A stretch of 64,000 nucleotides of DNA from Streptomyces xiamenensis (lineage in GTDB: Bacteria; Actinomycetota; Actinomycetes; Streptomycetales; Streptomycetaceae). The notes under the pieces were generated by a model. It was not told where the DNA came from. It worked only from the letters and a program-made list of their open reading frames with translations, and did no database searches. Of this stretch, positions 1 to 64,000 are shown one piece after another; the stretch's first letter is position 1, and each line of letters starts with the position of its first letter. A program made the position numbers and the translations under genes. Where the stretch lies: contig NZ_CP009922.3 in assembly GCF_000993785.3 (NCBI RefSeq), positions 5,518,001 through 5,582,000 on the forward strand, given 5' to 3'.

Positions 1-160
1 TGCCCGCCCGGCTGGTGGCGCGCACCGACCCGCCGGCTCCGATCCGCAGACAGCACCGGTAGCCGTCCCACTTGTACTCGTACCCCCAGGCCCCGGTGGG
101 CGGCTCGCCCTCCACCGCCAGCATCGGCGGCACCCACAGTGGTACGTCCTCCTCGGGCAT
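1..160 (-). CDS. ATP-dependent DNA ligase, N-terminal fragment (cut by window edge)
   Basis: Only the first 53 codons are in the window; the gene continues past the left edge. Reading leftward from the ATG at 158-160, the protein begins MPEEDVPLWVPPMLAVEG and soon reaches EYKWDGYR. That is motif I of ATP-dependent DNA ligases (K-x-D-G-x-R), whose lysine takes the AMP. The closeness of motif I to the N terminus fits the stand-alone LigC type or the ligase domain of LigD-like proteins used in non-homologous end joining. A G-rich stretch (TGGGGGC) just before the ATG can serve as ribosome binding site. Which ligase subfamily this is cannot be decided from the fragment. Confidence 0.85.
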   Translation of the reverse strand, partial: MPEEDVPLWVPPMLAVEGEPPTGAWGYEYKWDGYRCCLRIGAGGSVRATSRAG

Positions 161-236
161 GCCCCCAGTACACCGGTGGCGCGGGCGGGCGCAAAACAGG
201 TTGCCCACGCGGCGGCCCGCTGCCACCCTTCCGGCC

Positions 237-512
237 ATGACCGAGGACCCCACCGGCACCGCCCACGACATATCGGCCCTGTTCGCCCGGGGCCGGTTGA
301 TCGCCATCCCGCGCCGCGCCGCCCGGCGCGAGCAACTGCTCCGTCATCTCGCGGACACCCTCTTCGAGCGCGAGCGCGCTTACCACGAGCGGGAGATCAA
401 CGAGGCCCTGCACACCGTCCACCACGATGCTCCGGCCCTGCGCCGCTATCTGGTGGAGTCCGGCCTGCTCACCCGCACCCGCGACGGCGCGACCTACCGC
501 CGCGCCCGCTGA
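237..512 (+). CDS. DUF2087 domain protein
   Basis: A 91-residue protein that is almost entirely one DUF2087 domain. Conserved features are visible in order: an IPRRAARREQLLRHLA segment, an acidic YHEREINEAL segment, LRRYLVESGLL, and a terminal GATYRR. The family is small, helical and found alone or fused to ArsR or MarR-like DNA-binding domains; its biochemical role is not established. The ATG at 237 is chosen because the homologous region starts soon after it, while the same frame upstream (to 72) is antisense to the ligase and has no family similarity. It is divergent from the ligase gene and convergent with gnd, so it is probably a single-gene unit. Confidence 0.75.
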   Translation: MTEDPTGTAHDISALFARGRLIAIPRRAARREQLLRHLADTLFERERAYHEREINEALHTVHHDAPALRRYLVESGLLTRTRDGATYRRAR

Positions 513-534
513 CGCCCGCGGCGCGGCGCGGGCG
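513..534. terminator. GC hairpin between convergent genes
   Basis: CGCCCGC and GCGGGCG form a 7-bp perfect stem around an 8-base loop, directly after the DUF2087 stop codon and upstream (on the plus strand) of the gnd stop. Its place between two converging genes suggests a shared terminator. There is no T-run, as is usual in high-GC actinomycetes. Confidence 0.45.
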
Positions 535-561
535 GTGTCGCCCGCCCACGCCGCGTGCCGC

Positions 562-1998
562 TCAGGCCCCGACCTCGGAGCGGTCCCCGCCCCACAGCGT
601 GTGGAAGGCCCCCTCCCGGTCGGTGCGCCGGTAGGTGTGGGCCCCGAAGTAGTCCCGCTGGCCCTGCACCAGCGCCGCCGGGAGCCGCTGGGCGCGCAGC
701 GCGTCGTAGTACGCCAGCGCCGCCGAGAAGCCCGGCGCCGGCACACCCAGCTGGGCCGCCGTGGCGACCACGTGCCGCCAGGCGTTCTGGGCCCGCTCCA
801 GCGCGTCCCGGAAGGTGCCGTCCGCCAGCAGCGTCACCGGCGGCTCGCCGCCCGCGTACGCCGCGCGGATCTCGTCCAGGAACCGGGCCCGGATGATGCA
901 GCCGCCGCGCCAGATCGCCGCCACCGCGCCGGGGTCGATGTCCCAGCCGTACTCCTGGCTGCCCGCCTGGATCTGGTGCCAGCCCTGCGCGTACGCCACG
1001 ATCTTCGACGCGTACAGCGCCGCCTCCACATGGTCGGCGAACTGCGCCGCGTCGTCGGGGTGCAGCTCGGGCCGCTTGGGGCCGGGCAGCAGCTGCGCGG
1101 CCTCGCGCAGCGCGCCGTGCCCGGACAGCGAGCGGGCGAACACCGCCTCCGCGATGCCGGACACCGGCACCCCCAGATCCAGGGCGATCTGCACGGTCCA
1201 GCGGCCCGTGCCCTTCTGCTCCGCCTGGTCGGCCACCACGTCCACGAACGGCCGGCCGGTGGCCGCGTCGGTGTGCGCCAGCACCTCGGCGGTGATCTCG
1301 ATCAGGTACGAGTCCAGCCGGCCCTCGTTCCAGGTGCGGAACACCTCGGCGATCTGCCCCGGCTGGTACCCCGCGACCCGGCGCAGCAGGTCGTACGCCT
1401 CGGCGATCAGCTGCATGTCGGCGTACTCGATGCCGTTGTGCACCATCTTGACGAAGTGTCCTGCGCCGTCCGGGCCGATGTGCGTGCAGCACGGCTCGCC
1501 GTCCACCCGCGCGGCGATCGACTCCAGCAGCGGGCCGAGCGACGCGTAGGAGGCGGCGGAGCCGCCCGGCATGATGGACGGGCCGTGCAGCGCGCCCTCC
1601 TCGCCGCCGGAGATCCCGCAGCCCACGAAGTGCAGCCCGCGCTCGCGCAGCGCCGCCTCGCGCCGCCGGGTGTCCGCGAAGTGCGCGTTGCCGCCGTCCA
1701 CGATCACATCACCCGGCTCCAGCAGCGGTGCGAACTCGTCGATCACCGCGTCCGTGGCCTCACCCGCCTTCACCATGATCACCAGCTTGCGCGGCCGCTG
1801 CAGCGCCGCGACGAAGTCGGCCGCCGACTCGGCCGGCACGAACTCACCCTCGTGGCCGAACTCCTCCACCAGTTGCCGGGTCCTGGCGGCGGTCCGGTTG
1901 TGGACGGCCACCACATGGCCGTGCCGGGCGAGGTTGCGCGCCAGATTGCGCCCCATCACCGCAAGTCCCGTCACACCGATCTGAGCCTGCCCCGTCAT
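562..1998 (-). CDS. gnd: 6-phosphogluconate dehydrogenase, decarboxylating
   Basis: A 478-residue NADP-dependent enzyme of the oxidative pentose phosphate pathway that converts 6-phosphogluconate to ribulose 5-phosphate, CO2 and NADPH. The N terminus carries the dinucleotide-binding motif GVTGLAVMGRNLARN. The middle shows the family signatures VDGGNAHF and GCGISGGEEGALHGPSIMPGG, and HFVKMVHNGIEY, whose lysine is the usual catalytic residue. The C-terminal helical domain follows, with GTGRWT. The length matches the usual 470-480 residues. The start at 1998 (MTGQAQIG) is chosen over an in-frame ATG 20 codons upstream because it directly precedes the Rossmann motif and has GGGAG at the right distance. 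It is divergent from the DUF4032 gene. Confidence 0.95.
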   Translation of the reverse strand: MTGQAQIGVTGLAVMGRNLARNLARHGHVVAVHNRTAARTRQLVEEFGHEGEFVPAESAADFVAALQRPRKLVIMVKAGEATDAVIDEFAPLLEPGDVIVDGGNAHFADTRRREAALRERGLHFVGCGISGGEEGALHGPSIMPGGSAASYASLGPLLESIAARVDGEPCCTHIGPDGAGHFVKMVHNGIEYADMQLIAEAYDLLRRVAGYQPGQIAEVFRTWNEGRLDSYLIEITAEVLAHTDAATGRPFVDVVADQAEQKGTGRWTVQIALDLGVPVSGIAEAVFARSLSGHGALREAAQLLPGPKRPELHPDDAAQFADHVEAALYASKIVAYAQGWHQIQAGSQEYGWDIDPGAVAAIWRGGCIIRARFLDEIRAAYAGGEPPVTLLADGTFRDALERAQNAWRHVVATAAQLGVPAPGFSAALAYYDALRAQRLPAALVQGQRDYFGAHTYRRTDREGAFHTLWGGDRSEVGA

Positions 1999-2129
1999 CG
2001 CGTCATCTCCCGCCGGTAGGGGGTCGTGGTCCTGACCCATGCAACCAGGCCGCCGCACCTTCGCACGCGTGTGTCCACGATCCGGTGCCCCCGTGCCGCG
2101 GGTGCGGTCCGCTGCCGCACACTGGGGCC

Positions 2130-3389
2130 ATGGACCTGCAGATCACCGCCACCGACCCCTCGCACCCGGCCACGCTGCTCGACCTGCCGTGGGACGTCCC
2201 GCTGGAGCGGTGGCCCGACAAGCACCTGGTGGCGCTGCCGCGCGGCATCTCCCGGCACGTGGTGCGCTTCGCCCGGGCGGGCGACGAGGTGGTCGCGGTC
2301 AAGGAGGTGGGGGAGTGGGCGGCGGTGCGCGAGTACGCGCTGCTGCGCGACCTGGACCGGCTCGCCGTGCCGGCCGTCGACCCGCTCGCCGTGGTCACCG
2401 GCCGAACCGGTGCCCAGGGAGAACCGCTGGAGCCGGTGCTCATCACCCGGCAGCTGAAGGGGTCCCTGCCCTACCGCTCCATGTTCGAGACGACCATGCG
2501 CCCCGACACCATCAAGCGGCTGCTGGACGCGCTGGCCGTCCTGCTGGTGCGGCTGCATCTGAGCGGCTTCGCCTGGGGCGACTGCTCGCTGTCCAACACT
2601 CTCTTCCGCCGCGACGCCGGCGCCTACGCCGCCTATCTGGTGGACGCCGAGACCGGGCAGATCCAGCCCCGGCTGACCGACGGCCAGCGCGGTTACGACA
2701 TCGAGGTCGCGCAGGTGAACATCGCCGGGGAACTGATGGACCTGGAGGCGGGCGGCAGCCTGCACCCGGCGGTCGATCCGGTCGCGTTCGGCCTGGCCAT
2801 CGTGGAACGGTACGGCGAGCTGTGGCACGAGCTGACCCGTACCTCGGTCTACCCGCGCGACAAGCGGCACTACATCGACCGGCGCATCCGCCGGCTGAAC
2901 GACCTGGGGTTCGACGTCGCCGAGATGCAGATCCAGCGCTCGCCGGACGGGGACAAGGTGGCGTTCCTGCCCAAGGTCGTGGACGCCGGGCACCACCAGC
3001 GGCAACTGCTGCGGCTGACCGGTCTGGACGCCGAGGAGAACCAGGCGCGCAGTCTGCTGAACGACCTGGAGACCTGGATGGCGGGTCAGGAGGACTACGC
3101 GCCGGGCGACCCGCTCGGTGCCCGGCCCGAGGTGCTGGCGCACCGCTGGGTCCGCGATGTCTTCCGGCCCGCCGTGCGCGCCGTTCCCCTGGAGCTGCGC
3201 GGCGGCATCGACACCGCGCAGCTCTACCACGAACTGCTGGAGCACCGGCTGCTGCTGTCCGAACGGGCCCACAGTGACGTGGGGATGGACGCCACGGCCG
3301 CCGACTACGTCACCCAGGTGCTGCCCACCCGCCCCGACCCGTCCGCGGTGGTCACCGCCGGACCGGAGGAAGCGGCGCCGGCGCACTGA
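2130..3389 (+). CDS. DUF4032 protein with WaaP/kinase-like fold
   Basis: A 419-residue cytoplasmic protein. The N-terminal half resembles lipopolysaccharide kinase-like proteins: the segment FAWGDCSLSNTLF followed by LVDAETG looks like a protein-kinase catalytic loop (D-x4-N) and metal-binding DxE. The second half is the DUF4032 region common in actinobacteria. No substrate is known for the family, so phosphotransfer is only an inference from the motif. The start at 2130 gives the usual N terminus (LDLPWDVPLERWP); the in-frame codon at 2085 lies in the divergent promoter region with gnd. Its last 38 bases overlap the end of the convergent arylamine N-acetyltransferase gene. Confidence 0.75.
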   Translation: MDLQITATDPSHPATLLDLPWDVPLERWPDKHLVALPRGISRHVVRFARAGDEVVAVKEVGEWAAVREYALLRDLDRLAVPAVDPLAVVTGRTGAQGEPLEPVLITRQLKGSLPYRSMFETTMRPDTIKRLLDALAVLLVRLHLSGFAWGDCSLSNTLFRRDAGAYAAYLVDAETGQIQPRLTDGQRGYDIEVAQVNIAGELMDLEAGGSLHPAVDPVAFGLAIVERYGELWHELTRTSVYPRDKRHYIDRRIRRLNDLGFDVAEMQIQRSPDGDKVAFLPKVVDAGHHQRQLLRLTGLDAEENQARSLLNDLETWMAGQEDYAPGDPLGARPEVLAHRWVRDVFRPAVRAVPLELRGGIDTAQLYHELLEHRLLLSERAHSDVGMDATAADYVTQVLPTRPDPSAVVTAGPEEAAPAH

Positions 3390-4188
3390 CGACGGGTTCC
3401 CGGCGGCCGGGCGGCGGGGCGTGGGTCAGCTCCACACCGAAGTACGTGCGGTAGGCGGCGAGCACGGCCGCCTCGTCGGGCAGTTCCTCCGTTCGCCTGC
3501 CGAGGTGGTCGGTGAGGGTCAGCCGGTCGCCGCTGAGGGTGACGCGGCCGTCCGCCGTGCGCAGGGAGCACATCGGCGCGCGGGTGAAGTCGGAGTCGGG
3601 GGAGGTGCGCTGCCACCAGCAGGCCATCTCGAAATCGGTCAGCGTCCGTGGCCTCGGCTCCAGCCGGTAGTGGGGTTCACCGTCCCGGTAGAGGTCCAGA
3701 TCGCCGTCCTGGGCCTCCCGGAGCTGGAAGACGCCGCCCGGGTCGTGCTGTTCGGAGCGGTCCTCCAGACTCAGCGGGAAGTCGGCGAACCGGGCGGCGC
3801 CGACATCCACCAGCAGCGGCCGGTCCGTGTCCACGCGCAGGGCGAGATGGTCCAGCGGCGGCCCGAACCCCGCCTTTCCGTGGATCCGCGCGGCCAGCAG
3901 GGTCACCCGGTATCCGAGGGCGGTGAGCAGCGCGGCGAAGGCGCCGTTCAACTCGTAGCAGAAGCCGCCCCGGCGCCGGTCCACCACCTTGGCCACCAGC
4001 GCCTCGGGGTCCAGCCGGATGTCCTCGCCGAGGTGGATGCTCAGGTTCTCGAAGGGCACGGTCCGCTGGTGCTCGCGGTGCAGGAGGTTCAGCCGTTCCT
4101 CGTCGGGCGGGCCGCCACCGGGCAGACCGATGCGTTCGAGGTAGGCGGCGACGCGGGTCGCGTCCAGGAAGTCGGTGTTCATGATCAC
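3352..4188 (-). CDS. nat: arylamine N-acetyltransferase
   Basis: A 278-residue acetyl-CoA dependent enzyme that acetylates arylamines, hydrazines or related amine starter units. The catalytic triad is complete: Cys77 in RRGGFCYELNG, His114 in PLDHLAL and Asp128 in LLVDVG (numbered from the ATG at 4188; an alternative ATG two codons later, MNTDF, is equally plausible). The length is that of bacterial NATs. Its 3' end overlaps the DUF4032 gene tail to tail. The neighbouring polylysine-synthetase-like gene is on the same strand upstream but is separated by a strong hairpin, so co-transcription is unlikely. In actinomycetes some NAT homologues act as amide synthases in secondary metabolism; nothing here points that way. 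Confidence 0.93.
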   Translation of the reverse strand: MIMNTDFLDATRVAAYLERIGLPGGGPPDEERLNLLHREHQRTVPFENLSIHLGEDIRLDPEALVAKVVDRRRGGFCYELNGAFAALLTALGYRVTLLAARIHGKAGFGPPLDHLALRVDTDRPLLVDVGAARFADFPLSLEDRSEQHDPGGVFQLREAQDGDLDLYRDGEPHYRLEPRPRTLTDFEMACWWQRTSPDSDFTRAPMCSLRTADGRVTLSGDRLTLTDHLGRRTEELPDEAAVLAAYRTYFGVELTHAPPPGRREPVVSAPAPLPPVRR

Positions 4189-4324
4189 CGTTATGTCATC
4201 CGGTCCACCGGCCCGTCATCGGTCCGGGGCCCCATATCCCGGGGACGAGGCCCTACATCCGGTGGCCGGGCCACCGGGCCGGTGGGACCGGGACCCGCCC
4301 CCGCCATCCGCGCGGTGGCGCAGG

Positions 4325-4357
4325 TCCGGGGCCCGCGGTGCCCGCGCGGGCCCCGGA
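4325..4357. terminator. strong hairpin terminator after the Pls-like gene
   Basis: TCCGGGGCCCGCG and CGCGGGCCCCGGA form a perfect 13-bp stem with a 7-base loop, 11 bases beyond the stop codon of the leftward NRPS-like gene. It separates that gene from the downstream nat gene. Confidence 0.7.
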
Positions 4358-4368
4358 TCGTACGGCGC

Positions 4369-7300
4369 TCAGCCGGCGGGCACCGGCCGTACCGGGTTGC
4401 CCTGCCAGCGCCCGTCGCCGGGCAGCCGCTCGGCCGCCATCAGCAGCGACCCGGCGCCCACCGAGGTACCCGCGCCGACCTCGCTGCCGGGCAGCGTGAT
4501 GCTGTGCGGTCCCACCGTCGCGGACCCGCCCACCACCACCGGCTCCAGACGCATGACGCGGTCGTGGAACAGGTGCGTCTGCAGCACGCAGCCCCGGTTC
4601 ACGGCCGCCCCGGCGCCCAGCCGCACCAGGTCCGGCTCCGGCAGCCAGTGCGACTCGCACCACACACCGCGTCCCACCCGCACCCCCAGGCTGCGCAGCC
4701 ACCAGTTCAGCAACGGCGTCCCGGTCGCGGGCTGCACCATCCACGGCACGGCGAGCACCTCCACGAAGCAGTCGTACAGCTCGTTGCGCCACACGAACGG
4801 GCTCCACAGCGGGTGCCGGCCCGGCCGGAACCGCCCCATCAGCACCCACTTGGCGGCGGTCGTCAGGGCTCCGGCCGCCAGCCCGGCCGCCCACAGCAGC
4901 GGCCCGCACACCACCGGCAGCAGCCACGTGGGGCCCGCGCTCCACACCAGCAGCAGCACCGCCAGCGTCGCCAGCCGCAACAGCCCCGCCAGCAGGAGCG
5001 GTACGGCCCGGCACAGTTCGACGGCGGCCCGCGCCGCGTACAGCGCGGGCGGCGGCGCGTAGGTGCGCGCCACATCGTGCGTCTCGGCCACCCGGCGCAG
5101 CCGCATCGCCGGATTGCCCAGCCACGAGGAGCCGGCGGGTACCCGCTCCGGAGTGTCCGTCAGCACCCCGACCAGTGCCCCGTCGCCGACCCGCCGGCCC
5201 GGGCCCACCAGACCGGAGTTGCCGACGAAGGCCCGCTCACCCACCCGGCTGATCCCCAGCCGCAGCCAGCCGCCGCGCAGTTCGTACGGTGCAGCCAGCA
5301 CCTGGTCGGCCAGGAACGCCCCGTCCCGCACCCGCAGCAGCCGTGGCAGCGCCAGCACGGTGGACGCCTCGACGCACCGCCCGATCCGCGCTCCCTGCAT
5401 CCGCAGCCACAGCGGGGTGAACAGCGAGGCGTACAGCGGGAACAGCGTGCGCCGCGAGGTGTCCATCAGATCGTGCACCAGCCAGGCGGCCCACGCCGGC
5501 AGGCTGTCCACCCGGTGCACCCCCGGACGCAGCGACCGGCCCGCCAGCCGCACGGCCAGGGTGAGGAACAGCGCGTGGCACACCATGCCCAGCACCACCA
5601 GCACCGGCAGCCGCAGCGTCAGTTCGGCGGTGCCACCGGTGGACGGCAGCGCGTGGGCCAGTACCAGCGAGGGCACCCAGGCCACCCACAGCAGCAGCGC
5701 CCGCAGCGCCGGGGTGAGCGCGTACCCCAGTGCCCAGCCGCGTGAGCGGGTGCCGCGGGCGGCGGGCCAGGTGTACTCGGCCGGCTGTCGTACGGCGGGG
5801 GAGCCGCCCCAGCACTCACCGGCCGGGACCCGCGCGGCCAGGCTGCCGCCGGGCAGCACCTCGGCGCCCGCCCCCACCTCGGCGCCGGGCAGCAGGGTGA
5901 CGCGGGCGCCCACCCGTGCGCCGGCCCCGACGGCGACGGGCCCGATCCGTACCACCTCACCGTCCAGCCACCAGCCGGCCAGATCGGCCTCGGGCTCCAC
6001 GGCGCAGCCGTCGCCGAAGGTGCCGAGCCCGGTGACCGGCGGCAGCGCCCGCAGATCCACCCGCTGCCCGACCCGGCAGCCCAGCAGCCGCGCGTACCAC
6101 ACGACGAGCGGAGTGCCGGTGATGGTGGTCAGGCCCAGCGCGGTGACCAGCCGTTCCGCCGCCCACAGCCGCAGGTGGGCGCCGCCGCCGCGCGGCAGTT
6201 CACCGGGGGTCAGCCGGGTGCCGCGCAGCAGCCGTACCCCGCCCGCCGCCAGCAGCACCTTGCCGGGCAGGGTGAACAGCAGGGCGTAGCCCGGGATCAG
6301 CAGCCACCAGGGCAGGGTGGGCAGCCAGCCCTGGTAGCCGGCGGCCGTCAGGGCGGTGCCGGCCAGCGCGATCGCCAGCAGCCAGCGCAGCCCGGCCACG
6401 GCGTGCAGCAGTGGCTGGGCGGCGAGTTGGAGGCAGCCGGTCCACCACGGGGTGCGGGGCGGGGCGGCCGCGGGCGCCGGGCCGGTGGCGGATGGTGGCT
6501 GCGGTGCCCGTGGTGCCGGGGGCGCGGGGGGTTTCTCGGTGAGCAGCGTGCGCAGTGCGCCGGGGGTGGGGTGCCGGTAGAGGTCGGCGACGGAGATGTG
6601 GGGGTGGTGCTCGCGCAGGGCGGAGATCAGCCGGGCGGCGGCCAGGGAGGTGCCGCCCTGGTCGAAGAAGTCGTCCTCGGGGCCGGCCTGAACGCCCAGC
6701 AGGTCGCTCCACAGGCCGAGCAGCCGGTGGGTGACGGGGTCGGTGTGCCCGGCCCCGGCCCCGGCCCCGGCCCCGGGCTCGTGCCCGGGGCCGGGCACAC
6801 CGGCGGGCAGCGGCCAGGGCAGGGCGGCGCGGTCCACCTTGCCCGAGGACTTGAGCGGGAAGCAGGGCAGTACGGCGAGCCGGGGGACCAGGGCGGCGGG
6901 CAGCGTCTCCCGCAGCCGCCGCAGCGCGTCCGCGCGGTCGAAGCGCCCCGGGTCGCCGTGGGAGGGCACCAGATAGCCGACCAGGACATCGAGGCCGCCG
7001 GGGGTGCGGCGCACCGTCGCGGCGGCGGCGGAGACCTGCGGCAGGGCGAGCAGGGCGGCGTCGATCTCGCCGAGTTCGACCCGGCGGCCGCCGATCTTGA
7101 TCTGGTCGTCCGCCCGGCCGGTGAACTCCAGGCCCTCGGGGGTGGCGCGGACCAGGTCGCCGCTGCGGTAGGCGCGCTGCCAGCCCAGTGCGGGCAGCGG
7201 CGCGAACCGTTCGGCGTCCTTGTCGGTGTCGAGGTAGCGGCCGAGGCCCACGCCGCCGATGACCAGTTCGCCGCTCTCCCCGCAGGGCACGGGAACGCCG

Positions 7301-8346
7301 TCCCGGTCGGTGACCGCCAGTTCCCAGCCGTTCAGGGGCAGTCCGATGCGCACCGGCTCGCCGTCGTGCAGCTGGGCGGCGCAGGCCACCACGGTGGCCT
7401 CGGTGGGGCCGTAGGTGTTCCACACCTCGCGCCCGTCGCGGGCGAAGCGGCGCACCACCTCGGGCGGGCACGCCTCTCCGCCGACGATCAGCAGCCGCAC
7501 CCCGGCGAGCATGTCGGCCGACCACAGGGCCGCCAGGGAGGGCACCGTGGAGACGACAGTGATCCGCCGCTCGCCCAGCCAGGGGCCGAGTTCGGCGCCG
7601 GTGCGCACCAGTGCGCGGGGGGCGGGCACCAGGGCGGCGCCGTGCCGCCAGGCCAGCCACATCTCCTCGCACGAGGCGTCGAAGCCGACCGAGAGCCCGG
7701 CCAGTACCCGGTCGCCGGGGCCGATGGGGGCGTCGGGCACGAACAGCGCGGCCTCGGCGTCGGCGAAGGCGGCGGCCGAACGGTGGGTGATGGCCACCCC
7801 CTTGGGCTTTCCGGTGGAGCCCGAGGTGAAGATGATCCAGGCGTCGTCCGCCGGTTCGGGTGCGCGCGGCAGTCCGCCGGGCGGGGTGCCGGGCACGGCG
7901 GCCGCCCGCCCGCCCGGGCCGAGCACGGCGCACACCCCGGCCTCGCGCCATACCAGTTCGGCCCGTTCCGCCGGATCCTCGGCGTCCACCGGCACATAGG
8001 CGGCGCCGGCGGTCAGGACGCCGAGCACTCCGATGTACAGGTCGGCGCCGCCGGAGGGGATGCGTACCCCCACCCGGTCCCCGGCCCCGACCCCGGCCCG
8101 GTGCAGCCGCCGGGCCACCTCGGTCACGCGGCGGTCGAGGTCCCGGTAGCTGAGCGGTTCGCCGCCGTCGTCGAGGGCGATGGCCTCGGGCCACCGGGTC
8201 ACGGACTCCCGCAGCACGTCGAGCAGGGTGCGTTCCCGTGCGGGGGGAGCCGACCGGTACACGGCCGGTTCCCCGGGAGTCAGGTGGACTCCCCGTTCCT
8301 TACTGAAAAGTCCGATGTTCTTACCGGAGATTTTCGCCGACACCAT
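4369..8346 (-). CDS. Pls/PosA-type polymer-forming NRPS (epsilon-polylysine synthetase-like)
   Basis: A 1325-residue membrane NRPS with the architecture of epsilon-poly-L-lysine synthetase (Pls, about 1319 residues). It has an adenylation domain (about 30-530) with IIFTSGSTGKPKG, NTYGPTEAT and YRSGDL, then a carrier domain (FFDQGGTSLAAA, Ser for phosphopantetheine). The remaining half has three repeats of a pair of hydrophobic membrane segments followed by a left-handed beta-helix, acyltransferase-like module. Such modules join monomers iteratively without a normal C or TE domain. My hand alignment of the pocket gives DAESIGTVVK, close to the lysine code I remember (DAESIGSVAK), so a basic amino acid, most simply Lys, is expected. 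A short Gly-Ala linker joins the halves. The gene is monocistronic, with an AT-rich upstream region and GGAAAGGG before the ATG. No polylysine-degrading gene is adjacent. Confidence 0.88.
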   Translation of the reverse strand: MVSAKISGKNIGLFSKERGVHLTPGEPAVYRSAPPARERTLLDVLRESVTRWPEAIALDDGGEPLSYRDLDRRVTEVARRLHRAGVGAGDRVGVRIPSGGADLYIGVLGVLTAGAAYVPVDAEDPAERAELVWREAGVCAVLGPGGRAAAVPGTPPGGLPRAPEPADDAWIIFTSGSTGKPKGVAITHRSAAAFADAEAALFVPDAPIGPGDRVLAGLSVGFDASCEEMWLAWRHGAALVPAPRALVRTGAELGPWLGERRITVVSTVPSLAALWSADMLAGVRLLIVGGEACPPEVVRRFARDGREVWNTYGPTEATVVACAAQLHDGEPVRIGLPLNGWELAVTDRDGVPVPCGESGELVIGGVGLGRYLDTDKDAERFAPLPALGWQRAYRSGDLVRATPEGLEFTGRADDQIKIGGRRVELGEIDAALLALPQVSAAAATVRRTPGGLDVLVGYLVPSHGDPGRFDRADALRRLRETLPAALVPRLAVLPCFPLKSSGKVDRAALPWPLPAGVPGPGHEPGAGAGAGAGHTDPVTHRLLGLWSDLLGVQAGPEDDFFDQGGTSLAAARLISALREHHPHISVADLYRHPTPGALRTLLTEKPPAPPAPRAPQPPSATGPAPAAAPPRTPWWTGCLQLAAQPLLHAVAGLRWLLAIALAGTALTAAGYQGWLPTLPWWLLIPGYALLFTLPGKVLLAAGGVRLLRGTRLTPGELPRGGGAHLRLWAAERLVTALGLTTITGTPLVVWYARLLGCRVGQRVDLRALPPVTGLGTFGDGCAVEPEADLAGWWLDGEVVRIGPVAVGAGARVGARVTLLPGAEVGAGAEVLPGGSLAARVPAGECWGGSPAVRQPAEYTWPAARGTRSRGWALGYALTPALRALLLWVAWVPSLVLAHALPSTGGTAELTLRLPVLVVLGMVCHALFLTLAVRLAGRSLRPGVHRVDSLPAWAAWLVHDLMDTSRRTLFPLYASLFTPLWLRMQGARIGRCVEASTVLALPRLLRVRDGAFLADQVLAAPYELRGGWLRLGISRVGERAFVGNSGLVGPGRRVGDGALVGVLTDTPERVPAGSSWLGNPAMRLRRVAETHDVARTYAPPPALYAARAAVELCRAVPLLLAGLLRLATLAVLLLVWSAGPTWLLPVVCGPLLWAAGLAAGALTTAAKWVLMGRFRPGRHPLWSPFVWRNELYDCFVEVLAVPWMVQPATGTPLLNWWLRSLGVRVGRGVWCESHWLPEPDLVRLGAGAAVNRGCVLQTHLFHDRVMRLEPVVVGGSATVGPHSITLPGSEVGAGTSVGAGSLLMAAERLPGDGRWQGNPVRPVPAG
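6751..6774. repeat. short hexanucleotide tandem repeat in the Pls-like gene
   Basis: Four copies of GGCCCC, coding for an alternating Gly-Ala linker after the adenylation domain. It is flanked by the inverted arms GTGCCCGGCCCC (6745-6756) and GGGGCCGGGCAC (6787-6798). It is probably a slippage-prone linker rather than a functional site. Confidence 0.6.
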
Positions 8347-8443
8347 TTGCCCTTTCCGTATCGCGGCCCCTGCCGGATTTCGACGGGATCAATCGAGAGC
8401 GGAGTGAGGGAAACATTAGGCATCGGACTCTTTGATTCCACTG

Positions 8444-8464
8444 AGGGAATTCTTTAATTTCCCT
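8444..8464. promoter_or_regulatory. AT-rich inverted repeat between ramB end and pls-like start
   Basis: AGGGAA and TTCCCT are separated by 9 AT-rich bases, inside a 190-base intergenic stretch (8347-8536) that is much more AT-rich than its surroundings. It lies about 100 bases upstream of the Pls-like gene and about 75 bases after the ramB-like stop. It could be an operator for the former or a weak terminator for the latter; the sequence does not decide. Confidence 0.3.
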
Positions 8465-8536
8465 GAGAGGATCCCTTTTGGGGTATGTATTCGCCTGTCG
8501 AATATGCGTTTATCCATGGGCTTGTATGAATGGCCG

Positions 8537-9946
8537 TCACGTCCCGGGCTGTTCCGCCACCGGATAGGGAACAAAGGTGCTGCTGTTCTCGTCGAAGGCC
8601 AGCCGCTGCCCCAGCGGCGGCACCGCCCGCTGGGGACAGTCCAGCCGTTCGCAGATCCGGCAGCCCATGCCCACCGGGGTCGCCGCGGCCCGGTGCGACA
8701 GATCGAGACCGTCGGAGTACACCAGCCGCCCGGCATGGCGCAGTTCGCAGCCCAGGCCGATGGCGAACGTCTTGCGCGGCTCTCCCCAGCCGCCCTGGTG
8801 CCGGGTCACCGTGCGGGCCGTCCACAGATAGCGGCGGCCGTCCGGCATCGCGGCGATCTGCACATGGATCCGGCCCGGCGCCGCGAACGCCTCGTACACG
8901 TTCCACAGCGGGCAGGTGCCGCCCGCGCGCGAGAAGTGAAAGCCGGTGGCCGACTGGCGCTTGGACATGTTCCCGGCCCGGTCCACCCGCACGAAGGAGA
9001 ACGGCACACCCCGCAGGCGCGGCCGCTGCAAGGTGCTCAGCCGGTGGCACACCGTCTCGTAGCCCAGACCGAACCGGTCCGTCAGCCGCTCGATGTCGTA
9101 CCGCAGCTCCTGCGCCGCGCCGTGGAAGACCCCGTACGGCAGCAGCAGCGCCGCCGCGACATAGTGCGCCACCCCGATCCTGGCCAGTGCCCAGGCGTCG
9201 GTGTCCGCCGCGAAATCCTGCGCCGCCAGCGCGGACAGCTCCTCGGCGTACTCCAGCAGAGCCACCTGCGTCGCCATCCGGAACGCCCGCTGTCCCGGGC
9301 GCAGCCGCCCGGACAGCCGCAGTTCGCGCCGGGCGGGATCGTAGCGGTGCAGCACCTCGCAGCCGTCCGCCAGTCGCACCCCGTGCCGCTCCTCCAGGCG
9401 CGCCGCCAGTGCCGGCAGCGCCTCCCCGGGCCCGATGCCCAGCGAACGGGCCAACTGCTCGGCGGCCACATCCAGATCGTGCAGATAGTTCTGCCGCCGG
9501 TAGAAGAACTCCCGGATCTCCTCGTGCGGGGACCGCGGCCCGGCGGGGGCCACCCCGGCGCGGCCCCCGGACAGCTCCGCCAGCCGCTCGGTCAGCGCCG
9601 CGTTGCGCCGCCCGTACTCCACGAGCGTCCCCGCCAGCTCCGGCTGCTCCTGTGCGAGGCGGGCCAGGTCCGCGGCGCGCACCCGGCCCGCGCTCACCTC
9701 CTCGGCCAGCGCCTCGGTCAGGTCCGCGAGCAGCCGGGCGCTCTCGCGCCGCGAGAAGAAGCCGGGGTCAACGCCGAACGCCTCGGTCAGCCGCAGCAGT
9801 ACCGGGACGGTCAGCGGCCGGGCGTCGTGTTCCATCTGGTTGAGATAGCTCGGGGAGATCGACAGGACGCGGGCCAGTCCGGCCTGTGACAGGCCGCGTT
9901 CCTGCCGCAGCAGCCGCAGTCGCGCACCGGCGTAGACCTTGGTCAT
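8537..9946 (-). CDS. ramB: RamB/ScfR-family transcriptional regulator
   Basis: A 469-residue cytoplasmic DNA-binding protein. Residues about 5-60 form an XRE-type helix-turn-helix (RLLRQERGLSQAGLARVL, ISPSYLNQME). The long remainder matches the short-chain fatty acyl transcriptional regulator family: an IrrE/peptidase-like middle part and a C-terminal Cys-containing region (GMGCRICERLDCPQRAVPP) whose spaced cysteines may bind a metal. In corynebacteria RamB controls glyoxylate-cycle genes, including aceA. Here the gene is divergent from isocitrate lyase across a 330-base intergenic region, so control of aceA and of itself is the natural inference. The family-typical start is MTKVYAGARLRLLR at 9946. 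Confidence 0.9.
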   Translation of the reverse strand: MTKVYAGARLRLLRQERGLSQAGLARVLSISPSYLNQMEHDARPLTVPVLLRLTEAFGVDPGFFSRRESARLLADLTEALAEEVSAGRVRAADLARLAQEQPELAGTLVEYGRRNAALTERLAELSGGRAGVAPAGPRSPHEEIREFFYRRQNYLHDLDVAAEQLARSLGIGPGEALPALAARLEERHGVRLADGCEVLHRYDPARRELRLSGRLRPGQRAFRMATQVALLEYAEELSALAAQDFAADTDAWALARIGVAHYVAAALLLPYGVFHGAAQELRYDIERLTDRFGLGYETVCHRLSTLQRPRLRGVPFSFVRVDRAGNMSKRQSATGFHFSRAGGTCPLWNVYEAFAAPGRIHVQIAAMPDGRRYLWTARTVTRHQGGWGEPRKTFAIGLGCELRHAGRLVYSDGLDLSHRAAATPVGMGCRICERLDCPQRAVPPLGQRLAFDENSSTFVPYPVAEQPGT

Positions 9947-10276
9947 CGTTGACCCCCTCCGAAGCTACCCGCCAGTATCAGGGCGAGCATGGCACGGCGG
10001 GCCACCCCCCGTAACACCCTTGACAGCATTGGCCGAACGGCGGCCGAAGATTCACAGGACTTCGCACGTCGCCATGGTTGTTGGCACGCAGTGCCACTGC
10101 CATGGTCGTGCTGTGGCCCGCCGGGGCCCCAGCGCCCGGCCGACCGCCGGCCACACCCACGCCGATCCGACCCCGGCACCGGCACGGCGGGCCGCACACC
10201 CTCCACTTCCCCGCGCGGGACGCGTCGCGGTCACACCCCTTCGCGTCCACACCCTTCGCGACACCGGGAGACCCTC
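9947..10276. promoter_or_regulatory. ramB-aceA divergent intergenic region
   Basis: This 330-base region between the divergent regulator and isocitrate lyase holds no convincing gene. It must contain both promoters. A TTGACA hexamer is present at 10020-10025, but I cannot find a good matching -10 at 16-19 bases, so I do not call a promoter. A nested palindrome lies at 10072-10105 (described separately). The rightmost 130 bases are proline- and histidine-rich in translation but have no ribosome binding site or family match. Confidence 0.5.
10072..10105. promoter_or_regulatory. nested palindrome, candidate operator for aceA
   Basis: Two CCATGG hexamers (10072-10077 and 10100-10105) flank a perfect inner inverted repeat, GGCAC GCA GTGCC (10083-10095). 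The arrangement is almost exactly symmetric about position 10089. It lies in the middle of the ramB-aceA intergenic region, about 170 bases before the aceA start, and is a candidate binding site for RamB or another glyoxylate regulator. It does not resemble the corynebacterial RamB consensus as I remember it. Confidence 0.4.
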
Positions 10277-11566
10277 ATGACACACCCACCGCACACCGGC
10301 ACCACAGCCCGCGAACTGGCCCGCCACTGGGCCACCGACCCACGCTGGCGGGGTATCGAACGCACCTACACCGCCGAGGACGTGATCCGGCTCTCCGGCT
10401 CGGTCCGCGAGGAGCACACCCTCGCCCGGCGCGGCGCGGACCGGCTGTGGCACGCCCTGCACGACCACGACTATCTGCACGCCCTGGGTGCCCTCACCGG
10501 CGGACAGGCCGTCCAGATGGTCAAGGCCGGGCTCAAGGCGGTGTACCTGTCGGGCTGGCAGGTCGCCGCCGACGCCAACCAGGCCGGCCACACCTACCCC
10601 GACCAGAGCCTGTACCCCGTCAACTCGGTGCCCGCCGTGGTGCGCCGGATCAACAACGCGCTGCTGCGCGCCGATCAGATCGCCACCGCCGAGGGCGCGG
10701 GGGACCGCACCGACTGGCTGGTGCCCATCGTCGCCGACGCCGAGGCCGGCTTCGGCGGACCGCTCAACGCCTTCGAACTCACCAAGGCGCTCATCGAGGC
10801 CGGCGCGGCGGGCATCCACTACGAGGACCAGCTGGCCAGCGAGAAGAAGTGCGGCCACCTCGGCGGCAAGGTCCTGGTGCCCACCTCGGCACACATCCGC
10901 ACCCTCAACGCCGCCCGCCTCGCCGCCGACATCGCCGGGGTGCCCACCCTCGTGGTCGCCCGCACCGACGCGCTGGCCGCCAGCCTCATCACCAGCGACA
11001 CCGATGAGCGCGACGCCCGGTTCTGCACCGGGGAGCGCACCCCCGAGGGCTTCCACCGGGTGCGCCCGGGCATGGCGTCGGCCATCGCGCGCGGCCTCGC
11101 CTACGCCCCGTACGCCGATCTGCTGTGGATGGAGACCGGCACCCCCGACCTCGGCCAGGCCCGGGAGTTCGCCGAGGCGGTCCACGCCCGGTACCCCGAC
11201 CGGATGCTCGCCTACAACTGCTCCCCCTCCTTCAACTGGCGGGCGACACTGGACGAGGACCAGATAGCCAAGTTCCAGCGCGAACTGGGCGCGATGGGCT
11301 ATCGCTTCCAGTTCATCACCCTGGCCGGCTTCCATTCCCTCAACCACGCGATGTTCGACCTGGCCCAGCGCTACGCCGAGCACGGCATGACGGCCTATGT
11401 GGACCTCCAGGAGCGGGAGTTCGCCGCACAGCGGCGCGGCTTCACCGCCGTGCGCCACCAGCGCGAAGTGGGCACCGGCTACTTCGACCAGGTGGCCACC
11501 GCCCTCAACCCCGCCTCCGAGACCACGGCACTGCGCGGCTCCACCGAGGAGGAGCAGTTCCACTGA
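10277..11566 (+). CDS. aceA: isocitrate lyase
   Basis: A 429-residue enzyme that splits isocitrate to succinate and glyoxylate in the glyoxylate shunt, used for growth on acetate, fatty acids or C2 units. The catalytic loop KKCGH is present with Cys192. Other family segments are VDAEAGFGG-like [25 protein letters not shown], and YNCSPSFNW near the C terminus. The length is normal for the actinobacterial short form. The ATG at 10277 starts [10 protein letters not shown] just before the conserved HWATDPRW region; upstream translation in frame is not family-like. It stands alone (no malate synthase nearby), divergent from ramB and convergent with the geosmin synthase gene. Confidence 0.96.
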
Positions 11567-11586
11567 TCCACCATCCGGGGGGCGCT

Positions 11587-11616
11587 CCCCGGCCGGCCCG
11601 TACCGGCCGGCCGGGG
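11587..11616. terminator. bidirectional hairpin between aceA and geosmin synthase
   Basis: CCCCGGCCGGC and GCCGGCCGGGG form a perfect 11-bp stem with an 8-base loop, 20 bases after the aceA stop and 25 bases from the stop of the convergent geosmin synthase gene. It can serve both transcripts. Confidence 0.7.
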
Positions 11617-11641
11617 GCGACCCGCGCCCGGGCACGGCGCC

Positions 11642-14218
<2,577 letters not shown>

Positions 14219-15790
14219 GTGAGCGCCGACCGCCCGGGTGACGCCCCCCGGGTCCTGGTGACCGGCGCCAGCGGCTACATCGGCGGCCGGCTGGTCCCCG
14301 CGCTGCTCGCCGCCGGGTACCGGGTGCGAGCCATGGCCAGGAGCCCGGAGAAGCTGCGCGACCACCCCTGGGCCGGCGACGTGGAGATCGTGCGCGGCGA
14401 TGTCACGGACCCGGACTCCACCCGCGCCGCCCTGCGCGACATCGACATCGCGTACTACCTGGTGCACGCCCTCAGCGGAGGCTCCGACTTCGAGGCCACC
14501 GACCGCCGCGCCGCCCATGTGTTCGCCACCGAGGCCGGGAACGCCGGCACCCGGCGCCTGATCTACCTCGGCGGCCCCGTCCCCCCGGGCGTCCCCGAGC
14601 GGGACCTGTCACCCCACCTGCGCTCGCGCGCGGAGGTCGGCCGCATCCTGCTGGAGAGCGAGGTGCCCACCGTCGTCCTGCGCGCCGCCGTCATCCTGGG
14701 CTCCGGCTCCGCGTCCTTCGAGATGCTGCGCTATCTCACCGAACGCCTGCCGGTGATGGTCACCCCCCGCTGGGTCGACACCCGGGTGCAGCCCATCGCC
14801 GTACGCGACGTCCTGCACTATCTCGTCGGCTGCGCCGCCCTCCCCGAAGGGGTGAACCGCGGCTTCGACATCGGCGGGCCCGACATCGTCACCTATCGCA
14901 CGATGATGCAGCGGTACGCACGGGTGGCGGGCCTGCCCCGCCGGCTGATCGTGCCCGTGCCGGTGTTCACCCCCGGGCTCTCCAGTCACTGGGTCGGCCT
15001 GGTCACCCCGGTCCCCGGCGCCATCGCCCGGCCGCTGACCGAGTCCCTGCGGTACGAGGGGGTGTGCAAGGAGAACGACATCGTCCGCCGGATTCCCGGT
15101 CCGCCCGGAGGGCTCACGGGGCTGGACCGTTCCCTGGCACTGGCGCTCCAGCGGGTGCGCGAGGCCGCCGTCGCCACCCGCTGGACCTCCGCCGCGACCC
15201 CGAAGGCGCCCAGCAACCCGCTGCCCACCGACCCCGGATGGGCCGGCGGCAGCCTCTACACGGACCGCCGTGAACGCGTCACCGACGCCACCCCGCAGGC
15301 GCTGTGGGACGTCATCGAGAGCATCGGCGGCGACAGCGGCTGGTACTCCTTTCCGCTGGCCTGGGCGGCCCGGGGCTGGCTGGACCGGCTGGCCGGCGGC
15401 GCCGGGCTGCGCCGGGGCCGCCGCGACCCGGCCCGGCTGCGGGCCGGTGACACCCTCGACTTCTGGCGGGTCGAGGAGATCCAGCGCGGCCGCCTGCTGC
15501 GGCTGCGGGCCGAGATGCGGTTGCCCGGTCTGGCCTGGCTGGAGCTGATGGTGGCCGAGGACGAACGCGGCACCGTCTACCGCCAGCGCGCCGTCTTCCA
15601 CCCGCACGGGCTGCTGGGCCACCTCTACTGGTGGAGCGTCTTCCCCTTCCACCACCTGGTCTTCGGCGGCATGACCCGCAACATCACCGCCGCCGCCCGG
15701 GACCGTACCCGCCGCGCCCACCGCGACGCGCGCCGCGGGGCGGGGGAGCGGCACGCCGGGGCGGCGGCCACCGGCGATCAGATCGGCTGA
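14219..15790 (+). CDS. SDR-family NAD(P)-binding protein with C-terminal DUF2867
   Basis: About 523 residues. The N-terminal half is an extended short-chain dehydrogenase-like (NmrA-type) Rossmann domain: VLVTGASGYIGGRLVPALL is the nucleotide-binding loop, followed by VRAMARSPEKL and DVEIVRGDVTDPDS. The second half (about from SLYTDRRERVTDATP) is DUF2867, with LDFWRVEEIQ and YRQRAVFHPHGLLGHLYWW. This fusion is widespread in bacteria and usually annotated only as oxidoreductase; its substrate is unknown. The start is uncertain: GTG at 14219 puts the Rossmann motif about 12 residues in, while GTG at 14105 adds 38 low-complexity Pro/His/Arg residues. Its last 13 bases overlap the end of the convergent FecE-type ATPase gene. 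Confidence 0.8.
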   Translation: MSADRPGDAPRVLVTGASGYIGGRLVPALLAAGYRVRAMARSPEKLRDHPWAGDVEIVRGDVTDPDSTRAALRDIDIAYYLVHALSGGSDFEATDRRAAHVFATEAGNAGTRRLIYLGGPVPPGVPERDLSPHLRSRAEVGRILLESEVPTVVLRAAVILGSGSASFEMLRYLTERLPVMVTPRWVDTRVQPIAVRDVLHYLVGCAALPEGVNRGFDIGGPDIVTYRTMMQRYARVAGLPRRLIVPVPVFTPGLSSHWVGLVTPVPGAIARPLTESLRYEGVCKENDIVRRIPGPPGGLTGLDRSLALALQRVREAAVATRWTSAATPKAPSNPLPTDPGWAGGSLYTDRRERVTDATPQALWDVIESIGGDSGWYSFPLAWAARGWLDRLAGGAGLRRGRRDPARLRAGDTLDFWRVEEIQRGRLLRLRAEMRLPGLAWLELMVAEDERGTVYRQRAVFHPHGLLGHLYWWSVFPFHHLVFGGMTRNITAAARDRTRRAHRDARRGAGERHAGAAATGDQIG

Positions 15791-16647
15791 TCCTCCGCCT
15801 GCCGCCGCGCCCCCTCGGCCGGTGTCCGCTCGGCCGGTGTCCGCTCGTGCGGCACCACCATCGGGGTACCGGTGCGCGGATCCGGCACGATGTCGCACCG
15901 CAGCCCGAACACCTCGCCGACGAGCTCCGCCGTCATCACCTCTTCCGGCGGGCCCTGCGCCACCACCCGCCCGGCGTTCATCACCACCAGGTGCGAGGCG
16001 AACCGGGCCGCCTGGTTGAGATCGTGCAGCACCGCCACGATCGTGCGGCCCTCGCGGTGCAACTCCGCGCACAGCTCCAGCAGGTCGTACTGGTGCGCGA
16101 TGTCCAGGTACGTCGTCGGCTCGTCCAGCAGCAGCAGCTCCGTCTGCTGCGCCAGCACCATCGCGATCCACGCCCGCTGCCGCTGACCGCCCGACAGCTC
16201 ACCGGCCTGCGCCTGCCCCAGCTCGCTCAGCCCGGTGCGCTCCAGCGCGAACGCGATCGCCGACTCGTCGTCGGGGGACCACTGACGCAGCAGCGTGTGG
16301 TGCGGATAGCGGCCGCGCGCCACCAGGTCCCGGACGCTGATCCCCTCCGGCGCCAGCGGGGACTGGGGCAGCAGCGCCACCTGACGGGCCACCTCCTTGC
16401 CGCGCAGCGCGTGGATGTCCGCGCCGTGCAGCAGTACCTGACCGCGCTCCGGCTTCACCGCCCGCGCCAGCGCCTTCAGCAGCGTCGACTTGCCGCAGCC
16501 GTTCGGCCCGATGATCATCGTCAGCCCGCCGTGCGGAATGTCCAGGCTCAGCTCCCGCACCACCGGGGCCCCGCCGCCGTAGGCGATGGTCACCTCCCGC
16601 GCGCTCAGCCCCTTCCGGCCCGGCTCGGCCACGGCCCGCTTGCTCAC
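15778..16647 (-). CDS. iron-siderophore ABC transporter ATP-binding protein (FecE/FepC type)
   Basis: A 289-residue ATPase that powers import of ferric siderophore through the two permeases encoded just upstream. Walker A is GPNGCGKST (about residues 47-55), the signature is LSGGQRQR (from about 151), and Walker B is LLLLDEPT, followed by HDLNQAARFASHL with the switch histidine. The GTG at 16647 is preferred to one six codons upstream because it overlaps the permease stop by four bases (GTGA) and has GGAAGAG in front. It is the last gene of the operon binding protein - permease - permease - ATPase. The C-terminal tail repeats PAERTPAEG and is probably disordered. Confidence 0.94.
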   Translation of the reverse strand: MSKRAVAEPGRKGLSAREVTIAYGGGAPVVRELSLDIPHGGLTMIIGPNGCGKSTLLKALARAVKPERGQVLLHGADIHALRGKEVARQVALLPQSPLAPEGISVRDLVARGRYPHHTLLRQWSPDDESAIAFALERTGLSELGQAQAGELSGGQRQRAWIAMVLAQQTELLLLDEPTTYLDIAHQYDLLELCAELHREGRTIVAVLHDLNQAARFASHLVVMNAGRVVAQGPPEEVMTAELVGEVFGLRCDIVPDPRTGTPMVVPHERTPAERTPAEGARRQAEDQPI

Positions 16648-17735
16648 AGTCTCTTCCTTTGCCACTCGCGAACCAGCAGATAACCCAGGTAGATACCGCC
16701 CAGGGCCATCGTGTAGATACCCACCGGCAGACTGGCCGCGGTCGGCAGCTGCTGCGCCGCCAGATCCGCCACCGCCAGCAGCAGCGCCCCCATCAGCGCC
16801 GACAGCGTCAGATGCGCCCCCGTCCCCCTGGTCAGCCGCCGGGCGATCTGCGGCGCCGTGAGCGCGATGAAGGAGATCGGCCCGGCGACGCTGACCGCCC
16901 CCGCCGAGAGCACCACCGAAAGCACCACCGCCGCCACCCGGGTGTTCTTCGGCTCCGCCCCCAGACCGCCCGCGAGTTCGTCGCCCATCTCGGAGAGGTC
17001 CAGCCGGCGCGCGATCAGCGCCGAAAGCGGCACCGCCACCGCCAGCACCAGCCAGATCGTCCCGGCGTGGTGCCAGGCCCGGGCCGCCAGCGAACCGTTG
17101 ACATAGGCGGCCAGCACCGTGGCCGCCTCCCGCTCCATCACATAGACCACGTACTGGGTGAAGGCCAGCGCGATCGCCGCCACCCCGATGCCGGCCACGA
17201 TCAGCCGTCCCGGGTTGCGGAACCCGGTCCCGGTGGACACGTACACCAGCACCATCGCCGCCGCCGCGCCCGCCAGGGCACCCACCGGTACCGGCAGCAC
17301 CCCGGGGAAGAACAGGGCGGCCACCGCGGCGCCCGCGCCCGCCCCGGCGCCGAGCCCGATCACATCGGGCGAGCCCAGCGGATTGCGGGTCACCGACTGG
17401 AACAGCGCCCCCGACAGCCCCAGCGCCGCACCGGTCCCCACCCCCACCACCAGCCGAGGGCCGCGCAGCCGCTCCAGCACGAACGCCTCCTTGCCTGACG
17501 CGCCGCCCAGCAGCGCCTGCGGCAGCCGGCCCGGCGCGATGCCGAGGCGGCCCATCGTCAGCGTCGCGACCGCCGTCGCCAGGATCAGCGCCACCAGCGC
17601 CACGGCGATCAGCACCGACCGGCCGCGCACCGGAAGCGCCACCACCCGGCCGATCCGCAGCATGCCGCGCGGCGCCGCGCCCGCCGCCGCACCGTGCCCG
17701 TGCTCCGGCCGCACCGGGGCCGTCACCCCCGTCAT
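16644..17735 (-). CDS. FecCD-family siderophore permease
   Basis: A 363-residue integral membrane protein with a short cytoplasmic N-terminal extension and about ten hydrophobic segments. Family landmarks are LGLSGALFQSVTRNPLGSPDVIGL (coupling region), LGAEPKNTRV and VAGPISFIALTAPQIARRLT. It forms the transmembrane pore together with the other permease. It starts with an ATG at 17735 that would overlap the upstream permease stop as ATGA if that gene were read in the corrected frame. Its own stop overlaps the ATPase start. The organisation implies translational coupling of all transporter subunits. Confidence 0.93.
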   Translation of the reverse strand: MTGVTAPVRPEHGHGAAAGAAPRGMLRIGRVVALPVRGRSVLIAVALVALILATAVATLTMGRLGIAPGRLPQALLGGASGKEAFVLERLRGPRLVVGVGTGAALGLSGALFQSVTRNPLGSPDVIGLGAGAGAGAAVAALFFPGVLPVPVGALAGAAAAMVLVYVSTGTGFRNPGRLIVAGIGVAAIALAFTQYVVYVMEREAATVLAAYVNGSLAARAWHHAGTIWLVLAVAVPLSALIARRLDLSEMGDELAGGLGAEPKNTRVAAVVLSVVLSAGAVSVAGPISFIALTAPQIARRLTRGTGAHLTLSALMGALLLAVADLAAQQLPTAASLPVGIYTMALGGIYLGYLLVREWQRKRL

Positions 17736-18771
17736 GCGTTCCCCTTCATCCTGCGCACCGCGTACAGCAGCACCGGTGCCCCACGAACGCCGTCACCACG
17801 CCCACCATCAGCTCCTGCGGGCGCATGATCACCCGTCCCACCACATCGGCGGCCAGCAGCAGCGCCGGGCCGGTCACCGCCGCCATCGCGATCTGCCACC
17901 GGAAGTCGATCCCCACCAGCGCCCGGACGATGTGCGGCACCGCCAGCCCCACGAACGCGATCGGGCCCACCGCCGCCGTCGCCGAGGCGCTCAGCACGGT
18001 GGCGGCGATCAGCGCGCCGGTGCGGATCAGCAGCGGGTTGGCGCCCAGCGAGATCGCCGCCTCGTCCCCCAGCGCCAGCGAATTGAGGCCGGGGCCCAGC
18101 AGCAGCGCCAGGACGAACCCGGCCGCCGCGAACGGCAGTACGGAGCGGAAGATCTCGAAGTCCCGCCCGCCGAGCGCCCCCACCACCCAGTAGCGGTAGC
18201 TGTCGAAGACCTCCGGCAGGCTCAGCGTCACCGCCTGGATGAACGCGTACAGCACCGCCGAGACCACCGCCCCGGCCAGCACCAGGCGCACCACCCCGGA
18301 GCCGCCGCCGGCGGAGCCGATGCCCTGCACCAGCACCCCGGCCGCCAGTGCGCCGGCCAGCGCCCACCACACGGTGCCGGTGCTCCCCGGGGAGCCCAGC
18401 AGCGCGGTCGCCGCCACCAGGGAGGCCGCCGCGCCCGCGTTGATGCCCAGGAGCCCGGGATCGGCCAGCGGGTTGCGCGTCAGCCCCTGCATCAGGGTGC
18501 CGCCCACCGCCAGGCACAGGCCGGCCAGAATGCCCAGCACCGTGCGCGGATACCGGCTTTCGACGACCGTGGTGACGAAGGGGTCGGCGGTGCCCGACAG
18601 CACGTCGAGCACATCGCCGAACGAGGTCGGCCGGCTGCCGAAGGTCACGCTCGCGGCCACCGCGAGCGCCAGCACCAGCAGCGCCGACAGCAGGACCAAC
18701 ACCCGCCGGGCGGTGCCGGCACGCTCGGTGCCGGCACCGCCCGGGCGGGGGTGCACATCAACGGAAGTCAC
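17732..18771 (-). CDS. FecCD-family siderophore permease, 3' end disrupted by a one-base frameshift
   Basis: About 345 residues in the corrected reading. Landmarks are LCLAVGGTLMQGLTRNPLADPGLLGI, LGDEAAISLGANP and VGPIAFVGLAVPHIVRALVG. As written, the frame ends at 17746 with the non-family tail HRCCCTRCAG after VVTAFVG. Shifting by one base at the C-run 17779-17782 gives the family-typical ending APVLLYAVRRMKGNA with a stop at 17732, overlapping the next gene as ATGA. A missing base in the sequence or a very recent mutation is therefore likely. The start is a best guess: GTG at 18771, 20 bases after the binding-protein stop, but it lacks a clear ribosome binding site. Confidence 0.85.
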
Positions 18772-18791
18772 GGGGAGGAGCCGCCGTCGTG

Positions 18792-19847
18792 TCAGTCGCC
18801 GAGGGTGGCGACGGCCTCGTCGATGAGCGGCAGATAACGGTCGATCACCCACGGCACGGTCAGCGGGTTGATGATCGAGGACGCCGTCACGAACGGGTTG
18901 TCGTCGCTCGCCACGATCGAGCCGCGCTCGATCGCCGGGATCGCGGCGTACAGCGGCTGCGCCTCGATGGTCTCCCGGGTCTCCTCGTCGGAGTAGAAGG
19001 TGAAGATCAGGTCGCTGTCGGTGAGCTGGTCCGCGTTCTCCAGACCGATCAGCGCCGAGTCCGTCCCCTCGGTCTCCTCGAAGGTGTTCACGATCGGGTC
19101 CACGGTCAGACCCAGCTGGGAGACCATGGACACCCGCTGCTCCTCGGGCAGGAACACCCCGAGAGTGCCGGGACCGGTGGTGTAGATGTAGGAGAAGGAC
19201 ACGCCCTCGTACTGCGGCCGGGTCGCCGCGGCCTCGGCCAGCTGCTCCCCGATCGTGTCGATCAGCGTCCGCGCCTCGTCCGGCTGTCCGAGCGCGGTCG
19301 CCACGATCTCGATCTGCTCGTCCCAGTTGGTGCTCCAGGCCAGATCCGGGTACGCGACGGTCGGCGCGATGTCCGACAGGATGTCGAACTGCTCCTGGGT
19401 GATGCCCGACCACGGCGCCAGGATGACGTCCGGCTCCAGCTCGATGATGGTCTCGAAGTCGATGTCGTCGGCCCCGGCGAACTGGGTGGGCAGTTCCCCG
19501 CCCGCCTCGGTCACCGCCTCGTGGATCCAGGGCAGATAGCCGGAGTCGTCACTGCCCCAGGCGTAGCTCTCGATACCCACGGGGGTGTGGCCCAGCGCGA
19601 TGGCGGTCTCCGCCGAGCCCTGCCCCAGGGTGACGACCCGCTCGGGCTGCTCGGTGATCTCCGCCGGGCCCAGCGCGCTGTCGATCGTCACCGGGAACGC
19701 CCCGGTCTCGCCGGAGGACGTGTCCGACGAGCCCTTGCCCGCGTCGTCGTCCGACGAGCCGCAGCCACTGAGCACAAGGGCGGCGGCAGCGGTGGCGGCG
19801 GTCAGTGCCACAGAGGTGCGGCGCACACGGGTGAATCTCGACGGCAT
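18792..19847 (-). CDS. iron-siderophore ABC transporter substrate-binding lipoprotein
   Basis: A 351-residue lipoprotein: basic N terminus, hydrophobic stretch and the lipobox LSGC (Cys about 28), then an acidic Ser/Asp linker. The mature part is the FecB/FepB periplasmic-binding fold, with FPVTIDSALGPAEITEQPERVVTLG at the start and PDVILAPWSGITQEQFDILSDIAPTVAYP in the middle. It captures ferric siderophore outside the membrane and hands it to the FecCD permeases. It is the first gene of a four-gene operon. AAGGAT precedes the ATG, and a long palindromic iron box lies 21-48 bases upstream, so repression by a DmdR/IdeR-type regulator under iron-replete conditions is expected. Confidence 0.95.
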   Translation of the reverse strand: MPSRFTRVRRTSVALTAATAAAALVLSGCGSSDDDAGKGSSDTSSGETGAFPVTIDSALGPAEITEQPERVVTLGQGSAETAIALGHTPVGIESYAWGSDDSGYLPWIHEAVTEAGGELPTQFAGADDIDFETIIELEPDVILAPWSGITQEQFDILSDIAPTVAYPDLAWSTNWDEQIEIVATALGQPDEARTLIDTIGEQLAEAAATRPQYEGVSFSYIYTTGPGTLGVFLPEEQRVSMVSQLGLTVDPIVNTFEETEGTDSALIGLENADQLTDSDLIFTFYSDEETRETIEAQPLYAAIPAIERGSIVASDDNPFVTASSIINPLTVPWVIDRYLPLIDEAVATLGD

Positions 19848-19867
19848 CGGTGATCCTTATGTCCTCG

Positions 19868-19895
19868 GGTGAGCTTAGGTAAGCCTAAGCTCACC
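19868..19895 (-). promoter_or_regulatory. iron box (DmdR/IdeR-type), 28-bp perfect palindrome
   Basis: GGTGAGCTTAGG, then TAAG, then CCTAAGCTCACC: two perfect 12-base arms around a 4-base centre, directly upstream of the siderophore-binding lipoprotein gene. Against the DtxR-family 19-base consensus (TTAGGTTAGCCTAACCTAA, from memory), positions 19875-19893 match 16 of 19. Because the palindrome is longer than one site, its reverse also matches, so two overlapping dimers could bind. Confidence 0.85.
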
Positions 19896-20048
19896 ATACC
19901 CCAGCCCTCCCGGGCCACCACCTGTCCGCCGGCCCCCGCCAACCGCTCCCGCACCCGCGGAAATCGGTAATTCCCTTCGCCTGCTCGCTCACTATGCATA
20001 TGGCAAGTCCGGTGAAATGGGCATTTCTTCCGCATTGTCGAACATTGA

Positions 20049-22418
<2,370 letters not shown>

Positions 22419-22559
22419 CCCGCTATGAGGGCGACCCTCCGCCTTGCGATGCTCCCCCAGCCTTCGGCCGGGAGGTGCCCCCAGCACCAGACACCGCGGG
22501 GCCCGCCCTTCGGGCGGACGGCGCCACTTTGAAGACACCCCCTGGCCAAGGAGCGCCCC

Positions 22560-23624
22560 ATGACGGCCAACGCCCCCTCACCTCCCGCCCCTCCGGGCCG
22601 GCTGACGGCCTTCATCCGGCTCGGGCGCCCGAAATTCCTGTTCCAGAGCATGATGGTGGTCGGCCTCGGGGTGACCGCGGCCCAGCATGAGGGCCACGGA
22701 TTCTCCCCGGCCTGGTACATGGGCACCCTGCTCTTCGGCTGGGCCGCCCACCTGATGACCCACTACTGCAACGAGTACTTCGACCTCGAGGCCGACCGCG
22801 CCAACCACAGCCCCACCTCCTGGACCGGCGGCAGCCGGGTCCTCGTCGACGGACTGCTGCCACCCCTGGTCAGCCTCGGCGCGGCCTTCGTCCTGCTCTT
22901 CCTCGCCGCCGCCGTCACCGCCGTCATGCCCGACACCGCGTCCCGGCTGATGGCCGTCACCGTCCTGGCCGCCGCCTGGTTCTACACCGCCCCGCCCGCC
23001 CGGCTCAACTACCGCGCCCTGGGCGAGATCGCCTGTGCCGCCGTGCTCTACGGCCTTGGCCCGCTCCTCGCCCACCGCCTGCAGGGCGGCGACCCCACCG
23101 CCGCCACCCTCACCTACGTCGCCATCGTCTTCGTCTTCCAGTTCCTGCGCATGTCCGTCATGAACCTCGCCGACATCGACGGCGACCGGCGCACCGGCAA
23201 ACGCACCCTCGCCGTGGCCCTGGGCGCCCGCGGCCTCATCCGCCTCTATCTCGCCGGACAGTCCCTCACCTACGCGGCCACCGCCCTCCTGCTGCTCACC
23301 GGAGCCCTCCCCGTCCTGCCCGGCCTCGCGATCCTGGCCACCTTCCCGGTCCCGCTGTGGGTCGGCCGCCGTCTGCTGCACGGGGCACTGGCCACCCACG
23401 GCGCCAACAACGCGGTCACCTTCTGGGCCTCCATGCACATGCCCATCACCGCCGTCGCCATCACCGTGGCCCTGCTCACCGACCTGCTGACCGGCGACCC
23501 CGGCCCCGACACCCCGTGGCTGGTCCTGTGCACCGCCACCCTGATCGCCTTCACCGTCTGGTTCACCCGCGCCGTCCGCACACCACCACCCCCTCTCCCC
23601 GACCAGGAGACGTTGACGCCGTGA
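22560..23624 (+). CDS. UbiA-family aromatic prenyltransferase (MenA-like)
   Basis: A 354-residue polytopic membrane enzyme that attaches a polyprenyl chain to an aromatic acceptor. The first Asp-rich motif is NEYFDLEAD and the second is NLADIDGDRRTGKRTLAVALG, both needed for Mg-diphosphate binding; the latter is MenA-like. The ATG at 22560 has AAGGAG eight bases upstream. Its stop overlaps the next GTG (GTGA). Given the dioxygenase at the head of the operon and the polyprenyl synthase downstream, the inferred reaction is prenylation, possibly with decarboxylation, of homogentisate. A dihydroxynaphthoate substrate cannot be ruled out, but menaquinone genes are not present nearby. Confidence 0.9.
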   Translation: MTANAPSPPAPPGRLTAFIRLGRPKFLFQSMMVVGLGVTAAQHEGHGFSPAWYMGTLLFGWAAHLMTHYCNEYFDLEADRANHSPTSWTGGSRVLVDGLLPPLVSLGAAFVLLFLAAAVTAVMPDTASRLMAVTVLAAAWFYTAPPARLNYRALGEIACAAVLYGLGPLLAHRLQGGDPTAATLTYVAIVFVFQFLRMSVMNLADIDGDRRTGKRTLAVALGARGLIRLYLAGQSLTYAATALLLLTGALPVLPGLAILATFPVPLWVGRRLLHGALATHGANNAVTFWASMHMPITAVAITVALLTDLLTGDPGPDTPWLVLCTATLIAFTVWFTRAVRTPPPPLPDQETLTP

Positions 23625-24658
23625 CCGCCAGCAGTTCGCCGCCCACCGCCGTCACCGAGCAGGCCCGCACCCTCATCGAACCCGAACTGCGCACCGCCGT
23701 CGCCGGTCTCGACCCCCACCTCGGCCGCGCCATCGGCTACCACCTCGGCTGGTGCCGCCCCGACGGCACCCCCACCCGAGGCGGCGGCGGAAAAGCCATC
23801 CGCCCCGCCCTGACCCTGCTGGCCGCCACCTCCGTCGGCGCCACCGCGGACACAGCCCTGCCCGGCGCCGCCGCCGTGGAACTCGTCCACAACTTCACCC
23901 TCATCCACGACGACATGATGGACGGCGACGAACTGCGCCGCCGCCGACCCACCGTCTGGAAGACCTTCGGCGCCGCGACCGCCATCCTCGCCGGCGACGC
24001 CCTGCAGACCCTCGCCTTCACCACGCTCGCCCGCCACGACAGCCCGCACGCCCCGCGCGCCACCCGCGTCCTGGCCCGCTCCATGACCGAACTCGTCAGC
24101 GGCCAGACCCAGGACCTCGCCTTCGTACGCCGCCCCTGGCAGGGCCCCGGCGCCGTCACCATCCCCGAGTACCGCTCCATGGCCGCCGGCAAGAGCGGCT
24201 CCCTGCTCGGCTGCGCCGCCGAACTCGGCGCCGTCCTGGGCGGTGCCCCGCACCGTACCGCCGCCGCCTTCGGCCGCGCCGGCCGCCACTTCGGGCTCGC
24301 CTTCCAGTGCGTCGACGACATCATCGGCATCTGGGGCGACCCGAAGGAGACCGGCAAACCCGTCCTCGCCGACATCCGCGAGGGCAAGAAGACCCTCCCC
24401 GTCCTGGCCGCCCTCGCCGCCCCGGTGCCCGCCGCCGCCGAACTCGCCGACCTCCTCACCACCCCCCGCGCCGACGAGGCGGAACTGCGCCGTGCCGCCG
24501 CCCTCATCGAGAAGGCGGGCGGGCGCCGCTTCGCCGAACGTGAATCCCAGCACCACCTCGAACGCGGCCTCGCCTGCCTGGCCGAGGCCGACACCGGGGG
24601 CACCGCCCGCGACCCGCTCCTCGCCCTCATCGACTACCTCGGCCGGCGCACCAGCTGA
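23621..24658 (+). CDS. polyprenyl (probably geranylgeranyl) diphosphate synthase
   Basis: A 345-residue trans-prenyl diphosphate synthase. The first Asp-rich motif is LIHDDMMDGDELRRRRPT; the second region is QCVDDIIGIWGDPKETGKP, in which the DDxxD is DDIIG, common in actinomycete GGPP/polyprenyl synthases. GGKAIRPALTLL and GKSGSLLGCA are further landmarks. It makes the allylic diphosphate donor for the UbiA enzyme. Chain length cannot be fixed by eye; the residues before DDMMD (ELVHNFTLIH) are not bulky enough to insist on C15, so C20 is favoured. It starts at GTG 23621, overlapping the UbiA stop, and is followed 16 bases later by the cyclase gene. Confidence 0.92.
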   Translation: MTASSSPPTAVTEQARTLIEPELRTAVAGLDPHLGRAIGYHLGWCRPDGTPTRGGGGKAIRPALTLLAATSVGATADTALPGAAAVELVHNFTLIHDDMMDGDELRRRRPTVWKTFGAATAILAGDALQTLAFTTLARHDSPHAPRATRVLARSMTELVSGQTQDLAFVRRPWQGPGAVTIPEYRSMAAGKSGSLLGCAAELGAVLGGAPHRTAAAFGRAGRHFGLAFQCVDDIIGIWGDPKETGKPVLADIREGKKTLPVLAALAAPVPAAAELADLLTTPRADEAELRRAAALIEKAGGRRFAERESQHHLERGLACLAEADTGGTARDPLLALIDYLGRRTS

Positions 24659-24674
24659 CCGCCCGGGAGTGACC

Positions 24675-26372
24675 ATGGCCCAGCATCCCGCCCGTAACGC
24701 CCGGCTGTCCGCCGCCATCGACACCGCCGCCCACACCCTGCTGACCGCCCAGGACCCCGACGGCACCTGGTACGACACCCGTCCCAGCCTCGTCACCGGG
24801 ACCGCCGGCGCCGTCCTGGCCCTGCACACCGCCGACCCGCACTCCTCCGCCGCCCTCGTACGCGGCGGCGTCGGCTGGCTGTTGCGCGCCCGCAACCAGG
24901 ACGGCGGCTGGCCCGTCACCGGCGAGGGCCCCAGCGACTTCATCTCCACCACCATGGCGGTCGCCGCCCTGCGCACCGCGGCCCCCGGACGCACCGCCGA
25001 GGAAGTACGCGCCGGGCTGTGCTTCCTGGAGGGCCGGGGCGGCGTCCAGGGGCTGGGTGACCCCACCGTGCGGCAGCTCACCGGGCTGCTGCTGGCCCTC
25101 ACCAAAGCGCGCGAACCCGCCGGCACCCCCCGGGTCCCCGCCGAACTCCTGCTGCTGCCCGCCCCACTGATCCGGAAACTGCTGTCCTTCCTGCAGACCC
25201 CCTTCGCCGCCCTCACCCTCCTCCAGCACCAGGTGCGGCCAGGGCCCCCGGCCCTGCGTGCCCGCACCACCGCCGCCGCCACCGCGATCCTGCGGGCCGG
25301 CGAACACCAGGAGGGCGGGGTCGGCTCCTTCGGCAGCGGCGACCCGTGGCTGACCGGGCTGGCCGTCACCGCGCTGCACCGGGCCGGCACCGCGCCCGAG
25401 GTCGTCCGGGCGGCCGTCGGCTATCTGCGCGCCGCCGCCCGGCCCGACGGCTCATGGGTCCTCATGCAGGGAATGGGCCCACGCGACGTCGACCTCGTCG
25501 GCCACGCCGTCACCACCGAAGCCCTGTGCCACGCCGGACACCGCACCGACTCCCGGGTACGGCGCGCCGCCGGCTGGCTGCTCGACTGCCGGCAGGACGA
25601 ACCGTTTCCGCTGTACGACTGCCCACCCGGCGGCTGGGCCTGGTCCGGGGCGAAGGGCTGGCCCAACACCGTCGACTCCGTCGCCGCCCTCGCCTGCCTG
25701 GCCGCCATCCGGGGCCACGGCCAGGCCCTCGGCCAGGGCGCCGCCTGGCTGAGGGCCCGTCAGGACCGCGGCGGCGCCTGGAGCGTCTTCACCCGCAACA
25801 CCCGCTGCCCGGCGGACCGCGCCTGCCCGCACGTCACCGCCCAGGCCATCGACATCCTCACCGCCGCCGGTGTCCCCGGCACCGACCGCGCCGTCCGCCG
25901 CGCCCTGCGCCGGCTCACCGCGAGCCAGCGGCCGGACGGCTCGCACGTGGCCCTGTGGCACCGCGGCGGTGTCCCCGCCACCGCCGCCGTCCTGCACACC
26001 ACCGCCCGCCTCGGCCTCACCCGCACCCGGCTCGCCACCCGCGCCCGTGCCTGGCTGCTGGCCGCCCAGCTCCCCGACGGCTCCTGGGGCGCCGCGCCCG
26101 CCACCGGTCCCGGCACCACCGACGAGACCGCCCGTGCCGTCAAGGGCCTCGCCGCGCTCACCGACGACGACGCCGCCGCACGCACCGCAGCGGCCCGCGG
26201 CGCCGCGTGGCTGCTGGCCGCCCAGCTCCCCGACGGCACCTGGGAACCCGGCCCCACCTGCTGGTACATCAAGGACCACCTCGCCTACCCCGGCCACCTC
26301 ATCGCCCAGGGCCTCGCTCTGGGCGCCCTGGCGGCCCACCACCGCACCTTCCCGCCGGGAGCCGCCGGATGA
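24675..26372 (+). CDS. squalene/oxidosqualene-cyclase-like terpene cyclase (class II)
   Basis: A 565-residue alpha/alpha-barrel protein of the prenyltransferase/squalene-cyclase repeat family. QW-like motifs recur: AQDPDGTW, RNQDGGW, RQDRGGAW, AAQLPDGSWG, AAQLPDGTWE. The catalytic region reads PPGGWAWSGAKGWPNTVDSVAAL. It aligns with the GGW-to-DxDDTA stretch of squalene-hopene cyclase, but with one Asp (D334) followed by Ser instead of DxDD; this is nearer the GWPVSDCTAE of oxidosqualene cyclases. An epoxide-opening, proton-initiated cyclisation of a prenylated aromatic is therefore proposed. GGGAG precedes the ATG. Its stop overlaps the next ATG. It is shorter than squalene-hopene cyclase (about 630), so a shorter substrate is plausible. 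Confidence 0.82.
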   Translation: MAQHPARNARLSAAIDTAAHTLLTAQDPDGTWYDTRPSLVTGTAGAVLALHTADPHSSAALVRGGVGWLLRARNQDGGWPVTGEGPSDFISTTMAVAALRTAAPGRTAEEVRAGLCFLEGRGGVQGLGDPTVRQLTGLLLALTKAREPAGTPRVPAELLLLPAPLIRKLLSFLQTPFAALTLLQHQVRPGPPALRARTTAAATAILRAGEHQEGGVGSFGSGDPWLTGLAVTALHRAGTAPEVVRAAVGYLRAAARPDGSWVLMQGMGPRDVDLVGHAVTTEALCHAGHRTDSRVRRAAGWLLDCRQDEPFPLYDCPPGGWAWSGAKGWPNTVDSVAALACLAAIRGHGQALGQGAAWLRARQDRGGAWSVFTRNTRCPADRACPHVTAQAIDILTAAGVPGTDRAVRRALRRLTASQRPDGSHVALWHRGGVPATAAVLHTTARLGLTRTRLATRARAWLLAAQLPDGSWGAAPATGPGTTDETARAVKGLAALTDDDAAARTAAARGAAWLLAAQLPDGTWEPGPTCWYIKDHLAYPGHLIAQGLALGALAAHHRTFPPGAAG

Positions 26373-27622
26373 CCACCTGGGACGCCATCGTCTGCGGCGC
26401 CGGCGCCGCGGGCCTGGCCACCGCCCGCGCCCTCGCCGATCTCGGCCTGCGCACCCTCGTCCTCGACAAACAGCGCCGGCCCGCCCCCGTCGCCAAGGGC
26501 GAGGTCCTCCAGCCCGCCGCTCTGCGCATCCTCACCCGCTGGGGCGTCACCGCCGCCCTCACCGCGGCGGGTGCCGTCCCGCTCACCCGGCTCACCATCC
26601 GCGGACCCGACGCCACCCCCCTCATGGTCTTCGACTACACCACCCTCCCCACCGGGTACCGCACCCTGCTCAGCCACGACCACACCGCCATCCTCACCGC
26701 CCTCACCCAATCCCTCCCGGCGCGCACCGAGATCCGCCGGGGTGCCTTCGCCGCCACGCTGCTGCACGATCCCACCGGCCGCGTCACCGGCGTACGGGTG
26801 CGCCGCGACGGCACTACCGAGGACGTCCACGCCCCCCTGGTCATCGCTGCCGACGGCATGTCCTCCCGACTGCGCCGCGCCGCCGGCATCCCCCTGACCA
26901 CCCGCGCCTACCCGCACCGGCTGCTGTCCTTCGAACTCCCCGGCGCACCACCCGAACCCGGCGACGTCACCGCCTACCGCACCCCCCGCGGGCTGCGCCT
27001 GGTCTACCCCCTGCCGCACGGCCGCACCCGGATCTACGTCCAGATCCGCCCCCACGAGGTGCGCGGCGCCGACCACGCCGCCATGACCCGGTGGGCCGCC
27101 GGGCTCGACCACGACACCCCCGCCCTGCGCCCCCTCACCGAACGCCTCACCGGATCCCTGGCCACCCGTCAGACCTTCACCCTGCGCCGCTGCACCGCCC
27201 CCACCCTCACCGTCCCCGGCCTCGCCCTGGTCGGCGAAGCCGCCCACGCCGTGCACTCCCTGGCCGCCCAGGGCATGAACACCGCCATCTGCGACGCCCA
27301 CACCCTGGCCCACCACCTCGCCACCGCACCCGACACCGACACCGCGCTCGCCGCCTACGAGGCCGAACGGCTGCCCTGGATCCGGCACATCGCCGTGATG
27401 AGCCACGACGCCGCCCGCCTGGTCACCGCCACCGGCCGCACCACCCGGGTCCTGGGCCGCCGCGCGCTGCGCCGCACCCACCACAGCCCGCGGCTGCGCT
27501 ACACCGCCACCTACAACCTCGCCGGCCTCGGCATCCACCCCTTCGCCCCCCTCGACCGGCTCCACCAACTCGGCCTCCCCGACCCCCGCGCCACCCACGT
27601 CCCCCCGTGGCAGCCCCAGTGA
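26369..27622 (+). CDS. FAD-dependent monooxygenase (UbiH/PHBH type)
   Basis: A 417-residue flavoprotein. The N-terminal FAD site is AIVCGAGAAGLATARALADLG, the second-strand acid is VLDKQRR, and the GD-like motif near the C-terminal half is ALVGEAAHAVHSLAAQGMN. An LSHDHTAILTAL segment and IAADGMSSRLRRAAG also fit group A flavin monooxygenases. It may hydroxylate the aromatic ring or epoxidise the prenyl chain. It is translationally coupled to the cyclase (ATGA) and to the following flavoprotein (GTGA), which suggests the three act in sequence on one intermediate. Confidence 0.87.
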   Translation: MTTWDAIVCGAGAAGLATARALADLGLRTLVLDKQRRPAPVAKGEVLQPAALRILTRWGVTAALTAAGAVPLTRLTIRGPDATPLMVFDYTTLPTGYRTLLSHDHTAILTALTQSLPARTEIRRGAFAATLLHDPTGRVTGVRVRRDGTTEDVHAPLVIAADGMSSRLRRAAGIPLTTRAYPHRLLSFELPGAPPEPGDVTAYRTPRGLRLVYPLPHGRTRIYVQIRPHEVRGADHAAMTRWAAGLDHDTPALRPLTERLTGSLATRQTFTLRRCTAPTLTVPGLALVGEAAHAVHSLAAQGMNTAICDAHTLAHHLATAPDTDTALAAYEAERLPWIRHIAVMSHDAARLVTATGRTTRVLGRRALRRTHHSPRLRYTATYNLAGLGIHPFAPLDRLHQLGLPDPRATHVPPWQPQ

Positions 27623-28971
27623 GCGGCCCACCCGCCCTGGTCCTCGGCGGCTCACTGGCGGGACTGCTCACCGCCACCGTGCTGCGCCGCCACCACACCA
27701 CCGTCACCGTCCTCGACCAGGACCGGCTGCCCACCGGAGCAGCCCACCGCGCCGGGACCCCGCAGGCCCACCACGGTCATCTGCTGCTGCCCGCCGGCAG
27801 CCGGTACATCGAGGCCCTGCTCCCCGGCACGCTCGGCCGGCTGCTGGCGGTGGGCGCCCACCGCATCGACATGTCCGCCGACGTCGTCAGCCTGGGGGAT
27901 CTGGGCTGGCAGCCCAGAACACCGACCGGACATCTCGCCCTGCTGTGCAGCCGCCCGCTGCTCGAATGGACCCTGCGCGAACGCGTCCGGGAGATGGACG
28001 GCATCACCCTCGTCACCGGCGCCCAGGTCCGGGAACTGACCGGCAGCCGCCACCGTGTCACCGGAGCCCTCGCCCGGCACCGCGACGGCACCACCCGTTG
28101 GTACGAGGCCGCACTCACCGTCGACGCCACCGGCCGCGCCTCGCGCACCCCCGCCCTGCTCACCGCGCTCGGCCTGCCCCCGGTACGGGAACGGACCGTC
28201 GACGCCGGCGTCGCCTACGCCTCGGTGCCCGTGCTGGCGCCGCCCGCCGCCCGGGACGGCTTCCCCCTCATCGGCATCCAGCCGGGTCCCTCCCGGCACC
28301 GCCCCGCCCGGGCCGGGGTGGTCTTCCCGATCGAGGACGGCCGCTGGCTGATCTCCCTGTCCGGCACCAGGGGCGCCGAGCCGCCGCTGGACCACCACGG
28401 CTTCCTCGCGTTCGCCCGCTCCCTGGAGCACCCGGTGATAGCCGACCTGCTGACCTCCGTCACACCCGTGGCCCCGATCCGCGGCTACCGGCACACCGGC
28501 AACCGGCGCCGCTACTACGAGCGCATGCGCCGCTGGCCCGAGGGCTTCCTGGTCGTCGGTGACGCTCTGCTCACCACCAACCCCACCTTCGGCTACGGCA
28601 TGACCGCCACCGCGGCCGGGGTGAGTGCCCTGGCCGACACCCCGCACGCCTCCTCCCGCGACACCCAGCGCGCCATCGCGCGCGCGGTCTCGGGCGCGTG
28701 GCACCTGGCGTCCGGCACCGACCTGCTGCACCCCGGCGCGACCGGCTCCGGATCACGCCGGGCGGCGCGTGTCCACCGGAGCCTGGCCCTGCGCCTGGAA
28801 CGGGCGGCCCACCACGACCCTCGGCTGCGCCGCGCCCTGGTGCGGGTGGGGACCCTCAGCGAGCCGCCCTCGACCCTGTTGACCCCGGCCGTCGCCCGTG
28901 CCCTGCTGCTTCCGCGGGCGCGCGGTCCGGCTACGCCCGGCTCTCCTGCTCCTGGAGGATCCGCTGATTGA
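27619..28971 (+). CDS. FAD-dependent oxidoreductase, epoxidase-like
   Basis: A 450-residue flavoprotein with LVLGGSLAGLLTATVLRRHH (FAD ADP site) and VVGDALLTTNPTFGYGMTATAAG. That last motif resembles the one seen in polyether and squalene-type epoxidases (MonCI, LasC, squalene epoxidase). It also has VDATGRASRTPALLTALG. It is the better of the two operon flavoproteins for terminal-alkene epoxidation before cyclisation. A geranylgeranyl-reductase role is the main alternative. It starts at GTG 27619, overlapping the previous stop, and ends 41 bases inside the convergent siderophore-interacting protein gene, which marks the end of the operon. Confidence 0.83.
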   Translation: MSGPPALVLGGSLAGLLTATVLRRHHTTVTVLDQDRLPTGAAHRAGTPQAHHGHLLLPAGSRYIEALLPGTLGRLLAVGAHRIDMSADVVSLGDLGWQPRTPTGHLALLCSRPLLEWTLRERVREMDGITLVTGAQVRELTGSRHRVTGALARHRDGTTRWYEAALTVDATGRASRTPALLTALGLPPVRERTVDAGVAYASVPVLAPPAARDGFPLIGIQPGPSRHRPARAGVVFPIEDGRWLISLSGTRGAEPPLDHHGFLAFARSLEHPVIADLLTSVTPVAPIRGYRHTGNRRRYYERMRRWPEGFLVVGDALLTTNPTFGYGMTATAAGVSALADTPHASSRDTQRAIARAVSGAWHLASGTDLLHPGATGSGSRRAARVHRSLALRLERAAHHDPRLRRALVRVGTLSEPPSTLLTPAVARALLLPRARGPATPGSPAPGGSAD

Positions 28972-29758
28972 ACTCCGCCTTGGCCGCCTGCCAGCCGTCC
29001 TCGTCGTTCCCCCGGCGCCAGTACCCGGAGATGGACAACTGCTCGGGCGCCATGGCGCGCTCGTGCCGCAGATGGCGCCGCAGTTCCTTGACCCAGTTCG
29101 CCTCGCCGTGCACGAAGGCGTGCCCGCGCCCCGGCGGCAGGGTGAGAGAGGTGACGGCGTCCACGAGCGCCGGACCGAAGCGTCCCTCGCGCCGGTCGAC
29201 CCAGACCACCTCGACGTCCCCGGCCGGCGGCTCCAGCTTCAGTTCCTCACCCGGTCCGTCGATCTCGATGAGGACCCGCGCGACCGCTCCCGGCGGGAGC
29301 CGCTCGACGGAGGCGGCGATGGCGGGCAGCGCGCTCTCGTCCCCGACGAGCAGATGCCAGTCGGCGGTGGGGTCGGGCGCGTAGGCGCCGCCGGGGCCCA
29401 GAAGGGCGATCCGGTCCCCGGGGCGCGCGGCGGCGGCCCAGGGCCCGGCCAGGCCGGTGTCGCCGTGGTGGACGAAGTCGATGGTCAGTTCGAGGGCCTG
29501 TGGGTCCCATGCGCGCACCGTGTACGTCCGCATGCTGGGCCACTGCTCGCGCGGCAGCGTGCGGCGGATCTCCGCCACGTCGAACGGCTCGGGGTAGTCC
29601 ACTCCGGGCTGGGCGAAGACGAGCTTCACGTAGCTGTCGCTGTACGGCCCCACCGCGAACTCCTGAAGGCCCTCACCCCCGAGGACAACTCTGATCACAT
29701 GCGCACTGAGCCGCTCGGTGCGCAGCACCTGACCACGATGCGTGACGATGTCGCTCAT
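28931..29758 (-). CDS. siderophore-interacting protein (ferric-siderophore reductase)
   Basis: A 275-residue cytoplasmic FAD/NAD(P)H flavoprotein of the ViuB/YqjH family that reduces imported ferric siderophore to release Fe(II). The FAD-binding RTYTVR lies at residues 77-82, followed by IDFVHHGDTGLAGPWA and LLVGDESALPAIAASVE. The C-terminal SGYWRRGNDEDGW is a family hallmark. GGAAGG precedes the ATG, and an iron box starts only 16 bases upstream, so it belongs to the same regulon as the two uptake operons. It is convergent with the flavoprotein gene of the meroterpenoid operon (41-base overlap). Confidence 0.95.
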   Translation of the reverse strand: MSDIVTHRGQVLRTERLSAHVIRVVLGGEGLQEFAVGPYSDSYVKLVFAQPGVDYPEPFDVAEIRRTLPREQWPSMRTYTVRAWDPQALELTIDFVHHGDTGLAGPWAAAARPGDRIALLGPGGAYAPDPTADWHLLVGDESALPAIAASVERLPPGAVARVLIEIDGPGEELKLEPPAGDVEVVWVDRREGRFGPALVDAVTSLTLPPGRGHAFVHGEANWVKELRRHLRHERAMAPEQLSISGYWRRGNDEDGWQAAKAEFNQRILQEQESRA

Positions 29759-30093
29759 GACGCCCTTCCTGTCGGTTAGGTAAGCCTAACCTGCATTCGA
29801 TGGGCGGTCGCTACCTCCCCAGAGGCGGGCGCGGTGGGTGATGCCCCGGTGATGCCCGGTGACGCGGCGGGGGCCGGACTGTGAGCCCCGGCATGAGAGG
29901 GCCGTCACATCCGTACGGGCTTAGGAGTGCTCCGGGCCAGTGGGACAAGGCGGACATGAAATGACAGTGAGGGATGTACTAAATCTTGTCGGAGATGAGG
30001 TCTTTGCCGTTGATGGTCCGAGTTGTGCATGGTGGCGATCGGTCGCGTTCCGCGGCTTCTCTCCCCCGCTCCTCCGAGGATCGAGGTGTCTGT
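29759..30093. promoter_or_regulatory. intergenic region between siderophore reductase and transglycosylase
   Basis: A 335-base gene-free region between divergent genes. It holds the iron box of the reductase at its left end. The rest must carry the promoter and leader of the transglycosylase gene. I looked for the ydaO-type cyclic-di-AMP riboswitch that often precedes cell-wall lytic genes in actinomycetes and did not see its conserved segments. The stretch around 29950-29990 is AT-rich (ATGTACTAAATC) and is the likeliest promoter site. Confidence 0.45.
29774..29791 (-). promoter_or_regulatory. iron box upstream of the siderophore-interacting protein
   Basis: GGTTAGG, TAAG, CCTAACC: a 7-4-7 perfect palindrome just upstream of the reductase ribosome binding site. 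Positions 29776-29794 match 16 of 19 bases of the DtxR/IdeR consensus as I remember it. It shares the GG-TAAG-CC core with the box at 19868. Confidence 0.85.
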
Positions 30094-30906
30094 ATGACCG
30101 CCACCCATGGCGCTTCCCGTATTCGAATGCGCACGGCCGCTGTGGCCGGGATGGTCACCGCCGGCGCGGCGGTGGTGTCCCTCGTGCACACCCCCGGTGC
30201 AGTGGCCGACCCGCACGCGTCCGCCGTCGCCCCCACGGCCATGAGCACCAGTGCTCCGGCCGCGTTCTCCCCGGACAGCGCGAGCAGCGTGATCGTCAAG
30301 TCCCCGGTCACCGGCAGTGACGCCGCCGACAACGGCGACGAGGCCGCCGACGACAGCGCTGCCGAGACCACCACCGACGACACCGCCACCGACGACGCTG
30401 CCACCGACGACACCACCACCGACGACGGCGCGGCGGCGGACACCGCGACGCAGGCCGCGCAGGACGACGCGGCGGCGCAGGAGGAGTCCGCTCCGGCGGA
30501 CAAGGGCCGCGGCGCCGAGTACAACGCCGACGGCACCATCGTCGTGATCGACAAGGCCGAGCAGCCCAAGCCGCAGCCCGCCTCGGCCGAGCAGATCGAC
30601 CAGTGGATCAACGAGGCCCTGGATGTCATGAAGGCGCACGGTATCCCCGGCAGCTACGACGGCATCAAGAGCAACCTGATACGTGAGTCCAGCGGTGACC
30701 CGCACACGATCAACATGTGGGACAGCAACGCGGTCAAGAACATCCCGTCCAAGGGCCTGCTGCAGGTCATCGACCCGACCTTCGAGCAGTACCACGTGGA
30801 GGGGACCAGTACCGACATCTACGACCCGGTGGCCAACATCGTCGCGGCCTGCAACTACGCGGCCGACCGCTACGGCTCCATGGACAACGTGAACAGCGCC
30901 TACTGA
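30094..30906 (+). CDS. secreted SLT-type lytic transglycosylase
   Basis: A 270-residue exported protein. Residues 1-45 are a basic start and a hydrophobic signal segment (AAVAGMVTAGAAVVSLVHTPGAVA). A long low-complexity linker follows, with repeated TTDDTATDD-type Thr/Asp/Ala units (about 75-135). The C-terminal 95 residues are a transglycosylase SLT domain: LIRESSGDPHTINMWDSNA carries the catalytic Glu, followed by GLLQVIDPTFEQYH and NIVAACNYAADRYGS. It cleaves the MurNAc-GlcNAc bond of peptidoglycan outside the cell. The ATG at 30094 directly precedes the signal peptide and has CGAGG upstream. It is a single gene ending at a long bidirectional terminator. Confidence 0.9.
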   Translation: MTATHGASRIRMRTAAVAGMVTAGAAVVSLVHTPGAVADPHASAVAPTAMSTSAPAAFSPDSASSVIVKSPVTGSDAADNGDEAADDSAAETTTDDTATDDAATDDTTTDDGAAADTATQAAQDDAAAQEESAPADKGRGAEYNADGTIVVIDKAEQPKPQPASAEQIDQWINEALDVMKAHGIPGSYDGIKSNLIRESSGDPHTINMWDSNAVKNIPSKGLLQVIDPTFEQYHVEGTSTDIYDPVANIVAACNYAADRYGSMDNVNSAY

Positions 30907-30931
30907 TCCCCCGGGGACGACCGGCGCACAG

Positions 30932-30978
30932 CACCCCGGTGCCGCCGCACGCCACAGGCGTGCGGCGGCACCGGGGTG
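30932..30978. terminator. 22-bp stem bidirectional terminator
   Basis: CACCCCGGTGCCGCCGCACG continues to a perfect 22-bp stem with an ACA loop (arms 30932-30953 and 30957-30978). It lies between the stops of the convergent transglycosylase and laccase genes and can end both transcripts. Confidence 0.85.
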
Positions 30979-31000
30979 TGCGGGGCTTCCGCCAGGGAAG

Positions 31001-32107
31001 CTAGTGCCCGCTGTGGTCGGCGGCCGATCCGTGCGAGCCGCTGTGACCGGCCGTGTCCGCGCCGCCCTCGTCGGCGGTGCCCGCCGCCGTGTGGTGGTGC
31101 TCGTAGTCGGGGATCGTGCCGTCCGGTCGTTTCACCAGCAGCAGTCCGGCCATGCCCATGTCCGAGTGGCTCTGCACGTGGCAGTGGTACATCCACGCGC
31201 CCGGCCCGACCCCCTCGCCGGCGATGATCTGGAAGCCGAAGGAGTCGCCCGGCCCGGTGATCTTGTTGTCCACGATCCTGCTGGTGTCCTCGGGGCCCTC
31301 CAGCAGCCCGGTGCGGTTCTCGGCCCAGCGGTGACCGTGGATGTGGAAGGTGTGGTAGAGCTCGCCGTGGGTGATGGAGATGATCTCCACCCGGTCACCC
31401 ATCGTGACCTCGTAGTCGGCCCCGGCCTTCAGATTGTTCGTCAGCATGTCGTTGAAGACGATGGTGATCGTCTTGTCCGGCAGCACATCGCCCGCGCGCC
31501 GCACCACCAGCGGACCGTACAGGCCGTTGCGCACCCCGGCCGTGCCGTGGTCGGTGCCCACGGTGTGATCGTGATACTGCCAGTAGCCCGCGCTGCCCGA
31601 GCGCCAGGTGCCGTCCGCCCGGCGGCCCGGGGCGTGCGAGCGCCAGGTGTACGTCCGCTTTCCGCCGGGCGGTACGTGGGAGCGGGTCATCCGGGTGCCG
31701 TCGCTGGATATCTCGTAGTCGACGCCGTGCACATGCAGGCTGGCGTCCACGTCCATGAGGTTCTCGACCTCGATGTGCAGCGTGTCGCCCTCGACCATCT
31801 CGATCAGCGGGCCCGGGACCGAGGCCTTGCCCGGCTGGAGGCCGTAGCCCATGCGGCCGTCGGAGAGCCGCTCCAGGTAGAGCTTCATGGTCCGCACCTG
31901 GTTGCGTGCCTGGGCGGTAGGGGCCGTCACCGTCCCGGCCGCGGCCGCGGAGTTCGCGGCCGGGGCCGCGGCTGTCAGTGAGGCGGCGCCGGCCATCGCC
32001 GCGGCACCCCAGAAGAGGGAGCGCCTGCCTGGCCCCCGGCTTGGTCCGGCGGACCCATCGGTCCGGCTTCCGTCGTCGCTTCCGTTACCGCCCGTCACCG
32101 CGTTCAT
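31001..32107 (-). CDS. two-domain small laccase (multicopper oxidase)
   Basis: A 368-residue secreted copper oxidase closely following Streptomyces coelicolor small laccase in sequence (RASL-like [41 protein letters not shown]). It oxidises phenols and other one-electron donors and reduces O2 to water as a homotrimer. Copper-binding His clusters are visible: [18 protein letters not shown] and [13 protein letters not shown] (with the T1 Cys, His and Met). The N terminus has a twin-arginine signal ([18 protein letters not shown]), so export is in folded form by Tat. The C-terminal tail is His-rich. The ATG at 32107 has GGGAG eight bases upstream. It is divergent from the sugar-dehydrogenase operon. 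Confidence 0.96.
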
Positions 32108-32208
32108 GGGCACAACTCCCTGCAACTGTTGCTACTTCGAGCACGAGCCGCCGGACAACATAGCTCTCGAACGGGACTTTATCCAGATCATGACAAAGTT
32201 TCGACGAG

Positions 32209-32219
32209 TTTGGTCCAAA
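32209..32219. promoter_or_regulatory. TTTGG-T-CCAAA palindrome between laccase and sugar-dehydrogenase operon
   Basis: An 11-base perfect inverted repeat (TTTGG, T, CCAAA) in the 185-base divergent region, about 75 bases before the dehydrogenase ATG. It has the look of a LacI/GntR-type operator, but does not match the DasR consensus I remember. It could control both directions. Confidence 0.35.
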
Positions 32220-32292
32220 GCCCTTGGCGGTGTGGGAACAAGCGTCTACCTTGCTCGCTGACCCGGAACCACCAGTGAGGAGTGGGTGGCAC

Positions 32293-34836
32293 ATGCGGCG
32301 AACACCGCATCACAGTCCCAGGAACTCGGAGCAGGTGCACAGATCCCCCGCGGACGGTCCGGAACGCCGGCCCCGCCGCACGCGGTCCCTACGGATATGG
32401 GCGTCGGCCCTGCTGTCGGGCGTGATGGCGACCGGCGCGCTGTACGCGGTACCCGCGGCCAGCGCCCAGCCCTCCGCCGAGTCCGTCGCACAGGCACTCA
32501 ACCTGCCGCAGCCACCGGGCGGCGACGACGTCCGTGTGCTGATCTTCCACGCGTCCGCCGGTACGGAGTCCCCGACCGTGGACACCGGCATCGCCGCGCT
32601 CGAATCCATCGGGCGCAGCGGGCCCGCCAACCAGCGATTCTCCGTCGAAGCCACGGCCGACGCCTCGGTGTTCACCGACGGCCGCCGGCTCGGCGCCTTC
32701 AACTCCGTGGTCTTCCTCACCGGTGCGGGCGATGTCCTGGACGCCGAGCAGGAACTGGGCCTCCAGGCCTACCTCGCGGCGGGCGGCGGCTTCCTCGGCG
32801 TGCACGACGCGGCCCGTACCGAGCCGTACTCCGACTGGTACGGCGGGCTGATCGGCGCCCGCGCCACCGGGGACAGCGGCTCCACCGCGCAGCGCGCCAC
32901 CGTCGAGGTCGGCGACCGGGTCCACCCGGCCACCGCCGGTCTGCCGCCGGAGTGGAGCCGCCTGGACCGGTGGCTCAACTGGGAGACCAATCCCTCCGGT
33001 GACGTCCACACCGTCGCCCGGGTCCGCGAACTGGACTACCGGCCGGGCGAGTCGGCCAACGGGCCCGACCATCCCATCTCCTGGTGCCAGGACTACGCCG
33101 GCGGCCGTTCCTTCTACACCGCCATGGGCGGCACCGTCGCCTCGTGGGCCGAGGCCGACTTCCGTGACCACCTGCGCGGCGCGCTCACCTGGACCAACCG
33201 GGTGGCCCGTGCCGACTGCCAGGCCACCGTCACCGCCAACTACACGGCCGAGCGGCTGACCCCGCCCAACCAGCCGGGCGAGCACGACCAGATCGGTGAG
33301 CCGCACGGCCTGGTCCCCGCCCCCGACGGCCGGATCTTCTACATCGGACGCGGCGGCGGCCCGGCCGGCTCCTCCGTCATCACCGACTGGAACGACCCGG
33401 ACATCGGCAAGGGCGAGGGCGAGATCCACGTCTACGACCCGCGCACCGGCCAGGCGTCCCTGGTGGGTTCGCTGACCGTCTTCGGCAACAAGGGCGGCGG
33501 CGGCGAACTGGTCAAGACCGAGGAAGGGCTGCTCGGCATCGAGCTCGACCCCCGGTTCGCCACCAACGGCTGGATCTACCTGCACTGGACACCGCACTCG
33601 GAGATCGACCGCGAGCAGCGGACCGCCGAGCGCCGTGTCTCGCGCTTCACCGTCAACCGCTCCACCGGCAGGCTGGACCTGTCCTCGGAGAAGGTGCTGC
33701 TGTCGTGGCCGGTGCAGATCCACAGCTGCTGCCACGCGGGCGGCGGGATGGCGTGGGACTCGCACGAGAACCTCTACATCGCCACCGGTGACACCAACTC
33801 CTCCGGATTCACTAACGGTTACTCGGGCAACAACCCCGAGCCGGTGTTCGCGGGCACCTCCTTCGCGGACGCCCGCCGCACCTCCGGCAACACCAACAAC
33901 CTCAACGGCAAGATCCTGCGCATCCACCCCGAACAGGACGGCACCTACACCCTCCCCGAGGGCAACCTGTTCACCGGCAGGGAGACCGCGGAGGGCGGCG
34001 GCAAGACCAGGGGCGAGATCTACGCGATGGGCGTGCGCAACCCCTCGCGGATCTTCGTCGACCGGCAGACCGACGTGCTCTACGCCGGCTGGGTGGGCCC
34101 CGACGCCTCACAGCCCAGCACCACCTGGGGCCCGGCCAAGTACGAGTCCTTCACCGCCATCACCGCACCCGGCAACTTCGGCTGGCCGTTCTGCATGGGC
34201 AACAACCAGCCCTACCGGGACCGCAACCTGCCCGACCCCTCGCAGCCGCTGGGCTGGTACGACTGCGACGCGCCGCGCAACGAGTCCCCGCACAACGACG
34301 GCCTCGTGAAGCTGCCCCCGGTCACCCCGGTGTCGATCTGGTACGCCCCCAACGGCGGCGGCCCCGACTATCCGCGCAACGCCGACGGCATCCCGTCCTA
34401 CGCCATCGACGACGAGTTCTACCGGCTGCCCTGGGCCAAGGGCGGCGGCCAGGCCGCGATGACAGGACCCGTCTACCGGTACGACGAGGACCGTGCCAGC
34501 GACGTCAAGTGGCCCCGCTACTGGGACGGCAAGTGGTTCATCGGTGACTTCTACGACGGTGTCCAGCCCCGGCACGCGGTCCTGATCGACCCGGACACCA
34601 TCGGCGGGGGCACCCCGCCCAGCCATGTGGAGCCGCTCAAGGAGATCATCCCGGTCGGTCAGGGCGGCATCCGCAACCTGATGGACTGGAAGTTCGCCCC
34701 CGACGGCTCGCTGTACGTCCTGGACTACGGCCGGGGCTTCTTCAACTCCGACAGCGAATCCGCCCTGTGGCGGGTGACCTACTCCGGCGGCGCGCCCACC
34801 CCGGCCGCCTCCGACCTGGTCAGGAAGGGCGACTGA
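32293..34836 (+). CDS. secreted ThuA-domain plus PQQ-type sugar dehydrogenase-like protein
   Basis: An 847-residue exported protein with a Sec signal (LRIWASALLSGVMATGALYAVPAASA). Residues about 80-305 are a ThuA-like domain (VRVLIFHASAGTES, GGGFLGVHDAARTE, ISWCQDYAGGRSFYTAMGG). Residues about 330-840 are a GDH/sorbosone-dehydrogenase beta-propeller: EPHGLVPAPDGRIFYIGRGGG, GLLGIELDPRFATNGWIYLHW, SCCHAGGGMAWDSHENLYIATGD, NLNGKILRIHP and AMGVRNPSRIFVD. The His after the vicinal Cys pair is where soluble glucose dehydrogenase has its catalytic base. An extracellular sugar oxidation or ketosugar-processing role is inferred. Its TGA overlaps the next ATG by one base. Confidence 0.88.
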   Translation: MRRTPHHSPRNSEQVHRSPADGPERRPRRTRSLRIWASALLSGVMATGALYAVPAASAQPSAESVAQALNLPQPPGGDDVRVLIFHASAGTESPTVDTGIAALESIGRSGPANQRFSVEATADASVFTDGRRLGAFNSVVFLTGAGDVLDAEQELGLQAYLAAGGGFLGVHDAARTEPYSDWYGGLIGARATGDSGSTAQRATVEVGDRVHPATAGLPPEWSRLDRWLNWETNPSGDVHTVARVRELDYRPGESANGPDHPISWCQDYAGGRSFYTAMGGTVASWAEADFRDHLRGALTWTNRVARADCQATVTANYTAERLTPPNQPGEHDQIGEPHGLVPAPDGRIFYIGRGGGPAGSSVITDWNDPDIGKGEGEIHVYDPRTGQASLVGSLTVFGNKGGGGELVKTEEGLLGIELDPRFATNGWIYLHWTPHSEIDREQRTAERRVSRFTVNRSTGRLDLSSEKVLLSWPVQIHSCCHAGGGMAWDSHENLYIATGDTNSSGFTNGYSGNNPEPVFAGTSFADARRTSGNTNNLNGKILRIHPEQDGTYTLPEGNLFTGRETAEGGGKTRGEIYAMGVRNPSRIFVDRQTDVLYAGWVGPDASQPSTTWGPAKYESFTAITAPGNFGWPFCMGNNQPYRDRNLPDPSQPLGWYDCDAPRNESPHNDGLVKLPPVTPVSIWYAPNGGGPDYPRNADGIPSYAIDDEFYRLPWAKGGGQAAMTGPVYRYDEDRASDVKWPRYWDGKWFIGDFYDGVQPRHAVLIDPDTIGGGTPPSHVEPLKEIIPVGQGGIRNLMDWKFAPDGSLYVLDYGRGFFNSDSESALWRVTYSGGAPTPAASDLVRKGD

Positions 34837-37052
34837 TGAGACGACGCACACGCCTTGACAGCCGCACCCTGTGGACCGCGCTGCTCACCTCGATGGCCCT
34901 GCTGCTGGGGCTCACCTCGGCCGCCGCCCTCGGCGGACCGGGGGAGGAGCGGGCGGTGGCGGCGGAGCAGACGCTGCGCTGGACGGCGGACGGCGGGATG
35001 GACGCCTTCACCTCGGCGCCGCAGACCGCGGTGGCCGGGCCGGCGACCATCGTCTTCGAGAACAGCGTGGCCACCGGCAACGACATCGCGATGCCGCACA
35101 CGCTCACCTTCGACACCAGCAACCCCGAGTTCAACAACGACGTCGACCTCAACATCCTGGCCAACCCGACCGACAACAACGGCGGTCTGCACACCGCCGA
35201 GGTGGTCCTCACCCCGGGCGTCTACCGCTACTACTGCGCGATCCCGGGCCACGGCGCCATGCAGGGCACCCTGGTGGTGACCGAGGACGACGGCGAGGAC
35301 GTCACCGCACCCGAGGTCACCGCCTCGGTGGACGGCGTGCGCAACGACGACGGCGCGTTCTTCGGCTCGGCCACCGTGACCCTGGAGGCCACCGACGCCG
35401 GTTCCGGCGTGGCGAGCGTGGAGTTCGCCGAGGGCGCCGACGGGGAGTGGCAGCCGTACGCCGACCCGGTCGTGGTGGACCGGGTCGGTGACCACGTGCT
35501 GCGCTACCGCGCCACCGACGTGGCCGGCAACGTGTCGGAGCCGGGCACGGTGGAGTTCACCGTGGTCGAGCCGCCGACCGACGACACCGAGCCGCCGGAG
35601 ACCTCGGCGACGGTGAGCGGTGACCAGAACGAGGACGGCGACTACCTCGGCATGGCCACCGTCACGGTGACCGCCTCCGACGCCGGCTCCGGCGTCAACT
35701 CCATCGAGTACGCCCGGGGCGCCGACGGCGCGTGGCAGGAGTACACCGGGCCGGTGATGGTCCACGACCTCGGCAGCCACGTGCTGCGCTACCGCGCCAC
35801 CGACCGGGCCGGCAACGTCTCGCAGGAGCAGAGTGTCGAGTTCACCGTCGTGGAGGTCGTGGAGGAGGACGTGACCGCGCCCGAGGTCTCGGCCTCGGTG
35901 TCCGGCAACATCAACTCCTCGGGCTCGTACATCGGGTACGCCCAGGTGACGATCGAGGCCACCGACGAGGAGTCGGGCGTCGAACTGGTGGAGTACTCGC
36001 TGGACGGCGGTCCCTACCTGGAGTACGGGCGTCCGGTGATCGTGGACGGCGTCGGACGGCACACCGTCTCCTACCGGGCCACCGATGCCGCGGGCAACAC
36101 CTCGCAGGCCGGGGAGGTCGTCTTCACCGTCGCCCGCGGCGGTGGCGTCCCCGCGCCCAACTGCGCCGAGTTCGACGAGCGCCGCACGGTGTTCGTCGGC
36201 GAGGTGAACACCGGGGTGCCCAACCGGATCACCGAGACCCGCTGCCGCATCAACGAGCGGATCGAGGACGAGAAGGACTGGTCCTCGCACGCGCTGTTCC
36301 TCAAGCACGTGGACACGGTCGTCGGTCAGCTGCTGGAGGAGGGTGTCATCGACGAGCGCGAGTCCGGGCTGATCAAGCAGGCCGCGCGTGACTCGGGCAT
36401 CGGTACCCCGGGCAACACCGAGGGCTACCGCAGCCTGTTCGACGGCAGCCAGGAGAGCTTCGAGCGCTGGCAGCAGGTCGGCGGCGGCGCCTTCGGGCTC
36501 TCCGAGGACAACGCCATGACCAGCAGCAGCGACGTGCCGGGCATGGGCATGCTGTGGTTCCCGGAGCGGCAGTACGAGAACTTCTCGCTGAAGCTCCAGT
36601 GGCGCGACGACGCCCCCGACGGACTGCTCACCAACGGCGGGGTGTTCGTCCGGTTCCCGGACGTGCACGGCCATCCGGAGGAGAGCCGGCCGGAGTGGGT
36701 GGCGATCAACTACGGTCACGAGATCCAGATCTATGACCGGCCCACCGGCGATCTGTACAAGACCGGTTCGGTCTACGGCTTCGACCGGGTCGGTCTCGGC
36801 GGTGCCGGGGTGACCCCGAAGGGCACCTGGAACGACTACGAGATCCGGGTCATCGGGCAGTCCTACGAGATCTACCGCAACGGCGTTCTCATCAACGAGT
36901 TCGAGAACGTCCGCGGTCTGGCCTTCGAGCCGCCGCGTGGCGGGGACCCGGGCAGCAACGGACGGCGCAACGCCTCCGGCTATGTCGGCCTCCAGGTCCA
37001 CGGCGCCGACGACGTGGTCTCCTACCGGGACATCCGCATCAAGGAGCTGTGA
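34836..37052 (+). CDS. secreted cupredoxin, Ig-like repeats and DUF1080 (3-keto-glycoside hydrolase-like) protein
   Basis: A 738-residue exported protein. After a signal peptide (to about 43), residues about 48-150 form a cupredoxin domain with a type 1 copper site: His in AMPHTLTF and Cys, His, Met in YYCAIPGHGAMQG. Three tandem Ig-like repeats of about 97 residues follow (each TAPE-x-SASV ... ATDxAGNxS ... VEFTV, about 155-445), then a linker with NCAEFDERRTVF. Residues about 545-738 are DUF1080/LamG-like: GYRSLFDGSQESFERWQQVGG, GVFVRFPD, EIQIYDRPTGDLYKTGSVYG and YVGLQVHG. DUF1080 members include 3-keto-disaccharide hydrolases. It is coupled to the dehydrogenase (TGATG) and ends at a UUCG-loop terminator. 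Confidence 0.9.
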   Translation: MRRRTRLDSRTLWTALLTSMALLLGLTSAAALGGPGEERAVAAEQTLRWTADGGMDAFTSAPQTAVAGPATIVFENSVATGNDIAMPHTLTFDTSNPEFNNDVDLNILANPTDNNGGLHTAEVVLTPGVYRYYCAIPGHGAMQGTLVVTEDDGEDVTAPEVTASVDGVRNDDGAFFGSATVTLEATDAGSGVASVEFAEGADGEWQPYADPVVVDRVGDHVLRYRATDVAGNVSEPGTVEFTVVEPPTDDTEPPETSATVSGDQNEDGDYLGMATVTVTASDAGSGVNSIEYARGADGAWQEYTGPVMVHDLGSHVLRYRATDRAGNVSQEQSVEFTVVEVVEEDVTAPEVSASVSGNINSSGSYIGYAQVTIEATDEESGVELVEYSLDGGPYLEYGRPVIVDGVGRHTVSYRATDAAGNTSQAGEVVFTVARGGGVPAPNCAEFDERRTVFVGEVNTGVPNRITETRCRINERIEDEKDWSSHALFLKHVDTVVGQLLEEGVIDERESGLIKQAARDSGIGTPGNTEGYRSLFDGSQESFERWQQVGGGAFGLSEDNAMTSSSDVPGMGMLWFPERQYENFSLKLQWRDDAPDGLLTNGGVFVRFPDVHGHPEESRPEWVAINYGHEIQIYDRPTGDLYKTGSVYGFDRVGLGGAGVTPKGTWNDYEIRVIGQSYEIYRNGVLINEFENVRGLAFEPPRGGDPGSNGRRNASGYVGLQVHGADDVVSYRDIRIKEL

Positions 37053-37073
37053 GCCGCTCACCGCAATGACCTC

Positions 37074-37103
37074 GGGGTCGGTCGCCTTCGGGCGGCCGAC
37101 CCC
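37074..37103 (+). terminator. UUCG-loop hairpin after the DUF1080 gene
   Basis: GGGGTCGGTCGCC, TTCG, GGCGGCCGACCCC: a 13-bp stem with one G-U pair and a UUCG tetraloop, 21 bases after the stop codon. It separates this operon from the iron-uptake operon beginning at 37178. Confidence 0.8.
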
Positions 37104-37133
37104 TTGGCTGTCGCCCCGGGACACTCGCGTAAC

Positions 37134-37152
37134 ATAGGTAAGGCATACCTAA
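37134..37152 (+). promoter_or_regulatory. iron box upstream of the second siderophore uptake operon
   Basis: ATAGGTAAGGCATACCTAA, matching 15 of 19 bases of the DtxR/IdeR consensus as I remember it, with symmetric AGGTA and TACCT arms. It ends 25 bases before the ATG of the binding-protein gene. Confidence 0.8.
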
Positions 37153-37177
37153 GTTTGTGGAGCGGAGTGTCTTTGTC

Positions 37178-38233
37178 ATGCGTTCATACCGGGTCTGGGC
37201 GGCGGTCGCGGCAGCGGCTGTCGCGCTGAGTCTCAGCGCCTGCGGCGCCTCCGACGACGGAGCGGACGACGCCGCCGACAAGGGCGGGAACACGGAGAAC
37301 GGCGCGTCCGGCGCGTTCCCGATCACCATCGAACACGCCCTGGGCACCACGACGATCCCTCAGAAGCCCGAGCGCGTCGCCACCGTCGCCTGGGCCAACC
37401 ACGAGGTGCCGCTGGCCCTGGGCGTCGTCCCGGTGGGCATGGCCGCCGCCAACTTCGGCGACGACGACGGCGACGGCGTCCTGCCGTGGGTCACCGAGAA
37501 GCTCGACGAGCTCGGTGCCGAGACCCCGGTGCTCTTCGACGAGAACGACGGCATCGACTTCGAGTCCGTCGCCGACACCAACCCCGACGTCATCCTCGCC
37601 TCCTACTCGGGGCTGACGCAGCGGGACTACGACACCCTCAGCGACATCGCCCCGGTCATCGCCTACCCGGAGGCTCCCTGGGCCACGTCCTGGCGCGACA
37701 TCATCAAGCTCAACAGCGAGGCCATCGGCCTGGGCGCCGAGGGCGAGGCGCTGATCGCCGACCTGGAGCGGGAGATCAGCGACACCGTCGCCGGCTACCC
37801 GCAGCTGACCGGCAAGTCGGTGATGTTCATGACCCACATCGACCCGACCGACGTGAGCCAGATCGGCTTCTACACCGCGCACGACACCCGCGCCCTCTTC
37901 TTCGAGGACCTCGGCCTGCGGACCCCCGGCAGCATCGCCGAACTCTCCGCCGGAACCGACCAGTTCGCGCTGACCCAGAGCGCCGAGCAGATCCAGGTCT
38001 TCGACGACGTGGACATCATCACCGGCTACGGCGACGAGGAGGGCGAGCTGTTCGGGATCGTCCAGCAGGACCCGCTGCTCTCGAAGATCCCCGCCGTCGA
38101 GCGCGGTTCCGTGGCCTTCCTGCCCGGCAGCACGCCGCTGGCCACCGCCGCCAACCCCACCCCGCTGTCCATCTCGTGGGTGCTGGACGACTACGCCGCC
38201 CTGCTCGCCGAGGCCGCGGACAAGGTGGAATGA
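37178..38233 (+). CDS. iron-siderophore ABC transporter substrate-binding lipoprotein (second system)
   Basis: A 351-residue lipoprotein with a short basic start, the lipobox LSAC (Cys about 24) and an Asp-rich linker. The mature part is the FecB-type binding fold: FPITIEHALGTTTIPQKPERVATVAWANHEVPLALG, ILASYSGLTQRDYDTLSDIAPVIAYPEAPW and RLSISWVLDDY-like LSISWVLDDYAAL at the end. It captures a ferric siderophore. The ATG at 37178 has GGAG upstream and is the only start that gives a proper signal. An iron box precedes it. The stop overlaps the permease ATG (ATGA). It is clearly related to the binding protein at 18792-19847 but differs enough to suggest another siderophore. Confidence 0.95.
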   Translation: MRSYRVWAAVAAAAVALSLSACGASDDGADDAADKGGNTENGASGAFPITIEHALGTTTIPQKPERVATVAWANHEVPLALGVVPVGMAAANFGDDDGDGVLPWVTEKLDELGAETPVLFDENDGIDFESVADTNPDVILASYSGLTQRDYDTLSDIAPVIAYPEAPWATSWRDIIKLNSEAIGLGAEGEALIADLEREISDTVAGYPQLTGKSVMFMTHIDPTDVSQIGFYTAHDTRALFFEDLGLRTPGSIAELSAGTDQFALTQSAEQIQVFDDVDIITGYGDEEGELFGIVQQDPLLSKIPAVERGSVAFLPGSTPLATAANPTPLSISWVLDDYAALLAEAADKVE

Positions 38234-39273
38234 CGGCCGTCACCACCCGGAACACGCCGGACGCCGACCTCGCTCGGCGTCCGGCCCATGTCCGGGGTCT
38301 GTGGATCGCCGCCGCCCTGGCCCTCCTGGTCCTCGCCATGGCCGCCTCGGTGGCCCTGGGCGCCCGGGACGTGGGCTGGTCCGACATCGTCGCGGGCCTC
38401 GGCGGCGCCGAGAGCACCCTCGGCGAGGCCGCCGTCAAGAAGCGGGTGCCGCGCACCCTGCTGGCCATGACGGTCGGCGCGGCCCTCGCCCTGGCCGGCG
38501 CCGTCATGCAGGGCGTGACCCGCAACCCGCTGGCCGACCCGGGCATCCTCGGCGTCAACATGGGTGCCTCGCTCGCCATCGTCACCGGCGTCGCCTTCTT
38601 CGGCCTGACCTCTCCCACCAGCTACATCTGGATCGCCATCGCGGGCGCCGCCGCCACCGCGCTGTTCGTCTACGCCATCGGTTCGATGGGGCGGGGCGGG
38701 CCCACCCCGCTCAAGCTCGCGCTGTCCGGGGCGGCCGTCTCCGCCGCGCTCGCCTCCCTGGTCACCGCCGTCATGCTGCCGCGCAACGACATCGCCGGCA
38801 CCTTCCGGATGTGGCAGATCGGCGGCGTCGGCGGAGCCTCCTTCGACAAGCTCGGCCAGGTGGCACCGTTCCTCGCCGTGGGGTTCGCCCTGTGTCTGCT
38901 GTCCGCCCGCCGCCTGAACTCCCTGGCGCTGGGCGACGAACTGGCCGCCGGGCTGGGCGAGAACGTCGCCGCGACCCGGGCTCTCTCCGCTCTGGGCGCC
39001 ATCCTGCTGTGCGGCGCGGCCACGGCCGTCGCCGGCCCGATCGGATTCGTGGGCCTGGTCGTGCCCCATCTGTGCCGGCTGCTGGTCGGTGTCGACCACC
39101 GCTGGCTGCTGCCGCTCGCCGCGCTGCTGGGCGCCGCCCTGCTCACCGCCGCCGACGTGGTCGGCCGCATCGTGAACCGGCCCTCGGAGATCGACGTCGG
39201 CATTGTGACGGCCCTGATCGGCGCGCCCTTCTTCATCTACATCGTCCGCCGACAGAAAGTACGAGCCCTGTGA
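38230..39273 (+). CDS. FecCD-family siderophore permease (second system, first subunit)
   Basis: A 347-residue polytopic permease. Family landmarks are LALAGAVMQGVTRNPLADPGILGVNMGAS, RRLNSLALGDELAAGLG and AGPIGFVGLVVPHLCRLLVG. It is coupled to the binding protein upstream (ATGA) and to the second permease downstream (GTGA). The two permeases should form a heterodimeric channel for the same ferric siderophore. Confidence 0.95.
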   Translation: MTAVTTRNTPDADLARRPAHVRGLWIAAALALLVLAMAASVALGARDVGWSDIVAGLGGAESTLGEAAVKKRVPRTLLAMTVGAALALAGAVMQGVTRNPLADPGILGVNMGASLAIVTGVAFFGLTSPTSYIWIAIAGAAATALFVYAIGSMGRGGPTPLKLALSGAAVSAALASLVTAVMLPRNDIAGTFRMWQIGGVGGASFDKLGQVAPFLAVGFALCLLSARRLNSLALGDELAAGLGENVAATRALSALGAILLCGAATAVAGPIGFVGLVVPHLCRLLVGVDHRWLLPLAALLGAALLTAADVVGRIVNRPSEIDVGIVTALIGAPFFIYIVRRQKVRAL

Positions 39274-40295
39274 CCCTTCAGGCCATGGCCGAGGGCCGGA
39301 TCCGCCGCGCGAACCGGCGGCGCGCCACCATCGCCGTCCTCGTGGCTCTCGTCGTCAGCGCGTTCGCGATCAGCCTGATGTTCGGCAAGACCTCCTACCC
39401 GCCGGACGCGGTGTGGCGGGTGATCCTGGGCGAGCAGGTCCCGGGTGCGTCCTTCACCGTCGGCCGGCTGCGGCTGCCCCGTGCGGTGCTCGCCGTCCTC
39501 GTCGGGCTGTGCTTCGGTCTGGGCGGTGTCACCTTCCAGACGATGCTGCGCAACCCGCTGGCCAGCCCCGACATCATCGGCATCAGCACCGGGGCGAGCG
39601 CGGCGGCCGCCTTCGCGATCGTCGTGCTCTCGCTCAACGAGGTCGGGGTCTCCGTCTTCGCGATCACCGGTGGCCTGCTGGTCGCCCTGGCGGTGTACAC
39701 CCTGTCCTTCAAGGACGGGGTGGCGGGCTCGCGGCTCATCCTGATCGGCATCGGCATCGCCGCCATGCTGGAGAGCCTCACCGCCTACATCCTCAGCCGG
39801 GCGGGGGAGTGGGATCTCCAGGAGGCGATGCGCTGGCTGACCGGCAGCCTCAACGGCTCCAGCTGGACGGAGGTGGTGCCGGTCCTGATCGCGCTGGCCG
39901 TCCTGGGGCCCGTTCTGCTGGGGCAATCGCGCGGCCTGTCCACGATGCAGCTGGGCGACGACACCGCCGCGGCCCTCGGCGTGCGCGTCGAGCGCACCCG
40001 GATCATCGCCATCGTCGCGGCGGTGGGCCTGATCGCCTTCGCCACCGCCGCCGCCGGACCGATCGCCTTCGTGGCGTTCCTGTCCGGCCCGATCGCCGCC
40101 CGTCTGGTGGGGCCCGGCCACTCCCTGCTGGTGCCCGCCGCCCTCATCGGCGCGCTGCTGGTGCTGGTCGCCGACTTCTGCGGCCAGTTCGCGTTCGGCA
40201 CCCGCTACCCGGTCGGTGTCGTCACCGGCGTGCTGGGCGCCCCGTACCTCATCTACCTCATCATCCGCACCCACCGTGCGGGCGGTTCCCTGTAG
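39270..40295 (+). CDS. FecCD-family siderophore permease (second system, second subunit)
   Basis: A 341-residue polytopic permease with LGGVTFQTMLRNPLASPDIIGISTGASAAAAF, LSTMQLGDDTAAALGVRVERTR and AGPIAFVAFLSGPIAARLVG. The start is GTG 39270, overlapping the preceding stop. It is the last gene of the operon: no ATPase gene follows. The next gene is the convergent MFS exporter. The system must borrow an ATPase encoded elsewhere, possibly the FecE-type protein at 15778-16647. Confidence 0.94.
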   Translation: MTLQAMAEGRIRRANRRRATIAVLVALVVSAFAISLMFGKTSYPPDAVWRVILGEQVPGASFTVGRLRLPRAVLAVLVGLCFGLGGVTFQTMLRNPLASPDIIGISTGASAAAAFAIVVLSLNEVGVSVFAITGGLLVALAVYTLSFKDGVAGSRLILIGIGIAAMLESLTAYILSRAGEWDLQEAMRWLTGSLNGSSWTEVVPVLIALAVLGPVLLGQSRGLSTMQLGDDTAAALGVRVERTRIIAIVAAVGLIAFATAAAGPIAFVAFLSGPIAARLVGPGHSLLVPAALIGALLVLVADFCGQFAFGTRYPVGVVTGVLGAPYLIYLIIRTHRAGGSL

Positions 40296-40367
40296 CCGCC
40301 CGGCGCGGCGTCGGTCCGTCTCCCGCGCGGGCCCGGTACGGGGCCAGGGCCGGCCGTCCGCCCCCTC

Positions 40368-41660
40368 TCAACGGGCCGGGCGCAGCTCCTCGTCCGCCGG
40401 ATCCGAGGGGTCCGGCGGCCGGGGCGGCCCGGCGGGAGCCTCCAGCCGCCCATCGCCGGGATCATCGGCCACCGACTCCGCCACCTGCGGCGGCGCGATC
40501 CGGCGCAACAGCACGGACACCGCGCACATCAGGGCCGTCATCCCCATCAGGGCGTACATGATCCGGTAGTCGATCAGCCCGATGAGCGCCGCGCCCGCCG
40601 CGATGGAGAGCGTCTGGAACAGATCGCACACCGAGCTGACCGCCGCGTTCACCCGGCCCTGCATCCGGGCCGGCGCGTACAGGTGCAGCGCCGTGCTCAG
40701 CGCCACCATCAGGAACGGCAGCCCGGTACCGATCAGCATCGCGCCCAGGATGAACAGCGGCATCTCGCGCCACACGCACAGCACCAGGCCGGCCGATATC
40801 AGCGCGTACCCCACCGCGCTGCCCCGGAACTCCCCGGCCCGCCGCACCACGACACCGGCGAGAATCCCGCCCAGCACCGAACCGCCGCCCTGCAGCGAGG
40901 CGATCACCCCCACGAACGCCGGCCCCTGCCCCAGCCCCTGGTCGACCGCCGCGAACACCGCCGTCTCCAGCAGTCCGACCACCGCCAGGAACGCCACGAA
41001 CGACACCGCCAGCCGCAGCAGGAACGGCGTGGCCCGCACGAAACGGAAACCCGCCGTCACCGACCGCGCGAACGGCTCGCCCGCCGGCTCCGGCTCCGAC
41101 TCCACCACCTTGATCGACCACAGCACCAGCGCCGCCACCACGAAGGTCGCCGACCCCAGCACCGCGAGCGCGCCCCCGCCGAACGCCGTGTACACGCCGG
41201 CGCCCGCCACCGGCGAGACGATCCGCACCCCCTCCCGCACGGTGATCAGCAGCGACCGGGCCGCCGCCGCGTTCTCCGAGGGGAGCATGTCCTTCAGCAG
41301 CGCCGGCCGCGCCGGGGTGGCGAACAGCACCCCGTACGCCAGCGTCACCAGATAGATGATCCACACATCGCCGGAATCCCCGACGAACAGCAGCCCCAGC
41401 ACCAGGACCGCCATCACCGAGTACATCCGCAGCAGCAGCGGACGCCGCCGCACCCGGTCCACCCAGTGGCCCAGCAACGGGGCGGCGAGACCGGGGGCCG
41501 TGATGATCAGGAACACCACGCCGGCCGCCGCGTCCGACCCCGTCAGATCCTTGATCCAGATCGCCAGCGAGAGATAGACCGCGCTGTCCCCGAAACTGGA
41601 GAAGGTCTCACCGATGAACAGCCGTCTGAAGCGCTTGTCGGTGCGCAGCAGTTTCCACAT
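40368..41660 (-). CDS. MFS transporter, probable peptide or siderophore exporter
   Basis: A 430-residue major facilitator with about 12 hydrophobic segments and the conserved loop WVDRVRRRPLLL between segments 2 and 3. The start KLLRTDKRFRRLFIGETFSSFGDSAVYLSLAIWI is typical of the MFS_3/EntS-like exporters that secrete siderophores and antibiotics. The ATG at 41660 has GGAGG at ideal distance; in-frame codons further upstream lie in the region before MbtH. It sits 71 bases downstream of the mbtH-like gene and ends the NRPS transcript, so export of the peptide product is the inferred job. The C-terminal tail is Pro/Asp-rich and probably unfolded. Confidence 0.87.
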   Translation of the reverse strand: MWKLLRTDKRFRRLFIGETFSSFGDSAVYLSLAIWIKDLTGSDAAAGVVFLIITAPGLAAPLLGHWVDRVRRRPLLLRMYSVMAVLVLGLLFVGDSGDVWIIYLVTLAYGVLFATPARPALLKDMLPSENAAAARSLLITVREGVRIVSPVAGAGVYTAFGGGALAVLGSATFVVAALVLWSIKVVESEPEPAGEPFARSVTAGFRFVRATPFLLRLAVSFVAFLAVVGLLETAVFAAVDQGLGQGPAFVGVIASLQGGGSVLGGILAGVVVRRAGEFRGSAVGYALISAGLVLCVWREMPLFILGAMLIGTGLPFLMVALSTALHLYAPARMQGRVNAAVSSVCDLFQTLSIAAGAALIGLIDYRIMYALMGMTALMCAVSVLLRRIAPPQVAESVADDPGDGRLEAPAGPPRPPDPSDPADEELRPAR

Positions 41661-41731
41661 GGGGCGGACCTCCGGGTAAGGAACGGCGGCGGGCTGCCCG
41701 CCCGCCGCCGGGGGTGATGTGCGGGGCGGGG

Positions 41732-41947
41732 TCAGCTCTCGCCCATCGCGACGCGCAGGGACCGCGGCCGCATGTCGGTCCACACCGTGCCGATGTGGGC
41801 CAGGCACTCCTGACGGGTCCCGCTGATCTCCAGCGCCCGCCAGCCGGCCGGCACCGGACGCTCCGCGGCCCAGACGGAGTACTGCTCCTCGTCGTTGATG
41901 ACCACCACGAACTGCTGCTCGCCGGCGCCGTTTGCCTCTTCGGTCAT
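41732..41947 (-). CDS. MbtH-like protein
   Basis: A 71-residue NRPS accessory protein that binds and stabilises adenylation domains. Conserved residues are all present: NDEEQYSVWAAERPVPAGW, ECLAHIGTVWTDMRPRSLR. The ATG at 41947 overlaps the stop of the stand-alone adenylation gene by four bases (ATGA), showing that it is part of the NRPS operon. The three-tryptophan pattern that contacts A domains can be seen. Confidence 0.96.
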   Translation of the reverse strand: MTEEANGAGEQQFVVVINDEEQYSVWAAERPVPAGWRALEISGTRQECLAHIGTVWTDMRPRSLRVAMGES

Positions 41948-43497
41948 GGGAGGGTCCTCTCGTGTCCTGGGGAAGGGTGGGACGGGGTCCGTGCCGGGGG
42001 TTGCGGCCGGTGCAGGCGCTCGCGCACCAGCTCCCGCACGGCGCGCCTGCTGGTCTTGCCCGCCGCCGTGTCCGGCAGCGCCGCGAAGTCCAGCACCTGA
42101 CGCGGTCTCATGTACGCGGGAAGCAGCCGGTGCAGTCCGGCCCGCACCTCCCGCCCCGCCTGGGGCCACGGCGGCGATCCGGCGGCCGGGACGCAGGCGA
42201 GGTACAGCTCGGGGCGGCCCTCGGGGCCCTCGCAGACCACCGCGACCGCCTGCGCCAGTTCCGGCAGCCGCTGGGCGACCGCCTCGATCTCGCCCAGTTC
42301 GATCCGGTGGCCCCGGATCTTGACCTGGTCGTCGGCGCGGCCGTGGAAGTAGTGCTGCCCGTCCGCCCCGGCCCGGACCAGATCGCCCGTGCGGTACATC
42401 CGTGAGCCGTCCGCCGCGGTGACGAACGACCTGGCGGTCAGGCCGGGTTCGCCGGTGTAGCCGCGCGCCACCCCGGCCCCCGACAGCCACAGCTCACCGA
42501 CCTCCCCGGCCGCCACCGGGTGCCCCGCCTCGTCCAGCACCCGGGCGCCCAGGCCCGTCAGCGGCCGGCCGATCGGCAGCGGATCGCGGAACGGCGGCTC
42601 CAGCGGAGTGCACAGCCCGACCACCGTGATCTCGGTGGGGCCGTACGCGTTCCACAGCGCCCCCGTCACCGGCAGCAACTCCTCGGCCAGCGCGGCCGGC
42701 AGCGCCTCGCCGCCGGAGATGAGCGTGCCGAAGACCCGTTCACCGCCGAGGAAGGGCAGCAGCAACCGCAGCTGGCTCGGGGTGGCCCAGGCCGCCGACA
42801 GCCGTGCCCCGCGCAGGAAGCGGGCGAAGAACTCCGGGTTGCGGGCGGCCCGTTCCGGTGCGACCACCGCGGTGCCGCCGCACACCAGCGGGATCAGCAG
42901 CTCGGGCACCGACATGTCGAACACCGTATTGCTGTGCGCCAGCATCCGGCTCCCGGGGCCGAACTCCAGGGCGCGCACGAAGTGTTCCAGCATGTTCAGC
43001 AGCGCCGGATGCTCCACCTCCACGCCCTTGGGCACCCCCGTGGACCCGGAGGTGAACAGCACGTACGCCGCCGGTCCGCCCGGATCCGGGGCGATCGCCG
43101 CCTTCTCGCGGCCCACCTCGGCCGTCGCCGTCGTGCTCACCCCGTCGGTGGCCGTGCCGCGCACCGCGACCGTGCACACCGCCCGCCGGATCTGGTAGCG
43201 GCGCCGCTCGCCCGGAGCCGCCGGGTCCAGCGGCACGGCGGTGGCACCCAGCATCCAGCAGGCCAGCAACGGCACCAGATAAGGGGCCCCGTACCCGGCC
43301 TCCACGGCCACCCGGGTGCCCCGGCCGGCGCCGGCGGCGGCCAGCCGGGTGGCCTCACCGCGCGCGGCGGCCACCAGGCCGGCGTAGCTGAGCGTGCCCT
43401 CCGGGCCCTCCACCGCCGGGGCGCCGGGCCGCAGCCCGGCCTGCGCCAGCACCGCCGCGAGCACCGTGCCGGCCTCGTGCTCAGTCGGTGAGGACAT
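41944..43497 (-). CDS. stand-alone NRPS adenylation protein
   Basis: A 517-residue single adenylation domain with no carrier domain. Core motifs are VLFTSGSTGVPKGVEVEH (A3), NAYGPTEITV (A5), GELWLSGAGVARGY (A6), YRTGDL (A7), GRADDQVKIRGHRIELGEIE (A8) and the A10 lysine in TAAGKTSRR. The hand-aligned pocket is DMPWIGAVVK, which I cannot assign to a residue with confidence. It must load a carrier protein in trans, for example the first T domain of the T-C-A-T protein encoded directly upstream, which lacks an A domain of its own. The two genes overlap by 17 bases, and it is coupled to the MbtH-like gene downstream. Confidence 0.93.
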   Translation of the reverse strand: MSSPTEHEAGTVLAAVLAQAGLRPGAPAVEGPEGTLSYAGLVAAARGEATRLAAAGAGRGTRVAVEAGYGAPYLVPLLACWMLGATAVPLDPAAPGERRRYQIRRAVCTVAVRGTATDGVSTTATAEVGREKAAIAPDPGGPAAYVLFTSGSTGVPKGVEVEHPALLNMLEHFVRALEFGPGSRMLAHSNTVFDMSVPELLIPLVCGGTAVVAPERAARNPEFFARFLRGARLSAAWATPSQLRLLLPFLGGERVFGTLISGGEALPAALAEELLPVTGALWNAYGPTEITVVGLCTPLEPPFRDPLPIGRPLTGLGARVLDEAGHPVAAGEVGELWLSGAGVARGYTGEPGLTARSFVTAADGSRMYRTGDLVRAGADGQHYFHGRADDQVKIRGHRIELGEIEAVAQRLPELAQAVAVVCEGPEGRPELYLACVPAAGSPPWPQAGREVRAGLHRLLPAYMRPRQVLDFAALPDTAAGKTSRRAVRELVRERLHRPQPPARTPSHPSPGHERTLP

Positions 43498-46400
43498 CGG
43501 CCGCCCCCGCCTCGCGCACCAGGGCGGTCAGCCCGGCCGGTGTCGGGTCCGCGAAGAAGTCCCCGAGGTCGACGGTGACCTCGAACTCCTCGTCCAACCG
43601 GGCCAGCAGCCGCAGCGCCATGATGGAGTGCCCGCCCAGCGCGAGGAAGCTGTCCCCGGGCCGCACCGCCGGCACGTCCAGCACCTCGCACCACAGGGCC
43701 GTCACCCGGCCGGTGAGCGGATCCCCGTCCCCGGGACTTCCCGCCGGTTCCTGTTCCGGGGCGGCCGCCGGGGCGAGCGGGCCGGCCAGCAGCGCGGCCC
43801 GGTCCGTCTTCCCGCTGGCGTTCACCGGCAGCCGATCCAGCGGCACCACCACGGGCACCAGATGCTCGGGGAGCCGCTCGCGCAGCGCCGCGACCAGGGC
43901 CGGGCCGTCCAGCGGTCCGGCCGCGCGGCCCGCGCCCGCGGTCACCCAGGCCACCAGTTCCGCACCGTGCTCGGTGGGACGGGCCAGCACCACCGCCTCC
44001 GCGACCCCGGGCAGCGTACACAGCGCCCGCTCGACCTCGGCCGGCTCCACCCGGTGGCCGCGCACCTTGACCTGGTCGTCCCGCCGCCCCTCGAAGGCCA
44101 GCAGCCCGCCCGGCAGCACCCGCACCAGATCACCGGTGCGGTACAGCCGCCGCCCGCCGCGCGGGTCGAAGGGATCGGGCACGAACGCGTCGGCCGTCGC
44201 CGCGGGCGCCCCCCGGTAGCCGTGTGCCAGGCCCTCCCCGCCCACCGCCAGTTCGCCGACCGCGCCCACCGGCACCGGCTCGCCCCGCTCGTCCAGGACA
44301 TGGGCGGTGGTCCCGGACACCGGCCGGCCGATGGGGATGATCCCGGCGGCCGTGTCCCGGTCGGTGATGTCGTGCCAGGTGCTGAAGGTGGTGTTCTCGG
44401 TCGGCCCGTAGCCGTTGACGATCCGCTCCGGCCGGTCGGGCCGGGCCAGCAGGACGGCCAGCCGCCGCGCGTCCAGTTGTTCGCCGCCCGCCAGCAGCAC
44501 CCGCAGCGGTGCCAGGGCATCCGGCGCGAAGTCCACCACCTGATGGAAGAGGGTCGCCGTCAGCCACAGCACGGTGATCCGCTCGCGCGCGATGAACTCG
44601 CGCAGCCGGGCGGGGGACAGCGCCACCTCACGACCGCCGGTCACCAGCGCCGCGCCGCCGGCCAGCGCCCCCCACACCTCGAACGTCGCCGCGTCGAACG
44701 CCGGGTGCGACAGATGCGCCACCCGGTCCCGCGCGCCGATGGTCAGGTAGTCGGCCTCCGGAACCAGCCGGCTGATCGCCCGGTGCGGCACCACCACCGC
44801 CTTCGGCTCCCCGGTCGAGCCCGACGTGAACATCACATACGCGATGTCCTCACCCGTCACCGCGGCCGGGTCCGGTGCCGGCGCGCCCGCGCTCCGCCCC
44901 GCCGCGGTGTCCGCCCACAGCCGTTCCAGGACCAGCACCGGCAGCCGGCCGGCCACCGGGAGACCCGCCACCGTGGCCCGGGCGTCCTCCGTCACCAGCA
45001 CCGCGTCCGCCGACGCCAGCAGCCGGTCGATCCGCGCCGCCGGCTGTGCGGGATCCACCGGCAGATAGGCGCAACCGGCGTACAGCGCGCCGAGGAAGCC
45101 GGTCACCGACGCGGCACCACGCTCCGCCAGCACCGCGACCACCGTTCCCCGGCCCAGTCCGGTGGCGCGCAGGTGCGCCGCGACGGCCCCGGCCCGGCCC
45201 GCGAGTTCGCCGTAGCTCAGCCGCAGCGGCCCCTCGATCAGCGCCGGGGCGCCGGGCCGCCGCGCCGCGTGCCGGGCGAAGCGCTGGTGCACCGCCTCGT
45301 ACCCGGCCCCGGTCCCGGTCCCGGACTCCGCCACGGGCGACCCGGGCCCGGCGTCCGGCAGCGCGGCGTCCGGCGTGCGGAACGCCGCCCCGGCCGCCGC
45401 GATCAGCCGCTCGTGCAGTGCCGCCGCCGCCGGGGCGCTGAACAGGTCCGTGTGGTACTCCAGTTCCAGCTCGGGCTCGTCCCCGTCGACCACCGACCAC
45501 AGCAGCTCGTACTTGGCCGTCCCGGTCGGCAGCAGCGTGCGCCGCGCCCGCTGCCCCGCCAGCCGCAGCACCCCCTCGTCCGCGCCCCGGTGGGTCAGCG
45601 CCACCTGTGCCAGCGGCGCCCGCGACCGGTCGGTGGCGATCCGCAGCTCGGTCAGGATGTCCTGCAACGGCGCCCGGCGATGCGCCAGCCCTTCCGCCAC
45701 CGCGCGCCGCACCCGCCGCGCCACCTCACGCGCCGTCACCCCGGGCGGCAGCGTCACCCGCAGCGGCAGGGTGTCCACGAACATCCCGATCTCCGCCCCG
45801 TCACCCGTCTCCCGGGACGAGGCCGGGACCGCCACCACCAGATCCCGGTCCCCGGTCACCGCCGCGAGCCCCACCGCGTACGCGGCCAGCCAGGTCATGA
45901 ACGGGCTGAGCCGCTCCTGCCCGGCCACCGCGCGCAGCGCGGCCAGCGCGCCGGGCGCGAACGCCGCCCGGTGCACCGCGCCGCCGGTGCCCAGAACGGG
46001 CGGCCGGGGCAGATCGGACGGCAGCGCCATCGCGTGCGGGGCCCCGGCCAGCCGGCCCCGCCAGTACGCGAGCGCGGCGGGCGCCTCCGCCAGCAGCGCG
46101 CCGCCCGACGGTGCCGCCGCGCCCCGTACGGTCTGCCCGTCCGCGACCTCCGCGCAGCGGCGGGACAGTTCCTCCTCGATCAGCGTCAGCGAGGCGCCGT
46201 CGCACACCAGATGGTGCACGGTCAGCAGCAGGACATCGCCCGCCGCGCCCCGGTCCACCACCAGAGCCCGCAGCAGCGGCGGCCTCCGCAGGTCGAACGG
46301 CTCCCGCGTCTCCCCGTCGAGCAGGTCGCCGAGCTCCTCCTCCGACAGTCCGGGGGCGGCCACCCAGCGGCACGGCACCCGGACCTCTCCCGGGTCCGCC

Positions 46401-46866
46401 TCCACCGCGAGACCGGGCGGGCGGAAGCCGCGCCGCAGCGCCGGGTGCGCCGCCGCCAACTCGTCGAGCGCCGTCCGCAACCGGGGGACGTCCAGCCGTC
46501 CGGGGAAGCGGTACACCGCGCCCACGTGGTACCGCGCGGTGCCGGGCGACACCTGCTCGGCGGCCCACAGCCGCTCCTCCGGCGCCGTGAGCGGACGCTC
46601 CCCGCCCCCTGGCCCGCCCCGCCCTCCTTGGCCAGCACCGCCACCAGCCGCCCGAACTCCGGGTAGTCGTACAGCAGATCGAGATCGATGTCGGTGCCGG
46701 TGACGGCGCGCAGGCTCATCGCCGCCTCCACCGCCACGATCGAATCGGCCCCGGCGAGGAAGAAGTGGTCCTCGTCCCCGGCCGGATCCGCGCCCACCGC
46801 GCGCCGCCACACCTCGGCGACCGCCGCCCGCAGCCGCTCCGGGTCACCGCCCGGCGCCGCGGTCAC
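43481..46866 (-). CDS. NRPS, domains T-C-A-T, interrupted by one frameshift
   Basis: Corrected length about 1130 residues. The GTG at 46866 overlaps the carbamoyltransferase stop and opens a carrier domain (HFFLAGADSIVAVEAAMSL, about 46630-46830). The frame then runs out of register: the condensation domain (RPLTAPEERLWAAEQ, HHLVCDG active site) is read in the next frame. One extra base in the C-run at 46605-46609 restores a single protein. The A domain (about 43760-45300) has VMFTSGSTGEPKAVVV and NGYGPTENTT; its hand-read pocket is DAFWLGGTFK, close to the classic Val code DAFWIGGTFK. The last T domain (LALGGHSIMALRL) ends near 43500. There is no TE. As an initiating or side module it would join the residue on the first T (loaded in trans) to Val. 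Confidence 0.85.
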
Positions 46867-48650
46867 CGCCCGTCGCCTTCCGCCCGGACCCGCGTCACCA
46901 GCACGTCCCCGATGGCCAGCGCGTCCAGCGAGGATCTGGCGAAGGTCTCCACCGCCTCCCGGGGCGTGCGCACGATCGGCTGACCGCGCAGATTGAAGGA
47001 GGTGTTGAGCACCACCGGCGTGCCGTGGTCGTCACCGAACCGCCGGATCAGTTCCCAGAACACCGGCGCCTGCGCCCGCTGCACCACCTGCACCCGGGCC
47101 GAGCCGTCCACGTGCGTGATCGACGGCAGCGCCTCCCGGTACTTCTCCCGCACCTGCGCCACACACAGCATGTGCCGGTAGAGATTCTCCTGCCCGGGGA
47201 CGATCTCGAAGTACTCCCCGGCCTCCTCGGCCGTCACCGCCGGCGCGAACGGGCGGAACTCCTCGCGCTGTTTGACCACCGCGTTCAGGTGCGCCCGCAT
47301 CCCCGGCACCCGGGGGTCGGCCAGAATGCTGCGGTGCCCCAGGGCCCGCGGCCCGAACTCCATCCGCCCCTGGAACCAGGCCACCACCGCCCCGCCGCCC
47401 AGCAGTTCGGAGACCCGGCCCAGCAGTTCGGGCCGGGCGAGCCCGGTCACCTCGAAGCCCGGGCCCAGCCCCGCCAGCGCCGCCGCGACCTGCGCGGTGT
47501 CGAACTCCTCGCCCCAGTACGGCATCGTCATGGCGGACGGCGCGGCCGGACGGCGCTGCCGCAGCTCCCACAGCGCGGCCCCCAGGGCGCTTCCGTCGTC
47601 CCCCGACGCCGGCTGCACGAACACCTCGTCCACCAGACCGCTGCGGGCGATCACCCCGTTCGCGGTGCAGTTGAGCGCCACCCCGCCCGCCATGCACAGC
47701 CGCCGCGAGCCACCGCCCGGCAGCTCGCGCGCGGAGCGGAGCACGTGCAGCAGGCTCTCCTCCAGGGTGTGCTGCACCGTGGCGGCCACGTCCATGTGCC
47801 GCTGCTCCAGCGGTGCCCGCGGATGCCGGGCCGGGCCGAACACCTCCTCCAGCCGGCGGATCACCCCCCGATGCGTCTCCCGCTCCAGCGGCGTGCGGTC
47901 GTGCGCCAACAGCGGGGAACGCAGCCCGCCGTCCGCGAGCCGCCGCATCAGCTCGCCGTCGGCCTGCGGGAACCGGCCCCGGTCGCCGTACGGGGCGAGG
48001 CCCATCACCTTGTACTCGTCCATCCCCGGCAGAAAACCGAGGTACTGGGTGACGACGCTGTACAGGATGCCCAGCGAGGCGCCGATCGGATAGCGCCGCA
48101 GCGTCCGCAGCTGCGCGCCTTCGCCGGCGTGCACCGAGGTCGCCTCGGTCTCGCCCATGCCGTCGGCCACCAGCACCGTCGCGGCCTCGAACCCGCTCAG
48201 CCAGTAGGCGCTGGCCGCGTGCGCCAGATGGTGCGGCACCCGCACCAGCTTGCGTTCCCAGTCGTGGCCGGGGAAGTGCTCGCGCAGCACCTCCCACTGC
48301 ACTCGCTCCGCGTACGCCTCGGCGAACCAGCGGCGGGTGTACGCGTCCCGTTCGAACGCGGCCGACGGCTCGTAGCGGAAGCCGTGCGCGACCACGTCGA
48401 CCTCATCGAGGGACACCCCGGCCATCCGCAGACAGGCCGTGACGGCGTCCACCGGGAACGCCCCGGTGCCCTTGTCGCCGTCGTGCCGCTCCTGGGCGGA
48501 GGCGGCGAGCACCCCGTCCTCGCTCACCAGCGCCGCCGCCGAGTCCAGGCCCTGCACCAGCCGCAGCTCGCGGTGGTCAAGCCCCGGCAGCAGCTCACGC
48601 TTGAGCGCCTGCGTGCGGTCCAGACCGCTGATTCCCAGTACGAGCACCAT
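46863..48650 (-). CDS. NodU/CmcH/TobZ-family carbamoyltransferase
   Basis: A 595-residue enzyme that transfers a carbamoyl group from carbamoyl phosphate, through carbamoyl-AMP, to a hydroxyl (or amine). The Kae1-like N-terminal domain shows VLGISGLDR, the metal-binding HHLAHAASAYWLSGFE and VLVADGMGETE. The later part has CMAGGVALNCTANG, FQGRMEFGPRALGHRSILADPR and the YrdC-like C-terminal FRPFAPAV and NTSFNLRGQPIV. The start overlaps the giant NRPS stop by one base (TGATG), and the stop overlaps the T-C-A-T start (GTGA). It is thus embedded in the NRPS operon and likely carbamoylates the peptide, for instance a Thr or other hydroxyl side chain, or a carrier-bound precursor. Confidence 0.93.
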   Translation of the reverse strand: MVLVLGISGLDRTQALKRELLPGLDHRELRLVQGLDSAAALVSEDGVLAASAQERHDGDKGTGAFPVDAVTACLRMAGVSLDEVDVVAHGFRYEPSAAFERDAYTRRWFAEAYAERVQWEVLREHFPGHDWERKLVRVPHHLAHAASAYWLSGFEAATVLVADGMGETEATSVHAGEGAQLRTLRRYPIGASLGILYSVVTQYLGFLPGMDEYKVMGLAPYGDRGRFPQADGELMRRLADGGLRSPLLAHDRTPLERETHRGVIRRLEEVFGPARHPRAPLEQRHMDVAATVQHTLEESLLHVLRSARELPGGGSRRLCMAGGVALNCTANGVIARSGLVDEVFVQPASGDDGSALGAALWELRQRRPAAPSAMTMPYWGEEFDTAQVAAALAGLGPGFEVTGLARPELLGRVSELLGGGAVVAWFQGRMEFGPRALGHRSILADPRVPGMRAHLNAVVKQREEFRPFAPAVTAEEAGEYFEIVPGQENLYRHMLCVAQVREKYREALPSITHVDGSARVQVVQRAQAPVFWELIRRFGDDHGTPVVLNTSFNLRGQPIVRTPREAVETFARSSLDALAIGDVLVTRVRAEGDGR

Positions 48651-51600
48651 CAGGCTCCCCTCGATTCGGTCCGATCGCGCACCGCGTCGGCCACGGCGCC
48701 GACCCAGGGCCGGCGCAGCATCTGGAAGTGGTCGCCGTCCGTGTGCGCGACCGTCAGTGACCCCGTCAGCTCCCGCCAGCCGGCCGCGATCCGTTCCCGC
48801 TCGGCCGCGCCGTCGGTGAGCGACAGCACCAGCCGCGCGTCCCCGGCGAAGCGGGCGGGACGCCAGCGGCCGAGCGCGCCCAGCAGGTCACGCCAGTACG
48901 CCAGCAGCGTGGCCGTGGTCGGCCCGTCCAGTTCGGCCAGCGCCGCCGCGTCCACCCCCAGCGTCGCCAGCACCCCGCCGGCCTCCCGGCCGCCCAGCAG
49001 CGCCGCCGGACCCTCGCGCAGCACCGCCGCGCGGATCCGCTCCAGCCGCTCCACCGTCACCCCGGCCCGCGCGGCATCCGCCGGCTCCGGCGCGTCCGGT
49101 GCTCCCGGCGCCACACCGGACTCGGCGTCGATGACGACCAGCCGGGAGACCGGGACGCCCAGCCGCCGCAGCCGGACCGCGACCTCGTGGGCGAGCGCGC
49201 CCCCCGCCGACCAGCCGGCGACCACCACCGGTTCCCGGCCGGCCAGCAGCGGCGCCAGCTCCCGTACGTACGCCGTCGCCAGGTCGTCCAGTCCGCCCGG
49301 CGCGGCACCCGACCACGGGTCGCCCATCAGGCCCAGCACCTCGAACTCCCCGGCCAGCTCCGCCACCAGTTCCCGGTAGCCGAACAGCGTGCCGCCCAGC
49401 GGATGCGCCAGGACCAGCGGCACCGCTCCCGGCGTGCCGCCCAGCGGCACCACCCGGTCGCTGCCCGCGCCCGCGCCGTCCAGATACGCCGCCTGCGCGG
49501 CGACCGTCGGCGCCCCGTACAGCCGGGCCAGCGGCACCCGTACCCCGAAGTGTTCCCGCAGCCGCTCGGCCAGCCGCACCGCCAGCAGCGAGTGACCGCC
49601 CAGCGCGAAGAAGTCCTCGTGCACCCCGATCCCGGACCGGCCAAGCAGCCCCGCCCACACCTCGGCCAGCCGCCGCTCCGTCCCGGAGCGCGGGGCCCGG
49701 CCCTCCGCCGGTCCGCCGCTGCCGGGACCCGGCAGCCGCAGCGCCGCCCGGTCCAGCTTCCCGCTCGCGGTCCGTGGCAGCGCGTCGACCCGTACGACGT
49801 CCGTGGGGATGGCCGCCTCGGGCAGCAGCCGCGTCAGGTGGAGCCGCAGTGCCGCCGGCTCCGGCAGGGTGTCCGTCGCCGGCACCACGTGCGCCACCAG
49901 CCGTGGCCGGGACCCGGCACCGGTGTGGTGCGCGGTGACCGCCGCCGCCGCGACCGCCGGATGGCCGCGCAGCGCCGCCTCGACCTCGGCCGGCTCCACC
50001 CGCTGACCCGCGATCTTCACCTGCCCGTCGGCGCGGCCCAGGAACTCCAGCATCCCGTCCGCCGTGTACCGGCCCCGGTCCCCGCTGCGGTACAGGCGGC
50101 TGCCCGGCGGCCCCCACGGGTCGGGGACGAACCGGTCGGCGCTCAGCACCGGATCACCGAGGTAGCCGCGCCCCACACCGGCCCCGCCGATGTGGATCTC
50201 GCCCGGCGTCCCGGGCGGCACCGGATCGCCCGCCGCGTCCAGCACCCGGATCACGGTATTCGCGTCCGGCCGGCCGATCACCGGCGCCGGGCGGCCCGCG
50301 AACGGCGCGTACGTCGCCTCCACCGTGGTCTCGCTCGGGCCGTACGCGTTGAACGCCGTCACCTTCGGGTGATCCCGCAGCAGCGCCCACAGGTCGGGCG
50401 GGCACGCCTCGCCGCCCAGCACGATCACCGACGGCGGGAACGGGGCGTCCAGCAGCCCGGCCTCCACCATCAGCTGGACCTGGGCCGTCGTCACATCCAG
50501 GGTGTCCAGGGCCGTCTCCGGCCGCTGCGCGCGCTCCACCAGCAGCCGTGGATCGCGCCGCTCCGGCGCGCCGAGCAGGGTCAGCGGATGCCCGTCCAGC
50601 AGGGCCAGGATCTGCGCCAGGAAGAAGTCGGAGACGAACGCCGAGGTCCCGGCCGCCATCCGCAGCGGTTGCCCGCCGCCCGCCTCCCGCAGCCGGGGGA
50701 GCAGGGTCGCCTCGGCGAAGTCCGTCAGCCCGCCGTGCTCGATCAGCACCCCCTTGGGGCGTCCCGTGGAGCCCGAGGTGTACAGCACCGCGGCCAGATC
50801 GTGCGGCCCGACGGCGGGGAACTCCACCGCCTCCCGGTCCGTGCCGGGCTCCGGCTCCGTGCCCACCACCAGCACCGGCACCCCGGCGCGCGGCGGCTCC
50901 GCGGCACCGTCCGGTGCGGTGAGCAGCAGGACCGGCGCCGACTCCTCGCCCATCAGCCGCTGCCGCGCGACCGGCAGTTCGGGATCGAGCACCACGAACG
51001 CGGCACCCGCCCGCCACACCGCCCAGATCGCGGTGAGCGCGGCACGGCCTGGCCGCAGCCACACCCCGACCACGTCCCCGCGGCGCACCCCGGCCCGCAG
51101 CAGCCGCGCCGCCAGCGCGTCCACGGCCGCGGAGAAGGCGGCGAAGGTCAGCGGGCCGGCCTCGTCCCGCACCGCCACCGCCCGCGGGGTCAGCGCGACC
51201 CGCGCGGCCAGCAGCTCGTGCACCGGCTTGCGCGACACCTCCCGCACCGGGCCCTGCCAGGCGGCCAGCCGTGCGCGTTCGTCCGCACCGGCCGCCAGCA
51301 CCTCGCGCAGCGGCGCGCCCGGGTGCCGGCCCAGCGTGTCGAGCAGCCCGGCGAACGACGCGAGCAGCTGCTCGGCCGTCTCCCCGTCGTACAGCTCGGG
51401 ACGGAAGGTCAGCTCCAGATGCAGCGCCCGGGCCGACTCCGTCACCTCCAGCGACAGGTCGAAGTGGGCCCCGCCCGGCGGCAGCGAACGATCCGTCAGC
51501 CGCAGACCGGCGGGCGCCCCGGCGTCCGCGCGTCCGGACCCGGCCGCCGGGACATGCGTGAACATGGTGCGGAACAGCGGATTGCCGCCCGCCTCCCGCT

Positions 51601-54600
51601 CTGGGCGCACCGCCCGCACCACCTGCTCGAACGGCAGCTCCTGGTGCGCGAACGCCTCCAGCACCGCCGTGCGCACCCGCGCCAGATGGGCCGCGAAGTC
51701 CTCCTCCGGATCGATGCGCACCCGCAGCGCCAGCGTGTTCACGAAGAACCCGATCAGCGCGGCCGTGTCCGGGTGCGAGCGCCCCGACACCGGCGTCCCC
51801 ACCGTCACGTCCCGGCTGCCCGCGTGCCGGGCCACATGCAGGCAGTAGACCGCCAGCAGCGCCATGAACGCCGTACTGCCGGTGTCCCTGCGCAGCTCCG
51901 TCAGCCACGCCACCCGCTCCGCCGGGATCCGCAGCCCGCGCCGGTCGCCGGAGAACCCGCCGTCCTCCGGGGCCGGCCGGTCCGGCTGCGGCACGGTGGG
52001 CACCGCGCCCGCCAGGGTCCGTGTCCAGTACTCCCGCTCGGCGCCGCCCCGTTCCGCCAGCAGCTCCCGCTGCCAGCGCGTGTAGTCCGGGTAGTCCGCC
52101 GCCAGCCGGGGCAGCCCGGCCGCCGCGAGATCGCCGTCCGCCCGGTACAGCGCCCACAGTTCCCGCTCGAAGACCTCCAGCGACCAGGCGTCCAGCGCCA
52201 CATGGTGCGCGACGAACGCCAGCGTGTGCCGCCGCGACCCGGTCCGCCACACCCGCACCCGCAGCAGCGGGCCCCGGGTCAGGTCGAACGGCTCGGCCAC
52301 CAGCGCCGACAGCCGCGCCGTCACCTCCCCGGGCGGGCACTCACCGGCGGCCAGACCGCAGCTCCAGGCCGGCCCGACCCGCTGCACCACGGCGCCGTCC
52401 GCATCCGTGTCCAAGGTGGTGCGCAGCGCCTCGAACCGCCCGATGAGCGCGTCCACGGCCGCGCCCAGCCGCGCCACGTCCAGCGGCCCCTCGACATCGC
52501 GTGCCCAGGTCACGTGGTACGTGGGGCTGTCCGGTGCCAGATGCCACAGGAACCACAACCGCTCCTGGGCGTACGACGCGGGCAGCGCCTCCCCGGGGGC
52601 CCGCACGGCCCGCACGATCGGACCGGAGGCGGTGGTGCCGCGCGCCGTGTGCTCCTCCAGCAGCCGGGCCATCGCGGCCACCGTGGGGCGTTCGAACACC
52701 TCGTGCAGCCGCACCCTGACCCCGAACTCGGTGCCCAGCCGCATCACCAGCCGCACCGCCAGCAGCGAGTGCCCGCCCAGCGCCACGAAGTCGTCCTCGA
52801 TCCCGACCTCGGTCAGCCCCAGCACCTGGCACCACACCGCCGCCACCCGCCGCTGCGTCGGCGTCACCGGCGGGCCGCCGTGCCGCCGCGCCGCACGCGG
52901 GGTGCCGGCGGCCCGCCGCAGCGCCTCCCGGTCCAGTTTGCCGACCGCCGTCAGCGGCAGCCCGGCGACGGTGCGCAGCACCGAGGGCACGGCCACCGCG
53001 GGCAGCCGGTCGGCCAGATACGCCGTCAGCCCGGCGTCGTCGGGGGCCGCTCCGGCCGGCACCACGTGGGCCACCAGCGTCGTACGGGCTCCCGGCGCCG
53101 TGCCGTCGCGGTGCGCGGTGACCGCCGCGGCCGAGACCCCCGGATGGGAACGCAGCACCGCCTCGATCTCCGCGGGCTCCACCCGCTGGCCCGAGATCTT
53201 CAGCTGCTGGTCCGCCCGGCCGGCGAACTCCAGCAGCCCGCCCGCGCCGTACCGCACCAGGTCACCCGTCCGGTACAGCCGGGCCCCCGGCGGCCCCCAG
53301 GGGTCGGGGACGAACACGTCCGCCGTCAGCTCCGGCCGGCCCCGGTAGCCCCGTGCCACGGCCGGGCCGCCCAGATACAGCTCACCCGTGGCGCCGGGCG
53401 GCACCTCGCGCAGCGCCGCGTCCAGCACCCGTACGCGGACGGCGCCCAGCGGCCTGCCGATCACCGGATCCTGATGCTCGGTCACCCGGATCCCGGTCAC
53501 ATCGACCGTGGCCTCCGTCGGACCGTAGGTGTTGTGCGCGATCGTCCCCGGCCGGGCGGCCAGCGCCGACCACAGGTCCGGCGGGCACGCCTCGCCGCCC
53601 AGCGTCACCAGCCGCGGCGGATGGGGCGCGTCCAGCAGCCCCGCCTCCACCATGAGGTGCACCTGCGCCGTGGTGGCGCCGATGACCCCGGCCGCCCGTC
53701 CCGCGTCCTGGGCCCGCGCCACCAGCTGCCGCGGGTCGCGGCCCTCGGCCCCGGAGAGCACCAGCAGCGTGTGGCCGTCCAGCAGCGCCAGCACCTGCTC
53801 CAGGAAGAAGTCCGACAGGAAGGCCGAGGTCCCCAGGGCCACCCGCAGCCGTTCCCCGCCGGGGGCCGCCTCGCGCAGCCGGGGCAGCAGCAGTCCGGTG
53901 GCGTAGTGGGACAGTGAGCCGTGCTCGACGGCCACGCCCTTGGGCGCCCCCGAGGTCCCGGACGTGTACATCACATAGGCCAGGTCCCGTTCCGTGACGG
54001 TGACCGGCTGCTGGTCCGTGTTCCCGGGGTCCGCCGGGCCGTCGTCCGGGCCCGACCACCGCAGTGTCGGGAAGCCCTCCGGCACCGACCCGGCGCCGTC
54101 GTCCCCCGTGACCAGCACGACCGGCCCGGCGTCCTGGGCCATCAGCCGCAGCCGGCCCGCGGGCAGTTCGGGATCCAGCGGGACGAACGCCGCCCCCGCC
54201 TTCCACACCGCCCACACGGCCGTGACCGCGCCCCGCCCGGCCGGCAGGCAGATCCCGACCAGGTCGCCCCGCCCCACCCCGGCCCGCCGCAGCCGGCCGG
54301 CCAGCCGGTCGCTGTCCGCGTCCAGCGCGGCGAACGTCACCCGCCGCGCGCCGTCCTCCAGCGCGACGGCCTCCGGAGCGGCGGCCACCTGGGCCCGCAG
54401 CATCGCGTGCACCGGCACCCGGGCGCCGTCCCGCGCCCCGTCCCGGCCGCTCCACGCCTCCAGCAGGTCGCGCTCCGCCGTGCCGAGCAGCACCGCCTCC
54501 TCGTGCGGGGCGTCCGGCTCCGCCGCCATCGCCCGCAGGGCGCGCAGATGGTAGTCCCGTACGACCGTCACCTGATCCGCGCTCAGCCGCCGTGCGTCGT

Positions 54601-57600
54601 ACTCCAGCTCAAGACGCAGCTCCTGCGTCCCCGCGTCCCGGCTGACCGTCACGCCCAGCACGAAGTTGGTGCGCCCGGTTCCCGCGACATCCTGCTCCGC
54701 AGCCTCGGTGTCGGACACCTCCTGGGCCAGCGCCCCGAACTGGTGGAAGTGGTTGTACGTGAAGCTCGCGTCGAACAGCGGGCCGCCGCCCAGCTCACGC
54801 TGGAGCGCCGCCATCGGGTAGCGCCGGTGCGGCAGCAGCGCGCGTTCGGCGGCGAAGACCGCCCGTACCAGATCGGCCCAGCTGCCCGGGGCGAGCGCGA
54901 GCCGGAAGGGCACGGTGTTCAGGAACAGACCCCGGGCCTCCTCGCCGTCCGTCTCCTCCAGCCGGCCGTTGGCCGTGAGCCCCACCAGGACGTCCGGGTC
55001 GCCGGTCGCCAGACCCACCGCCCGCAGATGCGCGGCCAGGACCACCGACTTGAACGGCACGCCGCACCGGCGGGCCACCGCGTCGAGCCCGGCGGCCGTC
55101 GCGGCGGGCACCGGCGTGCTCAGCACACCGTGCCCGGCCGCCTCGTCGCGCTCGTGGCTCTCGCCCACGACGTGTTCCCCGAGCGGCACCGGTGCGAGTC
55201 CCGCCGCACGGCGCGGCAGCCGCGCCTCGGGCCGGCCGGCCAGCTGCCGGTGCCAGAAGTCACGGGTGGCGCCGGACGCCAGCGCGGCCCGCTCGGCGGC
55301 GACGAAGTCCCGGTAGCGGGACCGGACCGGCTCGGGTCGCGGCGTACCACCCGCGAGCAGCTGACGGTAGTGACCGTGGATCTCGGTGAGGGTGGAGGCC
55401 AGGCTCCAGCCGTCGAGCACGGCGTGGTGTTCGGTGACGCTCCACTGGAAGGTGGTGTCGGTGAGCACATGGACCGTCATCCGCCACAGCGGCGCCGACT
55501 CCAGCACGAACGGACGCCGCCGTTCGTTCTCGACGTACGCCACCAGTGCGGTCCGCCGCCCCGCCTCGTCCAGGTCGCGCAGATCGATCACCGTCAGCGG
55601 TGCCGGGGCCTCCCGGTGCACCAACTGCATCGGTTCGGCGTAGCCGGTGAGGTCGAAGGAGGTGCGCAGCGCCGGATGCCGGGCCACCGCCAGGCCCACC
55701 GCCTGCCGGAAGGCCGCCTCGTCGAACGCCCCGGGCAGCCGCAGCGTCTCCACGTTCAGGTACGGCAGCCGGTCCGGGTCCGACTCCATCTCGTAGACCA
55801 TGCCGACCTGGAGTTCGGCCATCGGGTAGGCGTCGGTGAGTCCTTCGGGCAGGCGTGCCCGGTCCTCGGGGGAGAGCAGCGAGAACGCGCCCTCGTCGCC
55901 GGGGCCCGGCTCCCGGGCCGCTACGACCGTGGTCACCTCGGCCAGCCGCGCCACGGTCGGCCGTTCCAGCAGATCGGGCATCGCGAACCGCAGGCCCGCC
56001 ACCCTGGCGCGTCCGAGCAGTCTGATGGCGCGGATGGAGTCGCCACCCAGGTCGAAGAATGAGTCGTGCCGGCCGATCCGCCCGGTGCCCAGGACCCCGC
56101 GCCACACGGCGGCCAGTGCCTCCTCGTGGCCGGGCCGGGGCTCCTCGTACTCCACAGCCAGTTCGGGCCGGTCGGTGGGTGGTGCGGGGAGGGCGCGGGT
56201 GTCGATCTTGCCTTGGGGGGTGAGGGGCAGCTGGGCGAGGTGGACGAAGTGGTGGGGGATGGCGTAGGGGGGCAGTTCGGCGGTGAGCCGGGTCCGCAGC
56301 TCGGTGGTGTTGAGGGGTTGTCCGGTGGTGGTGGTGAGGTAGGCGGTGAGGGTGTCGGGGTGGGTGTGGGTGAGGTGGGCCTGGGCGATGTGCGGATGCC
56401 GCTGGAGGGCGGTTTCGATCTCGGCGGGTTCCAGCCGGTGGCCGCGTACCTTGATCTGCTGGTCGGAGCGTCCTTGGTGGTGGAGGGTGCCCTGGGGCGT
56501 CCAGTGGGCGAGATCGCCGGTGCGGTAGAGGCGGCTGCCGGGCGGGCCGTAGGGGTCCGGGACGAAGCGGTCCGCCGTCAGCGCGGGGCGGCCCGTGTAG
56601 CCCCGGGTCACACCGGCACCCCCGACGTACAGCTCGCCGGTCACACCCAGCGGAACCGGCTCACCCGCGGCGTCCAGGACGTACACCCGCAGATCCGGCA
56701 GCCCTCGCCCGACCGGGGCGGTCGCCCCGGCCAGATCCTCCTCGGTCAGGCGGATGTGGGTGACGTGGACGGTGGTTTCGGTGATGCCGTACATGTTGAT
56801 CAGGGCGGGGGCATCGTAGCCGTGCCGGCCGGCCCAGGCACGGACGGAGGGCTGGTGCAGCTGCTCGCCGCCGAACACCACCGCGCGCAGCGCCGTCTCC
56901 TGGCCGGCTGCGGCGTCCACCTCCTCGAACGCCCGGAACGCCGTCGGCGTCTGGCTCAGCACCGTCACCCCCTCCGAGCGCACCAGGGCGTGGAAGGCGT
57001 GGGTGTCGCGGGCCGTCTCGTGCGGCACCACGATCAGGCGGGCGCCGGTGGTGAGGGGGCCCCAGATCTCCCAGACGGAGAAGTCGAAGGCGAAGCTGTG
57101 GAACTGGCTCCACACGTCGTCGGTGCGGAGTTCGAGTGCGCTGCGCGCGGCGGTGAACAGCCGGGTGACGTTGCGGTGGGTGACGGTGGTGCCCTTGGGC
57201 CGGCCCGTCGACCCGGACGTGAAGATGACGTAGCAGGCGTTCTCCGGATCGATCGCCACGTCGGGGGCTTCCTCGGCGGTCTCCCGGAACGACCCGATGT
57301 CGAAGGGGACCCAGGGCCCTTCGGGTGCGGTGGTGTTCCGGGTCAGCACCAGAGGTGCGGCGGTCTCGGTGAGGATGTGCCGCAGGCGTTCGGCGGGGAA
57401 GGTGGTGTCCAGCGGCACGTACACGCCGCCGGCCTTCAGGACGGCCAGCGCGGCGACGACGGCCTCCGCCGAGCGGTCGAGGAGCAGGCCCACCGGTGTC
57501 TCCGCGCCCACTCCCCGTTCGATCAGGGCGTGGGCGAGCGCGTTGGCCCGCCGGTCCAGATCCCAGTACGTGAGCCGGTCCTCCCCGCAGACCACCGCCA

Positions 57601-60600
57601 CCGCGTCCGGGGCCTGGGCGGCCCGCGCGGCGACCTGTTCGTGCAGCAGCCCCGCCGCGCACACAGTGTCACCACCCACCCAGGAGCCCACCAACTCCCG
57701 CTCCGCCGCCGGTATCAGGGACACCGGAGCGTACGGCGCCTCCGGATCCGCCGCCATCGCCTCCAGCGCCCGCACATGTGCGTCCCGCAGCCAGCCGGCC
57801 TGCTCGGCCGTCAGCTCGGTGGCGTCGTACTCCAGGTCCAGCCGCAGTCCGGCCGCCCCCGGCTCCCGGCTCAGCGACACCAGCAGCGGAAGGGTGGTCC
57901 ACCCCGCCCCCGTCACCGGCTGCTCCTGCGCTCCCGCGTCGAAGGGGGCACCGTCGGGGCCCGTGCCGTCCAGCTGATGGAAGTGGTGGTGGACGAACCC
58001 GGCCGCGAACAGCGGTGCGCCGCCCAGCTTCCGCCGTATCGCCGCCATCGGGTACCGCCGGTGCGGATGCGTTGCCCGCTCCGCCGCGTGCGTGGCGCGC
58101 GCAAGATCGGTCCAGCTTCCGCCGGGCAGCCGCAGCCGGAACGGCAGGGTGTTGAGGAACAGGCCGCGTGCCTCGGTGCCGTCGGCCTCCTCCAGCCGGC
58201 CGTTCGACGACAGCCCGGTCACCACATCCGGGCTCCCGCCGGCCACCGCCAGCACCCGCAGATGCGCCGCCAGCAGCACCGACTTGAACGGCACCCCGGC
58301 CCGCCGGGCGAACGCCTCCAGCGCCGCCGTCAGCTCCGCGCCCAGCGGTGTCTCCAGTGCGCCCCGGCCCGCCGCCGCGTCGGTGCGCCGCCGCTCGCCG
58401 GGCACCACCGGTGCCGGTGCGCCCGGGATCCGGGCGGTGCCGACCCGGGGCAGCCGCGGGTCCGGCCGGTCGGCCAGCAGATCGAGCCAGAACCGTTCGC
58501 TGTCGGGGGAGGCCAGCGCGGCGCGTTCGGCGGCGATGAAGTCGCGGAAGGTGGAACGCGGCGCCGCGTGCCGGGTGTCGTTCCCGGTCTGCAGCGCACG
58601 GTAGGCGGCGCTGATCTCGGTGAGCGTGGAGGCCAGACTCCAGCCGTCGAGGATGGCGTGGTGTTCGGTGACGGTCCACTGGAAGGCGTCGTCGGTCAGG
58701 ACGTGCACCGCCATCCGCCACAGCGGCGCCCGGTCCAGCGGGAGCGCCGCGTCCCGCTCCGCGCGGATGTACTCGGTCAGCACCGTCCGCCGGTCCGGCT
58801 CGTCCAGGCCCCGGATGTCGGTGACGGTCAGCGGTGTCTCGGCGGTGCGGTGGACCAGTTGCAGCGGCTCGGAACGGCCGTCGAGGTCGAAGGAGGTACG
58901 CAGGACGGGGTGCCGGGCCACGGTGCGCGCGAGGGCCTCACGGAAGGCGGTCTCGTCGAACGGTCCGCTCAGCCGCAGGGTCTCCACGTTGTGGTACGGG
59001 TTGCGGCCCGGTGAGCGCTCCTGCTCGTAGACCATGCCGATCTGGAGTTCCGCCATGGGGTAGGCGTCGTCGAGCCCACCGGGCAGGGTGGCCCGGTCCT
59101 CGGGCGTGAGCAGGTCGTACGGCTCGGCGGAACGGGGGTGCGCACCGGCCTCCGCTCCCGGCGGAGCCTGGGCGGCGGCGACGGCCAGCGCGGCCGGGGT
59201 GGGGTGGTCGAGCAGATCCTGGAGGGCGAAGACCAGCCCCGCGTCCCGGGCGTGGCCCAGCACCTGGATGCTGCGGATGGAGTCGCCGCCCAGGTCGAAG
59301 AAGTTGTCGTGGCGGCCGACGCGGTCGATGCCGAGGACCTGCTGCCAGATGGCGCCGAGGCGCTGCTCCACCTCGCCCCGTGGCGGGTCGAAGGGCTGGA
59401 CGAGGGAGGGCCGTTCGGCGGCCGGCACGGGCAGGGCGGCGCGGTCCACCTTGGCGTTCGGGGTCAGCGGCAGTTCGTCCAGGGTGACGAAGCGCTGCGG
59501 CACCATGTACCCGGGCAGCCGCGCCGCCAGCCGCGACCGCAGCAGGTCGGGCGGCGCCGTCTCGCCGGGCCGCGGCACGACGTACCCGACCAGGTCCGTG
59601 ACCACCCCCGGCGTCCGCCCGTCACCGCGGGCGGTGACCACGCACGCCTGGATCTCCGGCTGCTCGCGCAGCGCCGCCTCGATTTCGCCGAGTTCGATGC
59701 GGTAGCCGCGGATCTTGATCATGTGGTCGATGCGGCCGAGGAATTCGAGCGTGCCGTGCGGGCTCCAGCGCCCGCGGTCCCCGGTGCGGTACAGCCGGCG
59801 CCCGGGGTGGTGCGGGTGGGGGAGGAAGCGTTCGGCCGTGAGCGCCGGGTTGTCGAGATAGCCGCGTGCCAGGCAGGGGCCGGATACGTACAGTTCGCCG
59901 GGCGTCCCGATGGGGGTGGGCAGGCCGGCCTTGTCCAGGACGTGGACCTCGGTGTTGACCAGGGGGGAGCCGAGGGGCAGCGGCCCCTCGGGAACGTTCC
60001 CCTGGGTGAAGGTGCCGCAGACGGAGAACGTGGTGGTCTCCGTCGGCCCCCAGCAATTGACCAGTTCCAGACCCGGGTGGCGTTCGAGCACCCGGCGGGC
60101 GTGCTGCGGGGAGACGGTCTCGCTCCCGGTGAGGAAGCGCCGCAATCCGTCGAAGGTGGCGGGTTCGTGGTCGACGAGCAGCGCGAACAGCGAGGCCGTG
60201 GCGTGCAGCACGGTGACCCCGTACGCGCGGACCCAGCGGGCGATGTCCGCGGGCCCGTAGGAGTCCGGCGGAGCCATCACCAGCCGGGCGCCGCCCACCA
60301 GCGGGGCCCACACCTCGAACGTGGCCACGTCGAAGGAGGACGGGGCGATCTGCAGCAGGACGTCCTGCGGCCGCAGCACCATGCTCTCCCCGCCGTGCAG
60401 GAGTTCGGTGACATTGCGGTGCCGGGTCACCACCCCCTTGGGCCGGCCGGTCGAGCCCGAGGTGAAGACGACGTACGCCCCGTGGTCCGGGCCCACCCCG
60501 CTCACCGGGTCGGCGTCACGCAGCGGATCACCGCCCGCGTCCTCGGCCACCGTCACGGGCAGGACCGTCCAGGGGCCGTCCGGTATCCGGTCCCGCGCGG

Positions 60601-63600
60601 CCTCGGTCGCCAGCAGCACGGTGGCCCCGCACGCGCGCAGCATCCCGTCCAGCCGGGCGGCGGGGAACCCGGGGTCGAGCGGCACATAGGTGCCGCCGGC
60701 CTTGAGGATGCCGAGCAGCGCGGTGACCATCTCCAGGGAGCGTTCGGCACCCAGGCCGACACACACATCCGGTCCGACGCCGAGATCCCGCAGGGTGTGG
60801 GCCAGCCGGTTGGCCCGGACGTTCAGTTCGCCGTAGGTGAGCTGCCGGTCCCCGGCGACGACGGCGACCGCGTCGGGTGTGGCGGCGGCCCGGGCGGCGA
60901 CCATCTCGTGCACCGGCACCGCCGGCACCTCGACCCGGGGCCCCTGCCAGGAAGCGATCATCCGCGCCTCGGCGTCCGGTACCAGCGGAGCCCGCCGGTG
61001 CGGCGCCTCCGGGTCGGCCACCATCGTCTCCAGCACCCGGGTGTACGCGTCCCGCAGCGCGGCGGCGCGGCCCGGCGCCAGCAGCCGCGCGTCGTACTCG
61101 AACTCCAGCCGCAGCCCTTCGGTCTCCAGCCCCCTGCTGATGGCGACCACCAGCGGGAAGTGGGTGCGCGCCATACCGCCCCGGACGTCCGCCTCGCCCT
61201 GTGTCAGCGACATCCCCGGGCCGTCGGTGGCCGCCGCAAGCTGGTGGAAGTGGTTGTAGACGAAGCTGACCTCGAACAGCGGATCGCCGCCCAGCTCCCG
61301 CTGGATCGCCGCCATCGGGTAGCGGCGGTGCGGCTGTGTCTCCTGCTCCCGGGCGAAGACGGCCCGCGCCAGATCGGTCCAGCTTCCGCCGGGCAGCCGC
61401 AGCCGGAACGGCAGGGTGTTGAGGAACAGGCCGCGTGCCTCGGTGCCGTCGGCCTCCGCCAGCCGGCCGTGCGTCGTCAGCCCGGAGACGACGTCACCGC
61501 TGCCCGTGAGCAGACTCAGCACCCGCAGATGTGCCGCCAGGACGACGGACTTGAACGGCACCCGCGCGCCGCGGGCCAGGGCGTCGAGCCGGCCGAGCAG
61601 CGCGGCGGGCAGCACCGTGCTGAGCGCGCCGTACCCCTGGGCCTCGTCGTGCTGATGACTCTCGTCCCCGGCCCCGGCCGCACCCGGCAGGCCCGTGACG
61701 GGGAGCCGGCTGTCGGGCCGGTCGGCGAGCAGCCGGTGCCAGTAGTCGCGGGTCTCCGCGGAGGTGAGCGCGGCGCGTTCGGCGGCGATGAAGTCGCGGA
61801 AGGTGGAACGCGGCGCCGCGTGCCGGGTGTGGTCCCCGGCGCGCAGGGCGTCGTAGGCGGTGCTGATCTCGGTGAGGGTGGAGGCCAGGCTCCAGCCGTC
61901 GAGGATGGCGTGGTGTTCGGTGACGGTCCACTGGAAGGCGTCATCGCTCAGGAGATGCACCGTCATGCGCCACAGCGGTGCCTCGGACAGGGTGAGCGGC
62001 CGCTTGCGCTCGTGTTCCAGGTGCCCGGCGAGCGCGGCGTGCCGGGCCGCGTCGTCCAGGCCCCGCAGGTCCGTCACCTCCAGGGGCGTCACGGCGTGGG
62101 CGTGGACGAGCTGCACCGGGACGGAGCAGCCGCTCAGTTCGAAGGAGGTGCGCAGGACGGGGTGCCGGGCCACGGTGCGCGCGAGGGCCTCGCGGAAGGC
62201 GGCCTCGTCGAACGGTCCGGCCAGCCGTATGGAGTGCACGTTGTGGTACGGGGCCCGCTCCCGGTCGCGTTCCTGCTCGTAGACCATGCCGATCTGCAAC
62301 TGGGCCATGGGGTAGGCGTCGTCGAGACCCCCGGGCAGGGCGGCCCGGTCCTCGGGGGAGAGCAGGGTGAACGGCGCCTGCTGTTCGGCGTCCGCCGCCC
62401 GCGTGTCGCCGTCATCCTCGTCCCGGGTCACGGCCTGTGCCAGTTCGGCGAGTGTGGGGCGGCGCGTCACCTCCTGGAGCGCGAACCGCAGACCGGCACT
62501 CCGCGCCTGGCCCAGGATCTGGATGCTGCGGATGGAGTCGCCTCCGAGGTCGAAGAAGTTGTCGTGGCGGCCGACGCGGTCGATGCCGAGGACCTGCTGC
62601 CAGATGGCGGCGAGGTGCTGTTCCGTCTCGCCCTGCGGCGGGTCGAAGGCTTCGACGAGGTCGGGGCGCTCGCCGTCCGGGGCCGGCAGGGCGCGGCGGT
62701 CCACCTTGGCGCGCGGGGTCAGCGGCAGGGCGTCGAGGAACACGAACTGCCGGGGCACCATGTACCCGGGCAGCCGTTCGCCGAGCCAGCCGCGCAGCTC
62801 GCCCCGGGTGGGGGCCGGCTCGTGCGGCACCAGATAGCCGACCAGGTCCGCCGGGCCCGTACCGTCCTGCCGGGCCACCACCACGCACTCCCGCACCTGG
62901 GGGTGGGCGCGCAGCGCCGTCTCCACCTCGCCGAGTTCGATGCGGTAGCCGCGGATCTTGATCATGTGGTCGACGCGGCCGAGGAATTCGACGGCGCCCC
63001 GGTGGGTCCAGCGTCCGCGGTCGCCGGTGCGGTAGAGGCGGCGGCCGGGGTGGTGGGGGTGGGGGAGGAAGCGTTCGGCCGTCATGGTCGGGTTGTTGAG
63101 GTAGCCGCGTGCCAGGCAGGGGCCGGATACGTACAGTTCGCCGGGCGTCCCGATGGGGGTGGGCATACCGGCGTCGTCCAGGACGTGGACCTCGGTGTTG
63201 ACCAGGGGGGAGCCGAGCGGCAGCGGTCCGTCGGGGAGTGTGTGCCGGGTGTAGGCGCCGCAGACGGAGAACGTCGTGGTCTCGGTGGGGCCCCAGCAGT
63301 TGACGAGTTCCAGCTCCGGGCAGCGCTGGAGGACGCGCGCGGCGTGCTGGGGGGAGACGGTCTCGCTTCCGGTGAGGAAGCGCCGCAATCCGTCGAAGGT
63401 GGCGGGTTCGTGGTCGACGAGCAGCGTGAACAGCGAGGCCGTGGCGTGCAGCACGGTCACCTCGTGCTCCTGGACCCAGCGGGCGATGTCGGCGGGTCCG
63501 TAGGAGATCGGCGGAGCCATCACCAGCCGGGCCCCGCCGACCAGCGGGGCCCACACCTCGAACGTCGAGTTGTCGAACGGCAGCGGTGCCAGCTGCAACA

Positions 63601-64000
63601 GCGTGTCCGCGCCGTTCAGCGTCAGGAACGGTGCCCCGTGCAGGAGTTCGGTGACATTGCGGTGCCGTGTCAGCACCCCCTTGGGCCGGCCGGTGGAGCC
63701 GGAGGTGAAGATGACGTAGCAGCCGTTGTCGGGGCCGACCCCGCTGACCGGGTCGGAGTCCCGCCCCGGGCCGGCCGGTTGCGGCCGTTCCAGGTCCAAT
63801 ACGTCCCACGGCCCGTCCGGCACCCGGTCCGCGACCCGCTCCGTCGTCAGCACCAGCGGCGCGGCGACCTGCTTGAGCATGTACTCCAGCCGGGCGGCCG
63901 GGAATTCGGGGTCCAGGGGGACGTAGGTGCCGCCGGCCTTCAGGATGCCGAGCAGCGCGGTGACCATCTCCAGGGAGCGTTCGGCGCACAGACCCACGCA
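48650..64000 (-). CDS. giant NRPS, visible domains A-T-(C-A-T)x4-TE, N terminus beyond window
   Basis: More than 5115 residues; the frame runs off the right edge inside the first visible A domain. Carrier domains with LGGDSIR or LGGHSLLA lie near 62550, 59300, 56050, 52780 and 49600. Condensation HHxxxD motifs lie near 61910, 58660, 55430 (HHAILDG, HHAILDG, HHAVLDG) and 52200 (HHVALDA). Pocket codes read by hand: first A DNFHLGCTFK, second DVFHLGCTFK (unassigned, hydrophobic-type), third DFWSVGMVHK (Thr-like). The fourth and fifth A domains replace the usual FDxS segment by SAF(L/V)SDFFL and give no reliable code. The thioesterase (about 48653-49450) has GWSAGG with the active Ser, an Asp in VIDAESG and a His in GDHFQML, so this protein releases the peptide. 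No epimerisation domain is visible. Confidence 0.95.
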   Translation of the reverse strand, partial: CVGLCAERSLEMVTALLGILKAGGTYVPLDPEFPAARLEYMLKQVAAPLVLTTERVADRVPDGPWDVLDLERPQPAGPGRDSDPVSGVGPDNGCYVIFTSGSTGRPKGVLTRHRNVTELLHGAPFLTLNGADTLLQLAPLPFDNSTFEVWAPLVGGARLVMAPPISYGPADIARWVQEHEVTVLHATASLFTLLVDHEPATFDGLRRFLTGSETVSPQHAARVLQRCPELELVNCWGPTETTTFSVCGAYTRHTLPDGPLPLGSPLVNTEVHVLDDAGMPTPIGTPGELYVSGPCLARGYLNNPTMTAERFLPHPHHPGRRLYRTGDRGRWTHRGAVEFLGRVDHMIKIRGYRIELGEVETALRAHPQVRECVVVARQDGTGPADLVGYLVPHEPAPTRGELRGWLGERLPGYMVPRQFVFLDALPLTPRAKVDRRALPAPDGERPDLVEAFDPPQGETEQHLAAIWQQVLGIDRVGRHDNFFDLGGDSIRSIQILGQARSAGLRFALQEVTRRPTLAELAQAVTRDEDDGDTRAADAEQQAPFTLLSPEDRAALPGGLDDAYPMAQLQIGMVYEQERDRERAPYHNVHSIRLAGPFDEAAFREALARTVARHPVLRTSFELSGCSVPVQLVHAHAVTPLEVTDLRGLDDAARHAALAGHLEHERKRPLTLSEAPLWRMTVHLLSDDAFQWTVTEHHAILDGWSLASTLTEISTAYDALRAGDHTRHAAPRSTFRDFIAAERAALTSAETRDYWHRLLADRPDSRLPVTGLPGAAGAGDESHQHDEAQGYGALSTVLPAALLGRLDALARGARVPFKSVVLAAHLRVLSLLTGSGDVVSGLTTHGRLAEADGTEARGLFLNTLPFRLRLPGGSWTDLARAVFAREQETQPHRRYPMAAIQRELGGDPLFEVSFVYNHFHQLAAATDGPGMSLTQGEADVRGGMARTHFPLVVAISRGLETEGLRLEFEYDARLLAPGRAAALRDAYTRVLETMVADPEAPHRRAPLVPDAEARMIASWQGPRVEVPAVPVHEMVAARAAATPDAVAVVAGDRQLTYGELNVRANRLAHTLRDLGVGPDVCVGLGAERSLEMVTALLGILKAGGTYVPLDPGFPAARLDGMLRACGATVLLATEAARDRIPDGPWTVLPVTVAEDAGGDPLRDADPVSGVGPDHGAYVVFTSGSTGRPKGVVTRHRNVTELLHGGESMVLRPQDVLLQIAPSSFDVATFEVWAPLVGGARLVMAPPDSYGPADIARWVRAYGVTVLHATASLFALLVDHEPATFDGLRRFLTGSETVSPQHARRVLERHPGLELVNCWGPTETTTFSVCGTFTQGNVPEGPLPLGSPLVNTEVHVLDKAGLPTPIGTPGELYVSGPCLARGYLDNPALTAERFLPHPHHPGRRLYRTGDRGRWSPHGTLEFLGRIDHMIKIRGYRIELGEIEAALREQPEIQACVVTARGDGRTPGVVTDLVGYVVPRPGETAPPDLLRSRLAARLPGYMVPQRFVTLDELPLTPNAKVDRAALPVPAAERPSLVQPFDPPRGEVEQRLGAIWQQVLGIDRVGRHDNFFDLGGDSIRSIQVLGHARDAGLVFALQDLLDHPTPAALAVAAAQAPPGAEAGAHPRSAEPYDLLTPEDRATLPGGLDDAYPMAELQIGMVYEQERSPGRNPYHNVETLRLSGPFDETAFREALARTVARHPVLRTSFDLDGRSEPLQLVHRTAETPLTVTDIRGLDEPDRRTVLTEYIRAERDAALPLDRAPLWRMAVHVLTDDAFQWTVTEHHAILDGWSLASTLTEISAAYRALQTGNDTRHAAPRSTFRDFIAAERAALASPDSERFWLDLLADRPDPRLPRVGTARIPGAPAPVVPGERRRTDAAAGRGALETPLGAELTAALEAFARRAGVPFKSVLLAAHLRVLAVAGGSPDVVTGLSSNGRLEEADGTEARGLFLNTLPFRLRLPGGSWTDLARATHAAERATHPHRRYPMAAIRRKLGGAPLFAAGFVHHHFHQLDGTGPDGAPFDAGAQEQPVTGAGWTTLPLLVSLSREPGAAGLRLDLEYDATELTAEQAGWLRDAHVRALEAMAADPEAPYAPVSLIPAAERELVGSWVGGDTVCAAGLLHEQVAARAAQAPDAVAVVCGEDRLTYWDLDRRANALAHALIERGVGAETPVGLLLDRSAEAVVAALAVLKAGGVYVPLDTTFPAERLRHILTETAAPLVLTRNTTAPEGPWVPFDIGSFRETAEEAPDVAIDPENACYVIFTSGSTGRPKGTTVTHRNVTRLFTAARSALELRTDDVWSQFHSFAFDFSVWEIWGPLTTGARLIVVPHETARDTHAFHALVRSEGVTVLSQTPTAFRAFEEVDAAAGQETALRAVVFGGEQLHQPSVRAWAGRHGYDAPALINMYGITETTVHVTHIRLTEEDLAGATAPVGRGLPDLRVYVLDAAGEPVPLGVTGELYVGGAGVTRGYTGRPALTADRFVPDPYGPPGSRLYRTGDLAHWTPQGTLHHQGRSDQQIKVRGHRLEPAEIETALQRHPHIAQAHLTHTHPDTLTAYLTTTTGQPLNTTELRTRLTAELPPYAIPHHFVHLAQLPLTPQGKIDTRALPAPPTDRPELAVEYEEPRPGHEEALAAVWRGVLGTGRIGRHDSFFDLGGDSIRAIRLLGRARVAGLRFAMPDLLERPTVARLAEVTTVVAAREPGPGDEGAFSLLSPEDRARLPEGLTDAYPMAELQVGMVYEMESDPDRLPYLNVETLRLPGAFDEAAFRQAVGLAVARHPALRTSFDLTGYAEPMQLVHREAPAPLTVIDLRDLDEAGRRTALVAYVENERRRPFVLESAPLWRMTVHVLTDTTFQWSVTEHHAVLDGWSLASTLTEIHGHYRQLLAGGTPRPEPVRSRYRDFVAAERAALASGATRDFWHRQLAGRPEARLPRRAAGLAPVPLGEHVVGESHERDEAAGHGVLSTPVPAATAAGLDAVARRCGVPFKSVVLAAHLRAVGLATGDPDVLVGLTANGRLEETDGEEARGLFLNTVPFRLALAPGSWADLVRAVFAAERALLPHRRYPMAALQRELGGGPLFDASFTYNHFHQFGALAQEVSDTEAAEQDVAGTGRTNFVLGVTVSRDAGTQELRLELEYDARRLSADQVTVVRDYHLRALRAMAAEPDAPHEEAVLLGTAERDLLEAWSGRDGARDGARVPVHAMLRAQVAAAPEAVALEDGARRVTFAALDADSDRLAGRLRRAGVGRGDLVGICLPAGRGAVTAVWAVWKAGAAFVPLDPELPAGRLRLMAQDAGPVVLVTGDDGAGSVPEGFPTLRWSGPDDGPADPGNTDQQPVTVTERDLAYVMYTSGTSGAPKGVAVEHGSLSHYATGLLLPRLREAAPGGERLRVALGTSAFLSDFFLEQVLALLDGHTLLVLSGAEGRDPRQLVARAQDAGRAAGVIGATTAQVHLMVEAGLLDAPHPPRLVTLGGEACPPDLWSALAARPGTIAHNTYGPTEATVDVTGIRVTEHQDPVIGRPLGAVRVRVLDAALREVPPGATGELYLGGPAVARGYRGRPELTADVFVPDPWGPPGARLYRTGDLVRYGAGGLLEFAGRADQQLKISGQRVEPAEIEAVLRSHPGVSAAAVTAHRDGTAPGARTTLVAHVVPAGAAPDDAGLTAYLADRLPAVAVPSVLRTVAGLPLTAVGKLDREALRRAAGTPRAARRHGGPPVTPTQRRVAAVWCQVLGLTEVGIEDDFVALGGHSLLAVRLVMRLGTEFGVRVRLHEVFERPTVAAMARLLEEHTARGTTASGPIVRAVRAPGEALPASYAQERLWFLWHLAPDSPTYHVTWARDVEGPLDVARLGAAVDALIGRFEALRTTLDTDADGAVVQRVGPAWSCGLAAGECPPGEVTARLSALVAEPFDLTRGPLLRVRVWRTGSRRHTLAFVAHHVALDAWSLEVFERELWALYRADGDLAAAGLPRLAADYPDYTRWQRELLAERGGAEREYWTRTLAGAVPTVPQPDRPAPEDGGFSGDRRGLRIPAERVAWLTELRRDTGSTAFMALLAVYCLHVARHAGSRDVTVGTPVSGRSHPDTAALIGFFVNTLALRVRIDPEEDFAAHLARVRTAVLEAFAHQELPFEQVVRAVRPEREAGGNPLFRTMFTHVPAAGSGRADAGAPAGLRLTDRSLPPGGAHFDLSLEVTESARALHLELTFRPELYDGETAEQLLASFAGLLDTLGRHPGAPLREVLAAGADERARLAAWQGPVREVSRKPVHELLAARVALTPRAVAVRDEAGPLTFAAFSAAVDALAARLLRAGVRRGDVVGVWLRPGRAALTAIWAVWRAGAAFVVLDPELPVARQRLMGEESAPVLLLTAPDGAAEPPRAGVPVLVVGTEPEPGTDREAVEFPAVGPHDLAAVLYTSGSTGRPKGVLIEHGGLTDFAEATLLPRLREAGGGQPLRMAAGTSAFVSDFFLAQILALLDGHPLTLLGAPERRDPRLLVERAQRPETALDTLDVTTAQVQLMVEAGLLDAPFPPSVIVLGGEACPPDLWALLRDHPKVTAFNAYGPSETTVEATYAPFAGRPAPVIGRPDANTVIRVLDAAGDPVPPGTPGEIHIGGAGVGRGYLGDPVLSADRFVPDPWGPPGSRLYRSGDRGRYTADGMLEFLGRADGQVKIAGQRVEPAEVEAALRGHPAVAAAAVTAHHTGAGSRPRLVAHVVPATDTLPEPAALRLHLTRLLPEAAIPTDVVRVDALPRTASGKLDRAALRLPGPGSGGPAEGRAPRSGTERRLAEVWAGLLGRSGIGVHEDFFALGGHSLLAVRLAERLREHFGVRVPLARLYGAPTVAAQAAYLDGAGAGSDRVVPLGGTPGAVPLVLAHPLGGTLFGYRELVAELAGEFEVLGLMGDPWSGAAPGGLDDLATAYVRELAPLLAGREPVVVAGWSAGGALAHEVAVRLRRLGVPVSRLVVIDAESGVAPGAPDAPEPADAARAGVTVERLERIRAAVLREGPAALLGGREAGGVLATLGVDAAALAELDGPTTATLLAYWRDLLGALGRWRPARFAGDARLVLSLTDGAAERERIAAGWRELTGSLTVAHTDGDHFQMLRRPWVGAVADAVRDRTESRGA
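58104..58190. repeat. near-module repeat in NRPS condensation domain, copy 1
   Basis: These 87 bases are identical to 61371-61457, one module (3267 bases) away. They encode part of the condensation domain (LFLNTLPFRLRLPGGSWTDL). They belong to a longer run of near-identity between modules two and three, which points to recent duplication or gene conversion. Confidence 0.85.
61371..61457. repeat. near-module repeat in NRPS condensation domain, copy 2
   Basis: Exact copy of 58104-58190. A second pair of near-identical stretches is found in the A domains around 60128-60183 and 63371-63426. Confidence 0.85.

Follow-up and report, generated by a model that had tools for sequence, protein, structure and literature searches.

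In the characterised members of the Pls/PosA family, an adenylation (A) domain makes the aminoacyl-AMP, a carrier (T) domain takes up the activated amino acid and a membrane domain condenses the residues via the side-chain amine. For the solved A domain of the epsilon-polylysine synthetase Pls of Streptomyces albulus (7WEW), PMC11253843 describes how Lys-AMP is held by D213, E217, S256, T301 and K495. According to PMC10522769, the second position of the pocket code tracks the length of the monomer side chain, with Ala corresponding to Lys, Met to Orn and Phe to Dap/Dab, and a nearly ten-fold rise in lysine activation followed when this Met of PosA was exchanged for Ala.

The window analysed here is a stretch of 64,000 nucleotides from Streptomyces xiamenensis (contig NZ_CP009922.3), whose base 1 is genome position 5,518,001. 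At about 5.52 of the 5.96 Mb of the genome it holds an ORF that very probably encodes an epsilon-poly-L-lysine synthetase (Pls), with the following features:

4369..8346, minus strand: Pls-type synthetase CDS, 1325 aa, A-T-[TM pair-beta-helix]x3 (ORF list, Pfam, NCBIfam, AlphaFold2)
8351..8357, minus strand: ribosome-binding-like GGAAAGG, 4 nt 5' of the pls ATG (read from the sequence)
6802..8235, minus strand: A domain, residues 38-515, 67% identical to S. albulus Pls 7WEW (phmmer, alignment)
7387..7680, minus strand: nine of the ten pocket residues, D223, A224, E227, S266, I287, G289, T311, V319 and V320 (alignment to 7WEW)
6838..6840, minus strand: K503, the tenth code residue and catalytic lysine (alignment to 7WEW)
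6553..6726, minus strand: T domain, residues 541-598, with the phosphopantetheine serine S567 in GGTSL (Pfam, alignment)
5782..6447, minus strand: repeat 1 of the membrane polymerisation domain, residues 634-855, a helix pair and a beta-helix (AlphaFold2)
5098..5742, minus strand: repeat 2 of the membrane polymerisation domain, residues 869-1083 (AlphaFold2)
4387..5049, minus strand: repeat 3, residues 1100-1320, carrying the family-invariant Q1256, H1258 and D1262 (AlphaFold2, alignment)

The ORF is complete from ATG to stop and occupies exactly 4369-8346 on the minus strand; an earlier note made from the DNA letters had given its position and description correctly, as the Pfam and NCBIfam domains also show. 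A scan of 4100-8700, which is weak evidence in this genus, found no sigma-70-like promoter. The pls product is the sole protein of the 5.96 Mb genome above the cut-off of TIGR02353, the 'Pls/PosA family' terminal domain, the second match in the genome being weak (29 bits).

The TIGR02353 match scores 603.6 bits (cut-off 423.1; NCBIfam) and joins residues 639-1319 to positions 2-695 of the 695 in the profile. Pfam matches are limited to AMP-binding (46-368), PP-binding (541-598) and the hexapeptide repeat, with no usual C or TE domain among them, and the carrier serine S567 is intact in the alignment. An AlphaFold2 model of residues 621-1325, built from an alignment of 74 sequences (S. xiamenensis Pls and 73 relatives chosen from 152), shows long helices followed by a beta-helix, repeated three times, with confidence high throughout (mean pLDDT 93.4, pTM 0.93); the boundaries of repeats 1-3 are our reading of its secondary structure. 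The protein has the Pls/PosA layout of A, T, three membrane-helix pairs and three acyltransferase-like modules (Pfam, AlphaFold2), and the proposal in the earlier note of an A and a T domain followed by three membrane pairs, each with a beta-helix, is borne out by Pfam, NCBIfam and AlphaFold2. The PosA domain is described with hexapeptide-acyltransferase-like beta-helices in PMC10522769, which agrees with this model. Among solved folds the C-terminal model comes closest to maltose and galactoside acetyltransferases, with Z no higher than 7.6; since this value is middling by the tool's own note, the matches are taken as a shared hexapeptide beta-helix and show no function. A PDB sequence search with the C-terminal part gave only weak hexapeptide-repeat matches (best E 1.4e-5) and no solved close relative.

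The evidence for lysine lies in the A domain. S. xiamenensis Pls matches 7WEW far beyond chance (phmmer, 658 bits, E 3e-196), and its code, DAESIGTVVK, is that of the S. albulus A domain at all ten residues. All five Lys-AMP contacts of 7WEW are identical as well, recurring in the same order as D223, E227, S266, T311 and K503. The code read by hand in the earlier note is correct, and the name of epsilon-polylysine synthetase and the lysine-type pocket that it had proposed stand on the agreement with 7WEW in code and contacts; its remark that one or two changes separate this code from that for lysine is wrong, the two being identical. Among the monomer types compared by code (Lys, Orn and Dap/Dab), Ala224 at code position 2 is of the lysine type, neither the Met of PosA nor the Phe of the PDAP/PDAB enzymes. 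Because its pocket is identical to that of the solved enzyme, S. xiamenensis Pls is a good example, though an ordinary one, of a family that is widespread.

In the mechanism that we propose, the A domain would activate L-lysine to lysyl-AMP, the alpha-amino group being bound by D223 and the epsilon-amino group by E227, S266 and T311; S567 of the carrier would then receive the lysine. For both of these steps the domains and active residues are intact. In the C-terminal membrane domain, predicted to be pseudo-three-fold with three beta-helix modules on six membrane helices, each lysine would be linked by its carboxyl to the epsilon-amine of the following one, and the epsilon-polylysine chain would be released. 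That condensation is iterative, that the linkage is epsilon, how long the chain is and that the gene is expressed are predictions drawn from characterised relatives, and the strain would presumably produce polylysine. According to PMC8117764, a confirmed Pls gene of Corynebacterium variabile yielded no product in its own host and did so only when it was driven in S. coelicolor by the pls promoter of S. albulus; the same paper states that S. coelicolor M145 has no pls. Like the C. variabile gene in its own host, S. xiamenensis pls may be silent. With this locus, a family that is known as widespread and is used for a food preservative would gain a further likely gene for epsilon-polylysine.

Relatives were taken from one genome-contig scan that gave 592 confirmed homologues, the best 80 of which form the locus set. 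These best 80 of 592 are 51-61% identical to S. xiamenensis Pls over the full alignment; 78 of them carry exactly DAESIGTVVK, and the remaining two differ only in having I instead of V as the ninth code residue. For 73 further rows the code is identical in 41, DFE-type in seven and incomplete in 25, where the A domain is absent or the sequence cut. Genes of the Pls/PosA family are common in the genus, with a TIGR02353 match over the cut-off in 172 of its 295 genomes, lysine-type and other members counted together. Also found in the genus were many ORFs of about 850-1000 aa (L083, L109, L126 and similar loci) that match the whole TIGR02353 profile and have no A-domain code; such A-less membrane proteins would have to obtain their amino acid from elsewhere.

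In a quick maximum-likelihood tree of 111 A domains (130 rows less 19 near-duplicates), the 104 DAE rows, S. xiamenensis Pls and 7WEW included, are split with full support from seven DFE rows, the outgroup, which are counted as Dap/Dab-type by their code only. Clustering with enzymes for other monomers, which the earlier note had named as the test of its proposal, is thus not seen in this tree. The partners of S. xiamenensis Pls in this tree, with support 93, are the Amycolatopsis sequences L003, L004 and L006, but its own branch is long, and because of this its exact sister is unsure; no starred set of half the rows or fewer contains it. Its TIGR02353 score in the genome-wide comparison (606 bits) lies below those of two rows that group with S. 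albulus Pls (672 and 679 bits).

Upstream of pls the window contains:

8540-9946, minus strand: ramB-like regulator, divergent from isocitrate lyase
10280-11563, plus strand: isocitrate lyase, beyond ramB

Downstream lie an arylamine N-acetyltransferase, a DUF4032 protein and a 6-phosphogluconate dehydrogenase (Gnd) (Pfam, NCBIfam). These neighbours were considered as a biosynthetic cluster and rejected: when, for the 80 loci, all ORFs lying up to 4 kb from pls were grouped by fast blastp clustering, Gnd, DUF4032, arylamine N-acetyltransferase, RamB and isocitrate lyase were each without a homologue near pls (0 of 80) and are therefore not read as pathway partners. Isocitrate lyase and RamB are a conserved pair by themselves, adjoining in nine of 14 other RamB-family loci (13 other genomes and the own paralogue, L178, with loci reaching only about 1.5 kb beyond RamB), and arylamine N-acetyltransferase stands beside RamB in none of these 14. 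L178 is a second RamB paralogue in the S. xiamenensis genome. The surroundings of L146, a relative discussed below, differ, with catalase, transporter and regulator ORFs by our reading of the translations. Since none of these five neighbours of S. xiamenensis pls recurs and L146 is placed elsewhere, pls looks like a single-gene unit whose place varies.

Among the best 80 of 592, an M1 aminopeptidase-type peptidase ORF, taken as the PldII companion, closely follows pls in at least 42 loci, a minimum count, as the cluster did not take in several loci whose downstream ORF is of comparable size; the M1 reading comes from the aminopeptidase N matches of one cluster member and its HELAH motif. No PldII-type peptidase lies beside S. 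xiamenensis pls, and its genome holds no close PldII homologue, the best match reaching 63 bits with 30% identity over a part; three matches of this search look like general aminopeptidases.

Two further regions of the window are recorded here as separate observations. A two-domain terpene cyclase of 774 aa (11645-13966, minus strand) scores 1192.2 bits against NF041168 (family 2 encapsulin cargo terpene cyclase), just below the cut-off of 1200, and presumably resembles geosmin synthase. A large NRPS locus (41944-63997, minus strand) encodes an AMP-binding protein, a C-A-T protein, a carbamoyltransferase and an ORF of 5115 aa with three AMP-binding and three condensation stretches within its first 3000 aa.

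The C-terminal domain is somewhat divergent. Of the 409 columns whose conservation in the whole protein (A and C-terminal domains together) is 95% or higher, S. xiamenensis Pls departs from 24, against a median of seven and a highest value of 38. Its departures include Q984, in place of an otherwise invariant Leu, S1275, in place of a nearly invariant Gly, and the following two sites, for which the counts refer to the 121 lysine-type relatives with both of them:

6049..6051, minus strand: R766; His in 118/121 and Asp in 3/121 lysine-type relatives (alignment)
5302..5304, minus strand: Q1015; Asp in 118/121 and His in 3/121 lysine-type relatives (alignment)

The reversed pair, Asp766 and His1015 in S. 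xiamenensis numbering, occurs in three pls homologues of Micrococcaceae (L058, L072 and L076), and this reciprocal swap suggests that residues 766 and 1015 touch across membrane modules 1 and 2; as the three rows are close kin, the swap may be a single event. The nearest C-terminal domain, that of L146 (68-69% identical; its contig ends before the A domain), has His766 and Gln1015. A reading of R766/Q1015 as the loss of a family-wide catalytic dyad was rejected, as DFE-type and A-less members are also without those residues. It is conceivable, though improbable, that S. xiamenensis Pls and L146 form a small branch of lysine-activating synthetases in which membrane modules 1 and 2 have lost an otherwise fixed, reciprocally swappable His-Asp contact. 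If this were so, and if chain length or the handling of the growing amine depends on the pair, the lysine polymer of this branch would be unusual in length or linkage, and the branch would reveal the residues that govern these properties. The special value of the locus is comparative only: the H766/D1015 pair points to a direct contact between the first two membrane modules, and to sites to mutate, in a domain for which the PDB searches gave no solved close relative.

Lysine might be activated while the diverged C-terminal domain makes a short oligolysine or chains of another length range, transfers lysyl residues elsewhere or is inactive. The change of both members of the swapped pair, the altered L984 and G1275, the Gln1015 common to L146 and the lack of PldII would all fit this; yet we consider it unlikely, as seven other relatives deviate at more conserved columns, up to 38, the AlphaFold2 model is confident throughout and the columns invariant over 74 diverse C-terminal domains, Q1256, H1258 and D1262 among them, are kept, albeit by definition, since S. 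xiamenensis Pls is one of the 74. If the monomer of the homopolymer were instead ornithine, diaminobutyrate, diaminopropionate or beta-lysine, the synthetase would have the same architecture, and pocket predictions from sequence can fail; nevertheless, with Ala at code position 2 and neither the Met of ornithine nor the Phe of Dap/Dab enzymes, every Lys-AMP contact kept, the alpha-amino anchor D223 present and the DFE rows apart in the tree, such an enzyme is very unlikely. An epsilon-poly-L-lysine synthetase is the reading that we retain in comparing the locus with described systems.

The closest of these is S. albulus Pls, with which S. xiamenensis Pls shares the ten-residue code, 67% A-domain identity, the five Lys-AMP contacts and the A-T-(TM pair, beta-helix)x3 layout. 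PMC8117764 assigns Pls where identity reaches 40% or more across 80% of a confirmed enzyme; with relative L010 (92% A-domain identity to 7WEW) as a proxy for a confirmed full-length enzyme, identity is 57% over 1277 columns, and only 53% in the C-terminal domain. The S. xiamenensis gene differs from that of S. albulus in having other neighbours and no adjacent pldII, and its product has R766/Q1015 in place of His/Asp, so that, compared with a textbook Pls, the PldII-type peptidase is missing and the polymerising domain is somewhat divergent. Among the best 80 of 592, the closest named relatives are the Amycolatopsis Pls-like proteins L003, L004 and L006, about 60% identical over the full length and with the same code; unlike S. 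xiamenensis Pls they keep His766 and Asp1015, and they have Ala or Pro at 797. PosA, the delta-poly-L-ornithine synthetase of Acinetobacter baumannii, has the family and layout in common, whereas its code, as given in PMC10522769, is DMEHNGTVSK. Family and layout are also common to the beta-PDAP and gamma-PDAB synthetases (PMC8117764 and PMC10522769), which carry Phe at code position 2 (PMC10522769) where S. xiamenensis Pls has Ala, and the seven DFE-type rows of the genus, of the PDAP/PDAB kind by code only, share 41-46% A-domain and 27-35% C-terminal-domain identity with it.

Follow-up and report, generated by a model that had tools for sequence, protein, structure and literature searches.

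Small laccases of Streptomyces and related soil bacteria are almost always encoded beside a blue-copper protein and a sugar-dehydrogenase-like protein

For two decades, research on the small laccases of Streptomyces has dealt with them as biocatalysts and as O2-reducing electrodes. Chains that run from a dehydrogenase to a cupredoxin are known from methylamine dehydrogenase and amicyanin, and some copper nitrite reductases are fed by a cupredoxin. The S. coelicolor enzyme SLAC oxidizes many phenolics directly (PMC3918160), and small laccases are treated as stand-alone phenol oxidases, their natural role being speculative (PMC7036934). In Streptomyces and related soil bacteria, however, SLAC is almost always encoded beside a blue-copper protein and a sugar-dehydrogenase-like protein. 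While the component families are each known already, the unit they form is not described in the open literature searched, where only SCO6710 appears, as a predicted CsoR target; an earlier note on this DNA likewise knew of no description of the trio. The conserved neighbors are the first concrete candidate partners of SLAC and point to an overlooked extracellular copper redox unit.

The locus lies in a window of 64,000 nucleotides (positions 5,518,001-5,582,000) on the 5.96-Mb chromosome, a single contig, of Streptomyces xiamenensis; the closest named matches are from S. lonarensis, S. otsuchiensis, S. spiramenti and S. bohaiensis. The layout given for the three genes in the earlier note proved real on the basis of Pfam and NCBIfam matches and copper ligands, with a complete SLAC, a divergent gene for a protein with ThuA and GSDH domains (ThuA-GSDH) and, overlapping the latter, a gene for a cupredoxin-DUF1080 protein (Table 1). 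The overlap is an ATGA (34833-34836) in which the TGA stop of the ThuA-GSDH gene meets the start of the cupredoxin gene. The open frame of ThuA-GSDH runs from TTG 32224, with ATG 32293 as the likely start, and that of the cupredoxin-DUF1080 protein from GTG 34767, with ATG 34833 as the likely start, while the laccase may start at TTG 32125 or ATG 32107. All three proteins are likely secreted, to judge by eye from signal-like N-terminal segments, that of the laccase being a Tat-like twin-Arg segment (RRSLFWGA).

Table 1. Positions in the window of the three genes, their divergent region and the domains discussed.
Feature	Position	Strand	Basis or remark
Small two-domain laccase, SLAC/EpoA type	31001..32125	-	Pfam, match to 3CG8, copper ligands
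Divergent intergenic region between laccase and ThuA-GSDH genes	32108..32292	no strand	Holds no other gene
Diverged copy of conserved non-coding block	32176..32203	no strand	Genus consensus GTTTaTCCAcAc.CAGGACAAAGTT.G
ThuA + GSDH six-bladed propeller protein, putatively secreted	32293..34836	+	Pfam, fold, residue comparison
Cupredoxin + three OmpL47/Ig-like repeats + DUF1080 protein, putatively secreted	34833..37052	+	Pfam, NCBIfam, Foldseek
Cupredoxin domain, type-1 copper ligands His, Cys, His, Met	34956..35282	+	Ligands in 44/44 homologues
DUF1080 (PF06439) domain, C-terminal	36420..37049	+	Pfam 1e-31

By sequence, the window laccase is a complete small laccase and an orthologue of SLAC (SCO6712), EpoA, Ssl1 and SilA. 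It has Pfam Cu-oxidase_3 and Cu-oxidase_2 matches (31004-32125), matches 3CG8, the SLAC of S. coelicolor, over nearly its whole length (E 2e-153) and carries 12/12 of the SCO6712 ligands of the T1 and trinuclear copper sites as listed in PMC3918160, ligands that are also present in nearly all of 47 laccase homologues. In S. coelicolor SLAC, a positively charged patch lies over the T1 copper and couples the enzyme to negative surfaces (PMC9692349). The residues of this patch are partly conserved; R170, for example, is found in 26/47 laccases.

The cupredoxin is a candidate natural electron donor for SLAC. Its Pfam Copper-bind match (6e-4, 20.6 bits) falls just under the gathering score of 21.2, and Foldseek matches obtained with the whole protein are dominated by the Ig repeats, three of which (OmpL47, NCBIfam) lie between the cupredoxin and DUF1080. 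Among solved structures, auracyanin A and plastocyanin are the closest relatives of the cupredoxin domain. The electron chain suggested in the earlier note depended on a cupredoxin that holds copper, and the four type-1 ligands, His, Cys, His and Met in that order, are invariant across the homologues, which supports a predicted capacity to bind type-1 copper. The domain is also acidic, with a net charge of -9 and a pI of 4.2 in the window and a net charge of -3 to -15 throughout the 44 homologues. An acidic cupredoxin and a positive SLAC patch would fit docking of the two proteins, although the argument is a weak one as the patch residues vary among SLACs.

How widely the genes are kept together can be seen from an order-wide search of 294 genomes with the cupredoxin-DUF1080 gene. 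It was matched in 176 genomes, in 157 of them strongly (E below 1e-90), all in the genus of the window. Regions were fetched from 57 genomes, one each, and one was cut by a contig end; laccase, ThuA-GSDH, cupredoxin and DUF1080 occur together at each of the 56 informative Streptomyces loci, with the arrangement of the window at 55 of them, the single rearranged locus being L080. In a collection of named Streptomyces loci, which overlaps in genomes with the 56-locus set, the divergent arrangement is found in 80/80, two S. griseus strains among them, and the dehydrogenase stop overlaps the following ATG or GTG start as NTGA in 69/80. Given these counts and the occurrence of the unit in other genera, the arrangement is not due to chance, and the conserved neighborhood that the earlier note proposed to look for is present. 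Loss is shared as well, since SLAC is absent from 37 of 39 chosen genomes without a strong match to the cupredoxin-DUF1080 gene; the other two keep SLAC by itself.

The genomic setting of the unit varies. At its usual site in Streptomyces it has a LigD gene on one side and LacI, VOC or desaturase genes on the other, as in S. fungicidicus, where the order is LigD, DUF1080 protein, ThuA protein, laccase and LacI and where the protocatechuate catabolism genes pcaHGB are a few genes away. In the window, its relatives and several other lineages the block sits elsewhere, and the genes that flank it in the window (for a siderophore-interacting protein, an SLT protein and a FecB-like binding protein) had a match in none of the 80 named loci. 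The unit has therefore changed its place as one block.

A search of the class for the cupredoxin domain gave matches in 49 of 395 genomes and in 8 of 137 genera including that of the window; in the seven genera besides Streptomyces it is 51-71% identical, and the unit extends across four families. The laccase is in the same cluster at 19 of the 20 out-of-genus loci fetched, the 20th being a contig of 3.3 kb. In these genera the domains are distributed differently: ThuA, GSDH and DUF1080 are fused in one protein of about 1360 residues, the cupredoxin with its Ig repeats is a separate protein, and the laccase is often upstream on the same strand, with tandem laccases also found. The Streptomyces locus L080 is split in the same manner, with DUF1080 on ThuA-GSDH and a separate cupredoxin. 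In both the GSDH and laccase gene trees the Streptomyces form stands apart from the rest, and L080 groups with the other genera firmly in the first (100/100) and weakly in the second (80/46); the short cupredoxin sequence leaves its position in a third tree unresolved. Two further loci have a cupredoxin beside two laccases with neither ThuA-GSDH nor DUF1080.

It is the domain swap and these minimal cupredoxin-laccase pairs that argue most strongly for function, as inherited gene order does not account for them. Gene order is kept for many Streptomyces genes, and most copies of the unit do lie between LigD and LacI or desaturase genes, so that the genes could in principle be neighbors through descent with no shared function. 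Unrelated contexts, four families, altered strand order, re-fused domains and joint loss contradict that explanation, leaving it next to no probability. Given the conserved linkage, co-absence, block movement, domain swapping and cupredoxin-laccase pairs lacking the dehydrogenase, the three genes almost certainly form one functional unit.

What the sugar-dehydrogenase-like protein does is less plain. It matches Pfam ThuA (3e-56) and GSDH (4e-22), and its GSDH model has the fold of 3A9G, 2ISM, 3DAS and 1CQ1 (Z 24-29; 28.7 to 3A9G, 26.2 to 3DAS and 23.6 to 1CQ1), a fold common also to AA12 dehydrogenases and the non-enzymatic hedgehog-interacting protein. The two AlphaFold models are of moderate confidence (mean pLDDT 69 and 75), and no atomic-level claims are drawn from them. 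The window protein has the motifs HSCCHAGGG and GVRNP. The counterparts of the sGDH catalytic residues His144, Arg228 and Asn229 are invariant in 41/41 GSDH homologues, as is the Asp of the following GD motif, which partners the catalytic His, and at the metal site the residue is D or E. The solved relatives (3DAS, 2ISM, 3A9G and sGDH) share an R-x-R close to the C terminus and a Lys or Arg in a loop before it, and in sGDH these residues (Arg406, Arg408 and Lys377) anchor the PQQ carboxylates. These anchors are not conserved among the 41 ThuA-GSDH homologues, where R-x-R is replaced mostly by N/S-L/W-M; the Arg406 position is mostly N or S, that of Arg408 is Met in all 41, and the Lys377 region has no basic residue. 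As the separate, normal Asd of the same genome keeps its anchors intact, the contrast holds even between proteins of a single genome. That genome has two further paralogues of the ThuA/GSDH type, which also have no R-x-R and carry CCH.GG.

PQQ need not have been lost along with these anchors, as AA12 enzymes hold the cofactor with different residues (PMC6881789). However, pqqC was not found in the source genome, so PQQ would have to be scavenged. Similarly, pqqC was missing from 101 of the 119 order genomes searched, and of the 18 that have it 7 have the unit, so there is no link between the two. A PqqD match at G000:1423253 was rejected as a sign of PQQ synthesis, as it adjoins an apparent lasso-peptide transglutaminase-like protein. 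PQQ dependence of ThuA-GSDH thus appears doubtful. The description of the dehydrogenase in the earlier note as PQQ-type stands as to fold, family and catalytic His, Arg and Asn but not as to the cofactor; it is a fold and family label only, and the annotation "PQQ-dependent" is unsupported by residues in this subfamily. A Cys-Cys pair just before the catalytic His is invariant in the GSDH homologues. Vicinal disulfides are known next to PQQ in methanol-type dehydrogenases, and the pair may possibly be redox-active.

The C-terminal DUF1080 (3keto-disac_hyd) domain matches the fold of the 3-keto-glycoside hydratases/eliminases 8V31, 8TDA and 8RR2 (Foldseek), and genetics links DUF1080 to the use of 3-ketolactose (PMC9007349). 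sGDH-type enzymes, on the other hand, oxidize C1 (PMC6881810). The suggestion that DUF1080 handles the product of the dehydrogenase is therefore not borne out, as sGDH and Asd oxidize C1 while characterized DUF1080 proteins act on 3-keto sugars, and the link between the two domains is unexplained. No C3-dehydrogenase of the known types was seen adjoining the DUF1080 gene. Either this GSDH acts on C3, or another source supplies the 3-keto substrate, or DUF1080 merely binds.

Given the replaced PQQ-carboxylate residues, the missing pqqC, the DUF1080 match to 3-keto-2-hydroxyglucal hydratases and the occurrence of the fold in hedgehog-interacting protein, the propeller could have lost its cofactor and bind glycans, with ThuA and DUF1080 processing 3-keto-glycosides of other origin and SLAC and the cupredoxin providing an oxidizing step, the target of which might be glycan-bound phenols, for instance, or the glycoside itself. 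We consider this unlikely, as invariant His, Arg, Asn, His-partner Asp and a D/E metal site in 41 homologues would not be expected of a protein that only binds.

An extracellular redox chain is the explanation we prefer. ThuA-GSDH would oxidize an extracellular sugar or glycoside by means of an unproven redox cofactor and pass the electrons to the cupredoxin at its type-1 copper, from which they would reach the type-1 copper of SLAC and its trinuclear cluster, where O2 would be reduced to water. DUF1080, which some lineages have on the cupredoxin and others on the dehydrogenase, would bind or process the glycoside or keto-glycoside. Of the steps in the chain, that between cupredoxin and SLAC has the best support, and electron transfer from cupredoxin to laccase is somewhat favored by the evidence given above; transfer from GSDH to the cupredoxin is suggested by their co-occurrence. 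The whole chain, from glycoside through ThuA-GSDH, cupredoxin and SLAC to O2, is put forward tentatively, its likelihood falling short of even. Its most specific form, a membrane-free secreted chain in which a ThuA-GSDH that does not use PQQ as known enzymes do, possibly with a redox-active Cys-Cys pair, feeds a dedicated cupredoxin and this in turn feeds SLAC as the terminal O2 reductase, is a rather speculative proposal. If it is true, the main role of the small laccase would lie in reducing O2 at the end of the chain and not in oxidizing phenols.

In the main rival explanation, small phenolics and not protein-protein transfer connect the two enzymes. The laccase would oxidize plant or lignin phenols to radicals and quinones, which the dehydrogenase, alone or via the cupredoxin, would re-reduce with electrons from sugar, a kind of redox cycling that has been suggested for the sugar dehydrogenases and laccases of fungi. 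The GSDH fold of AA12 dehydrogenases and the pcaHGB genes near the usual Streptomyces locus in S. fungicidicus fit this explanation, as does the broad activity of SLAC on phenolics (PMC3918160). However, the pca genes are outside the conserved block, which occurs in other contexts too, and mediator cycling does not call for a cupredoxin of its own, although this is the most tightly kept partner of SLAC and is retained with it at two loci that have no dehydrogenase. Cycling through phenolics accordingly seems improbable as the main link.

The divergent region offers some evidence on regulation. The core GACAAAGTT of the conserved non-coding block is present in 55/56 divergent regions of the genus, and a second element there reads GGTCTAgCTTC; both are consistent with shared control of the genes. 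A palindrome, GACAACG(A/T)TGTC (match in 47/56), which has a constant position in most divergent regions, was rejected as a LacI operator because it is inside the ThuA-GSDH coding sequence. With an only approximate scan pattern, a CsoR-like TACC..GGTA inverted repeat was found in none of the 56 divergent regions.

Copper itself may be what the unit serves, in which case the cupredoxin would be an extracellular copper carrier, SLAC a protective oxidase of cuprous or other metal ions and the sugar enzymes passengers. However, a complete set of type-1 ligands (His-Cys-His-Met) typifies electron carriers and not chaperones, and the sugar enzymes are retained at nearly all loci. From the locus numbers (SCO6712 being SLAC) and the S. 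fungicidicus order, we infer that SCO6710, SCO6711 and SCO6712 are the S. coelicolor trio, with SCO6710 the presumed orthologue of the DUF1080 gene. SCO6710, annotated as a glycosyl hydrolase, is a putative CsoR-repressed target with a copper-responsive transcript, as copper handling would predict, but the transcript is two-fold lower, not higher, in high-copper spores (PMC6414726). A role in copper handling is thus quite unlikely, and the redox chain is retained as the working explanation.

Compared with known systems, the window laccase is like SLAC (SCO6712), EpoA, Ssl1 and SilA in keeping all copper ligands, but it has two partner genes, which are undescribed for those enzymes in the accessible literature. 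The cupredoxin shares with auracyanin A and plastocyanin the type-1 loop Cys-x4-His-x2-Met and an upstream His; unlike them, it is the N-terminal domain of a large, putatively secreted Ig-repeat protein. ThuA-GSDH has the six-bladed propeller and the catalytic His, Arg and Asn of Asd (3DAS of S. coelicolor, 2ISM, 3A9G), sGDH and AA12, whereas its replaced anchors, invariant Cys-Cys and fusion to ThuA set it apart from Asd and sGDH. The DUF1080 domain belongs by family and fold with the 3-keto-glycoside hydratases/eliminases BT2157, 8TDA, 8V31 and 8RR2 but, unlike these, is fused to a cupredoxin or a GSDH propeller. A set of partners that recurs in four families makes the natural role of SLAC directly testable. 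As a whole, the proposed chain resembles methylamine dehydrogenase-amicyanin and the cupredoxin-fed copper nitrite reductases in placing a dehydrogenase, a blue-copper carrier and a multicopper enzyme outside the cytoplasm; unlike in those chains, the terminal enzyme proposed here would be a secreted, O2-reducing laccase with no membrane chain.

Two further GSDH-type proteins of the same genome, L093 and L094, carry CCH.GG and both lack R-x-R, the C-terminal PQQ-anchoring residues of solved relatives. Therefore, the "PQQ-dependent" annotation of the whole CCH.GG GSDH subfamily merits testing. The ThuA-like stretch at L006, interrupted by three TGA codons and one TAG codon, is probably a pseudogene. 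The PqqD-like gene at L102 was rejected as a PQQ synthesis gene, as a transglutaminase-like gene comes next and the pair looks like lasso-peptide B1/B2.

Features around the trio and elsewhere in the genome
Feature	Location	Strand
Geosmin-synthase-like terpene synthase (Terpene_syn_C_2 matched in two stretches)	window 11645-13963	(-)
Siderophore-interacting protein	window 28931-29758	
FecB/FecCD-like transport genes	window 37157-40295	
AMP-binding enzyme	window 41947-43497	(-)
Carbamoyltransferase	window 46866-48650	(-)
Open frame, ~5100 residues, to window's end	window 48650-63997	(-)
GSDH-type protein with ThuA and PKD domains (L093)	G000:C1:75119-77140	
GSDH-type protein with PKD domains (L094)	G000:C1:2730662-2731741	
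ThuA-like stretch, broken by stop codons (L006)	G000:C1:126036-126878	
Small PqqD-like, then transglutaminase-like protein	L102:9059-9872	

In the window, the ~5100-residue frame, the carbamoyltransferase and the AMP-binding enzyme, with the FecB/FecCD-like transport genes and the siderophore-interacting protein nearby, resemble a siderophore or NRPS cluster enclosing the trio. At four other loci (L216, L219, L220 and L222), tandem laccase genes adjoin the cupredoxin gene. A few aligned laccase copies have substituted copper ligands (e.g. Tyr/Phe for a T1 His), and the highly diverged copies at L222 may well be among them.

The divergent region between the laccase and ThuA-GSDH genes in the Streptomyces loci (L037-L092) contains a second conserved non-coding element, AAAGAGGTCTAGCTTC, whose sequence is reminiscent of one half of a DasR-type GGTCTAGACC site, a candidate likeness.
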